Below, piece after piece: positions 1 through 64,000 of a DNA stretch of 64,000 nucleotides (within the stretch, counting starts at the first letter, position 1; every line of letters begins with the position of its first letter). Position numbers and translations under genes: made by a program. The notes under the pieces are model-generated. The model was not told where the DNA came from. It searched no databases and saw only the letters and a list, made by a program, of their open reading frames with translations. This DNA is from Lotus japonicus (Eukaryota; Streptophyta; Magnoliopsida; Fabales; Fabaceae), in the NCBI RefSeq assembly GCF_012489685.1, contig NC_080044.1:32543021-32607020 (forward strand). The letters run 5' to 3'.

Positions 1-115
1 TCGCTCGATGGCTAGCGGGGTCTACCACCCACGAACCGGGGTCGTCCTGGTCTATCATCTCGTATCTAATCCCCCCCGAAGGGTGGACCATTGTGAACCA
101 GTCCGCTATGGACAT
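1..115 (-). CDS. LTR-encoded MSMADWF-type protein, N-terminal 38 codons (partial)
   Basis: Minus-strand frame starting at the ATG at 115-113 and open to the window edge. The translation begins MSIADWFTMVHPSGG and reaches the GSWVVDPA block that characterises this LTR-internal protein in the other copies (22469-22945, 30933-31409, 50865-51318, 57310-57618). No stop or frameshift is visible in the 38 codons present. Function unknown; I do not recognise the family. Confidence 0.55.
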   Translation of the reverse strand, partial: MSIADWFTMVHPSGGIRYEMIDQDDPGSWVVDPASHRA

Positions 116-3100
116 CTGACAAAGGCGTTGTCCGCCAAAACACACACAGAAGACGCGAGGGTCAACTCCAAAGAATTATGTAGATAATAAACCCAATAGG
201 TACAGATAAGAGATAGCCACTTAGGCTTATAGTTAGAGATAACATCCTAGGGTTGCATACTCCACAATGAATGTAAACAACGGTAATAACAAATAGCATG
301 CATCAAATAGGATTAACAAGTATCAATCACACACAGCAACTAAGTCAGTATGCATGTTGCATGAAATGATATGGCGGTTAACCCAGTTAACCAAATGCAT
401 TCCGGAAGGGATGGACATCAAACGGATCAGCCCTAACACCAGCCACGGTGGGACCATTTCGGCCCGCGTGCCTCTTACACCAACAACAACGGTAGTCAGA
501 TCAGCAGTAAACCCGAAGGTCTGCCATTTCGGTCTGCTACTAAGAGTCACCTACAAGCGCTCTTACGCGAAAATCCGGTCTTATGACCATTTTGGAATCC
601 ACTGAGGTCCGAAGTCCGTCTCGTGTTAATACCTCATTAATGTTGCATGAATGCAGGATGATTAGTCAAACAACGTCTCCGACCTCACTCGACACGTCGC
701 CACGTGTTCTAGCTAAATTAATGTCTCTAAAAGCTTACCCTAAGGTAACAGTCGATTCTGCGACAAAAGACACTTCTTCACAACAACACATAACTCATGA
801 TGATCTCCAAATCATCCGACTCATCTCCATCCGATGGTCAAAACTGCTCAACGAGCAAAGAGTATCAACATACTCGGAAACTACCCGTTTCCCGGCTTAT
901 CCCTCGGATAGCCCAACAACACAACTGCTCCCAGAGCACAAAAGTATCACCATACTCAAAACTTATCAACTTTCTCAACACTTGGATCCGACGACACTTC
1001 TCGTTTTCCAAAACTAAGATTTGACTCCTAAGCTTTCCTTCGAGATTATTATCATCATTAAAAGGTTTAAAGGTTGTTTAATGTCTTATGAGTTTTCCTT
1101 ACAAAATAGTTTCCACTTTTGTCTTATCGCAAATCTTATAAGTTCTCGGGATCTCCTAATCCCAAATGACTCCAGAGAATGTCTCGATCCATGAAAAACC
1201 ATAACAAGGCCCGAATCTCATTCGTCCTATCAAACTTTTCCCAAACTCTCAAAATAAAATCGGCATGACCTGCCCGCTATCCTCACTACTCAGAATCACA
1301 GATATCATTGAAAAGACATAAGTAAATCAGCACAGTCAACAAACATGTCATATATCAACACATTCTAGAATAATCACGTAGCACTTAGCATATAAAGCAT
1401 GCATCACACATCCTAGATTACCCACTTAGCACGTATCATGTAATTCAATCTCAAAAACATTCAGTAGATGAATCATCTACATTGTCAGCCGAAGCCTCAG
1501 AAAACATTTTTCCAGTCAAACACAAACAAGTGCATAAACAGTAAATCAATGTCGAAAGTATCGACCCTAAGCATTAACTAAGGATTCAGTGAGTAGCCCT
1601 CACCTGTAGATTCTCCAGGGTGATCTTCGAAAGTTCCTACACAATCGATGCCTTGCTCCTCAGGAAAATCCTCAAAAGCACATTTAGAGTAAAACCACAG
1701 AAATCAATCACAATGAGTCAGAAACTCAGCAAACAATACTCACTAAGGTTACACGAAGTAGTATATACTCCGAGGTACGATAATCTAGCGCGAAAGGACA
1801 AGTTTTTGAAAAAGAAATTTTCCTCCATCCCCCCTAGGGTGCTCGGCCACTATTGGTAATTAGGTGGGTCGATTTTTCTTCGATCAAACTTGGTTCCTAG
1901 GTTATCATTAGTCGTAACTAAGAGTATTCTAAACTCGGAAAAATTATCGGATCAAAAACTGTCGCAGGGGTATTTTGGTCAATATTTTTAGCTCAGAATT
2001 TCAAAACTGAAATTTCAAAAAGCAAATTGGATGGGGACGTCACCAACGACGTTTATGACAACTAATCCTACTAGCACTAAGCTAAGACGATAGTTTTCAG
2101 CCCAAAGGACGAAGCTTTGCCCCAAAATGGGTATTTTAAGCAGAATTGAAACTCGACGGTAGTTTTTCGAGAATCGGCGGAGTATTATTAGCTAAACGTA
2201 CTCAGGAGAACGTAGGGAAGATGTTTAGAATAAAAAATGAAGTTATCAGGATAGTTTTTCAAAAACCTCAAAACTATGAGCACAGAAAGACATAGAGAAA
2301 AGTTACGGAAAAGACGATCAGAGGTAAGGATTAGCGACTATACCTCGATACCTTCAAGCAGCAACTGTCGAATCAACGATCAAGCAAGAAATGAACAAAA
2401 TCTTCTCTTCTCCTCCTCCTAGAAAACTCACGGCCTTCTTGGGAGCAAATGGGTGAGTTTTGTGATTTTTTTCTCATTTCCTTGCTATATAGAGGATGGA
2501 AAAACGCGGGAAAATGAAAGTTTCGCGATTCCGATTTTTCCGGCTTCATTCTCCGTGAATTCTAAGAAAGGTTTTGGCGACATAAATCCAAAACTCAAAA
2601 GAGGTTTCCTTGTATTTTAGGTGACTAATGCAAAGTCGGTGTAAAACTATTCTACCCGATAAGTTACTTTTTGCGTCGGATGTCGGAATAGAAAACTTCC
2701 TTCTGAAGAAAGATTGAAATCATCAAGAGAAATGGGTGTACGCGTGTAGAGTCTTCATTTGAAGCTCCGGATAGAAAAAGTCTTCATCATCGGTTGATTT
2801 TTAGGGTTTTGAACTATCAGGGTTTTAGTTTCGGCAAACTTCCGAGGATTGGAATCGGACGTTCATAGATCCTAGGGTTTCGCCTTGAAACGCTTGTCAT
2901 GGAAAGGAATAAGAGAAAGTCTTATATTCCTTTTGAAGGTTTTTCGGAATTATTCCTATAGTGTTCCAAGGGTGGAACTTAGTCTTTTCCTAAGGCTCTC
3001 GTCCTAGGCGTAAACGAATAATACTAATCGTGTTATAACATTTTATCGACTTCGATACAATCCTTAGACTTTTCCTGAACTTTCTCCTTCATAAATTTAT

Positions 3101-3204
3101 TTCATTTGGTCAACTCTTGTTCAGGTTTCCCTTCACGATACATCAACCCTAATCGTGAATAGGATTTTATTCACTTGACATAACTTAAAAACTTGAGTCT
3201 TACA
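1..3204 (-). mobile_element. Tekay-like Ty3 LTR, copy 1 (runs off window start)
   Basis: Long terminal repeat of a Ty3/gypsy element in minus orientation, related throughout to the intact Tekay-like LTRs at 21975-26151 and 30438-34562. Its 5' end (minus strand TGTAAGACTC) is at 3204. Shared landmarks include a TATA-like stretch near 2486-2493, the run around 660-760 containing the ACGTGTTCTAGCTAA block, and the LTR-internal reading frame at the left edge. The 3' end lies beyond the window, so whether this is a solo LTR or part of a full element cannot be decided. It is noticeably diverged from copy 2. Confidence 0.85.
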
Positions 3205-3296
3205 ACCACCCATGAGCCCGGGGTATCCTGGTCCAACATCTCGAACCTAGTCCCCCCCGAAGGGACGACCATCTCGAACCAATCTGCCATCGACAT
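3205..3296 (-). pseudogene. LTR-encoded MSMADWF-type protein, 5' part only
   Basis: Starts at the minus-strand ATG at 3296-3294 and reads MSMADWFEMVVPSGGTRFEM and on to the GSWVV block, where the neighbouring LTR interrupts it at 3205. No stop codon within the piece. It matches the protein encoded in the other Tekay-like LTRs here. Confidence 0.55.
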
Positions 3297-6200
3297 ATGA
3301 CAAAAAGGGCATACATAGCCCCCCATACACAGGTAGCACGCGCAAGGGTCAACTCAAAGAATTACATAATAGTACATCCAAGAGGCAAAGTTTAAGCATT
3401 AGCTACATAGGCTTAAATATGGATGACAGCATTATAAATTGTATATCCTGTCAACGAAAATAAATAACATTTGCTGGCAATTAACATATCTCAAACAATG
3501 TTAACAAATATCAAATACACTCGACAACTAAATCAGCATGAATGGTGCATGTAATGCAATGCTAAGGAACAAGATGCAATCCGGAGGGATGGGCACCAAC
3601 GAGTCAGCCCTAACACCAGCCATGGTGGGACCATTTCTGCTCGGGCGTCTCTTATACCAAACAAAATGTAGTCAGATCAGCAGTGAACCCGTAGGTCTGC
3701 CATTTCCGTCTGCTACTAAGAATCACCGCAGTGTTCTTATGTGGAAATCCGGGTCTTATGACCATTTTAGAATCCACCGAGGTCCGGCATCCCACCGTGT
3801 ATTAACCTCAAAATGAGTGCATGAATGCAACGTGATTAGCCAAACAACGTCTCCGACCTCACTCGTCACGTCGTCACGTGTTCTAGCTAACTTATTGTCT
3901 CTAAAAAGAATACCCTAAGGTAAATGTCGATTCTGCGACAAAAGACGATTAATTATAAAAAGTATCTCATGATGATTTCTCGAATCATCCGACTCATCTC
4001 CATCCGATGATCAAAAACTGCTCAGCGAGCAAAAAGTACCAATGTACTTGGAAACTACCTGTTTCCCGGCTTATCTTTCAGATAGCCCAACAACAAAACT
4101 GCTCATCGAGCAAAAGAGCATCAACATACTCAGAAACTTATTAATTTTCCCGACTTATCTTTTAGATAGTCAAACAACAAAACTGCTCATTGAGCAAAGA
4201 GTATCAACATACTCGGAAACTCATTGGTTTCCTCAAAACTTGGACTCGGCGACACTTCTCATTTTCCAAAACTAATATTCAAGTCCTAAGCTCTTATTTG
4301 CGATTGTGATCATTATTTAATGATTCAGAGGTTGTTTAATGTCTTATGAATTTTCCTTGTAAAATAGTTTTCATTTAGTTTTATCTCTAGCCTTATGAGT
4401 TTAAAAGATCCCATAATCCCAAGTAATTCCCAGAGAAGGTCTCGATCCATCAAAACAACAACAAGGCCCGAATCTCTGTTCGTCCTGTCAAACTTTCTCA
4501 AAATCTCATGATGAGTGTGGCATAACTGCCCGTTATCCTCACTCTGACGTACAACAGATATATGTGTATTTGCATAATCAAAGTAACACAATCCAACAGT
4601 CATGGCACATATATCAACACATCCTAGATTAACCATTTAGCACATAGCATGTGAATCAATATCAACACATCCTAGATTAACCATTTAGCACATAGCATGT
4701 GAATCAATCTCAAACATAATTCAAGCGATAAATGATTATCAATTGTCAGCCGAAGCCTCAGAAAACATTTTTCCCAGACAAACACAATCAAGTGCATAAA
4801 CAGTAAATCAAGTCGAATTCTTCGACACCTAAATCATTATCTAGTATTCAGTGAGTAGCCCTCACCTGTAGGTTTTCCAGCTTGCTCCTCAAACTTTCCT
4901 TCACAATCTTCCTCCTCGACTCCACAAAGTTCCTCAAACGAACCTTAGAGCAAATTCACAGAAATCAATCACAATGAGTCAGAAACTCAGAAAACAATAA
5001 GTACTAGGGTTACACAAAGCATTATAAACTTCGAAGTACGGTAATCTAACGCGTTAAGACAAGTTTTCGAAAAACAAAATTTTCCTCCCCCCTAGGAGTG
5101 CTCTCGGCCACACATCACAATTGTGTGCGTCGATTTTTCTTCGATCAAACTTGGTTCCTAGGTTATCATTAGTCGTAACTAAGACGAATCTAAGCTCAGA
5201 AAAATTTTCAGATCGAAAACTGTCGCAGGGGTATTTTGGTCAATATTTTCAGCTCAGAATTTCAAAATTGGAATTTCGAAAAACAAATTGGATGGGGACG
5301 TTACTAACGACGTTTATGATGACTAATCCTACTAGCGCTAAGCTAAGTCGAGAGTTTTCAACTTAAAGGATGAGACTTTGGCTCAAAATGGGTTTTTCAA
5401 GCAGAAATGAATTTCGGCGGCATTTCGGCGACATTCGGCAAAATGTAATCTGCTAAACACGCTCTTGGGCATGCAGGGAATAAGTTTAGACGAAGAAATC
5501 GAGTTATTTGGGCAGTTTTACAAAAAACTCAAAACTTTGAGCACAGAAAGACATAGAGAAAGACGACAGAATCGACGATCAGAAGTGAGAGATAGTATCT
5601 ATACCTCGAAGTCTTCGATTAGCAACGAACTGTGCAGCAATCGGGCAAGAAACGGCAAAAATCACTTCCTCCTCCTCTCCTTGGGTTGCTCGCGGGTTTG
5701 GGAAGAAAATGGGGTGAATGTTGTGAAAATTTTCATTTTCTAGCTATTTATAGGTTTTGGAAAATGCGGAAAAATGAAAATTTCGTGATTCCGATTTTTC
5801 CTGCGCATTCCTCCGTGAATTCTAAGATAGGTTCTGGCGACAGAATTCCAGAACTCAAAACAGGTTTCTTGGAATTAAATCAAACGATCCAAAGTCGGTG
5901 TAAATCGATTTTACCTGAAAAGTTACTTTTTGCAGTTGATGTCGGATGAGAAAACTTCGTTCTGAAGAAAGATTCAAAACATCGACAGAAATAGGTGTAC
6001 GCGTGTGGAATATTCATTTGAAGTTCCAAATAGAAAAGGTCTTCATCGTCCGTTGATTTTAGGTTTCTTGAACTATCAGTGATTTAGTTTCGGCAAACTT
6101 CCGAGTATTGGAATTTGACGTTCGTACATTCTAGGGTTTCGTATCGAAACGCTTGTTTATAGATGGATAAGAGAAGTTCTAACATTTCTCTGAAGATTTT

Positions 6201-6457
6201 TGGAATTAGTTTCCATCGTGTCTTTAAGTGTAAATTAGCTATTTACTAGCGTTCTTGCCCTAGGTTTAAGCGAATACTAATCGTGCTGTAACTTTTATCG
6301 ACTTTGATACAATCCTTAGCTTCTTCCTGAACTTTCTCCTTCATAAATTAATTCCATTCAATAAACACTTGTTCGGGTTTTCCTTCACGTTACATCAAAT
6401 TAATCGTGAATAGGAATTTTATTCGATTTATTCTAAACTCGAAACTTTGGGTCTCAC
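3205..6457 (-). mobile_element. Tekay-like Ty3 LTR, copy 2 (interrupted)
   Basis: Second minus-orientation LTR of the same broad family. Its 5' end (minus strand TGTGAGACCC) is at 6457. At 3205 it stops abruptly inside the LTR-internal reading frame, exactly where copy 1 begins. The simplest reading is that copy 1 inserted into copy 2, so the missing part of copy 2 should lie to the left of the window, preceded by a duplicated ACCAC. A TATA-like box (TATAAATAG on the minus strand) lies near 5738-5746. Confidence 0.8.
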
Positions 6458-7151
6458 ACTCTGTGTGCTGATCGTCTGCTTTATATTGCTTATATTTCCG
6501 CTGCACTAAACGGTTTATGAAAAGTTTTACTAAACGTTTTCAAGAACTAATATTCTTTTTAAAAACCTAAGTTTTAAAAAGTGATTTTCAAGTACACAAT
6601 TCAACCCCCCTTCTTGTGTTATTTACTTGCATCTCCGTTTTAAGCATTTGAATCAAGGGCCTTATATTCTTTAAATTGAGTATATAATTCGAAGAGTTGT
6701 CATTGAAAATTCTTTAAACATGTTTTCCCTTTAAAAATAATCTAACCATAGTTTTCGAAAAATTGAAGAATAAGAGAAAGATACAATCTCCTTCTCAAAT
6801 CATGATTAACAAACAAAATAACTGACAGATACATGTTATTCCTTAAATTTACACAGGGAAAAGAATATCTGCATAACTAAACTAAATAAAACTATTTATC
6901 TTACGATATAATAATATTTGGGTATGAATTATAAAAAAATTAAATAGACGTATGATTGTATAACTCTTTAGATCTTCCAGATTTGATTGGTAGGAACTGA
7001 ATGTGTAGCTAGGTTTTCCCATTGTTTTTTTGTGATATGCCGCGATGAAATTTCAGTGGTAAAAAACCTAAATAATACCGGTTTATTAGGTATGGATAAA
7101 ATATTTAGTAATGAAAATGGGCCAGACCTAACCTATCTATTGGGATCTGAT
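6458..7151. other. Intergenic; Ty1/copia LTR remnant at the left end
   Basis: 6458-6625 resembles the 3' end of a Ty1/copia LTR: a string of A/T-rich sequence ending in a TTCAACCCCCCTTCTTGTG motif, related to the stretch at 47370-47510. The rest (about 6630-7151) is A/T-rich with no gene I can support. Confidence 0.4.
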
Positions 7152-8208
7152 TGTGACACTCGGGGCCGACGAGGGCAGGGAGTGATTATCAGTGTAGTGA
7201 GGCACGGACAAGGAGCGACTCCTGGCAGGCTTCTAGGCGGAGGGACACATGAATGAACCGATCTCGCACCCGAACAAGAGGTATTCCGAGACTGTATAGG
7301 TATGAGACTATACATTTGAGAGGGCATAAAAGATCTAATTGGTACTACCGATGACAACAAGATGCATCTTCTTTTCAGGAGCCTAACTCATAAAAACTTC
7401 AAGGTTAAGTGTGCTTGCCTTGGAGCAATATTGGGATGGGTGACCTCTTGGGAAGTTGTCGTGGGAAGTGCATAAGTGAGGACAGAGCGCGCTAAAAAGA
7501 CTCGTGTTGTTACTATGAGGCCAGTCGTCGGATTGAGATGTTATGAATGGTATCAGAGCCGACCTCTCCCGGTACGGTTCTTCTGTTAATATTAAGGATA
7601 TTATCCTATTAATATTTATAGGATTTCTAAAAGAAATTTATAGATAGTCCTTCAAAATTCAAACTTGATACATATTTCCTTGAAAATTTAGTGATTAAGC
7701 CAATGACTACAGATAGGACCTTTCCAATTTTTACAGTACGATGGTTAGCTGTTCATGGACTAGCGGTACCCACCATTTCGGGGACGAACGAACCAAGCAG
7801 AAGATGGTGGGCTTGTGACACTCGGGGCAGATGAGGGCGTGGAGTGATCACCGGTGCAGTGAACCATGGACAATGAGCGGCTCCTAATAGGCTTCTAGGC
7901 GGAGGGACACATGAATGAATCGATCTCGCACATGAATAAGAGATATTTCGAGACTATATAGGTATGAGACTATACAGTTGAAGAGGGTATAAAAGATTTG
8001 ATTGGAATAACTCATGACAACAAGATGGATCTTCTTTTCAGGAGCCTAACTCATAAAATTGTCAAGGTTAAGTGTGCTTACCTTGGAGCAATATTGGGAT
8101 GGGTGACCTTCTAGGAAGTATTCCCGGGAAGTGCGTAAGTGTGGACAAAGCGCGCTGAAAAGACCCGTGTTGTTACCATGAGACTAGTCGTTAGATCGGC
8201 ATGTTACA
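7152..8208 (+). mobile_element. Cassandra TRIM retrotransposon (complete)
   Basis: Short non-coding LTR element with two LTRs of about 395 bp (7152-7546 and 7813-8208) and a short internal domain. Both LTRs start TGTGACACTCGGGG and carry a 5S-rRNA-like stretch (about 7403-7466 and 8066-8130) with the GGTTAAGTGTGCTTG and GGGATGGGTGACC blocks of the pol III internal promoter; this is the hallmark of Cassandra. The primer site TGGTATCAGAGCC follows the left LTR at 7548. TGAT flanks both ends as a probable target duplication. It encodes no protein and must use enzymes from other elements. The two LTRs differ at many sites, so it is not recent. Confidence 0.9.
7548..7560 (+). promoter_or_regulatory. 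Cassandra primer-binding site (initiator Met tRNA)
   Basis: TGGTATCAGAGCC directly after the left LTR. It is complementary to the 3' end of plant initiator methionine tRNA, the usual primer for minus-strand synthesis in this family. Confidence 0.85.
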
Positions 8209-9011
8209 TGATTCATTAACTTAATATAGGTAAATATTTAAGAATTATATATCATTGTCAAACATTTGATCTTACATTAAAGACTATTTAAAAGTCTACT
8301 TTGAAAGAACATATTTGAAATATGACAACTAACCAACATTAAAATAGGACAATGGACTTATGTTTTCGATATTGGCTGAAAAGTTAAGGCTTAAAATATA
8401 TTCTAAAAAGTATATAATTTCACTACGTGTTATATATATATAAGAAAACATGATTATTGTATTATTTATATTTCCTCAAGTACTTGATCATGTTGAAAAT
8501 AAAGTTTGTCATTTTTTCATTGAATAACCCTCATATATAAATCATTGGTAACCTAAATTATTTAGAAAAAAAGATATTGATCAATTTAAGCTTAATGTTC
8601 GTCCCTTACTCCTATCCTTAATAAGATCTATTATGTTATATAATCTTGATCATTATAAGTTATGTGCGATCTTGAACTACCCCTTAATTCATGACTTGAA
8701 ATTTTAACACAACAAAAATCTAAATAACAATGTATTTATATCTAAACCAACTACTTCATGCGCATCTAAAATGCATGTTTCTACCATGTTTTTCATATAG
8801 ATGTGAAGAAATCTTGCTCCTTCAACCTTGGACATGGTTTTGATGAATACAACAACACTACAAAAGGAGAAAAAAAGATTAAAGGCCTCAAGCAAGAGGA
8901 GCGTGTCATACCCTAATTTTATCTGGGCTCAATATAAAAACAAAAAACTATTTCTGAAGAAGATGGGCCAAAAGCACAAAAAGATAAAAACTGATTCACA
9001 AAACTATTTCT
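8209..9011. other. Intergenic, A/T-rich
   Basis: No gene, RNA or clear element boundary seen. Short open frames here are low-complexity. The stretch from about 8906 (GTCATACCCTAATTTTATC) resembles an LTR start but has no partner in the window. Confidence 0.3.
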
Positions 9012-9990
9012 TTAGATTGCAGATTTGAGACCATGGAATCTAGAAAATCTTCCTTCCCGTTCTTCCTTCCCCCATAGAAAGGCTCTAAAAAATTTCTCCA
9101 CTTGACCTACAATGCCAATGGGAGCTTTGAAGATGCTCATCAAGTACAACAGTATTGAACATAGAGTTGACTTTATAAGGACTAATCTCCCACTCAAAGA
9201 TATGTACTTTGAATTCCCAGAATGCACTTTCTTCCTCAGTTTATCTAATATAGATTCCCAGAACAACGCTAGCTGTGGATTACCTCCCAAGGGTGCCCCC
9301 AAATAAAGAATAGGAAGTTTGCCTACACTCCAACCACAAGCACCTGCAATTCTCAAACACTCTTCTTCTAGAACATTGCACCCGATGATAGTAGATTTAG
9401 ACAAGTTGATCTTTAACCCGGAAGCAAAGAGGAAAGTCACCATCGTGTTGTATGATATATCTAATTTGGCCTGGTCATTTTCACAAAACAGAAGTGTATC
9501 ATCTGCAAATTGGAGATGTTTGATTGATAGGTTTGGACCAATTTTAACTCCATTGAATATTGTATCACCCAACACTTGGTTCAATATACATGAGAAACCG
9601 TTTACACAAATGTTAAACAGGAAAGGTGAGAGGAGATCACCTTGTCGTAGACCTTTCTCTGTGGTGAAGAAGTCAGAAGGGGATGTGTTCACAAGGATGG
9701 CTAAAGAGGTCGTAGAGATGCAACTTGAAATCCATTTAATCCATCGTTCTCCAAAGTTCATTTCCTTTAACAAATCCAGAAGAAAGTCACAATCAATGTT
9801 GTCATAAGCTTTAGCAAAATCCAGTTTGAGGAGAAAACCACCACGTTCCCTTCTATTAAAATAATCCACTATTTCATTAGCTATTAAAATGCAATCAACA
9901 ATCTGGCGCCCTTTGGGGAAGGCGAATTGGTTTTCTGAGATCAGATCTGGAATGAGATCCTGTAACCTTGATGCTAAGACCTTGGAAATT
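9012..9990 (-). pseudogene. LINE (L1-type) reverse transcriptase fragment
   Basis: Fragment of the reverse transcriptase of a non-LTR retrotransposon. The open frame is 9012-9869, and the same frame continues upstream to about 9990 with a sequence ending in NQFAFPKGRQIVDC, typical of RT domain 1. Visible motifs: GGFLLKLDFAKAYD (first catalytic Asp), GLRQGDLLSPFLF, and the catalytic FADD box at residues 121-124 of the open frame, followed by LGAPLGG. The endonuclease part, the C-terminal domains and a poly(A) end are missing, so this is a dead, truncated copy. Confidence 0.85.
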
Positions 9991-10409
9991 CAGTTTGTAT
10001 GCGTTTTCAATTAGACTAATTGGTCTTAAATATAACTTTTCGTTCTTTCGTAGTACTAAATTTATCTATTGTTGAATCAACAATATTCTTTTAAGCAAAT
10101 TTTATATCAATATATACAATAATAAATTTATGAGAATGTCATCTTCGATCTTGTTGTGAAGTCAAGTCTTAAAAAATTTCATTGCAGAAAAACCTTGCTC
10201 TGTAAACATTGTTATTTTTCCAATTTCAACTAAGCCTTGGTAAAAACTCAGATAAACTAGACATTTTTCATAAAATAAAATATCTAGAAACAACTAAATT
10301 ACAATGTTTGAACTGAAAAAGTAATTTTTTTTTTCAGTTCGTAAAATTATCTACATAAATTTCACAACAAGTTTGCAGATATCAAGTCATTTAAAATTTT
10401 CCTTATAAT

Positions 10410-11077
10410 CAGGGGCGGAGGCAGAAATTTCAGAAGGGGACTAAGATCTAAAAGAATATAATTTTAAGAAAATTTCAATTTTTATCAAATAAAGAATGTG
10501 CAAAAAAAAAAAACATAAATAGAACAAGAAAGACTCGGCAGCAAAAGCTCCCTTGTTGAAGGCTAAACTTAAAGGGACTTTTTACAAACACTAGACATGC
10601 ATAATTTTTATCTCTTTTTTTCCAAAAAAAACACAAGCACCACAAATTCAATTTCATATAATCAGACCAATTAAGCAATGAAAAAGCTAAACAAACATAA
10701 ACCAAAAAATGCTAACAAACCAGACCATCCTAGCATAAACCAAAGAGCCAATAAACAACCCCCTACAATACAATATCCCCAACCAAAATTCACAACGAAG
10801 GACAACAAATCAACCAAAAACCCGAAGCACGACACACAAGAGGCAAACAAGCACCAAAAAAGAAACTTCACCCCTTAGTCCACCAGAGATAGCATTGATG
10901 GGAGCACCGACCCACACAAACCAAGCAACCCCAATGAAGTGCAAATAAACCGCAAGAGATCACAATGAGGACAAGCATTCCTCTAGATGCCATCACTACT
11001 TAAAAAAAATTGTTGAGAAATTCCTAAAATTCAGGGCTGACTAAGCGGGGACAAGTCACTTTTGTCCTCTACCACTG
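10410..11077. mobile_element. Small non-autonomous hAT-like element
   Basis: A 668-bp unit flanked by a perfect 8-bp duplication CTTATAAT (10402-10409 and 11078-11085). Its ends are CAGGGGCGGAGG on the left and CCTCTACCACTG on the right, imperfect inverted repeats beginning CAG as in hAT transposons. The interior is A-rich low-complexity sequence with no transposase. Confidence 0.8.
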
Positions 11078-11942
11078 CTTATAATCTAAAACTGAACTAA
11101 GTATAAGAAGTTTCAATGCCTCAATATTAAATATTATATTTAATTTAGATGAGCATCACAAAACGATATAACATTCTTCAATAATAGTATCTAATCATTG
11201 TATTTAGTTCTTGATGCAAAATCTAAATCATTACCTATATCATAAGAACATTTATATATAAAAACACATATAGTCGAAAGAAAAATTAAAATCCTTGAAA
11301 GCCTATTTTTTTATGCAAAATTAAAACACATTTATATGCAAAATACATATTTTTTTTTATAGGTACATCAAAAAGATAAATTACACCCTTCAAGATTTGA
11401 TTCCTGGATCTCCTCCATCTAATCTAACGGTCCCTTAACTCTTACCACTTAAGCAGTTGAGTTATCATTTGAGTGTATATGCCGTGGATATACAGGTGCC
11501 CTAATGAGACGAAATTTACTTTGCAAGTAAAAAAAAAGAGAAAAAATAAAAATAAAAAAGACCAAGATGGATAGTTCCTGACCTGCACTCCACTTTCAGT
11601 TCATGGGAAATCTATCGAGGTAATGAAAGTCCATCCCGTAACTCAGTTCTAGATCTGCTTCACCTCTTTAAAGCCCACTCTCTTTAAATGCAACTTCACT
11701 CCCATATCCCCCTTTCTCTTTCCTCCACTATTACCACAGATCTATCTATCTCCTAGCTCTAGATTTTTCTATTCTTTTCACCAGCCACAACCAAACTGAA
11801 ATCAAACTGTTCCCGTTGCAATGTCCCAATACGTGTTCGCGTTCGTGTTCGGATAATCCTATGTAGTTTGTTAGTTCTTGTTTGTTTCAGCAATAACCGT
11901 AACCGTAAATTATCACCGCCGTTAGGGTTTTGGTTCCTTACT
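11078..11942 (+). promoter_or_regulatory. Upstream region and 5' leader of the CCCH gene
   Basis: No other gene is visible. From about 11640 the sequence becomes C/T-rich (CCACTATTACC, CTCTTTCC), as in plant 5' leaders. A weak TATA-like TCTTTAAATG occurs near 11681, but I cannot fix the transcription start. An in-frame ATG at 11868 would add 25 codons to the CCCH protein; I prefer the later start at 11943. Confidence 0.35.
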
Positions 11943-14332
11943 ATGGATTACGGTCGAGACGGGAACGTGGTGCAAATTATCACCACCGGCGGCGGTGGCG
12001 GAGGAGGAGGAGGAGGAGGAGGGGGAGATAGCTGGCCGGGGGACCAGGCGGATTGGGCGACGGAAGACGAGTACCGGTACTGGAACGGCAACGAAGACAC
12101 GGCGCCTTCGAACGGTGACGGGAGGCAGTCGCAGTCGCGGTCGGGGAGCGAGCCGCCGAGCAAGAAGGCTCGGGGCTCGTCTGCGACGTCGTCGTCGGCG
12201 TCGCAAGAGCGGTCGAAGGCGATCGGGAAGATGTTTTTCAAGACGAAGCTGTGCTGCAAGTTCAGGGCAGGGACGTGCCCGTACGTCACCAATTGCAACT
12301 TCGCCCACAGCATCGAGGAGCTCCGCCGTCCGCCGCCGAATTGGCAGGAGATTGTGGCGGCGCATGAGGAGGAGAAGGCGGTTCTCATGTCGGAGCCTAG
12401 GGAGGAGTTTCAGATCCCCACCATCGGGTCCTATGCAGGGGACGTGTCGCAGAGGTCTTACAAGGGGCGGCACTGCAAGAAATTCTATACGGAGGAAGGG
12501 TGCCCCTATGGGGATAGCTGCACTTTTCTTCATGATGAGCAATCTAAGAACCGCGAGAGCGTCGCGATAAGTTTAGGCCCTGGTGGTTATGCTGGCGGCG
12601 GCGGTGGTGGTAGTGGTGGTGGTGCTGGTGGTGGTTCTGGTAGTGGTGCTGTTACTCCTACTGGTGCTGCTAGTGCTGCTGCTTCTTCTGCTGGGAATGG
12701 AGCTAATGTCAAGCCTTCTAATTGGAAAACCAGGATTTGTAATAAGTGGGAGATGACTGGGTATTGTCCCTTTGGCAACAAATGCCATTTTGCTCATGGT
12801 GCTACAGGTTTGATTTCTGCCTTCTCCCTTCAATTTCCCTCTTTTTGAAGCTTGTTGCTTGCTTTGTTTTTGTCAGTAACAAACTTTTTAAAACCATTTG
12901 AATACAAAATTGAGGTATTGATGTTAGATTACTTTTTGTTTATGAATCATCCATCAGTTTTTTGATTGAGTTGTGTGGCATGACAACAAGTGTCAGTTTA
13001 TTTTGGTTGATAATAAGAGGCATAATAATCTTTATGTATATATGTTTCATTAAGCATATCATCGAATCCTGTTGTTATGTTACTCTGATGTAGTTATCAA
13101 TTGCAAGTTGGCAGCTTAAGTAATCTCTGTGATGCTTCATTAAAGCATAAATGCAAACTGGACAAACGTAATTATGATGATAGATATGCAAGATTCCGTA
13201 TATTTTTTATTCTGAGCAATTAAAGATGTAACAAACTAGTCAAAATTTGCAGCAGAGGAAGAACTTTTATGTCTTGCCTATGGAAATTCGTATCATATTT
13301 TGCCAGTGTCACTTTATAATAGGTTTCCTTATTTGAGATTGTGTTACTTTTCCTGCGTACGTCTTGTACTTCAATATCTATGGCTCTTTTTTGTGATTAA
13401 AGAAGGCCTAAGCTGAATGAGGTGAAAAAAAACAACACTTTTTAAGTGGGGGGTTCCCAACATTACAGAGTAGATTACACCCTGTAGCTCTCACTGAGAT
13501 CTAATGTAGATGGGGTGGAAGAAATTAGAGTTTACCCTGATAATTTTTTTGCCAATTGCTGTGTGAACCGTGGAAGGCACATTAAAGGAAAGGAAACTTT
13601 GTTAAAAGATACACATACTGACAATCTGTCATTGGAGGTATACATTGAAATGAACCAATGCCCAGATGAGAATAAGTTGATTTAGTTAAGATCCCAAATT
13701 TTGGGTTCTGTCCGACTAAGCATCTGTTTGTGATGGCTTCCAAGACCATCACACACTTATATTTCTGAAATAAATATATTGGAGGTTTTTGAATTACGCC
13801 TGTCCTGAGGCAGGACAATGCCTTTCCGAAATCCAAAAATTCTATAAAACAATAGTATCTCTTAAGATACATTTCGTGCTAGGTCATGTAAATGATTGCA
13901 ATACCATTTCATAGTTCATCCTTTCAAAGGATTGATGCTTGGCCTTGTGCATGGAGAACATTTTCTGTGATGTAAGCTCATACATTTTAATTGGCTTAAT
14001 TTGTTAATTTGTTTCTCTCATCTAAATCTGACTTTGATATTCTGACCACAGAACTGCACAGATATGGTGGTGGGCTTATGGAGGGAGAAAGCAGAGACAC
14101 TGCATCCGCTATTGCGGCTGACACTAAACAGGGTGTGCCTTCAAAGACTCTTGCTGATAATGTGGTTGCATCAGCTACTCCTATTGCTCACTCAGATATT
14201 TATCATATTGGAGTCCCATCACAGAGGCCTTCCATTGTGCTGCAGAGGCCAGGGCAAAGAACTCTTCAGAAGTGGAAAGGTCCCGATAAAATCAGTAGAA
14301 TATACGGTGACTGGATAGATGACATCGAATGA
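11943..14332 (+). CDS. Zinc finger CCCH domain protein (C3H12/C3H56-like), two exons
   Basis: Nuclear RNA- or DNA-binding type protein of 381 residues. Exons are 11943-12807 and 14052-14332; the 1244-bp intron has a GT donor at 12808 and an AG acceptor at 14050-14051, and the split codon gives [10 protein letters not shown] without a break. It carries three CCCH fingers: C104-C112-C118-H122 (C-x7-C-x5-C-x3-H), C178-C187-C193-H197 and C266-C275-C281-H285 (both C-x8-C-x5-C-x3-H). Between fingers 2 and 3 lies a Gly/Ser/Ala-rich linker, and a poly-Gly tract follows residue 16. The C-terminus [14 protein letters not shown] is typical of the Arabidopsis C3H12/28/56 group. The start at 11943 (MDYGRDGN) fits that group; an in-frame ATG 25 codons upstream is possible. 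The reading frame is intact and probably active. The coding part is strongly G/C-rich compared with its A/T-rich surroundings. Confidence 0.9.
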
Positions 14333-16744
14333 AGTTATTAACCCTGTCTTCAGAACGAGGAAAATGAGTGATCCTCGCTTGATGTATTACCATGGAACAA
14401 AATATGCCAGGATTTCGATTCCCATCTTTAGGTAGTGTCTTGTGATTCTTATCTTCCAACCCAAGTAGCACTTTGTTCAATTCAGGGATATACCTGATCT
14501 GTGCTTTTATGTTTGGCGGAAGGGTTCACCTTTTTAATAGGTATGTTCTCTGCCGTCTGAATGTATCTGCACCTTGTATTCGCACCAGTTTTGTGTCCCC
14601 TAGTTGTTCATTAGTGAGGACTTGTTCATTAGCATTTTTTCGACTTTTCGCACAGGGAAATTAAAACTCTTTTATGATGCCATAGAATTTTAAAAGGGTC
14701 TCCTAACCTATGTGCTGTTTGGATGCATGACGTGACATGGAGAGGAATGAAATGTAACAATCGAAGGGAATAAAGTTTTCATAATTTTATTTTATCATTT
14801 ATCTAGAAACTAGATGGAATGGTATGGCTTCCCATTTACAAACCTCAGTATTTGCTGGTTTGGTTCAGTGATGAATGGATTAATTCTAATTTATTGACCG
14901 AAGTTTTAACTTAAATTTTACTTGTACTCAATCTTTTTTTTTTTGAACAGACTTGTACTCAATCTTTAATGTGATGGCAGTACATGTCAATGGTTATGGT
15001 TACCAATATCACCTACTAATGAAAGCGCTACGAATTCCTTGAAGATTTTTATAAAATTTGGATTGGCACCAAAATACCCACTTCTAAGTAGCGTTTGGTG
15101 ACGGAACAGGACAGAGCAGAACGGAACAGGACAGAACAGTATGGAACATGACAATAATATTTTGTGTATTCTGTTTGGTAACTTCAAATCATTAGAACAG
15201 AACTATAAGTTCAATTACATATATAACCTTGTCATGTTTTACCTATCATAAAAAATTGATCAAAAGTTGTATTGCCATCCTGACCTATCCACCATAAAAA
15301 GGGTAGAAACACATAAGAATTGGAATAGGAGAGAGAAATGAAACATTGATGAGTTTTTTTTATAAGCCATCATTTATTGAATGTACTACAACTCAATACA
15401 AGAAATAAGAAAAAGAAAGAAAGAAAGGAAAAAAAAAAACAAAAAACCACCCAAGTTAGAAACATCAACCAAAGACAGAAAATTAAAAATAATGAGCCCC
15501 CCTCCTAAGCCAAGACAAAAACACGAAGCCCCTATCGACATGTTGAGTAGACGTTCTAATTCAGCTGATCAACATTTCATGTTGTTTTGGCATTCTGGTT
15601 CAATGGAGTTAGCAGCTTCTGAATCTTTCAACGACTTCTTGGAGAGTGCTGATTTCTTAAGAACGTTTGATTATAAGTTCTCTAGGAATCAGAGGTTGAA
15701 CCTAGAGAATTGTTGAGTAGGACTTCCTTCTGGTGTGGTCGTAGAAGTTCTTTGTCTTCTTCTAAGTAGATTGAAGGGTTGAGATTTTGAACAATCTATC
15801 TTCTGATGACACATTTGAAAGACATTCTTCTTCATTCTTCTTATTCTCCAATCCATTCTTCAGATTAACTCTAGAATGAAGAATGAATTGTTGAAATATT
15901 TAAGATTGCTCGATATGTTGAAATATTTTGTCTCTCAATCTCTCAAGCTCTCCGAGTAGTTGATTTCGTTGACCAAATTAACTCCTTGGAGAGCTTAAGA
16001 GATTGTTTTCCATTTAATCTTCGAGAATTAAATGATGTCGAATGGGAGCTTTAGAGATATATTTTCCATTTAATTAGTATCTCTTCAATTTATCTCTCTA
16101 GTGAAGATTCTTCCTCTTGAATATCAATTCCTCTTGTTTTGACTCTATTCAGAATGCTGAGGCGGGTTCTTTGGGATTTCGCTGCTCTTGAAGCTTGTTC
16201 TTTGTATACGTGGAGTCCTTTCTCCGTGGACAATGAAAGATCTCCTATGCATGCCAAATTTCAATCTCTTCTTCTCTTGATCTGCTCCTCTCTTCTTCGA
16301 TCAACAATTTGAGTAGCTTGGTATCGATTTTGAAGTGTGTTTCTTGGCGTTGGCTCGACTTCTTTCTTCATGAGTTGATTATAGTTTTCTTCTAGTAAGT
16401 TTTTCCTTTGAGAGATTCCTGCAATCAATTCTTCAAAGAGATGATGACAACAAAGTTAACTCAAGTTTATTATCATCAAAACTTAGGGACATTAGGTCTC
16501 AACAGCTAGAATCGCACTTTATGGCTAAAATTGCCACAAATGTCATGTTACTTAGTGTCTCACATCAAACTAATGATATTTCAATTCCCTAAGGGTGGTT
16601 GTTAGTAACCGCCGGTCCGCCGCTAGTAATCCACAAAACCATCACCAATCAACCGAATTGTAGTAATGTAATAATTTGAGTATATATATTTTTTAATTTT
16701 TAAAATATAAGAATATATCAATTACTATTTTTAATTATAAACAA
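14333..16744. other. CCCH 3' region, then unassigned repeat-like sequence
   Basis: The first few hundred bases are probably the CCCH 3' UTR. Around 15085-15150 there is a small tandem of GGAACAGGACAGA-like units beside GTTTGGTGAC/GTTTGGTAAC, suggestive of a small DNA element. From about 15500 to 16515 the sequence is rich in TTCTTCTC/GAAGA runs and ends in a TATCATCAAAACTTAGGGA motif that resembles copia 3' regions. No protein gene is supportable. Confidence 0.3.
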
Positions 16745-17258
16745 GGGTCCCCTAAGACTATCTCCAATGGTTTCAACATTCAACACCCTCAACACTCCAC
16801 TTTTTCTCTTCCCAACACTCCACATCACCTTCTCTCTCCAGTTCAACACTTCATTCAACTTTTACCCACTCCAATGGTTTTTCATTCAACACCCTACCCC
16901 CTACCCCACCACTTTTATTTCATATTTTGATTTAATTTTATATTTTTCTTTTTATGATTTCATAAAATTAAAATTTACGATAAAAATTAAATTAAATAAA
17001 CTATTATCGATTTAATTTAATTTAATGTTTTTTTATTTATTTAAATTAAATTAAATTAACGTAATATTTTTTTAACGTAAATTAAATTAAAACACTTAAA
17101 AAAATATACACAATAATTTATTTTATTTTATTAACTTCAAATGGAAGAAAAGAAACTAAGCACACAATAATACATTTTATTTGCTTAACTTAAAATGCAA
17201 GACAACAAACTAAACACACAACACACAAATAACGTAATTAGTACGATACAAAGCATAT

Positions 17259-18545
17259 TTAATCATCATACATTCCAAACTTTGCCCAGATGTGCTTCAC
17301 TAGATCTGCTTGTAGTTGGTGATGGACATTTGGATCACGGAACTCGGATCTAGCACGCACATGATCCGCAAAAGCGGGTAACACCTCGGTCGAGTATGGT
17401 TGCGGTGTACTAGATCCACTTCCCTCAGCTTGCTCAAAATCGGTCCAGCGTTGAGCATATGAATCTCGTTCATCCTCAACAATCATATTATGTAATATGA
17501 TGCATGACCTCATGATGATACCCAAATCAGTTATGTCCCAGAAGCGAGCTGGTTCACGGATGATTTTAAAACGAGCTTGAAGCACTCCAAATGCACGTTC
17601 GATGTCCTTCCGACATCCCTCCTGATGTTTTGCAAAGCACTTATCGGGTTCAGTTTGAGGAAGTCTAATAGACTTGACGAAAGTTGGATAAGAAGGGTAG
17701 ATACCATCAGCTAGATAGTATGCCATATTATAGGGACGTTGGTTCACGATGAAATTCACACGTGGAGCGTTTCCCTGTTCCAATTCATCAAACACTGGTG
17801 ACCGGTCTAGAACGTTTATATCGTTCAACGTTCCCGGACATCCAAAAAAGGCATGCCAGATCCAAAGATCAGGAGATGCAACTGCTTCAAGAATATCTGT
17901 GGTGGTTCCCTTATCCCCTCTAGCAAATTGACCTTCCCATGCTTTAGGACAATTTTTCCACTCCCAGTGCATGCAGTCAATACTCCCGATCATGCCTGGG
18001 AACCCCCGCATTTCACTAACCTGTAGTATTCTTTGCAGGTCCTCTTGGGTTGGTGCTCTCATGTACTCTTGCTCATACAATCGTATGATTCCTTTACAGA
18101 ATCTACGTAAACACTCCAATGCTGTAGTCTCTCCTATTTTGATGTACTCATCGACTGCATCTGCTGACACACCATATGCTAACATTCACATTGCTGTGGT
18201 GCATTTTGCTAAGGGCGATATACCTTCTTTCTTCGCTGCATCGACTCGCTGGGTGAAGTAGCTATCACTACTTGAAAGGTCCGCAACGATTCGAAGGAAC
18301 ACATGTTTTTGCATCCGGTACCGGCGACAGAATATTCCATCGTCGTATGTAGGCTCATTGGCAAAGTAGTCGGCAATTAGCCTTTGGTTTGCCCCTGCAT
18401 GATCTCTACTGAGATGTTTTCTACCACGAGGTGCGCTAGCCTCCAATATTAGATTTCGACGCTCCCTAAAGTGGTTGAGTATATAAGTGTCTTCTCTCTT
18501 GCTTTTTTCAAGGTAAGCTTCGAGATCAAACTCTGGTGGATCCAT
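17259..18545 (-). pseudogene. PIF/Harbinger DDE transposase (HARBI1-like), one internal stop
   Basis: Endonuclease/transposase of the DDE_Tnp_4 type, about 427 codons. The first 119 residues (18186-18545, starting MDPPEFDLEAYLEKSK) contain the N-terminal part with the DGIFCRRYRMQKHVFLRIV block. A single TGA at 18188-18186 interrupts the frame, and the next 308 residues continue in the same frame with MLAYGVSADAVDEYI, so the break is a point change, not an indel. Catalytic residues are visible in the second part: D70 (GSIDCMHW), D160 (YLADGIYPSYP) and E196 (RKDIERAFGV). The TGA lies where relatives usually have an arginine, consistent with CpG decay. It could still act if read through or if supplied in trans. 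Confidence 0.9.
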
Positions 18546-18941
18546 TTTTTGTGAAATTTGAAGTAGATGGGAAGAGATACATTGAATGGTGGATCTATGA
18601 GTCCATATATATAGATAAATTGAATGGTGGACATTGACGGATTCGAAATAATATGAACTATAGTTAATTATCAGATAAGGACTAGATTCGAATTGAGTGA
18701 TGCATATTCAAACTCGGTAACCCATACATTAAAGCCACTGACAACACTGACAAATTATTAAAGTAAACAGTACAGACTTGACAAAACACTGACAAATTAT
18801 TAAAGCAAACACTACAGACTAGACAACACTGAAAAATTATTAAAGCAAACACTACAGACTTGACACCACTCGAAAAATAATAAAGCAAACACTACAGACT
18901 CGACAACACTGACAAATTATTAAAGCAAACACTACAGACAA

Positions 18942-20144
18942 TTAATTTCCAAAGAGCTCTTGGGACAACCGCTTCAACAGCTCTTTCTTGTGGTCACTAA
19001 GATGCTCCGCTTCAGTCTCCTCTTTCCTCAATCTATTAGTCTCTTGTTGCATCGCCGCCATCTGCTTCAATTGTTCAACCTCTATCTCCTTGACTTGTTT
19101 GTATGCAGCCCAATCTTTCTCCATCGCCTCCAAGGCAGTTGTTGTGCTCTTCTTTTTACCCTTTTTTTTAGCTGCATCCCTACCCATTGGACGGGGAATC
19201 GATCCTATAGAGTTTGAGCCACATGCATCACTCTCGCGAGATCTCTTAGATCCACTACTTCCTGAGCCAACACTTCCTCCTGCTTGACTACAGTAACGTG
19301 GTTGATCACGGAGAGCCTCCCATTCTGCCATCAAATTAAATTGACCCTTCTTCCCATCTGCGTATAATTCTTGCGCTTGGGTCAAAATAACATTCTCCGA
19401 CCAACCGCTTCGTTGCATACGCTTAGCGCCTTCATAAGCGCCAATCCATTTATTTATTTTCTTGCTCATATAATTATAACGGTTTCGGCATGCATTTCCA
19501 TCTCGCGGAGGATCGAATGAGCAATGCTGATTACAATACTCAGCAATTTGACCCCAAAATATTTCTCCTTTTTGGTTTCTCCCGACAACACTGTTTGTTC
19601 CATATTTAAGCCACCCACTAATTAACACCTTATTTTGATCAGTGTTCCATGTTGGTAAGTGACTTCTCCTGCTCGTAGGAGTTGAATCCTCATAATTTGG
19701 AGTGGCTTCATTACCAGCTGTCATGCCAACAAGATTCATTTGTGTTGAAAACTCGAGAAATTCAGGTGCACCATCATTAGACGGCGGTGTTGGAGATGGA
19801 TATCTGAACATAGATCCATGATGAGGATGAGGACGTTGGTTGAGATATGGATTTGGATCTTGAAAATTGTTGTGATTTTGGTAATTGGATTGATTTGGAT
19901 CTTGATAATTGTTGTGATTTTGGTAGTTGGATTGATTTGGATCTTGATAATTGTTGGAATTTTGGTAGTTGGAAATTTGATTTGGATGTTGATAAATGTT
20001 GGGATTTTGGTAGTTGGGAAACTGATTTGGATGTTGATAATTGTGGGGAATTTGGTTGTTGGGAAACTGATTTGGATGTTGATAATTGTTGGGAATTTGG
20101 TTAGAAGAATTTTGGGTGTTGAAATGGTACTTGTTGGGATCCAT
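18942..20144 (-). CDS. PIF/Harbinger accessory Myb/SANT-like protein
   Basis: Second protein of PIF/Harbinger elements, thought to bind the subterminal repeats and carry the transposase to the nucleus. Start chosen at the ATG at 20144-20142 (MDPNKYHFNTQN); an upstream in-frame ATG at 20201 adds a hydrophobic stretch and is unlikely. The N-terminal 120 residues are an Asn/Gln/Pro/Tyr-rich repeat (units such as NYQDPNQSNYQN). Then follow a Myb/SANT-like trihelix domain (PTWNTDQNKVLISGWLKYG, FWGQIAEYCNQHC, CRNRYNYMSKKINKWIGAYEGA), a basic patch AAKKKGKKK, and a C-terminal coiled coil with EVEQLKQMAAMQQETNRLRK. It lies upstream of the transposase on the same strand and is uninterrupted. Confidence 0.85.
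   Translation of the reverse strand: MDPNKYHFNTQNSSNQIPNNYQHPNQFPNNQIPHNYQHPNQFPNYQNPNIYQHPNQISNYQNSNNYQDPNQSNYQNHNNYQDPNQSNYQNHNNFQDPNPYLNQRPHPHHGSMFRYPSPTPPSNDGAPEFLEFSTQMNLVGMTAGNEATPNYEDSTPTSRRSHLPTWNTDQNKVLISGWLKYGTNSVVGRNQKGEIFWGQIAEYCNQHCSFDPPRDGNACRNRYNYMSKKINKWIGAYEGAKRMQRSGWSENVILTQAQELYADGKKGQFNLMAEWEALRDQPRYCSQAGGSVGSGSSGSKRSRESDACGSNSIGSIPRPMGRDAAKKKGKKKSTTTALEAMEKDWAAYKQVKEIEVEQLKQMAAMQQETNRLRKEETEAEHLSDHKKELLKRLSQELFGN
19855..20105. repeat. In-frame minisatellite in the Myb-like gene
   Basis: Degenerate tandem units of about 39-54 bp built on GATTTGGAT(C/G)TTGATAATTG and TTTGGTAGTTGG. They encode the Asn/Gln/Pro/Tyr repeats at the N-terminus of the PIF accessory protein. All unit lengths keep the frame. 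Confidence 0.75.
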
Positions 20145-20673
20145 TTCAAAGCAAATGGGATAGTAGAAAGATAATAAGATGAATAAGATGATGGAAAACA
20201 TGGTTTTTTTTCTGTGTCCAAATCAAACGAACCAAGTCTCTATTTATAGAGAAAAAAAATCATGAATTTTGGTAATTTTTTTATATTTTTAAAATTTTTT
20301 TTTGAATGAAATAATTGAGTTGGAAAGATTAGGATAAAAGAAAATCGCCCAGACCAATCAAATCATGACACGCGTCACTCCTCAGACCGTCTCTCTCTCT
20401 CCTCACGCGCGTGCCACGCGTCCCACCACCGGATGGGTTGGGACCTGCCTGCTGCCACGGCCTGCAGAGACGCCCCTTGTCTGCGCGTGTGTGGCACGCG
20501 CCTGGCATTCGCCAACCCGGCCTGCCACGTGTCACCGCGGGCAGGTTTCAGCTGTGTTGAAAATTTTCAACACCTCTCTCCTCCTTCCAACTTTCAACAC
20601 CCACTTTCAACACCATTAAAACCCCATTTCAACTTTCAACTACCCACTTTCAACACCATTGTGGGTAGTCTAA

Positions 20674-21259
20674 TGTGCACCAGTTGCTAAGTGGTGCAAA
20701 ATTACACCTTCCCATTTCACTGGTGATAGTAGGTCACAAATCTTAAATTAGAAAAGAAAAACCCATGGAATTGGGTTGTAGATGAACAGGAGGCTGGGGG
20801 CGAACCCCCACCACCTCATCACCCACCGCCACAGCAATCAGATTTGTAACAAAATCACCACCAACATCCACCCTAAGTCGTATCCCCAATACCCCCACCT
20901 CTTCATCACCCACCCCAAGAAACCAATCCCACCGCCAACAACAACCACAGCCATAACAAAACCACCCCCAACATTCACTCAAAAAACCAAATACAACTTT
21001 TATGCTATTGTTGATGAAGACACAATCACTGTCACCACCAAATGGTTTTTTTTGCCTTGATGCAATTCACCGATTTACCATGGGTTTTCATGATAGTGTT
21101 GAATCAATCGGGTTTTAATTCACCATAAAAATAAGGAGAACACGATGGTGAGGGTGGAGAAACTGCGCAATGAAGTAGAGGAGGGCGGAGACTGAGTCGC
21201 ACTTGACTTCCAAAGCGGAGTTTTTGGGGTGGAGGCAATGGTGAGGGAGTGGCTGCTGG
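20674..21259. other. Interior of the outer MULE-like element, left part
   Basis: Holds the inverted end and then about 500 bp with C-rich sequence (CACCACCTCATCACCCACC). No domain is recognisable, although an open frame of 92 codons starts at 20782. It could be a captured gene scrap, but I have no evidence for that. Confidence 0.3.
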
Positions 21260-22468
21260 CAGAGCCGTGTACATAAATTTTGGGCCTAAAGCGAAAATGC
21301 TGAAATGAGTTTTTTTTATGAGAATCTTAAAGAGACTTAATATACTATATACAATATCAATTTTTATATTAACTTCTACTTTTTTTTAGTTGCAAAATCA
21401 TTTATCAAGAGTTTTATAATTAAACAATTTTAACTTAGGTGGTTGTATCACGTTTTCACAGTTGTCAATATTATCTATAGGTAGTTGTTCCATCACATTT
21501 TCACAATTATCAGTATTATCTATAAGTAATTATACTATCATGTTTTCACCCATTTTTTATAGGGTTAAAAACTATAACCGTCCCTGAACTTTGAGCGAGG
21601 TTTGAAAATCGTCCCTCGCCGGAAAATTATCTGAAAACCATCCTCAGACTTTTAAAAACAAATTTGACTCGACCCTCCGGCAGCCTCAGGTCCAGCAAGC
21701 ACTGACTTGGCCGTCCACGTCAATTAATGAGGACCTGACGCGGATTTTTTTTAAATAATTAATATTTCCTAATTATTTTTCCTAATTAACCCTGAATCCC
21801 TAACCTCTTCTCTAAACCTAAATCCCTAATTTCTTTTCTTTCCATTAATTTTTTAATATATTTCCAAATCTGATTTCTTGTTGTTAAAAAAATCAAATTC
21901 TTAATCAAAATAACAAAGCTTCATCATCAGATTAGCGTAAATCACAAAACATAAAGAAATAACCTTTATCATCATGTAACACCCCGATTTCGGTAGCGTC
22001 ACTTTAGTAATAAAAAAGAAAGTAAAGCGGAAAAACGTGAATATTTTTTTTCGATTTGTTTAAATAATAAACTTAACGACTTGTCGAAGTAAAGACTCTT
22101 TAGCGAAAGATAAAACATAACTAATGTACAATATATTTACAGCCCTCGCTATAAGTAGAGAACCACGTCACGAGTAACCTCTAGTGACGGGAAGTAACCG
22201 AAAAGAGTGCCCGTGGGCAGTATGTACAAACCAAGTGAAAGGTCAAGTGTTCGCAATACAGTCCTCCAAAATGAAAGTAGGTCAGTCCAAAACGGCCTGA
22301 ATAAGACCTTCTAGTCCAACCAACTCTCTGTGATTTCCAAAAAGAAAACCACACAAAAAGCTAACGGTCGGGAACCTACCCTGCCCCAAAATACGAACAT
22401 GAAGACAAGAGCTATAACTCTACTCCTACCCTAATTCTGTCAAGAGGAGTACACCCCAGCACACACAA

Positions 22469-22945
22469 CTACATACTGGCGTGGTCATCGTCCGAATCAG
22501 AATCCAGGACGACTAGGTCAATGTCTGCAACCATCCCTCCTCTCGCTGCTGCAACAAGCTCCTGTGCTGGTCTCACGGTTCCAGAACCCGAACCAAGGTC
22601 AGCAGCAACGACAACAGTAGGTGAGCTGGAGTCCGATGGAGTCCCTCCCACAGGCTCCTCCTCCGAGGGGTCCTCATCGTCAGAAGACGACGGTGGTGGT
22701 GGTACTCCTACACCGGGTCCGCAGTGCACACCGGGTGGCAGGTTGAAGCTGACAATATAACACCTCAGAACTCCCTCCGTCAAGTGTACCAGATTGTCGA
22801 CACGATCTTCCATTATTCTCCCCGAGTAAGTCGCTCTGTGGCCAGCGGGGTCGACCACCCATGAGCCGGGGATCTCCTGATCTAGCATCTCAAACCTAGT
22901 CCCCTCCGAAGGGTGGACCATCGTGAACCAATCCGCCATGGACAT
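22469..22945 (-). CDS. LTR-encoded MSMADWF-type protein (3' LTR copy)
   Basis: Protein of 158 residues on the element's sense strand, wholly inside the LTR. Start chosen at the ATG 22945-22943, which is kept in all other copies; the frame is also open upstream to 23023, but that part is not conserved. Layout: N-terminal block MSMADWFTMVHPS; central GSWVVDPAGHRATYSGRIMED; TEGVLR; SFNLPPGVHCGPG; a Pro/Ser/acidic linker (SSSDDEDPSEEEP); and a C-terminal tail LVVLDSDSDDDHASM, which resembles a SUMO-interaction motif with an acidic extension. I do not recognise the family. Comparison with the copy at 50865 shows almost only silent change in the conserved blocks, arguing for a real protein. Role unknown. 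Confidence 0.65.
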   Translation of the reverse strand: MSMADWFTMVHPSEGTRFEMLDQEIPGSWVVDPAGHRATYSGRIMEDRVDNLVHLTEGVLRCYIVSFNLPPGVHCGPGVGVPPPPSSSDDEDPSEEEPVGGTPSDSSSPTVVVAADLGSGSGTVRPAQELVAAARGGMVADIDLVVLDSDSDDDHASM

Positions 22946-25438
22946 CTGACAAAGGGCGTAGTCCGCCAAAACACAAGCAGAAGGCGCGAGGGTCAACTCC
23001 AAAGAATTACATAAGTAATACACCCAGTAGATAAAGTTTAAGGGATAACTACTTAGGCTTAGAAGTATGTGATAGCACTATAAATTGTATATCTTCCAAT
23101 GAATATGAATGAAAATTAATGAAAATTAACATGTGTCAAATAAGATTAACAAGTATCAATCACACTCGGCAACTAAGTCAGTATGCATGGTGCATGAATG
23201 AGATGACGAGGAACAAGATGCAATCCGGAAGGATGGACACCAACGAGTCAGTCCTATCACCGGCCAAAGTGGGACCATTTCTGCTCGGGCATCTCTTACA
23301 CCAAACAAAATGTAGTCAGATCAACAGTATACCCGTAGGCCTGCCATTTCTGTCTGCTACTAAGAATCACTGTAGTGTTCTTATATGGAAATCCGGGTCT
23401 TAGGACCATTTTGGAATCCATCGAGGTCCGACTTCCCGCCGTGTATTAACCCCAGAAATGTGTGAATGAATGCAGCGTGATTAGCCAAACAACGTCTCCG
23501 ACCTCACTCGTCACGTCGTCACGTGTTCTAGCTAACTTATTGTCTCTAAAAAGAATACCCTAAGGTAAATGTCGATTCTACGACAAAAGTCAATTAAATA
23601 TAAAAATTGTATTATCTCATGATGACTTCTCGGGTCATCCGACTCATCTCCATCCGATGAGTAACAATGTACTTGGAAACTTATAGTTCCCTGACAAAAG
23701 TCAATTAAATATAAAAACTGCTCAGCGAGCAAAGAGAAACAATGTACTTGGAAACTTATAGTTCCCTGACTTATCTTTTAGATAGTCGAATAAATAAACT
23801 GCTCATCGAGCAAAGAGTATAAAATACTCAGAAACTTATTAGTTTCTCGGCTTATCTTTTAGATAGCCAAACAACAAAATTGCTCATCGAGCAAAAGAGT
23901 ATTAAAATACTCAGAAACTTATTAGTTTCTCTAAATCTTGGATTCGACGACACATCTCATTTTCCAAAGCTAGTATTCAAACCCTAAGCTTTCATCTGAG
24001 ATTGTTATCATTATTTAAAGGGTTCAAAGGTTGTTTAATGTCTTATGAATTTTCCTTCTGAAATGGTTTCCATTTAGTTTTATCTCTAATCTTATGAGTT
24101 TGAAAGATCCCATAATCCCAAGTAACTCCCAGAGAAGGTCTCGATCCACTGAAATATTGTTAAGGGCCCGAACCTCGGTCCGTCCTGTCAAACTTTCCCA
24201 AAATCTCATGATAAGTTCTGGCATAACTGCCCGTTTATCCTCTCTGACGTGCAACAGATATATGTGTAATTTCAAAATCAAAGTAACACAATCCAACAGT
24301 CATGGCACATATATCAACACATCCCAGATTAACCATTTAGCACATAGCATGTAAATCAATATCAACACATACTAGATTAACCATTTAGCACATAGCATGT
24401 AAATCAATATCAAAAACAAATCCAGCGATAAATGATTATCGTTGTCAGCCGAAGCCTCAGAAAACATTTTCCAGTCAATCACAATCAAGTGCATAAACAG
24501 TAAATAAAGTCGAATTCGTCGACACCTAAAGCATTATCTAGTATTCAGTGAGTAGCCCTCACCTGTAGCTCCTCCAGTGTGATCCTGAAGCGTTCCTTCA
24601 CAATCTCCTCCTTCCGCTCTTTGGAATTCCTCAAACGAACCTTAGAGCGAAAACCAGAGAATTCAATCACAATCAGTCAGAACTCAACAGACAACAATTA
24701 CTAAAGTTACACGAAGCATCATAAACTCTGAAGTACGATAATCTAACGCGATAAGACAAGTTTTCGAAAAAAGAATTTTTCCTCCCCCCTGGAGGTGCTC
24801 TTGGCCACACACACTAATTGTGTGCGCCGATTTTTCTTCGATCAAACTTGGTTCCTAGGTTATCATTAGTCGTAACTAAGACGAATTAAAGCTCGGAAAA
24901 ACTATCGGATCGAAAACTGTCGCAAGGGTATTTTGGTCAGTGTTTTTAGCTCAGAATTTCAAAATTGGAATTTCGAAAAACAAATTTGATGGGGACGTCA
25001 CCAACGACGTTTATGACAACTAATTCTACTGGCGCTAAGCTCAGTCGAGAGTTTTAAGTCTAAAGGACGAAGCTTTGGCCAAAAATGAGTTTTTCGAGCA
25101 GAATTGAAACTCAGCGGCAATTCAGCGAGATTCGGCAAAATGTAATCCGCTAAACATGCTCTTGGGCATGCAGGGAATAAGTTTAGACAGAGAAATCGAG
25201 TTATTTGGACAGTTTTACGAAAAGCTCAAAACTTTGAGCACAGAAAGACATAGAGAAAAGCGATAGAATTGACGATCAGAAGTAAGAAATAGCATCTATA
25301 CCTCGAGGTCTTCGAGTAGCAACGAACGGTGCACCGATCAGGCAAGAAACGGCGAAAATCTCTTCTTCTTCCTCCTCCTCCTCCAAGCTCGCGGGTTTGA
25401 TGGCTATGGTGTTGGAAAATTTTTGATTTTTTTCAAGC

Positions 25439-25446
25439 TATTTATA
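25439..25446 (-). promoter_or_regulatory. TATA box in the 3' LTR
   Basis: TATAAATA on the minus strand, about 705 bp from the LTR 5' end, in the same place as in the other LTR copies of this family. Confidence 0.6.
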
Positions 25447-26189
25447 GTTTATGGAAAATGCGGAAAAATGAAAATTTTGCGATTCCGACTTTTCCTGTGC
25501 CATCCTCTGTGATTTCTAAGATAGGTTCTGGCGACAGAATTCCAAAACTCAGAATAGGTTTCTTGGAATTAAGACAAACGATCCAAAGTCGGTGTAAATC
25601 TATTTTACCCGAAAAACTACTTTTGCAATTGATGTCGGATGAGAAAACTTCTTTCTGAAGAAAGATTAGAAACCTTGAAAGAAATAGGTGTACGCGTGTG
25701 GAATCTTTGTTTGAAGCACCGAATAGAAAAAGTCTTCATCGACCATTTATTTTAGGTTTCTTGAGCTATCAGGGGTTAAGTTTCGGCAAACCTCCGAGAA
25801 CTAGAATCAGACGTTCGTACATTTCAGGGTTTCGTATCGAAATGCTTGTCATGGAAAAATTAAGAGAAGTTCTAACATTTCTCTGAAGATTTTTGGAATT
25901 AGTTTCATCGTGTCTTTAAGTGCAAATTAGTCGTTTACTAACGTTCTTGTCCTAGGTATAAGCGAATACTACTTGCGCTATAACTTATATCGACTTTAAT
26001 ACTATTCTTAGCCTTTTCCTGAACTTTCTCCTTCATAAATTTATTCCATTTGATAAACACTTGTTCAGGTTTTCCTTCACGTTACATCGAAACTAATCGT
26101 GAATAGGAATTTTTTTCGGTTTATTCTAAGCTTAAAAACTTGGGTCTCACATTACTACCCTCCAAAAAGAAAGTTTCGACCTCGAAAAC

Positions 26190-29156
26190 TTAAGGTTCAG
26201 CAAAAAGTTCCAGATACTGTTCCTTGATCTTTTCCTTCAGCTCCCATGTCGCATCACCAGTGTCCTTGTTCCAAATGACTTTCACCAACACAATCTCTTT
26301 ACCCCTCAACTGTTTTATCCTTGTATCAACAATGCTAATTGGCGGCGTCTCGAATGACAGATCATCCTTCAACTCGATGTCATCAAGTTCGATAACATGC
26401 GTCGGATCCGCAATATACTTCCTCAGTTGTGATACATGAAATACATCGTGAATGTTTGATAGAAACGGTGGTAGTGCAATCTGATAAGCAACTGGTCCTA
26501 CTCGACGGGTAATTTGATAAGGTCCAATGAACTTTGGCGTAAGCTTCCTTGACTTAATCGCTCGTCCAACTCCCGTATTCTGTGTAACTCGCAGAAATAC
26601 ATGGTCTCCTTCTTCAAATTCTAGAGTTCTGCGCCTTTGATCGGCATAACTTTTTTGTCTACTTTGAGAAGTCTTCATTTTCTCTCTGATCTGTTTGATC
26701 TTCTCAGTTGTCTGTTGCAGAAGTTCTGGTCCAACTAACAAATTCTCTCCATCTTGATACCAACACAAAGGTGTTCTACACTTGCGGCCATACAAAGCTT
26801 CATACGGTGCCATACCTATGCTCGTATGAAAACTGTTGTTGTAAGTGAACTCAATCAATGGCAGTAGATCATCCCAACTGCCCTTGTTGTCTAATACGCA
26901 AGCTCGTAGTAAGTCTTCCAATGATTGAATAGTTCTCTCAGTCTGTCCATCAGTCTGTGGATGATAAGCAGAACTTAATCTCAGCCTTGTTCCCAATGCC
27001 TCTTGAAGAGCTCCCCAAAAATGTGAAGTAAACTTTAGGTCTCGATCGGAAACAATACTAGTCGGTACCCCATGAAGGCGTACAATCTCAGCTATGTAAA
27101 TCTCCGACAGTTTCTCCACGTTGTAGGTAGTTCTCACAGGTATAAAGTGAGCCGACTTGGTCAATCGATCCACTATTACCCAAATCGAATCATATCCCTT
27201 CTGAGTTCTCGGCAAAGCCACGACAAAATCCATCGATATACTATCCCATTTCCATTCTGGCACATCACTACTTTGTAGCATACCTGAAGGTTTCTGATGT
27301 TCCACCTTAGCTTTCTGACATGTTAAACACGCAACTACATACTCAACCACTTGTCTTTTCATTCTTGGCCACCAAAAATTCATCTTCAAGTCTTGGTACA
27401 TCTTTTTCATTCCAGGATGAATGCTCAACTTGCTCTTGTGACCTTCGTCCATAATCAACCTCCTCAAGTCAGGGTTGTTAGGTATGCAAACTCTATCCTT
27501 GCACCGCAGGATATTGTCACTTCCTACCTTGAATTCTGGGTCCTTACCCTGAATTACCAAATTTCTCTTCCCGAGTAGAAATTCATCTTGTAACTGTTGG
27601 TCTCGGATTTCTTCCATCAATCCATTGGCGATTCTGATCATACCGAACTTCAGTTCACCCTCGGACGATCTCACATCTAAGCACAAATCTTGAAATTGTT
27701 CTAGCAGTTGCAGCTCTTTAACCATCATCGATGAGATATGCATCTTCCTGCTCAAGGCATCAACAACAACATTAGCCTTTCCAGGATGATACTGCAGAGT
27801 AAATTCATAATCCTTGATAAATTCCATACATCGTCGTTGTCTCATGTTCAGCTCCTTCTGCTCAAACAAGTACTTCAGACTCTTATGGTCACTGAATATG
27901 GTAAAGATGCATCCATATAAGTAATGTCTCCAGATTTTCAGTGAAAATACTATAGCAGCTAGCTCTAAGTCATGAGTCGGATAATTCTTCTCGTGAACCT
28001 TCAGTTGTCGTGAAGCATAAGCCACTACTTTCCAATGTTGCATCAACACACATCCCAAACCTTGATGCGAAGCATCACAGTAAACCTCATACGGTTCCTC
28101 TGGTTGTGGTAGAACGAGTACAGGTGACGTCGTCAAACGTTCCTTCATCGTCTGGAAGCTAGTTTCGCACGCTTCGGTCCATGCAAAAGGTTGATCCTTC
28201 CTCGTAAGTTGAGTCAAAGGTCCAACAATCTTGGCGAAGTTCTCGATGAAACGACGATAGTATCCCGCCAAACCGACGAAACTTATGATTTCAGTCACAG
28301 TCCTTGGCTGTTCCCATTTCAACACGGTCTCTACCTTTGCTGGGTCCACAGCTATACCCTCTTTAGAGATCACATGGCCTAAGAATTTGACTTCTTCAAT
28401 CCAAAATTCGCACTTGGAAGGGTTGGCGTACAACTCCTTTTCCCTTAGCACTTGTAAAACCTGACGCAGGTGCTCCTCATGATCCTTAGCATCCTTTGAG
28501 TAAATTAGAATGTCGTCAATAAACACCACGACGAATCGATCTAAGAAAGTATGAAAAGTCATGTTCATGTAGTCCATGAAAATAGCAGGTGCGTTCGTCA
28601 CCCCAAATGACATCACTAAATATTCATAGTGTCCGTAGCGAGTTCGGAATGCCGTCTTCTGGATATCCTCAGTCTTTACTCTGATCTGATGGTAACCCGA
28701 CTTCAGGTCTATTTTTGAGAATACCGCAGCTCCTCGAATTTGATCCATCAAATCATCAATTCTAGGTAACAGATACCTATTCTTGACGGTTGCTTTGTTA
28801 AGTTGTCGGTAGTCGACACACAATCTAGATCTTCCATCCTTCTTCTTTACCAATAAAACTGGCGCTCCCCAAGGCGAAACGCTTGGCCGGATAAATCCTT
28901 TCGACAGAAGATCCTCTATCTGAGACTTCAATTCCACTAACTCTGCAAGTGCCATACGATATGGTGCAATCGAAATCGGCCTTGTTCCCGGTACGATGTC
29001 AATAGCAAACTCGACGTCGCGTACAGGCGGCAATCCAGGTACATCGTCAGGAAAAATATCAATGAAGTCTCTCACGACTGGAATATTGTTCACTTCCGGA
29101 TTCCCTTTACTCTCTAAGTTTAGCAATACAGAGTACTCTTGAGATCCTTCGTTCAA
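26190..29156 (-). pseudogene. Ty3 Pol: reverse transcriptase, RNase H, integrase, chromodomain-like end
   Basis: Open for 988 codons. [17 protein letters not shown] and the catalytic VVFIDD box at residues about 210-215. RNase [15 protein letters not shown] (D361). Integrase: a His/Cys zinc region ending CLTCQKAK, the SMDFV aspartate, the SIVSDRD aspartate and the [13 protein letters not shown] block. The last 60 residues ([31 protein letters not shown]) resemble the chromodomain of Tekay/Del integrases, which guides insertion to heterochromatin. There is no ATG at the front: the frame begins just where the gag-protease frame stops, and the change of frame near 29150-29200 looks like an indel. 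Otherwise no internal stop. Confidence 0.9.
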
Positions 29157-30226
29157 AGAGACACTAATGTGGTTGGCAGATAGATACTCGAAAGATCCGA
29201 GTCAGGAAATACCACTCTCTTTCGATTGCAGTCCAAAAGACAATGATAATGAGATAACCAATCCATTCCTCGGATAACATCTAAGTTCTTGAGAGTTATG
29301 CATACTAGGTTAGCATGAAAGATTCTATCTCTATATGTCACCGGACAGTACATGCATGCAGCATTAGCTAGTAGGGTTTTAGCAGGTGTGGTAACAATAA
29401 GATCAAAGCTCAAAGCAGTAACAGGAAGTTTCAATCTGGTCACACATTCCCTCGAGATAAACGAATGCGTTGCACCGGAATCGAAAAGTACAGTTAGAAG
29501 ATTACCGTCAATCTCGCAATTTCCTCTGATCAGACCGTCAACTCCTTCAGCCTCTTCACCATCCATGGTGTAAACTCTTGCTTTCGCAGCAGGGCGCTTT
29601 CCTCGAGCAGTTCCAGATGATTCACATTTGGGCGCCTTGCATTCCTTGCCGAGATGCCCCAGTTGGTTACAATTGAACCATCGCTTCCCTTTGTCCTCGC
29701 ACTTATCAGCATAGTGACCAATTTCCCCACATCTGTAACATGACACTTGTTTCCTTGCCCCTCTAGCTATGGCAGGAAACTTGCCCTTCATCTTGTTGTC
29801 AAACGGTCCCGCCTGGAACGTTCTATAGTTCACGGCCAAATGTCCACGTCGTTTGCACTTGCAGCATTTTGGTCCAGTCACTGAGCACTGAAAGGCGTAG
29901 TTTCCAAGTTTCCCACAACGGTAGCATGACACAGCCTCCTGGCAAATAGTTGCGGTCGTTGACTTGCGTGATCCTGGGGTAGGGTCTCTTCCCTCGGGAT
30001 GCTGGTATGGCTTCCACTGCCGGTACTCCTGAGAACCTGATCTCACTGGTCCTCCAGTTCCAGCTCGGTCCAATCCACTATGCTGGTACTTGGACGCCTC
30101 GATTAGCGGTTGAGGTTGCTCACGTGCAGCCTCCTCAGCGCGTCTGTAAGCGTCCTCAGTAGCCTAATTCATCATTGCCTCAATCATTGTAGCTATTGCC
30201 TTCGCCATTCGGTCAGGGCTCACCAT
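29153..30226 (-). pseudogene. Ty3 Gag remnant with zinc knuckles and protease
   Basis: The frame starts at the ATG 30226-30224, meets a TAG at 30166-30164, then runs open to 29153. Visible: three CCHC-type zinc knuckles (CYRCGKLGNYAFQC, CYRCGEIGHYADKC, CFNCNQLGHLGKEC as read in frame, the last with W or C variants) and the aspartic protease signature LFDSGATHSFIS. The capsid (retrotransposon gag) core expected between the N-terminus and the knuckles is missing: only about 100 codons separate the ATG from the first knuckle. The element therefore cannot make its own particles. Confidence 0.85.
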
Positions 30227-30422
30227 CCTATGCTTAGTCAAACAAACAGTTAGTACTCATCATAAGATAGCATCTAGCATAACTAGACAATATGATTAAG
30301 CAATAACTTCAATCAATTCTAAGCGAAAAATCGCTTGCAGACAATCAATTTTCACTCTTTGCAGAGTCACACAACCTAGCACAGAAGACCTATTCCCCAA
30401 AGACTCCCGAAAGACTCGACAA

Positions 30423-30434
30423 GCTCTGATACCA
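30423..30434 (-). promoter_or_regulatory. Primer-binding site (initiator Met tRNA)
   Basis: TGGTATCAGAGC on the minus strand, three bases after the end of the 5' LTR. Confidence 0.9.
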
Positions 30435-30932
30435 CAATGTAACACCCCGATTTCGGTAGCGTCACTTTAGTAACCAAAAAGAAAGTAAAGCGAAAAAACG
30501 TGAATATTTTTTTTTCGATTTGTTTAAATAATAAACTTAACGACTTGTCGAAATAAAGACTCTTTAGCAAAAGATAAAACATAACTAATGTACAATATAT
30601 TTACAGCCCCCGCTGTAAGTAGAGAACCACGTCATGAGTAACCTCCAGTGATGGGAAGTAACCGAAAGTAGTGCCCGTGGGCAGTATGTACAAACCAAGT
30701 GAAAGGTCAAGTGTTCGCAATACAGTCCTCCAAAATGTAAGTAGGTCAGTCCAAAACGGCCTGAATAAGACCTCCTAGTCCAACCAACTCTCTGTGATTT
30801 CCATAAAGAAAACCACACAAAAAGCTAACGGTCGGGAACCTACCATGCCCCAAAATACGAACATGAAGACCAGAGCTATAACTCTACTCCTACCCTATTT
30901 CTGTCAAGAGGAGTACACCCCAGCACTCACAA

Positions 30933-31409
30933 CTACATACTGGCGTGGTCATCGTCCGAATCAGAATCTAGGATGACTAGGTCAATGTCTGCAACCATCC
31001 CTCCTCTCGCTGCTGCAACAAGCTCCTGTGCTGGTCTCATGGTTCCAGAACCCGAACCAAGGTCAGCAGCAACGACAACAGTAGGTGAGCTGGAGTCCGA
31101 TGGAGTCCCTCCCACAGGCTCCTCCTCCGAGGGGTCCTCATCGTTAGAAGACGACGGTGGTGGTGGTACTCCTACACCGGGTCCGCAGTGCACGCCGGGT
31201 GGCAGGTTGAAGCTGACAGTATAACACCTCAGAACTCCCTCCGTCAAGTGTACCAGACTGTCGACACGATCTTCCATTATTCTCCCCGAGTAAGTCGCTC
31301 TGTGGCCAGCGGGGTCGACCACCCATGAGCCGGGGATCTCCTGATCTAGCATCTCAAACCTAGTCCCCCCCGAAGGGTGGACCATCGTGAACCAATCCGC
31401 CATGGACAT
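30933..31409 (-). CDS. LTR-encoded MSMADWF-type protein (5' LTR copy)
   Basis: Same 158-residue protein as in the 3' LTR, with only a few residue changes (for example SGG for SEG near residue 14, Ser for Asn after RVD, Thr for Ile before VSFNL). The frame is intact in both LTRs. It begins about 2.4 kb downstream of the TATA box at 33849 and ends about 495 bp before the LTR end, so in the element's RNA it would lie in the long 5' leader. Confidence 0.65.
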   Translation of the reverse strand: MSMADWFTMVHPSGGTRFEMLDQEIPGSWVVDPAGHRATYSGRIMEDRVDSLVHLTEGVLRCYTVSFNLPPGVHCGPGVGVPPPPSSSNDEDPSEEEPVGGTPSDSSSPTVVVAADLGSGSGTMRPAQELVAAARGGMVADIDLVILDSDSDDDHASM

Positions 31410-33848
31410 CTGACAAAGGGCGTAGTCCGCCAAAACACAAGCAGAAGGCGCGAGGGTCAACTCCAAAGAATTACATAAGTAATACACCCAGTAGATAAAG
31501 TTTAAGGGATAACTACTTAGGCTTAGAAGTATGTGATAGCATTATAAATTGTATATCTTCCAATGAATATGAATGACAATTAATGACAATTAACATGTGT
31601 CAAATAAGATTAACAAGTATCAATTACACTCGGCAACTAAGTCAGTATGCATGGTGCATGAATGAGATGACGAGGAACAAGATGCAATCCGGAAGGATGG
31701 ACACCAACGCGTCAGTCCTATCACCGGCCAAAGTGGGACCATTTCTGCTCGGGCATCTCTTACACCAAACAAAATGTTGTCAGATCAACAGTATACCCGT
31801 AGGCCTGCCATTTCTGTCTGCTACTAAGAATCACCGTAGTGTTCCTATATGGAAATCCGGGTCTTAGGACAATTTTGGAATCCATCGAGGTCCGACTTCC
31901 CGCCATGTATTAACCCCAGAAATGTGTGAATGAATGCAGCGTGATTAGACAAACAACATCTTCGACCTCACTCGTCACGTCGTCACGTGTTCTAGCTAAC
32001 TTATTGTGTCTAAAAAGAATACCCTAAGGTAATTGTCGATTTTGCGACAAAAGACAATTAAATATAAAATTGTATTATCTCATGATGACTTCTCGGGTCA
32101 TCCGACTCATCTCCATCTGATGGTTAAAAACTGCTCAGCGAGCAAAGAGTAACAATGTACTTGGAAACTTATAGTTTCCTTACTTATCTTTTAGATAGTC
32201 GAATAAATAAACTGCTCATCGAGCAAAGAGTATAAAATACTCAGAAACTTATTAGTTTCCCGGCTTATCTTTTAGATAGCCAAACAACAAAATTTCTCAT
32301 CGAGCAAAAGAGTATTAAAATACTCAGAAACTTATTAGTTTCTCTAAATCTTGGATTCGACGACACATCTCATTTTCCAAAGCTAGTATTCAAACCCTAA
32401 GCTTTCATCTGAGATTGTTATCATTATTTAAAGGGTTCAGAGGTTGTTTAATATCTTATGAATTTTCCTTGTGAAATGGTTTCCATTTAGTTTTATCTCT
32501 AATCTTATGAGTTTGAAAGATCCCATAATCCCATGTAATTCCCAGAGAATGTCTCGATCCACTAAAATATTGTTAAGGGCCCGAACCTCGGTCCGTCCCG
32601 TCAAACTTTCCCAAAATCTCATGATAAGTTCTGGCATAACTGCCCGTTTATTCTCTCTGACGTGCAACAGATATATGTGTAATTTCAAAATCAAAGTAAC
32701 ACAATCCAACAGTCATGACACATATATCAACAAATCCTAGATTAACCATTTAGCACATAGCATGTAAATCAATATCAACACATCCTAGATTAACCATTTA
32801 GCACATAGCATGTAAATCAATATCAAAAACAAATCCATCGATAAATGATTATCATTGTCAGCCGAAACCTCAGAAAACATTTTCCAGTCAATCACAATCA
32901 AGTGCATAAACAGTAAATCAAGTCGAATTCGTCGACACCTAAAGCATTATCTAGTATTCAGTGAGTAGCCCTCACCTGTAGCTCCTCCAGTGTAATCCTG
33001 AAGCGTTCCTTCACAATCTCCTCCTTCCACTCCTTGGAATTCCTCAAACGAACCTTAGAGCGAAAACCACAGAATTCAATCACAATCAGCCAGAACTCAG
33101 CAGACAACAATTACTAAAGTTACACGAAGCATCATAAACTCCGAAGTACGATAATCTAACGCGATAAGACAAGTTTTCGAAAAAAGAATTTTTCCTCCCC
33201 CCTGGAGGTGCTCTCGGCCACACACACTAATTGTGTGCGCCGATTTTTCTTCGATCAAACTTGGTTCCTAGGTTATCATTAGTCGTAACTAAGGCGAATT
33301 AAAGCTCGGAAAATTTATCGGATCGAAAACTGTCGCAGGGGTATTTTGGTTAGTGTTTTTAGCTCGAAATTTCAAAATTGGAATTTCGAAAAACAAATTT
33401 GATGGGGACGTCACCAACGACGTTTAAGACAACTAATCCTACTGGCGCTAAGCTCAGTCGAGAGTTATAAGTCTAAAGGACGAAGCTTTGGCAAAAAATG
33501 GGTTTTTCGAGCAGAATTGAAACTCGGCGGCAATTCGGCGAGATTCGGCAAAATGTAATCCGCTAAACATGCTCTTGGGCATGCAGGGAATAAGTTTAGA
33601 CAGAGAAATCGAGTTATTTGGACAGTTTTACGAAAAGCTCAAAACTTTGAGCACAGAAAGACATAGAGAAAAGCGACAGAATTGAAGATCAGAAGTAAGA
33701 AATAACATCTATACCTCGAGGTCTTCGAGTAGCAACGAACGGTGCAGCGATCAGGCAAGAAACGGCGAAAATCTCTTCTTCCTCCTCCTCCTCCAAGCTC
33801 GCGGGTTTGATGGCTATGGTGTTGGAAAATTTTTGATTTTTTTCAAGC

Positions 33849-33856
33849 TATTTATA
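33849..33856 (-). promoter_or_regulatory. TATA box in the 5' LTR
   Basis: TATAAATA on the minus strand within AACTATAAATAGC; the same box occurs in the solo LTRs at 48487-48494 and 54879-54886. Confidence 0.65.
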
Positions 33857-34562
33857 GTTTATGGAAAATGCGGAAAAATGAAAATTTTGCGATTCCGAGT
33901 TTTCCTGTGCCATCCTCTGTGATTTCTAAGATAAGTTCTGGCGACAGAATTCCAAAACTCAGAATAAGTTTCTTGGAATTAAGACAAACGATCCAAAGTC
34001 GGTGTAAATCTATTTTACCCGAAAAACTACTTTTGCAATTGATATCGGATGAGAAAACTTCTTTCTGAAGAAAGATTAGAAACCTCGAAAGAAATAGGTG
34101 TACGCTTGTGGAATCTTCTTTTGAAGCTCCGAATAGAAAAAGTCTTCATCGACCGTTTATTTTAGGTTTCTTAAGCTAACAGGGGTTTAGTTTCGGCAAA
34201 CCTCCGAGAACTAGAATCAGACGTTCGTACATTTCAGGGTTTCGTATCGAAATGCTTGTCATGGAAAGATTAAGAGAAGTTCTAACATTTCTCTGAAAAT
34301 TTTTGGAATTAGTTTCCATCGTGTCTTTAAGTGCAAATTAGTCGTTTACTAACGTTCTTGTCCTAGGTATAAGCGAATACTACTTGCGCTATAACTTATA
34401 TCGACTTTAATACTATTCTTAGCCTTTTCCTGAACTTTCTCCTTCATAAATTTATTCCATTTGATAAACACTTGTTCAGGTTTTCCTTCACGTTACATCG
34501 AAACTAATCGTGAATAGAAATTTTATTCGGTTTATTCTAAGTTTAAAAACTTGGGTCTCACA

Positions 34563-35523
34563 ATTCACTTTCAAAAAAAACCTTTATCATTCTTCATTCT
34601 TATTAATTTCAAACCAGATTAATCATTCTTCTTCTTTTCATCATCCTCCTCCTTCTTCTTCATCATAATTTCAGCTCTCTTCACCATGTAAGAACCTAAC
34701 CAACACCCAACAAACCACCGTAAGATCGAAGCCCAAGGTCCTAGATCGGCAACATCCACCACCCAAAACCCCATAGAGAAGGAACGAGGTCACAAATCGG
34801 AGTCATGCAGAAGAAATGATGGTTCTAACTCGTAGATCTGCAACCTCCCCTCGTGGCTTGAGATGGGCATACGATTCTGTTTTTAATCTGCTCTGAAAAA
34901 TCCGGTATTTCTTTTAATCTCTGACCAAATCTGAATCTAGATATTGAAATTCTTCACTTTGATTCGAATCTTTCTTCCTTTGACACATACCCATCTCATT
35001 CTGGGTTGCTGTGGGTGGGGGTTATGGGCTTCAAAAGAAACAACCTTTATTCTGGGAGAAGAAGAACTAATGGAACCCTAAGCCATCATATAAATTTGGG
35101 GAAAAGGGCTCAAATTGGGTGTTATGACTTTGTGTTGATCTAGGGATTTAGGGTTAGATTTAATTTTGGGTTAGATTAAGGGTTTAAAATTAGGAATTTT
35201 TCAATTTAATTAAAAAATAAATAAAATTACACGTAGGATTCAAATTATTTAGAGTTAATTTGGGGATTTAGATTTAAATTAGAGATTTAGGGTTAATTAA
35301 GATAAATAATTAGGAAATTTTTATTATTTAAAAAAAATCCACGTCAGGCTCTGATTAATTGACGTGGCCAGGCACGTAAGCGCTGGCCGGACTTGGGGCT
35401 GCCAGAGGGACGGGTCCAAATTGTTTTCAATAGTAGTTTGAGGACGGTTTTCAGATAATTTTCCGGCGAGGGACGGTTTTCAAATCTCCCTCAAAGTTCA
35501 GGGACTGTTATAGATTTTAACCC
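34563..35523. other. Right half of the nested MULE
   Basis: Non-coding sequence between the retrotransposon and the MULE end, including the long right inverted end from about 35270. No gene. Confidence 0.5.
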
Positions 35524-35923
35524 TTTTTTACATTTTAGTTGACTAAAGTTTGTTAATAATTAGTAACTATTTTTTTTAGGCCTAAGAATTTTTGTGGGGG
35601 CCTACGTAAGTATTTTCTGGGGTGGAGGCCATAGGCCATTGCCTATTTGTCTTAAGGCTCTCCACGGCCCTGGTTGCTGGGGAAAAGGGAGGAGGGAGCG
35701 GAAGAATCAGAGATGGGGATGAGGAGGGAGAGGAGGAAGAAGAAGAAGATGAGGGTGGTAGATCGAGGGGAGTTGACGGTGGGATTGATGAGCAGTCAGT
35801 ATTGTAGAAAATATTTTAATGATATTTTTTAAAATAATACTAGGATGATGAACTACTATCACCTATTGAATTGGAAGGTTTAATTTTGCACCACTTTCCA
35901 GCTGGTGGAGAATAGAGAGACTC

Positions 35924-37752
35924 TAAAAAAAATCTTACAAAATTTTTTATTCTAATTTCTCTTTGATGCAAAAGTAAAGGTGTATTCAAGTATTAAATAA
36001 TCCAAAATAACAGATGTCTTTTTGTAGTTTTTCAAGGTATTCTCATAGCCGATAGCTATGAGACATATCCCCCAGCACTCTGAAATCATGTTAAGTGAGT
36101 AGATCTTTCCAAAAGAATAAATGTCTTCGATGGTCTTTTTACTAGAGTAATGATTCGTGAAAAGTAATTCATACACACTTTAATTACATTTGCACCTATA
36201 GAGACTCCCTCCATTTTAAAATAAGTGTTCAGAAAGGAAAACAAAACACAAATATCAAGAAATGCGATTAATACTATTAACTTTTTAGAATGTATAATTT
36301 TTTCTTCCTATTGTATCTTTCAAAATATATTTTTATATCTTCTCATTTATTCTTCTGATATATGTATTATATGGAAAAACATCAATTAATACTTCATTGG
36401 AATTGCTGTCAGTATGGTTTTTTTATGTTGGTCCCTTTAAAAGGATTTGATCCTATCCTTTTTTTTAGGTGGTTTGGCCTGCCAGATATTTGATGATTAT
36501 TCAGAAGTATAGCATTAAGTGGGTTTTGATCTTCATCCAGACGTGTTATTGAAGGAGAGGGTGGAATGTCAAATGAGATTGTGGAGGACAATTTTGCTGG
36601 TGTGGAGTAGTGACTTTTTTTACTGTAATATTAGTGGAAGGATTTCAAGCTGGGGCAATCTTGTGATGCTTTTAGATTTAGCTTTAGACTTATATATATT
36701 TTTATTTTATTTTTGTATCTATCTACTTGTATTGGGTTGAAGTACCCCTTGTACTTCACTTCAATATATATTACATTGCTTATAAAAAAAAAAAGTGGAC
36801 AGTCATTATAAAACAATTTTTCCTAACTAAGTGGATGGTTATTTTTATATGGATGGAGTATAAGTGTGAAAGATAAAGAAATGTGAGATATGGTATATGT
36901 GTGATCGAAAAAGAAGCGTGAGAAAAGAGAGTGAAAATTAGATGAAAATGAATGAGAGTGAATGCACCAAAAGTCAAGTATTCAAGCATTAAATAATCCA
37001 AAGTAATGTTATGGAATTTTAGAATAGAGGGTGAAAATTAAATGATACTCAGCGCTTGCCTATTCGTAAGGGTTGACTCCTCAATAATTGCATTTTTTTC
37101 TCGCCAAAAGATTCAAGAAGTCACTCCGCTTTATAGGATGGAGAAGTTTCCTTTTATTCTATCTAATGAATACGGCTCTAGAAAGACTTTCTTCAAAGTG
37201 AATATATGTGAGCGCAAATGTATTAAAACTCATGATATGATGAATAATGTGTGTTCACAAACCAAACATACCAGCACCTATATGAGATATATGAAGAAAA
37301 TAGAGAAATATGAGAGATATGGTAAATAATGTGATGAAAATAGAAAAGAAATATGAAAATAATGAGAAAGAAATGAGATAAAATGGAAGTGAAGTGAAAA
37401 ATGAATATGGTATATATGTAAGGATAATGAGGACTAAAATCCAATCCACCACATTACCGTCACATATTAACCCACCATCAAACCAGAACTCACAACAGCG
37501 TGACATATCTCCTTGATTCACTCTTCACGTTTAGCCCCTCAGAACCCACCTAAAAATAAAACTGGCAGCAATGAAAGGGAAGGGAGAAAATAATAGCACC
37601 ATCACTTCACAATCACCAACTAATACCATCATTTTCCCCCCTTCTTTTTTCTTCTCAAACCTCTCCCATCCATGCAATGAATCAATTACGGTTGAAGGTC
37701 CGGAACACCCCACTCTCCGGTCATCTAGAGGAGCACCAACCCAATCACCGCA
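35924..37752. other. Spacer with MITE-like and LINE remnants; ATL upstream region
   Basis: A Stowaway-like pair of ends (ACTCCCTCCATTTTAAAATAAG at about 36204, and an inverted TACTCCATCCAT ending near 36860) brackets a LINE 3' end: about 36420-36793, finishing with TTGAAGTACCCCTTGTACTTC and a poly(A) tail at 36783-36793. From 36860 to 37440 the sequence is A/G-rich repeat-like. About 37440-37752 is probably promoter and leader of the ATL gene. No coding gene. Confidence 0.45.
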
Positions 37753-38604
37753 ATGTCTTCGCAATCGCAATCGCAATCGCAATCGCAATCGCAATCGGAC
37801 TATGTTGACACGCCGGCAGCAGTGGTCGCATACAACACCCCACCGGCACTAATAGCACTTACCCTCACCGTCCTTGTTGTTTGCTTCGTGGCTTTCAGCA
37901 TCATCTACCTCTGCAAATACTGCTGTGCAGGTGTTGTTCACACGTGGACCTTCGAACGCACCGCCTCCGGTTCCCTCATCCGTCTCTCCCCGGTGAGGTC
38001 ACCGCCGAGAGGCCTCGAACCTTCCCTTCTCCAGAGCTTCCCAACCTTCCTCTACTCCTCCGTGAAGGATCTCCGGAAGGATAAGAAAAACTACAGCCTC
38101 GAATGCGCGATTTGCCTTTTTGAATTCGAGGACGACAGCTTCCTCCGCCTCTTGACCGTGTGCTGTCATGTCTTCCACCAAGAATGCATAGACCTCTGGC
38201 TTGGTTCCCACAAGACCTGCCCCGTTTGTCGAACCGACCTTGCCACGCCCGTGTCCCTCGCCTGTGACGAGGTCCGCCTCGATGTTCCAGACGAGGAAGA
38301 CACGGGCGATGGAGATAAAAAACGAGAACAACATGAAGGAGATGAAAGTGTGCAGAGGTTGGAGAGGGCGCACTCAACGGGACATTCCATTGTTATGATT
38401 AGAGGAAGGGGAGGAGATGATGAAGGTATTACTTATGATGACGATAAATATACTCTGAGATTGCCGGGGCATGTAATAAGAGCAGGGCACAACTGCACGA
38501 GGAGCTTGGCAAGTTACAAGGACATGGAAGGGCCTGCGCCTTGCAGTAATTGTGGATTTGTTCAACCGGTGTCTGCTTCCACTTCCCATGCTCAACAATC
38601 TTGA
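37753..38604 (+). CDS. ATL-type RING-H2 E3 ubiquitin ligase
   Basis: Intronless, 283 residues, membrane-anchored E3 ligase of the Arabidopsis Toxicos en Levadura family, which joins ubiquitin to target proteins at endomembranes. Layout: a Ser-Gln repeat at residues 2-16; a transmembrane helix at about 30-53 ([20 protein letters not shown]); the GLD-type motif [13 protein letters not shown] at 85-97; the RING-H2 domain with C118, C121, C137, H139, H142, C145, C156 and C159 (WL between C145 and C156, PVC at the end). The long acidic and basic C-terminal tail carries another Cys pair (CSNCGF). The family member is likely in the ATL29/30 range, but I cannot name the orthologue. Reading frame intact. 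A copia fragment begins only about 150 bp after the stop. Confidence 0.92.
37756..37798 (+). repeat. Hexanucleotide repeat TCGCAA in the ATL coding region
   Basis: About six perfect units of TCGCAA encode the Ser-Gln repeat at the N-terminus. Length changes would be in frame, so this could vary among plants. Confidence 0.85.
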
Positions 38605-38753
38605 AGCGTGTTGTTCTTCAGCATTAATTCTTGATTTTGTATATTTTTTTTGAAACGTTTCTTCCTAAACCATTTGCTGTTTATTGTTGTACACTAGTAC
38701 TTGTAGGTTGAAATAGAAGATACTTCATACTAGGTTAATTTATTCTTGTAGTG

Positions 38754-38908
38754 TGTAAGTGATAGAATAGACTAATATGAATAATTTATTTATTCTATTT
38801 ACTGTAATTACGTTTGTAATTAGGTTTAGTCATTATTATTTAGTCAACTGCATTTTGTTTAAATACCCTATCTAGTATCAATAATAGGCACGAAAAATAT
38901 TTCCTTCA
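38754..38908 (+). repeat. Short LTR of a Ty1/copia element
   Basis: About 155 bp from TGTAAGTGATAG to CTTCA, with a TATA-like TTTAAATACCC inside, followed at 38909 by TGGTATCATTGAGC, which resembles an initiator-Met-tRNA primer site. The exact left end is uncertain by two bases. No matching right LTR is present in the window. Confidence 0.6.
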
Positions 38909-40301
38909 TGGTATCATTGAGCAGGTTCAGATCCCTCTCTATCTAACCTACCTTTTTTAGTATTATTTTATTTCCTTCTTCTCCTTCACTACTCTCAGCC
39001 GCCGCCGCAGCTTCTTCATCGTGCGACCGCCGCCGAGCCACCGGTTACAGCTAGCCCCCGCGCCTTTCCCAGAAGCGTCACTGCTCGCACCGCCGGTTCA
39101 GACGCGTCCAGATCGTTTCACGATCTCCCCTGCAGCCCCACGCGTCCAGATCCGCTCGGATCTCCCAGGCCCGCGCCTCCTTCGCGCCGCCACACCTCCG
39201 CCTGCCCAAGGACGACCGCCGGCCCGTCGCGCACGCTCCCTTCTTCCAGCAAGGAGCAGCGCCGCCGCCGTAGGGTTTGCATCCCCTTTAATTTGCAACC
39301 CGCGGCCCAGGATCTCCCTCAGAATCCGACCCACTAGCTTCTCAACCCAAGAAGCCTTTCCCAGCGGCTCAACTGGCCAGCGGTTCAACCGAACCGGTTC
39401 ACAGCCACAATAGCAAAAAAAAAAAAAAAAATTCTTTTCCCTTGCAGGTTCTATGGCTGATACTAATTCTACTACTGGTTCTCGCACTGGTGACACCACT
39501 ATGGTTCCCACGCCAACGACGCCGTCGTCCTCCCCTGCCAAGCCGGATTTTCATCCGGCCCTTACTGTCACAAATATCAAAAACAACATTCCTTTCAAAC
39601 TCGAGATTGACAAGGATCATTATGCTCTATGGGCTGAATTGTTTGAAACTCATGCTCACGCCACTCAGGTGCTCCACCACATCATTCCTCAAGCTGACAT
39701 GGAGCCTCCTACGCGCACCGATGCTTCCTATGCCCGGTGGGCTACTCTTGACTCTACCGTCAAACAGTGGATTTATTCCACCATCTCCTTTGACCTTCTC
39801 GCCACTGTCATGGAGAAACGTTCTACTGCTATGGCTACTTGGAATCGTATAGCTTCCATGTTTGAGGACAATCAGAACTCCCATGCTGTCGCTCTCGACC
39901 AGGATTTCATCACCACTCGCATGGAGGATTTTCCTAATGTTTCGGCCTACTGCCAGCGTCTGAAACATATCTCTGATCAGTTGAGGAATGTTGGTGCCCC
40001 AGTTAGAGACCATCGTCTTGTCCTCCAGTTGGTCTCTGTTCTCACTAAGCCTTTCCGTGGTGTTGCCACCCTGATCCGTCAGAGCAAGCCTTTGCCTCCT
40101 TTCCTCAAGGTCCGCTCCATGCTGATTCTAGAGGAATCCGGTCTCGCCAAGATGTCAGGCCCTGCTTCTCAGACTGCTTTGCACACCTCTGCTTCCCATC
40201 CACGGGACTTTGAGGACTCTTCTCAGCAGCGCACCACCCACCGCAACAATCAGGGACACTCCAACCACCGTTCTGGGTTAGGGCAAAATCGTAACTATTA
40301 G
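38909..40301 (+). pseudogene. Ty1/copia element fragment with UBN2-type Gag
   Basis: The 5' leader (38909-39452) contains a C/G-rich part and an A-run at 39416-39432. The Gag frame 39453-40301 is 282 residues and includes the UBN2/gag-like region [47 protein letters not shown] and [14 protein letters not shown] at 40299 ends it early: the same frame resumes with a Gly/Ser/Pro-rich region up to about 40512. Protease, integrase and RT are missing, because the sequence switches to SIRE-like DNA near 40520-40545. Confidence 0.8.
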
Positions 40302-40899
40302 GGTAGTTCTGGTAAACCTAAAAAGAAAGGTGGCTCCCGCTATACTGGATCCTCTGGCTCTTCTGGTTCCCCTGCTGCAGCTCCTCCACCATGGCGCCCG
40401 CCTCCGCAGGAATCCTGGAATAATCCCTGGGGTTGGGCTACTCCCCCTGGTTGGGCTCCTTCCCCTTGGGGCATGCCTCCTTGTCCTTACCCCACATCTC
40501 AGTGGTCGCGTCCAAGCTCTTGCACCAGTGGTCTTCACTCCTGTTGCTTCTGATTCCACTCAAGCTCCTCACTCTGCTCAGAATGTTCCCTCTACCTCTA
40601 CACAGCCAAGTTCTTCCAGACTTGACATCATGGAACAACGTCTCAACTCTCATGAGACTCTGCTGCTGGAAATGAAGCAAGCTCTTCAAGAACTTCTGCG
40701 TCGCTCTGACAAGCCTTAGTTTTTAGGATTTCTTTCGTTTTTCCTTCTTAACTTAGTTTATTTTTATTTTTATTTGTCTTATTTGCTATGTTTTGCTTAC
40801 TCGTCGTTTATCATTGCATATATATATATATGACATTGTGTTTGCAAAATTTTTTTATTCATGATAATTCATGTTTATTACATCATACATTTTTATTCC

Positions 40900-41298
40900 C
40901 TAAATATAGAATGGAGGATCCTTCCTCATTCTTCTGCACTCCCGGCGTTGCTCTGCTCTTTCCTTCTCCAGCCGATCACGCGTATACTCTATGTTGCCAA
41001 GCTTGATGCTCAGCTCAGTCTTCTCCAGACTATCTTCTATAGTCTTGAGTCTTCTTTCCACTGACTCCTTCTCTTCCAGAAAGTTCAGTTCCAGCTGGCT
41101 GAGTTCCTGAATTTCCTCCACGAAGCCAAGGAATTCCCTCAGATCTTTCTCCAGCTCTGGACCAAGATCTTCTTCAAGCAGTGTCTTCGTCAGCTCTTGT
41201 ATCGTTCGTGTACCATCAGGGTGCCGGATGTTAAGGAACATGTCTTCCTCGAAGGCCTTCCTTCTGAGCTCTTCTAATGTCATTCTGTATGATGCCAT
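40900..41298 (-). CDS. Antisense coiled-coil protein in the 3' region of a SIRE-like element
   Basis: An uninterrupted 132-residue frame on the strand opposite to the element. The protein is highly charged and mostly helical: MASYRMTLEELRRKAFEEDM, then a Leu/Glu/Lys-rich coiled coil (about residues 45-125) and a C-terminal RKDPPFYI. A good TATA box on the same strand (CTTATATAAAG, 41351-41360) lies about 55 bases before the ATG, so it may have its own promoter. Function unknown. It might be a captured host gene or an element gene that acts against the sense transcript; I cannot tell. Confidence 0.55.
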   Translation of the reverse strand: MASYRMTLEELRRKAFEEDMFLNIRHPDGTRTIQELTKTLLEEDLGPELEKDLREFLGFVEEIQELSQLELNFLEEKESVERRLKTIEDSLEKTELSIKLGNIEYTRDRLEKERAEQRRECRRMRKDPPFYI

Positions 41299-41350
41299 TT
41301 TCTCTTAATTGGTATTGATCGAGTTGTGAAGCTTACCCTCTTCTAAATCG

Positions 41351-41360
41351 CTTTATATAA
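41351..41360 (-). promoter_or_regulatory. TATA box for the antisense frame
   Basis: TTATATAAAG on the minus strand, about 55 bases upstream of the ATG of the 132-residue antisense frame. Confidence 0.5.
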
Positions 41361-42088
41361 GCTTCATTCTCTCCTTAGAAGTTATTGCTCCCACAGTTTC
41401 TCGAGGTTAAGTCCTTGGTAACTGAAGCTTCTCTTTACTTCCGTGGCCGGTGGTAAACGTTCTTCTTTTGCATTAACTCCCTTCTTTAATTCGCTTAACT
41501 CTCATTCATGCATCGTTTATTTCTCCATCGTTTTTAAACTTAGACCTTCTCTAAGGGGGAATACCTTGTACTTCAAGCTAAGTTTTTAACACCCCTTACT
41601 TTTTGCTTATGACAAAAAGGGGGAGTACACCCAGTTTTTGATGTGTAAGCTGTGTTAGTGTGATTTATTTTTTCTTTTGGAGAATTTAAGAGTTCCACCT
41701 TTATGACCATAGATGTGTCACTGGGCAAATACAAGGAATACATTTCACTTCTTCTGAAGTGATTTTATTTGACTCTGATACCCTGCTTGTGACTCTGAAT
41801 ACTTATGCGCTCTGATTATTTTATTTCATCTATGTCATGCGTCTTCACTCTGAACTTTACATTATTTAGCTCAGAATCTAGACATTTCTAACGTTTTCAT
41901 TAAGTCTTAGATTCATGGGGAACTATGCTCAGAATCAAGCTGTGACTTGGATTCAGAATGAGCAAAATAAACTATTCACATCAGGATAAGTCTTATTTTA
42001 TCTCTCTAAACTCTGAGTGAATTCAGCTTATTGTTTAAGAATTGTTCATCAAAATACTTGGTTCTGTCATCATCAAAAAGGGGGAGAT

Positions 42089-43269
42089 TGTAAGATCAAT
42101 TTTTGATCGTGTAGTACAACTCTATGTTTTGATGATTACAAGTTAACATTTTAGTATGATCAATTATGGTACTCTAACGTGTTTTTCTGAGTGTGCTATT
42201 TACAGGCTCTGACCTCAATTTAATCTCACACAAATCAGAAGCACTGTGCTTAAAGAGAGACCCAAGCAACGCTTTCGCAACATCTATGTTCACTCTGAAC
42301 AGTAGAATCACTTCAGAAGATCTGAAGTCATACAAGCTCTGATATGGACTCAGTCACTTGAAGTTCTGAAGATCCAGACGTTCTGACAACCCAGACACTC
42401 TGAAGGTTCAGATGTTCTGATGGTGTAGAAGACTCTGAAGATCCAGAAGCTGAAAAGTGGAAACTCTGATGTCCAGAAGCAAGATGACTCTGAAGACCAT
42501 GTACTTCCCTCTGAGTTCAGAATCAGAAGATACAACGGTCAGAGGATCTCTGCTTCCCTCTGTCTCTGATCAACGAGCTTCACAAGTTCCAACATGGAGC
42601 ATTCCCCTGATCAGAAGTATACTAGGTTTAAAGGTCAAGTCACTATCCAAGTACAAAAGCAAATGTACTATCCTGACGACCTACCTAACATTCCCAGCCA
42701 CAGCAGAAGCTTGAATTTCCAACGGTAGCATTCTCATGCAGCGTTCAAACCCTAATCCTTGGAGTATAAATAGAGACTGAAGATTGAAAGATGCGTTTGG
42801 AAGAATCTCACACGCGCAAGCTATATTCAAATCTTCTAAGCATTCTTTCATCTGAATTCATTGTGTTTACTATTAGCTTTTCAGAAGCAAATTCTTTGTA
42901 AACATTCTTTCTTAAACAGTTGTTTAGTTACCTTTAGGAGATCAAGTTTGATCGGATCCTAGAGAAGACTAAGAGAGTGAATCTTAGTGTGAGCTAAGTC
43001 AGTGTATTGTTAGTCACTTGTAGGTTTCAAGTGCAGTTGTAACATTTACCTGATTAGTGGATTGCCTTCATTCTAAGAAGGAAGAAATCACCTTAACAGG
43101 TGGACTGGATTAGCTTGAGTGATTCATCAAGTGAACCAGGATAAAATCCTTGTGTGCTTTTCTATCTCTTATCTTAAGCACTTTGTTCTCGAAAGATTTG
43201 TTAAAATCTTTAAGGTGGAAGTTTTATTCTGAAAACGTTATTCAAACCCCCCCTTTCTACCGTTTTTCA
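42089..43269 (+). repeat. 3' LTR of the SIRE-like element
   Basis: 1181 bp, from TGTAAGATCAATT just after the polypurine tract to CGTTTTTCA. Contains many CTCTGAAG/GTTCTGA repeats (42305-42480) and a TATA-like TATAAATAGAG near 42763. Ends with ATTCAAACCCCCCC, usual for Sirevirus LTRs. Confidence 0.75.
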
Positions 43270-43402
43270 TACCTTCAACTTGGTCTGCCTGAAGAGGCAG
43301 GTACAAAGAATACTTGTTTTGTCTGAAGAGGCGGGGGTCAAATAATACTTGTATGGAGAAGTGATTGATACTTGAGCTTAGTGATATCTTTGCGATGCCA
43401 AG
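43270..43402. other. Copia LTR fragment, left of the Athila-like insertion
   Basis: Rich in CTGAAGAGGC(A/G)GG repeats. It continues at 47323 on the far side of the 43403-47317 insertion, so it belongs to an older copia LTR. Confidence 0.4.
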
Positions 43403-44624
43403 TGTTGGTAAATCCGCAAGTGTACGAATCCACCCAGTTTTAAATATCGAACCACAGGGATTGTGAGTGACTAAATTCAGTTTAAGTCTTGAGTATGAAG
43501 GTTTGTTTTATTGAAATAGAGATATGTCGATGTAGTAAAGATAAAATAAACAAAAACTCAGAAAAGAACATGCTTTGAGTTCTTGCTCAACTAGTCAATT
43601 CAAGCACATCATTCTAAGCACATGTTCTCATGAATCTCTCCTTGATGTTATAGCCTAGTTACTCACTTATTGATTCCTCACATAAGCAATTCTCCCATAC
43701 TAAAAGCTAAGCCCAATTCCTTGTGTACTTAGTCATTTATATGAGGTTTTAGATCATGCAAATTAAGGCCAACAAACCCCAACCCTTCCTCTATTCCTAG
43801 TAGCCAAGATAGAAGGGGTAATCCCAAATCGGTTCCCTAATCTATAACAAACTTCCGTTCTGATTATAGAATAGCATAAAGAAAGCATGCATACAGGCTT
43901 GGATTGAAATTCAGAAAATGGGATTCAAGAAAAGAAGAAGAACATGTGGGAAAGAACTTAAGATTATAACCCAAATATGAAAAGTCTTACATGAAAACCA
44001 AAGCATAAGAAGAGAGATTAGCTAAGCATGGCAAGAGAGCCATGCTTGGCTAAGAATCTGAATTACAAGCTTGGAAGCCTCTCTCTCACTCTCCTAGATG
44101 ATTATCTACCTCTGAATTTTACAAAGTATGAAAAGATATCAAAGATTCCAAAATAAAATGACTAAAATCCTATTTATAGGCAAAATTGGTGTTTTTCTGC
44201 TGTGCTGGGCGCTCGAGTGCCAGGCTAATTTTCTTCAGCATTTGGCTTCTGCCTCCCTGGCGCTCAGGCGCCCCAGGGCAGCGCTTGAGCGCCCCAGCTC
44301 GCCTGAAAACCTCTTCAACTTCATTTTAACTCCTCTTTAATGCCTCCTTCAAGTCTCTAAACCCCTTGGCTTTCTTCCTTCAGCTGTTACAACCTGATTA
44401 CTTGAACAAGAGTATAAAATCAACTAGGAATTAAACTAGACCCCTAAACTCTACTAAAATACCATTAAAGACCCCATAAAACTATGAAATTACTAAAGCA
44501 TTGCAAAAACACTAGTAAAGATAAAAATGCATGGAAATGCATGAAACACTACATGAGACACAAGAAAAAGATTCAAAACCTACAACGAAATGACCCTAAA
44601 AACACTACTAAATCCGGGTCATCA
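43403..44624 (-). repeat. 3' LTR of the Athila-like non-autonomous element
   Basis: Near-identical to 46074-47317. Contains a G/C-rich palindromic zone (about 44205-44310) with GGCGCTCGAG and GGCGCTCAGGCGCC motifs in otherwise A/T-rich sequence. Confidence 0.88.
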
Positions 44625-46049
44625 CACCACTATACTCAACGACAGCTCACCATCGAGCGTCACTAAGATTAGCTTGCCCTCAAGCACAAAGAATTACTCC
44701 CAACACACATGCCAAAAGAGGGATACATTTAGAAAACCGGGGGACTAAGTGAATGTATTTAGTTCCAAGAGAAAGATTCAACAATCAACCTTGTGAAACT
44801 CTTAGACAAAGAAGAATTAGAGTTCACTATGAGAAGCATTTAGAGCTAACATCCTAGCATGAGACAATTGTTTAGTGCACTGAGCACACAAGCAAGTTCA
44901 TAGGTTCTGAGAATCATTCCCTCAAGAGCAACTAAAGTTGACAATGCATTATTCAGTGAGACTTCAAAAGGGGTATAATGTTGGCTAGGTAAGGCACAAG
45001 GTAGGTGGTCCCTAAGGAAGACTAAGGCTGCACAAAATTTGAGTGTGGTCCTTCATGAAAACCAGAGCTTAAAGCAATTGATACTTAGCACACAAGTCTC
45101 TCAACCCCCTTTTGTTTCAGAATTTTTTCTTTTTTTTGGAACTCCACCTTTGCACTAGAGTTCATTTTTTTTGACTTCTTTTTGGATTTCCATCCGGGCC
45201 ATGAAGTTCATTTTCTCTTTTGAATTTTTTCAATTTTTTTCTTTGGGGTAAGAGACAATTGCATTTTTAATAAACTAGCTCCATTAAGAGTTAAGAACCA
45301 TAACTCCCCATTGAATCCAACCAATCATCCAACCCAATAAACAAGGTTACAATAGAATCTCCATAAGGCTCAAAAGGGTCGACTAGGGACAAAGATGTTA
45401 TAAAAACAAATTCCGAAGTCCAAGAAAACCTACCAATCTCAAAAATGCAAGTCTCATAAAGCTACTCCCAAGGGTGCGAGAAATGAAACACAGAACCAAG
45501 AAGTGCAAGTGAGTCAGGATCCTCCAGGGAAATTATATAGTGAAGGGTCAAAGATGGACCCTTGTGGACTCACATCAACTCTATCCTCAAGACAACACTT
45601 AGAAGATTGAAGTCTCTCCCTCTCTTTCCCAAACATACAATCACTCCCCAAAAGAAAGCGCAAAGTATCCACTTAAAAATATTTTCAAAACCAGCATCAT
45701 GTAAGTGAGCAAGACTTCGGAACTTATCATTTGAGTAAAGGGCATAAAGACCAAGGTATAAAAGACTCTATAAAACAATGCATGATCGAAAAGGATAAAC
45801 AAAATCTATAAAAGAAAAAAAATATGCTAAAAATGCATGGGTTAAAACTCAGAGTAAGGAAAGAACCTCCTTTCAAGTGATTAAGTGCCTCCAAGTGTTC
45901 TCCACCTTTATTTCCTGAAAAACTAACAAAAGAAACAAAAACGTAAACCTGAAAAAAAAAAACATGGGTTGTCTCCCATTCAGCCCTAAGTTATAGTCTT
46001 AGGTAGACTATACTTCAAACTCGTAACTCAAACCAAAAACCACAAACAA
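44625..46049 (-). other. Internal non-coding region of the Athila-like element
   Basis: No frame with a recognisable domain. T-rich tracts near 45120-45245. Its only clear functional site is the primer-binding site at the right end. Confidence 0.6.
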
Positions 46050-46067
46050 TCCCCGGCAACGGCGCCA
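46050..46067 (-). promoter_or_regulatory. Primer-binding site (tRNA-Asp)
   Basis: TCCCCGGCAACGGCGCCA on the plus strand equals the 3' end of plant tRNA-Asp with CCA; its complement on the minus strand is the primer site, six bases from the LTR. Confidence 0.88.
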
Positions 46068-46073
46068 AAAACT

Positions 46074-47317
46074 TGTTGGTAAATCCGCAAGTGTACGAAT
46101 CCACCTGGTTTTAAATATCGAACCACAGGGATTGTGAGTGACTAAAATCAGTTTAAGTCTTGAGTATGAAGGTTTGTTTTATTGAAATAGAGATATGTCG
46201 ATGTAGTAAAGATAAAATAAACAAAAACTCAGAAAAGAACATGCTTTGGGTTCTTGCTCAACTAGTCAATTCAAGCATATCATTCTAAGCACATGTTCTC
46301 ATGAATCTCTCCTTGATGTTATAGCCTAGTTACTCACTTATTGATTCCTCACATAAGCAATTCTCCCATACTAAAAGCTAAGCCCAATTCCTTGTATACT
46401 TAGTCATTTATATGAGGTTTTAGATGATGCAAATTCAGGCCAACAAACCCCAACCCTTCCTCTATTCCTAGTAGCCAAGATAGAAGGGGTAATCCCAAAT
46501 CGGTTCCCTAATCTATAACAAACTTCCGTTCTGATTATAGAATAGCATAAAGCAAGCATGCATACAGGCTTGGATTGAAATTCAGAAAATGGGATTCAAG
46601 AAAAGAAGAAGAACATGTGGGAAAGAACTTAAGATTATAACCCAAATATGAAAAGTCTTACATGAAAACCAAAGCATAAGAAGAGAGATTAGCCAAGCAT
46701 GGCAAGCTAAGAACCTGAATTACAAGCTTGGAAGCCTCTCTCTCACTCTCCTAGATGATCCTCTACCTCTGAATTTTACAAAGTATGAAAAGATATCAAA
46801 GATTCCAAAATAAAATGACTAAAATCCTATTTATAGGCAAAATTGGCGTTTTTCTGCTGTGCCCGGCGCTCGAGCGCCAGGCTGATTTTCTTCAGCATTT
46901 GGCTTCTGCCTCCCTGGCGCTCAGGCGCCCTAGGGCAGCGCTTGAGCGCCCCAGCTCGCCTGAAAACCTCTTCAACTTCATTTTAACTCCTCTTTAATGC
47001 CTCCTTCAAGTATCTAAACCCCTTGGCTTTCTTCCTTCAGCTGTTACAACCTGATTACTTGCTCAAAAAGACTAGAAACAAAGCCAAGAAACTCAAAGGT
47101 TAATTTGCACAAGAGTATAAAATCAACTAGGAATTAAACTAGACCCCTAAACTCTACTAAAACACCATTAAAGACCCTATAAAACTATGAAATTACCAAA
47201 GCATTGCAAAAACACTAGTAAAGATAAAAATGCATGAAACACTACATGAGACACAAGAAAAAGACTCAAAACCTACAACGAAATGACCCTAAAAACACTA
47301 CTAAATCCGGGTCATCA
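46074..47317 (-). repeat. 5' LTR of the Athila-like non-autonomous element
   Basis: Partner of 43403-44624; differs by a few substitutions and small indels (about 20 bp near 46700 and extra sequence near 47070). Confidence 0.88.
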
Positions 47318-47615
47318 CCAAGGATTGGATGTAGCCCTATCATTCGGGGGGTGAACCGGGTTAAAATTGTTGGTGTACATCGTCTACTTCCCTGCTATAC
47401 ATTTCCGCTACACCAAACGATCTCAACAAAGATGATGAATCTTTAAATTGTTTGGAAATCCAAGTTTTTGGATGGCACAATTCAAACCCTCTTTTCTTGT
47501 GCTACTCTGATCAACTTCAACATGCTCAAAAACTAGTGAAAAATTCGTCGCACTATAACTCAGATCATGAAATACTGTAAAGTCTACATGAGTTCTCCCT
47601 CTAAGAAGAACATAT
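47318..47615. other. Copia LTR fragment between two insertions
   Basis: Continuation of the old copia LTR from 43402. Includes the end-like motif CACAATTCAAACCCTC near 47480. It ends at the CATAT duplicated by the solo LTR at 47616. Confidence 0.4.
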
Positions 47616-48486
47616 TGTGAGACCCGAAGTTTTAAGTTTGGAATAAACCGAATAGAATTTCTTTTCGCGATTAAATTGATGTAACGTGAAGGAAAATCTG
47701 AACAAGTGTTATTCGGATGGAATAAATTCGTGAAGGAGAAAGTTCAGGAAAAAGCTAAGGATTTTATTGAAGTCGATAAAAGTTATAACACGATTAGTTT
47801 GATTTAAACCTAGGTCAAGAACGCTAGAAAATAGTTTATTTACGTTTTTAGACACGACGGAAATTAATTCCAAAAATCTTCAGAGAAATGTTAGAACCTC
47901 TCTTGATCGTCTTTAAACAATCGCTTCGATGCGAAACCCTGGAATGTAAGAACGCCCAATTCCAATACTCGGAAGATTGCCGAAACCGAAACCCTGATAG
48001 TTCAGAAACCCTAAAATCAACGGACGATGAAGACTTTTTCTATTCGGAGCTTCAAATAAAGATTTCATCCGCGTACGCCCTCTCTAATCGACGTTCCGAA
48101 TCTTTCTTCAGAAGGAAGTTTTCGCATCCGAGGTCAAAAGCATAAAGTGAATTTTTAAGCCGGTAAACATTAAAAACAAGCCTCGAAAACCAAAAATCAT
48201 ACTGATATTTCTTTGGAGAATTAGAAGATTCCACCCGCGTTCGCCTTCTTCTCTTGATATTTCTAATCTTTCTTCAGAACAAAGTTTTCTCATCCGACAT
48301 CAACTGCAAAAAAGTAGTTTTCGGGTAAGACCGATTTACACCGACTTTTGGTCGTTTGATTAAATTCCAAGAAACCTGTTTTGAGTTCTGAAATTATGTC
48401 GCCACAACCTATCTTAGAATTCTCCGAGGATTACACAGGAAAAATCGGAATCGCGAAATTTTCATTTTTCGAAATTTTCCAAAAAC

Positions 48487-48494
48487 TATAAATA
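48487..48494 (+). promoter_or_regulatory. TATA box of solo LTR 1
   Basis: TATAAATA within AACTATAAATAGCGG, 871 bp from the LTR start and about 2.4 kb before the internal reading frame. Confidence 0.65.
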
Positions 48495-50864
48495 GCGGGA
48501 AAATGAAAAAAATGGAAAAACTCACCCATTTCCCCCATTGAACCCGCGAGCTTCCAAGAGAGGAGGAGGATTTTGATTTTCGCCGTTTCTTGCCCGTTTG
48601 CTTCACCGATCGTTGCAAATCGAAGACCTTGAGGTAGGTAAACCATATCTCTCTTCCGATCGTCGTTTCTGTCGACTCTCCTACGTCTTTCTGAGCTCAA
48701 AGTTTTGAGGTTTTTGTAAAACTGTCCAAATAAGTTGATTTCAGTGCCTAAACATCTTCCCTGCATGCTCCTAAGCGTGTTCTGCGGATTATATTTTGTC
48801 AAATGTCGACGAAATGCCGCCGGGATCAATTTCTGTGGAAAAAACCCATTTTTGGGTAAAGCTCCGTTCTTTACGTTAAATACTTGCGACTTAGCTTCGT
48901 GTTAGTAGGATTAGTTGTCATAAATGTCGTTGTTGACGTACCCATCCAATTTGTTTTTCGAAAATCCAGTTTTGGAATTCTAAGCTGAAAATAATGACCA
49001 AAATACCCCTGCGACAGTTTTTCATCCGAAAATTTTTCCGAGCTTAGAACCGTCTTAGTTACGGCTTATGATAACCTAGGAACCAAGTTTGATCGAAGAA
49101 AAATCGATCCCCCTAATTAGGGAAAGTGGCCGAGAGCTCCATTAAGGGGGGAGGGAATTTCGGTTTTTCGAAAACTTGTCTTAACGCGTTAGATTGTCGT
49201 ACGTAGGAGTTGGTAATGTGTCGTGTAACCCTAGTGCGTATTGTTTTGCTGAGTTCCTGACTCATTGTGCTTGATTTCTGTGATTTGTCCTAAGGATCAT
49301 TTGAAGAATTTTGTGAAGTTCCAGAGGAAGATTGTGAAGGAAACTTGGAAAAGCAAGCTGGAAAACCAACCGGTGAGGGTTTCTCACTGAATACTAGCTA
49401 ATGTTTTAGGTGTCGACTAATTCGACTTGATTTATTGTTTATGCACTTGTTTGTGGTTGGTTGGGAAAAATGTTTTCTGAGGCTTCGGCTGACAATTGAT
49501 AATCTTTTATTGCTTGATTGCTGTTGAAGTTGATTCACATGCTAAATGCTACCTGGTTAACCTAGGATGTGTGATATTTGCCCTATATGCTATGTGCTAA
49601 ATGGTTATTCCTCAATATGTGTTATACGTGCCATGATTGTTGGATTGTACTGTTTGGAATATGCAAGTCCACATATATCTGTTATTCGGCAGAGTGAGGA
49701 TAACGGGCTGTTATGCCAACTTTTATGGTGAGATTTGAGAAAGTTTGATGGGACGGACCGAGGTTCGGGCCCTTGAAATTGTTTTGATGGATCGAGACCT
49801 TCTCTGGGGATTGTTTGGGATTATGGGATCTTTTGGAAACTTATAGGACTTGGGATAAAACTAAACGAAAATTATTTTACGAGGAAAATTCATAAGATAT
49901 TAAATAATCTCTAAACCTTTGATTAATGATTACAAATTCCATTAAGAGCTTAAGACATGAGAGATTAGTTTTTGGAAAACGAGAAGTGTCGCCGAGTCCA
50001 AATTTTGAGGAAACTAATGAGTTTCCGAGTATGACAATACTCTTTCGCTCGATGAGCTGATTTGTTATTTGACTATCTAAAAGATAAGTCCGGGAACTAT
50101 AAGTTTCCAAGTACAATGGTACTTTTCGCTCGCTGAGCAGATTTTGACCATCGGGTGGAGATGAGTCGGATGATTCGAGAAATCATCATGAGTTACTTTT
50201 TATAATTAATTGTCTTTTGTCGCAGAATCGACATTTACCTTAGGGTAAGCCTTTTTAGGGACAATTAGTTAGCTAGAACACGTGACGACGTGACGAGTGA
50301 GGTCGGAGACGTTGTTTGGCTAACCACTTGCATTCATGCACTCATTGAGGTTAATACACGGTGGGATGCCGGACCTCGTTGGATTCCAAAAATGGTCATA
50401 AGACCCGGATTTCCATGTAAGAACACTGCGGTGATTCTTGGTAGCAGACGGAAATGGCAGGCCTGCGGGTTTACTGCTGATCTGACTACACTTTGTTTGG
50501 TATAAGAGACACGCGAGCGGAAATGGTCCCACCGTGGCTGGTGTTAGGGCTTACTCGTTAGTGCCCATCCCTCCGGAATGCATCTTGTTCCTTTGCATAT
50601 GCATTGCATGCACCATTCATGCTGATTATAGTTGTTGTTTGTGTTTGTTACCTGTTAATGTTTTGATATATGTTTTATGCCAGTAAATGTTACATATTCC
50701 TATTTGACAGGATATACGATTTATAATGTTGTTGTACATAATTAAGCCTATGTGGCTACTACTTATATTTTGCCTATTGAATGTACTATTATGTAATTCT
50801 TTGAGTTGACCCTTGCGCGTGCTACCTGTGTATGGGGGGCTATGTATGCCCTTTTTGTCAGATG

Positions 50865-51318
50865 ATGTCTATGTCCGATTGGTTCGAGATGGTCGTCCCC
50901 ACGGGGGGGGGGGACCAGATTTGAGTTGCTTGACACAGAGACCCCGGGCTCGTGGGTAGTAGACCCCGCAGGTCACCGAGCCATTTACACGGGGCGTATC
51001 ATGGAGGACCACGTGGACCGATTTGGGAACCTGACGCAAGGAGTGCTGAGACGCCACACCGTTAGCTTCAACCTACCACCGGGCGTGCATTGTGGCCCTG
51101 GAGTTGTGGTGCCACCACCATCGTCGTCGGAAGACGAGGAGGACCCATCAGAGGAGTTGCCGGTAGGAGGTGCTTCGTCTGAGTCCAGCTCACCCATCGT
51201 TGCGGCTGCTGCCTTGGGATCGGGTACAGTACCCGTGGTACCTGCTGTGAGGACCGATGCCGCTGTTGACGTGATCGTCCTGGATTCCGATTCAGACGAC
51301 GATCATGGGGATGCGTAG
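50865..51318 (+). pseudogene. LTR-encoded MSMADWF-type protein (solo LTR 1), frameshifted at a G-run
   Basis: Starts MSMSDWFEMVVPT at 50865. An 11-base G-run at 50903-50913 shifts the frame (other copies have 7). From 50926 the frame is open again to the stop at 51316-51318 and contains GSWVVDPAGHRA, GRIMEDHVD, GVLRRHTVSFNLPPGVHCGPG, the acidic Ser/Glu linker and the tail VIVLDSDSDDDHGDA. Against the copy at 22469, the three strictly conserved blocks differ only by silent changes. The single frameshift in a mononucleotide run may be a late event, or an assembly error. Confidence 0.65.
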
Positions 51319-51799
51319 TTGGGCGTGGTGTGTAGTACTCCTAGAGTAGGGATTAGAGTTGGAGTAGCGTCGTGGCTCTGATCACCAGTTTTCTCATTTT
51401 GGGGCAGGGTAGGTCCCCGACCTATAGCTTTTTGTGTGGATCTCTTGACGGGAGTCACAGGGAGTTGGTCGGATTAGGAGGTATTTTGTGGCGACCTACT
51501 TTCTGGTTGGAGGACTGTATATCAGGATACTGACTCTATATTTTGGTGTTGTACATATTTGCCGATAGGCACTACTTTCCCGTCACTGGAGGCTACTCGT
51601 GACGTGGTTTACTGTTTAGTTGTGGGGAGTGTATATATTGTACATTAGTTCTGCTTACTTTTAGTCGATGTTTTTTAAGAATTGCCGAGTCCTTATTTTA
51701 AAAGAAAAAAATAAATACATCGAAAAAAAATATTCACGATTTTTACACTTTAATTTCTTTTGGTTACTAAAGTGACGCCACCGAAACCGGGGTGTTACA

Positions 51800-52290
51800 C
51801 ATATAATCTAATATGTTTTAATGAAGACAAAAAAATCAAGACCGTGACAAAACAATGGAGACCAAGACACAATAATTGAGACTAGCAGAGGCTTCAAAAA
51901 GACAAGGAAAAGCAAAGAAGACCAAAACAAAGCGGAAAGGAGAACGGTAAACCTTCAGGACATAAGGAAGATCAACATGAAGAACATGGAGATCAAGACA
52001 AGATGTTGAAGACAGTGACAAGGCAAAGATGATTGAGATAAAGCAAAGGAGTTCAAGACAAAGTTCTCGTAGAAGATCAATACAAGATGTTGAAGACTGT
52101 GACAAGGCAAAGAGGATTGAGACAAATCAAAAGAGTTCAAGACAAAGGTCTCATAGGAGATCAACAAGAAGAATTGAGAAGACAAGCTCAAGAAAGAAAC
52201 ATTGAAGACTTGAATATGAGTCGATTGGAACCTTGGATATTGTGGTGTTGCTGTTGTTTTTTGTGATGAAATGCCTTGATTGTGGAGATT
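51800..52290. other. Copia LTR fragment, right of solo LTR 1
   Basis: Begins with the CATAT duplication. A/G-rich sequence with an imperfect tandem duplication of about 84 bp (51991-52074 and 52075-52158). No gene. Confidence 0.4.
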
Positions 52291-54878
52291 GATCATAATT
52301 CTTTGTATCTATTGAGGAGTTTGAGAATTAGCTTGTGTTTACATAGTTAATAGAGTCAATACGTATAGAACTCCTAGAACATGAGTTAGTAAATTAAGTC
52401 AGTTAGTAACTATGTCAAGTGTACTTGGGAATGGTACAAAGAACGTGAGTGCATTGCGTTAGAGCTAAAGAATGGAAGGAAGCAAGCGGACACAGAGAGC
52501 AAAGACGTGAGCAGATTAGAGTCGCAACTTAGGAAGGAAAACACATAAGGTGAGGGAAATTTTCCGTCTATTAGCTATATACTTAGTATTGACTTATTGT
52601 GTGATTGATTGTTATGTTAGTTTCTATTGAAGCATGTTGATTGGGATATTGATCGCTATTGAAGCATGTTGTTTGAGATATTGATTCCTATTGAAGCATG
52701 TTGTTGAGATGTTAACTGATATTGATGTATGACTGAATGAATTGTATGCATGTGAAAGTGCTACAATAAATTTTTAATTATGCTTGAGAACTAATTGTTT
52801 ATTGACTATAAACACCGAGTATTAATGAGTGTTAGTGAGTAGGTTATGACGAGATCAAGATCTTCCTTGAGAAGATTCTCCTTGGGAAAAATGAATCTTT
52901 AGAAAATGATAAGTTTTGGAAATGTAAGAAAAGACTTAAAGTTTTGAGAATTAAACATCATAGTTAAAATAATCCAAGTGATAACACTTTTATGACTTTA
53001 GAGAATTACTTTGAGAAGGAAAACATAGGACCTTGGAAAGAGTATCGAAACAAGAAAGATCGATGATCAAAGTGTTGAGAAGAGGAAGAGAACTGAGTTC
53101 GATCATCAAGAGGATGGATTGTTGTGCTGCGAGAAACCACTAAGGTGCAGAAGGAATTCCTTGTTAGTTAAGAACATGGTTCGGGAAACCGCCATTGTTT
53201 AAGAGGTAGAGACAATAATTGTTAGTTACAGACGCATATCCTTGTGAGGATGTTCTGCTACGTGGCTAACTATGATGCATTCATGCATGCATACCTATTG
53301 AGGTTGGGAAAATCAAAAGATAGGGCCTCATGAAGGTTGAGACGATTGCAGATTGGGCCTTCAATGAAAGCCTACCAAGAGGGTACTGGCTTCCGGCATA
53401 CGCGAGTCTGCGTGGCCAGCTATTTGGTGGATCGATTTGCAAAGTTTAGGTGGTAAGTGGCACCCGCGTCTGTATGATCAATGTTGTTTTGAACCGTCTG
53501 CGAGGTGCACGACCAATCAAGTGGCCATTCCGTTGTCTTGCCTCGTTTACCTTGAGAGGTGGCGTATTATCTAGATCATCTTTTGAGCATCAATCGAATG
53601 AGTAATGTGATATGATTATATGCATTGTGTTGCATGTGGTGACCACCTCAAGCATGAACTTTTAAAAACTTTTCTTCCAACTCTCTCATACAACAAGTCT
53701 CATTCTCTCGCACACTCTTATACACTTAGTTTTTCTCCTTATCACAATACAAACTCCTACCATTTTTCTCAATCTTATCTACATTCGTGGATCACTTAAT
53801 GCCACCCTACGCTAATCTCGGATGTCCTCTTTCTGACATACACTTATCTTTGACATCCTTACTCCGTGCTTTTCTACTCATCGATGAGTGTGTTTTTCTT
53901 CAAAATCTAAGGCACAAATTCTGGGTAAGAAAAGTAACGTTTTTTATCATCAAATGAAGAATCAGAGGTTTGGAATGAACTCAGAAGGTCAGAAACTTAC
54001 AGAATACAACTCTTGGGACATTATGAGCAAGTTATGAATTTTCCGGCAAAGGTCTCGCCGGAGAAGATGACCGGATGCGGCGGAGGTGCGGCGGCGATCG
54101 GAGCTTGGAACATGGTTGGATTCTCGTCGCTTCTAGAAGAACCTAGGCTTTGGAATCGTCTCAATCTGAGGTCGGACGAGGGGGAGTGTAAGACCTGGAT
54201 TTGCAGAACAAGTTAATTTCCGACTCACGCGTAGAATCAGGGTAAGCGTGACAGGAGTTTGATATTTGAGAAAGATTAATGAAGAAGAAAGTTCAGGAAT
54301 TCCTTGAGGAATGTTGAGTAGTTGCTTTCGAAGTTAGTACGAGTCGTCTACACACCTGCTTTATGGCGAGCGTGTCCAGAATCGGCTATTTCGCTTTTAG
54401 AGCAACGTATTAAGTGAGATTTCGAATCCTTGGAAAATTTAAAGATTCTCTTTATTTTTCCTTCGACCAGCGTTTCATTTCGGAACTCTGGACTGTACGT
54501 ACGATAGTATTTATTTTTTCGGAAGTCCGCCGATGCTAATTTCTTTGCTTCGAAACCCTATTTTCGAGCGATGGATGAAGACTTTTTCTATTCGGGACTT
54601 CTAACGAAGTTTTCGTCCGCGTAGTCAGATTTGTTTCGACATTTCCAATCTTTTTCCAGTACAAAGTTTTGTCGTTTGAGCATCACAGCAAAAAGTAGTT
54701 TTTCGGGACAGACTAACTTAAACCGCTTTTGGGATTTTAGATATCGTTTTTCCCAAATCATAGATATTTGTTTTGAGTTCTGGAATTCTGACGCCAGAAT
54801 CTCTCTTGGAATTCCTCGGTGAACGTGCTGCAAAAATCGGAATCGCGAAATTTTCATTTTTCCGCGATTTCACCCGCC

Positions 54879-54886
54879 TATAAATA
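54879..54886 (+). promoter_or_regulatory. TATA box of solo LTR 2
   Basis: TATAAATA inside the palindrome CGCCTATAAATAGGCG, about 2.4 kb before the internal reading frame. Confidence 0.65.
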
Positions 54887-56363
54887 GGCGAAAAAGCAAA
54901 ATATCTTCATTTTCTTTCTATTTGGGCCGCGGTTTGAGGAGAGCAAGGGGGAGAACGTTTTTCGCCGAAACTCGACCAATCTTCGCGCAGTTCGTCCCTA
55001 CTTCTAGGTATCGAGGTAACTAGCATGAATCCTACCTCTGATTACTGTTTCTGTTGCGTTTCTGAAGTCGTTTCTGTGCTCACAGTTTTGAGCTTTTTCT
55101 AAAATGGTCAGATTTCTTCGATTTCTTGGTTGGGTTATGTTCCTTACGTTCCCATGAGCCTAAAACCTCTGTCAGTAATCGCCGATTGCGATTCAGTTGT
55201 CCAGGATCTGAAAAACTGTTTCAAAACCTTTTTGTCTCACATTTTGAAACTTTATTGTCGAAAAGTCATAATCTGACTTCGTGCCTTTAGGATTTGTTGT
55301 CACGGATGTCGTTAGGATCATTGCTGTCAAATTTGTTTTCAGAACTGATAACTTTGAAGTTTTGAGCCTTTATTTTGGACCAAAATGCCCCTGGATTGTC
55401 GTATTTCGACCCGATTGTCCGAAAATTGTTCTGACAGTTTCTTTACCTTAGTTTTACCTTAAAACTACCTTGTGAATTGATTTGATCGAAGAAAAAGAGC
55501 CGAAGCCCTTTTTCCTTTAGGGCCGTGGGCTATTTCCTTTAGGGGGGGAGTTTTTCGTTTTCGAAAACTTGTCTTTTCGTACCCGGATGTCGTATTCTGA
55601 AGCTTTAATGCTTTGTCTATCGTTTATGTATTGTATTGCGATCGAACTAATCGATTTTGTGTGGATTCTGCTTTGTTTTTCCTCCGAGGTTCGGTTGAAG
55701 GAACTTTGGAAGTTTCAAGGCATTCCTGTGAAGGAGATTTGTTTTGCGAAGCTGGATCAGCTCGAGGTTAGGGCAACTTACATATATTAGCTATGATTGC
55801 ATGATAGGCGTCGATAAATTCGACTTATGCTTTATCTGATGTTGTTTATGATGATGATTTATTCGTTATGATTGTTTTCATAACTTATGATATTGATGAT
55901 GTGATGAATTGGGCGTTCTGACGCAACTTCGGAGTGGAGATTCATTGATCTGGTGATCTTTGACATTTTGGGTTGGATGAACAACCCTAGGCAAGTCCAA
56001 ACGTGGGGTTTGAGACTTAGCCATTCATTGGTATTTGTTCGTATTCTTAGACTTTCCCCGGGAAACTTCTTTTGGGTGGTTGGTTTTCGGAAAACCTAGA
56101 ATGAATAGAATTTCGAAAACTAGAGATTTTGGGAGACTTAAACTTTGAGAAATAAACTCATAACCTGATTAATCCAATTCGAAACGTTTTTACTAAACGA
56201 ATAATCATAGGAGAACTAAAGGGGAAAATATTTACGAAAGACGGGGAAAAGTCGACTTTTGTTGTGGGTTTGGAGAGTTTTGGAATTGGGGAAAGCCACT
56301 AAGGTGAGCTATGGAGATGATTGAAAGTCATCGAGTACTCTAGTACTCTTGGGAGTGTTGTTC

Positions 56364-56712
56364 GAGTCGTGTTGTATTGACCGGCACAGACTCTGGGCTT
56401 TGTTTGTGGGTTTTGTGGTGGGAGTTGTGTTGTATTGACCGACACTAACTCCGAGTCGTGTTGTATTGACCGACACTGACTCTGGCTTTGATTTTGGGTT
56501 TTGTTGTTGGGGCTGTGTTGTATTGACCGACACTAATCCCTTGGGTTATCTTGTTGTTGGAGCCGTGTTGTATTGACCGACACTTAGTGCTCTTGTTGTT
56601 TGGGCTGTGTTGTATTGATCGACACTAGACCCTTGTGTATTCTTGTTGATGGAGTTGTGTTGTATTGACCGACACTTACTCCGAGTTGTGTTGTATTGAC
56701 CGACACTAACTC
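56364..56712 (+). repeat. Array of eight inverted repeats, type 1 (core TGTATTGACCG)
   Basis: Eight copies of GTGT-TGTATTGACCG-ACAC spaced 25-58 bp apart. Each core is flanked by outer arms that pair with each other: GAGTC/GACTC (56364, 56453), GGAGTT/AACTCC (56421), GGG/CCC (56510, 56602), GAGC/GCTC (56560), GGAGT/ACTCC (56651) and GAGTT/AACTC (56683). Core and loop are nearly constant while arm sequence changes on both sides. Confidence 0.8.
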
Positions 56713-56797
56713 ATGGGTTTGTTGAGATTGGGTTGTGAGCTAAACACTTTCGTGGTAAGGGCGATTCGTTGTTTGGCTAACCATATTGCATCAATCG

Positions 56798-57024
56798 GGT
56801 GAATAACGGGAATGGTTCACCTGTGCATATCATGGTGAATAACGGGAATGGTTCACCTGGCATAAATGATGAATAACGGGAATGGTTCATCATATGGTGA
56901 ATAACGGGAATGGTTCACCAAGGATGAATAACGGGAATGGTTCATCCAGGATGAATAATGGGAATGGTTCATCCATAGTGAAGAACGGGAATGCTTCACT
57001 TGTGGCGAACGGGAACGCGTCACA
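56798..57024 (+). repeat. Array of eight inverted repeats, type 2 (core AACGGGAA)
   Basis: Eight stem-loops with the loop core AACGGGAA (one copy AATGGGAA). Arms: GGTGAA/TTCACC (56798, 56834), ATGATGAA/TTCATCAT (56866), TGGTGAA/TTCACCA (56895), GGATGAA/TTCATCC (56922, 56949), AGTGAAG/CTTCACT (56977), and TGTG-GCG/CGC-CACA with a two-base bulge (57001). The arms co-vary; the loop does not. Confidence 0.85.
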
Positions 57025-57128
57025 AATCCGGATTCATATTGTCCATTTCACGCATACATTGATTCTGACTTGAATTGTGTGCTGTTTGATTTATTGAAGC
57101 AATGTTAGAGCCATAACATGCTAGGATT

Positions 57129-57131
<3 letters not shown>

Positions 57132-57190
<59 letters not shown>
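57132..57190. repeat. (AT)n microsatellite
   Basis: About 29 TA units in solo LTR 2; likely length-variable. Confidence 0.95.
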
Positions 57191-57192
<2 letters not shown>

Positions 57193-57309
57193 ACATATAT
57201 CTATACCCCATATCACATGTTGAGTGTATATCTACGTATTTCTGTGAGTTGACCCTAGCGCCTTGGCTTTGGTTGCATGTTTGTGTTTGGGCGGTCGGCC
57301 TGCTGCCAG

Positions 57310-57618
57310 ATGTCGACGGTGGATTGGATTTCGATGGTCTCTCCCTCGGGGGGGATCAGGTACGAGTTGGTGGTTCGTGATGCCCCCACCGCTTGGGTGA
57401 TTATTGTTGCTGGTCATCAGGCGACGTACCGGGGAAGGGTCAAGGAGGAACGGACTGACGAGCGTGGACGTTTGACGAAAGGAGTTCTACGACGCATGGA
57501 CCTGAGCTTCAACTTGCCGACTTCAGTTCGCTGTGGACTCGGTACTGGAAGGGTAGGTTTAGGCTGGCGTCATGTTTTGTGTAGAGCTCTGATTCGTTTT
57601 GCTTTTGGGACAGGGTAG
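57310..57618 (+). pseudogene. LTR-encoded MSMADWF-type protein (solo LTR 2), lacks acidic tail
   Basis: Starts MSTVDWISMVSPSGGIRYE at 57310 and keeps ATYRGRVKEERTD, LTKGVLRRMDLSFNLPTSVRCG. After about residue 80 it leaves the family sequence: the Ser/acidic linker and the DSDSDDD tail are gone, apparently by deletion, and the frame ends in unrelated residues. It shows that the N-terminal domain is recognisable even in a strongly diverged LTR family. Confidence 0.55.
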
Positions 57619-59673
57619 GTTCCCGACGCATGACTTTTTGTGTGGTTCTCTTACTGAGGGATCATAGTGAGTCAGTCGGACCATAAGGGTCTTTGCTTAG
57701 GCCATTTTGAGGCCGACTTTCTCCTAGTGGGTTGTAATTATAAACTTTCTTGCTCACACTTCTGGTTTTGTATATACTTGCCTGCGGGCACACCACTTTG
57801 GAGTCACTGCGAGGGCGCGTGACATGGGAGTGCAGCTGAGGCTGTACATGTGTATATATTTGTATATTGGTTAGTTTAGTGGTTGGGCTATGCCTTTACT
57901 TCCTATCGCTTTATTTAAAAGGAATCAAACGAAAAAAAAAATTACCCGTTTTCCGCGTAAAGATTATTTTGGTTACTAAAGTGACACCTGGAAATCGGGA
58001 TGTTACAGGGAGGAAAACACGTTTTAAGGCGCTGATTTTCCGGTATGGTTGCCGGAATCTTCAAGCTGAAAAACGGCAACCAAGAACAGCCCAGAAACTG
58101 TCCAAATGAGCCCAGAAAGACGCCAAACTTTCCAGATATCATATTTGGAAATCCAGAAGCATGAATATCAAGTTTTTAGAGGGATTTGAACATGTTTTGT
58201 GATATAATCAAAGGGGGACAGATTTGGTGATGTTTGAGTATAATGGTGGCTGCTATGGAAGGGAGAATTTTGTGGCTTTTGGGACAAAGAGAAGAGAAGA
58301 GAGAGGGGGAGAAAGCTTCTGCAGAGTGGGAAATGGGAAATGGCAGAGTAACAAGAGGAAGAATTGAGAGAAGTGAAGGTGTGAAAACTTCATGACTTTG
58401 CTCACCTATTTATAGAGGATGGAAGAGGATGAAGGTGATTGCAGGTCACCATGGAGGGGAGGACAAGTGATTGCAGATTGCCATTCAGAAGAAAGAAGAG
58501 AATACGTGGGAGAGAAGGAAGGAAGTGATTATTCATCACTTGGAATTTTATGGTTTTGCCACATAGCCTAAAATGGGTATACATTGATTTAGGAAGTGTA
58601 GGATCTAACACTTAAAGCTATAGAAAAACTATTGTGAAGGTTAATCTTTATTCTAAATGTAAACTAATACTATTTTGGATAAATTTACGTGATCATAGAA
58701 CTAAATATAATTTTTAATCTTTTATTTTAGTTTCATTTTCTTTTTATTCAATTTTCTAACCATGAATATATTAAGAAATTATATTAAAATTACTTATAAA
58801 ATTTATTCTAAAACCTAAATATTTAGTTATTAAATTTAAATTATCACCTTATTTAGACATAACTTAAGCAGGTGAAATCAGGGATGTTACATTGCATGTG
58901 TTTATCAATATAATCTATTGTGGTTATGAAATATACATTATTGTGCTATTATATACTATTATTTGAAAGTTAACCCCCGCACGCAATTGTTTTTATGTCT
59001 ATGCTTGGGCGGCCGACAACCGCCAGGTGTCAGAGGGTGGAGGATGGAGGTCATTGTGGAGGTATCTCGGGCAGCGCCACCAGATCATGAAGAGTTCAAA
59101 GATGAGGATCTGTCGCACGATATCCTCCGAGCATGAAGAAGTGGAAGTCGAGGATAGAGTTAATCGGCTCGGACGAGCGAGAGAGCGCGTAATTCAACAA
59201 TGGACTAGTCGTTGTAGAGTCGAGGAACATGGTTGACATGTTTTCTCGGGTAGAGTGTTGCCATGTTAGTGCAATACTTGTAGGGTTGGATTAACAGATC
59301 AACATATCTGTATTTTGGGGTAGGGTAGGTCTCCAACATATTGCTTTTGGTTTGGTTCTCTTGCGGGGAAATCATATGGAGTAGTCGACCATATGAGTCA
59401 AGGCTGGAAGCCATTTTGGGCTGACTATTTCTTTTCGAACATTGTAAATACTTATGTACTATATTATGATGACTTGTCACTATTTCCTTTGGGCTTGTGT
59501 ATATATATGTGGTGGGTTAGTATGTATTTATGGTCTCTATGCATAACATGTTTAAAAATCTCTTTTGCTTTGAAGAAAAAAAAAGTACTTGCTTCAAGAA
59601 TTGCTCATGAAATCTATTGCATATTTATTTATTAAAAGGATATTATTGTGACCCCGAAAGTTTGGGCATTACA

Positions 59674-61525
59674 ACAAGAGTGTCAGCTAGCCTACTTATA
59701 ATGATAAAAAGACTTGTTCATCAAGAAACAATTCCTTGTTCACTAAGTCTTTTCAAATCCAAGCCCACGAAGGAGTAAGTTGTTGAGTACTTTAGGAATC
59801 TGCAGGTCCCACAAATGGTTGAATATTTTATTGAGGTAAACATGGGATTTGTATCTCTTTAAGTTAGCTTTATGTGCCTTTTGATTTTTCCCAATTCCGA
59901 GTTCTGAAGCCCAAGATTTGATCGTTTTAGTGCATGTTGGTCCAGACTCGCAGGACTGGCGACAACAACTTTGCAAGGAAACTCTGGCCAAGTTAGAAAT
60001 AGATTCTCGATTTTTTTCTAAACATGATAGTTGGAGGGCTTTGAGTAAGCTTTCCAACGAAATATTAGTCGCCCTATTCAACCTGTTCTAGTGCAATGGG
60101 TCATAAAAGCTAAAAAGAAAGAATCAAGCGTTTTCCATCAAAAATCCAAATAGGTGTGACATATTTTTTTTATCAAGAAAATAGGTGTGAAATGTTAGAA
60201 TTCATCTAATTCACCCAAATAATGCATAAACTTAATTAATTCAAGCTCAGAAAATCACAAATAATATGCATGAATTCTGTATTGATAAACAGACATTCAA
60301 GTTACTAGCCACGTGGGTATAGGGACAAGTACGAGTAATTTTTTAAAACGGGGGTTTGAGGAAGGCTACTATGGTACCCTGCTCAGACTTTACCCATTTC
60401 CATCCTTTTCTTAACCACATACTCGCGTTCTGCTTCTTGCAAGGACTCATAAATCGTGGAATGCTAGTGCTTTATCTCTCTTAGTCAACTAGTAAGCTTT
60501 TGTTTGAATGTTCTTCTTTACTTTGACTGGTCCAACTATGGAAAACTAACTTCCCTATGATCAAGGAACTGAACCTGTTGCCACTTTGCACGTGAAAATA
60601 TTCTAGAAGCTCCAAAATATTTTCTTTCTTCTTCCCTAGTCTTTGAATCTCCATACAAACTTGCCTCCATTTAGTCACTTCAGCATGTTATGCCAATGAC
60701 AATTCTCATGTCCTCGATTGTACCCCCAATGCTTAGTTTCTATGCTACGGTTGTATTTTCGGCTTCCTGAACTAGGCGTTACAATTTTTGTGGTTAACAA
60801 TTACGAAATAATTTTAGCAGACCTAGCACATCACCCCAAAAGAGATGTATGTCTCAATTATGTGAATTAGGATTACTTTAGAAAATCAAAGATATTTGGA
60901 TAACACAATCTTATAAGGCATCTCATATCTGTAGAGATTGCATCCAATATCATGAAAGATTCGTTCTAGGTTTAAACCAACTATTCCATAAATATGGGAA
61001 AGGTTAACAGTTTTGAGGTGCATCTTCTTTTTAAACCCTAGTCCTTATTCTCTTTCTCAATCTCACTGATAGGGGGCATCTTTTAGGTACTCACCATTGG
61101 TGTACAATGCCAACCATTTTTAAGGAAGGAGGATACAAACGCAAATAAGAAAAAGACATCATAATCAAAGTCCATAGACATTTTATATCCGAACAAATAG
61201 TCCAGTAAGAAAAAATTATATTATATGAATTAAAAATATGTGTCTGGATGAGAACAGAATAATCAATTAAGTATATACTCAAGTTCAATATTTTATATCC
61301 GAACAAATAGTAATTAAGTAAAAATTTACATTGTCTTGACTTGATTTAATGAATGAACTAAAAAATGTGGCTAGATGAGAAGAGAATGTGATCTATATAA
61401 AAATTAATTCCACTATTATTGTTATTGTTACAATAAGTTTCAAACATAAAATTCTAAATCTAATAAATTTGAAACTGAAATCGATATAATTCTGTAGTTC
61501 CAAATACAATCATGTATTTTTACAA
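59674..61525. other. Spacer with no supported gene
   Basis: An open frame of 112 codons on the minus strand (59743-60081) has no recognised domain. The remainder is A/T-rich. The last few hundred bases are likely the 3' region of the beta-glucosidase gene; a repeated CATTTTTAATTC/TATATCCGAACAAATAG pair occurs at 61185 and 61293. Confidence 0.35.
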
Positions 61526-63775
<2,250 letters not shown>

Positions 63776-64000
63776 CTGAGGAGTAATAGAGTTATTTTAG
63801 TCATTTTAATGAGCTTTAAATCAATTCAAGAACTTGTATAAGCTTCATAAGAAAAATGATTAAAATATCTAATACCAATACTATACTAAAAAACTTCCCC
63901 AAAAATTCAAGTTTTAGTAAAACAAGATTTCGCCTAGTTCGTTAATATGATCCATTCTATTGCTTTCGACTGTGTTTGCTTCTCTATTAGCTTCGTCCCT

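Follow-up and report, generated by a model that had tools for sequence, protein, structure and literature searches.

The LTR frame and its copies in the window

The 64-kb window of Lotus japonicus DNA that was analysed here, the whole stretch, holds several long terminal repeats (LTRs) of chromodomain-type Ty3 elements (Table 1). LTRs are usually regarded as carrying control signals only and as non-coding. In these elements, an open reading frame beginning with MSMADWF sits inside LTRs of about 4 kb and evolves as a protein, and in a large group of elements the LTRs appear to hold a complete small gene for an acidic protein that is kept by selection.

Table 1. Features of the 64-kb window (positions counted from its first nucleotide)
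Feature	Position	Strand	Remarks
LTR C	1..3204	-	runs past window end
LTR ORF copy C	1..115	-	first 38 codons open, then window end
LTR B	3205..6458	-	ORF interrupted by LTR C
LTR ORF copy B	3205..3296	-	first 30 codons
3' LTR, element A	21975..26151	-	96% identical to 5' LTR
LTR ORF copy A1	22469..22945	-	158 aa, open
Putative exon 2 of A1	24563..24640	-	78 nt
pol, element A	26190..29156	-	reverse transcriptase, RNase H, integrase, chromodomain-like end; 988 codons open
gag C-terminus (zinc knuckles) and protease, element A	29153..30073	-	
gag start codon, element A	30224..30226	-	1 nt past acceptor-like TAG, ACTAAC upstream (read from sequence)
Primer binding site TTGTGGTATCAGAGC, element A	30423..30437	-	
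5' LTR, element A	30438..34562	-	4.1 kb, TG...CA; then tRNA-Met-type primer binding site
LTR ORF copy A2	30933..31409	-	158 aa, open; exon 3 of proposed gene
Putative exon 2 of A2	32976..33053	-	78 nt, AAG^ ... CAG^GTGAGG; non-coding leader
TATAAATAG box of A2 LTR	33848..33856	-	
LTR D	47616..51799	+	solo LTR; target duplication CATAT flanks both sides (read from sequence)
Putative exon 2 of D	49295..49372	+	78 nt
LTR ORF copy D	50865..51318	+	frameshift in G run near 50903-50913
LTR E (family 2)	54187..58007	+	polypurine-like GGGGGAG just before
Putative exon 2 of E	55689..55766	+	78 nt
LTR ORF copy E	57310..57618	+	N-terminal domain only, then divergent short end

In both LTRs of element A, the whole coding sequence lies within the LTR, and the frame ends about 495 nt ahead of the LTR end. 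The order of pol in this element is reverse transcriptase, RNase H and integrase, as in a Ty3 chromovirus, and its gag frame meets a stop after 20 codons in this copy. We take the primer binding site to be of the initiator tRNA-Met type, and the end of the integrase presumably resembles a chromodomain in its sequence pattern; the Pfam search gave no chromodomain match. The label Tekay/Del-like was carried over from the first-pass annotation of this DNA.

That annotation had named six places at which the frame recurs, and the frame was found at 6 of 6, but they do not amount to six intact and independent copies. The copies at 22469 and 30933, on the minus strand, are not independent because they belong to the two LTRs of the single element A, and copy B stops after 30 codons because LTR C starts there. 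Copy D (50865) is frameshifted and not intact because of an indel within 11 consecutive Gs, being open only to each side of it, while copy E (57310) lacks the second half: about 80 codons match, followed by a different short end that is common to P0015 and P0016.

Purifying selection on the frame

It had also been claimed that 36 codons of copies A1 and D differ at 21 bases, all of them silent, and our recount was exact (21 of 21), with 8 differences in the block PGSWVVDPAGHRA, 8 in SFNLPPGVHCGPG and 5 in VLDSDSDDDH, the peptides being identical. Over 144 codons of A2 and D, dN is 0.187 and dS is 1.53, with 35, 18 and 71 differences at codon positions 1, 2 and 3, and when these 124 differences were placed randomly, a ratio as low arose in 0 of 2000 trials. 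For comparison, when three stretches of flanking LTR DNA were translated into pseudo-codons in each of three frames, the ratios ranged from 0.47 to 1.56.

The proposal of a protein-coding LTR gene under purifying selection is supported by wider data from genome copies. In a blind sample of 58 copies picked without regard to the frame, 49 of which were comparable, pN/pS between families was 0.25–0.33, and codon position 3 held 50–58% of the differences; thus, neither the dN/dS near 1 nor the equal change at all codon positions that the first-pass annotation had listed as arguments against a gene was seen. Between families, pN/pS was lowest in the N-terminal domain (0.19–0.24) and in the C-terminal motif (0.03–0.23), the latter having the lowest value in two of three family comparisons and 0.23 for C versus D. 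It could be argued that there is no protein and that the appearance of selection stems from recent common descent or from constraint at the DNA or RNA level, given that parts of the LTR beyond the frame are also well conserved (p of 0.06–0.08 upstream in the A set, partly within the search query). Nevertheless, pS between families reaches 0.57–0.66 at silent sites against 0.15–0.21 at replacement sites, a pattern absent from the flanks, and we give this explanation almost no credence.

The third argument named at the outset, that most young elements would have a disrupted frame, met with a mixed outcome. Most of the blind sample was not open: 23 of 58 copies were open end to end (14 of 38, 3 of 10 and 6 of 10 by set), and 35 of 58, or 29 of 58 under a looser rule, were broken or without a recognisable frame. 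In the second family, by contrast, 141 of 150 scored copies were stop-free, as counted from a table produced by a search that favours conserved copies and is blind to frameshifts. Two LTRs of this family (L113 and L114) lie 8.66 kb apart and carry identical open frames over 666 nt, with a primer binding site and then a gag that is open across the 208 codons examined; their spacing suggests a single element, in which the gene is intact after recent transposition. Selection works on the element lineage and is not visible on single inserted copies.

In two comparisons, silent sites of the frame have changed more than other regions of these LTRs. In the A set, pS is 0.18 in the frame, compared with 0.145 in the 3' UTR and 0.06–0.08 upstream, and for D and C it is 0.28 and 0.21, even though the intron query piece is 96–99% identical. 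Both count against the main model presented below.

Since some frame copies are annotated as Lotus genes, and the solo LTR D retains the splice layout described below, the frame might be a host gene that Lotus has kept from domesticated LTRs. However, the first-look genome candidates numbered 7415–8478, and 150 of the 150 scored per search matched; the frame lies in LTRs adjoining a primer binding site and an open gag; and the two LTRs of one element drift almost neutrally, with a ratio near 1 over only 8 differences. We attach a very slight probability to a host gene and continue to regard the frame as a gene of the element.

A putative spliced layout within the LTR

Judging by its sequence, the LTR resembles a spliced gene and has a TATA box, an ATG-poor leader, a 78-nt exon 2 and an acceptor abutting the start codon; in A2, the transcription start would be expected about 30 nt downstream of the TATAAATAG box. 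This layout, including an exon 2 that measures exactly 78 nt, is present in LTRs A, B, D and E of the window. LTR C is without the exon 2 acceptor, and the ORF acceptor of LTR B carries a T in place of the G. Among 40 genome copies taken together with their upstream LTR, a 78-nt exon 2 was recognisable in 34 and not in the other 6, only copies of 78 nt and more than 60% identity being retained, and the GT donor that follows it was kept in 33 of the 34. A putative splice acceptor signal immediately upstream of the frame is likewise conserved among copies, although the ORF acceptor ranks no higher than the 78th percentile when dinucleotides of the intron are compared for conservation, which counts against the splice model. 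The NCBI gene models P0005 and P0006 from Lotus join the exon 2 peptide straight to MSMADW, matching the predicted junction, and exon 2 of the genome copy L017 reads ELKRKVVKESLRNTLEELQ, the same as in P0006.

The distribution of ATG triplets follows the same layout, with 1.1 per kb in exon 1 and 1.7 in exon 2 versus 11.8 in intron 1 and 25.7 in intron 2. Length filters left 31 copies, of which 24 have a leader without any ATG; for A2 alone, the shortage is modest (0 versus 1.8 expected). Exon 2 itself is non-coding (ratio of 0.75; a stop in 6 of 38 copies). Alternatively, the frame could be an upstream ORF of the genomic RNA, selected solely to control gag translation. Its place between the LTR promoter and gag would suit such a leader peptide, but many ATGs precede it in the unspliced leader (40 in intron 2 of A2), and this task does not call for 158–222 codons, constraint that varies by domain and a C-terminal motif that is conserved, making it decidedly improbable.

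For a spliced LTR gene, expression and splicing in vivo would proceed as follows. Transcription would begin downstream of the LTR TATA box, and two introns, both wholly within the LTR, would be removed, so that the ATG-poor leader meets the start codon of a protein of 158–222 aa. Because the message probably terminates near the 3' end of the LTR, any LTR, even a solo one, could make it. Unspliced RNA should serve as the genome for reverse transcription, and gag would probably be reached when this leader is instead spliced, beyond the LTR gene, to a candidate acceptor based on two elements.

The product and its possible roles

Four points go beyond the first-pass annotation: the spliced layout, a second family, the scarcity of lysine and the C-terminal motif. 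The protein is strongly acidic (pI of 4.1–4.7 in nine proteins), and 23 of 31 A copies are lysine-free, with 0.29 lysines per copy versus 3.5 expected. Family 2 copies have 0, 0, 0, 0, 2, 1 and 0 lysines versus 4.8–5.7 expected, while pol has 72 versus 57 expected. Both families end in a C-terminal motif of a like type, resembling SUMO-interacting motifs (LVVLDSDSD, MITVDSDSD and LIVLDSDTD), and a possible chickpea relative (LOC113787768) has VDLTSEESD. The pattern, a hydrophobic core with an acidic or serine flank, is short; its loose version matched eight of nine proteins and its tight version two of four, and shuffled tails also match in 0.7–2.5% of cases. A Pfam search of 11 members at E-values up to 10 gave no match and no RING or other ligase domain, and Pfam and PDB searches yielded no fold or family match.

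The product is most likely a regulatory accessory protein that would be encoded in the LTR as MMTV Sag is. It would begin with a small folded domain, continue through an acidic, disordered linker and end in the conserved SUMO-interacting-like motif, with hardly any lysine, and would most probably act as a nuclear factor that binds SUMO-bearing host proteins and aids transcription of the element or its escape from silencing. Our main model, which builds on the observed place, frame, selection, conserved splice signals and composition, is that the Tekay/Del-like LTRs of Lotus japonicus form a complete spliced accessory gene for such a nuclear regulator, a proposal that we consider evenly balanced between right and wrong. 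A bolder version seems to us doubtful. It holds that every LTR is a spliced gene complete in itself, with an almost lysine-free product that binds SUMO-bearing host silencing factors, that the one ATG-poor leader is joined either to the LTR gene or to gag, as in complex retroviruses, and that solo and full LTRs in great number could provide the factor in trans.

Other roles are conceivable for a real and selected LTR gene, and we tentatively consider integration steering, packaging or, as for Rev or Rem, export of unspliced RNA. Doubly spliced RNA commonly encodes such regulators in complex retroviruses, as with MMTV Rem, and elements with a spliced leader need unspliced RNA as their genome, but the strong acidity of the product, in which no basic RNA-binding stretch was seen by eye, counts against such roles. 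It is unlikely that the protein is an adaptor resembling SUMO-targeted ubiquitin ligases, which grips SUMO-marked silencing factors, recruits a ubiquitin ligase and, being lysine-poor, itself escapes ubiquitin. The motif and a lysine depletion beyond composition would suit this, and the yeast SUMO-targeted ligase Slx5 is reported to combine a lysine desert with SUMO-interacting motifs, disordered lysine-poor regions being shared with other ubiquitin-system proteins (PMC10169902, PMC6545562). However, Slx5 is a ubiquitin ligase subunit, and the Lotus protein is without a ligase domain; moreover, C-family copies have about one lysine each and the chickpea protein has 7, and a single lysine-free A copy arises by composition in about 2% of shuffles, the A copies being related to each other.

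Among known systems, MMTV sag is likewise a gene within an LTR, which it lengthens, and is driven by the LTR promoter, but it encodes a superantigen of an animal retrovirus with its donor in the leader or env, whereas in the Lotus chromovirus both introns would lie in the LTR; we know of no sequence relation between them. HIV nef and the foamy virus bel genes also place coding sequence in an LTR, but these animal virus genes merely overlap the 3' LTR. Closer in clade, by the label of the first-pass annotation, are the additional ORFs of Tekay elements. One paper describes, for sunflower Tekay 13-2, maize Tekay, Sb7 and Retrosat-2, a conserved extra protein before gag that is largely disordered and predicted to be nuclear, and places these proline-rich ORFs of about 400 aa 5' of GAG-POL (PMC11728184); a review assigns additional ORFs to the internal region (PMC7264820). 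These descriptions share with the Lotus frame an extra protein ahead of gag and set it apart by its position, since it ends before the LTR does; no match to it was named as a Tekay additional-ORF protein. An anti-silencing protein of Vandal elements is known as VANC. Element-encoded protection from silencing, reported for Vandal DNA transposons (PMC11728184), is a possible shared role.

The usual view takes LTRs for regulatory DNA and solo LTRs for dead remnants. If abundant plant chromoviruses do carry the proposed gene, their solo LTRs may retain an activity in trans, the length of the LTRs could be explained in a new way, and age estimates from LTR divergence would need to take the coding part into account. 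The gene would also be a specific candidate for the means by which a successful plant element copes with host silencing, and this question is open to direct testing in the model plant Lotus.

Copies of the frame and the elements that carry them

Several LTRs in the window belong to one retrotransposon group, probably chromodomain-type Ty3 elements, which the first-pass annotation labeled Tekay-like, and an open reading frame beginning MSMADWF (the LTR ORF) lies inside them. That annotation had placed the frame at six positions and counted 21 silent differences in 36 codons; we found the frame at all six, and the count is exact. Copies A1 and A2 are open and occupy the paired LTRs of a single element, A; of the other copies, one is truncated at the window end, a nested insertion cuts another, a third has its frame shifted in a G run, and the fourth lacks its second half.

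Retrotransposon LTRs, their LTR ORF copies, and other features of the window
Feature	Position	Strand	LTR ORF copy	Remarks
Element A LTRs	21975-26151 and 30438-34562	minus	A1, 22469-22945; A2, 30933-31409	96% identical to each other
LTR B			3205-3296	interrupted by LTR C, break inside the LTR ORF
LTR C			1-115	
LTR D	47616-51799		50865-51318	solo LTR; CATAT duplication at both sides
LTR E	54187-58007		57310-57618	member of a diverged family
Inverted repeats	21561-21832 and 35257-35524			flank element A
Tandem arrays	56360-57040			two in the LTR E intron, one of GTGTTGTATTGACCGACACT-like and one of GGTGAATAACGGGAATGGTTCA-like units
Direct repeat pair	43403-44625 and 46074-47318			92.5% identity over 1.2 kb; may be LTRs of a further element
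Transposase and neighbor	17259-18185 and 18942-20201	minus		Plant_tran (PF04827, E 9e-112) and weak Myb-like frame (E 0.006); may form a DNA transposon pair
RING-finger protein frame	37753-38604	plus		zf-RING_2, E 1e-12; may be a host gene

Between the LTRs of element A lies a pol with reverse transcriptase, RNase H, and integrase, the terminal part of which is chromodomain-like. Its gag is damaged, with a frame that stops after 20 codons, and of the rest the zinc knuckles and protease are still present; next to the LTRs of element A we saw no clear target duplication of 5 bp. Tandem arrays like those of the LTR E intron were not seen by eye in LTRs A, B, and D of the window. The Plant_tran transposase is presumably of the PIF/Harbinger type.

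Selection on the LTR frame

The LTR gene is almost certainly real and under selection. Between A2 and D, 144 codons give a dN of 0.187 and a dS of 1.53 (ratio 0.12), and the ratio for A2 is 0.16 against C (38 codons), 0.16 against B (30 codons), and 0.25 against E (80 codons), while the 8 differences between A1 and A2 give a ratio close to 1, the value expected once an element has inserted. When the same differences were relocated at random in 2000 trials per pair, the observed ratio was reached in no trial for A2-D or D-E, in one for A2-E, in five each for A2-C and A2-B, and in 1055 for A1-A2. LTR flanks read as codons gave ratios of 0.47-1.56.

In the 553.7 Mb Lotus japonicus assembly, a search with the A1 protein yielded 150 scored copies from 8478 first-look candidates, a set selected for conservation, in which all 150 matched and 124 had no internal stop. 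Across 48 of these matches (8 loci including two of the window, and 40 spread down the list) together with D, pN/pS was 0.43 for near-identical pairs, 0.19-0.22 at intermediate distances, and 0.27-0.28 among the pairs furthest apart. To avoid conservation bias, we also sampled copies blind to the frame, using as query 300 bases of intron outside the LTR ORF. These searches, with 40 scored of 2805, 2021, and 3016 candidates, supplied 38 of 40 A-type copies (the remaining two belong to the window), 10 of 40 D-type copies, and 10 of 40 C-type copies, the families being named after window copies. From methionine to C-terminal motif, the frame was open in 14, 3, and 6 of these, respectively; stops, shifts, or lost starts affected 19, 5, and 4, and no frame was recognizable in 5, 2, and 0. 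Under a more permissive criterion, which asks for a single frame open over 140 codons, 17, 5, and 7 copies qualify. The G run at codons 13-15 (around 50903-50913 in D) is a hotspot of frame breakage, shifted in D and in 7 of the 33 A-type copies that have a recognizable frame (L052, L058, L059, L063, L072, L079, and L081).

For the family comparison, we kept copies with at least 75 aligned codons (33 A, 8 D, and 8 C; 9 of 58 were dropped). Within families, pN/pS was 0.36 (A), 0.19 (D), and 0.29 (C) for these intron-chosen copies; between families, it was 0.27 for A-D (264 pairs), 0.25 for A-C (264), and 0.33 for D-C (64), where the pair counts overstate the evidence because pairs are not independent, and it is the pattern that counts. 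By region, the between-family values were 0.19-0.24 for N-terminal residues 1-79, 0.38-0.50 for the middle region, and 0.13, 0.03, and 0.23 (A-D, A-C, and D-C) for the C-terminal motif.

The silent sites of the frame outrun the neighboring LTR. In 31 A copies with at least 120 codons, divergence was 0.183 at silent and 0.064 at replacement sites of the ORF, and this pS of 0.18 compares with 0.145 in the 3' UTR and 0.06-0.08 in the upstream intron; pS reached 0.28 (D-type) and 0.21 (C-type) in copies that share 96-99% identity over the intron piece. This excess could stem from recombination between families, from CpG decay, from selection for diversity, or from sampling the top hits on intron identity. 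Selection likely acts during element replication and stops, or almost stops, once a copy has inserted.

A second family, the E-type, encodes a protein of 222 aa (P0012), and 141 of 150 scored copies (of 7415 candidates) had no stop. Among these 150 were 24 same-strand pairs 8.60-8.78 kb apart, the spacing expected of two LTRs of full elements. In one pair, L113 and L114, the 666-nt frames are identical, and L114 is followed downstream by the end of the LTR, a primer site, and gag, whose frame is unbroken through all 208 codons fetched. Within 7 fetched E-type copies, pN/pS was 0.28, and the N-terminal domain gave 0.37-0.41 against the other families. Copy E and protein P0015 have the C-terminal end GTGRVGLGWRHVLCRALIRFAFGTG in common, and that of P0016 is nearly the same; a tail-less form of family 2 thus seems to have spread.

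Probable spliced layout of the LTR

We consider it likely that the LTR gene is spliced, with the ORF as exon 3. In LTRs A, B, D, and E, a TATAAATAG box is followed about 140 nt on by a GAG^GT donor, exon 2, with AG before it and GTGAGG or GTTAGG after it, is exactly 78 nt long, and an acceptor adjoins the start codon (CAG^ATG), except that B has CATATG and D one extra ATG. LTR C has CTATATAG in place of the box and no AG ahead of exon 2. Among 40 copies fetched with upstream LTR, a 78-nt exon 2 was recognizable in 34, with GT kept in 33, and no exon 2 was recognized in 6. Two NCBI Lotus models (P0005 and P0006) join exon 2 to MSMADW at the predicted junction.

Exon 2 is non-coding. Exons 1 and 2 hold few ATG triplets and the introns many. 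The leader, counted from 32 nt past the TATA box, is ATG-free in 24 of 31 filter-passing copies; for the A2 leader by itself, however, only 1.8 ATGs are expected. Read by eye, gag starts 1 nt (element A) or 3 nt (L114) after an acceptor-like site, and in both an ACTAAC or ACTAAT lies some 20 nt further upstream. Acceptor-like sites at both the LTR ORF and gag suggest, at the level of sequence, one leader with two alternative acceptors.

The protein and its possible role

Nine proteins examined have a pI of 4.1-4.7, and structure models give residues 3-68 a short helix and four strands, the remainder being disordered or of low confidence. At the C-terminus, both families carry a run of hydrophobic residues and, after it, acidic residues and serines (LVVLDSDSD; MITVDSDSD), a pattern resembling phospho-dependent SUMO-interacting motifs. 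Relative to expectations from codon-position composition, lysine is scarce: 0.29 per A copy versus 3.5 (none in 23 of 31), 0.25 versus 2.9 in D, 1.1 versus 4.1 in C, and 0-2 versus 4.8-5.7 in family 2; the corresponding numbers are 72 versus 57 for pol and 9 versus 12 for gag. One study describes lysine deserts in disordered members of the ubiquitin system, Slx5 among them, as well as some viral proteins that have no lysine at all (PMC10169902). A chickpea protein, P0022, matches the N-terminal domain (16/27 identical; profile probability 95%) and ends in VDLTSEESD plus an acidic tail, but its lysines number 7; we regard it as no more than a probable relative.

MMTV encodes an LTR protein on a spliced message with an acceptor just ahead of the frame (PMC3026287). 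In Tekay elements of sunflower and grasses, conserved additional ORFs precede gag (PMC11728184; review PMC7264820), but published accounts place these within the internal region or 5' of gag-pol, whereas the Lotus frame lies inside the LTR. The searched parts of a systematic survey make no mention of additional ORFs (PMC6317226), and we found no similar plant LTR-internal gene in the open literature searched. Del LTRs of maize, sorghum, and Setaria have a conserved CpG-rich 3' part (PMC4029996), which might hide a similar frame.

Given that introns survive in the LTRs, the unspliced RNA should be the element genome; the protein would be made from spliced RNA of any LTR, and gag via read-through or the second acceptor. 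Since the protein is acidic, lysine-poor, and motif-bearing, the best fit, which we offer tentatively and as somewhat short of an even chance, is a nuclear, SUMO-binding regulator that may favor transcription of the element or counter its silencing.
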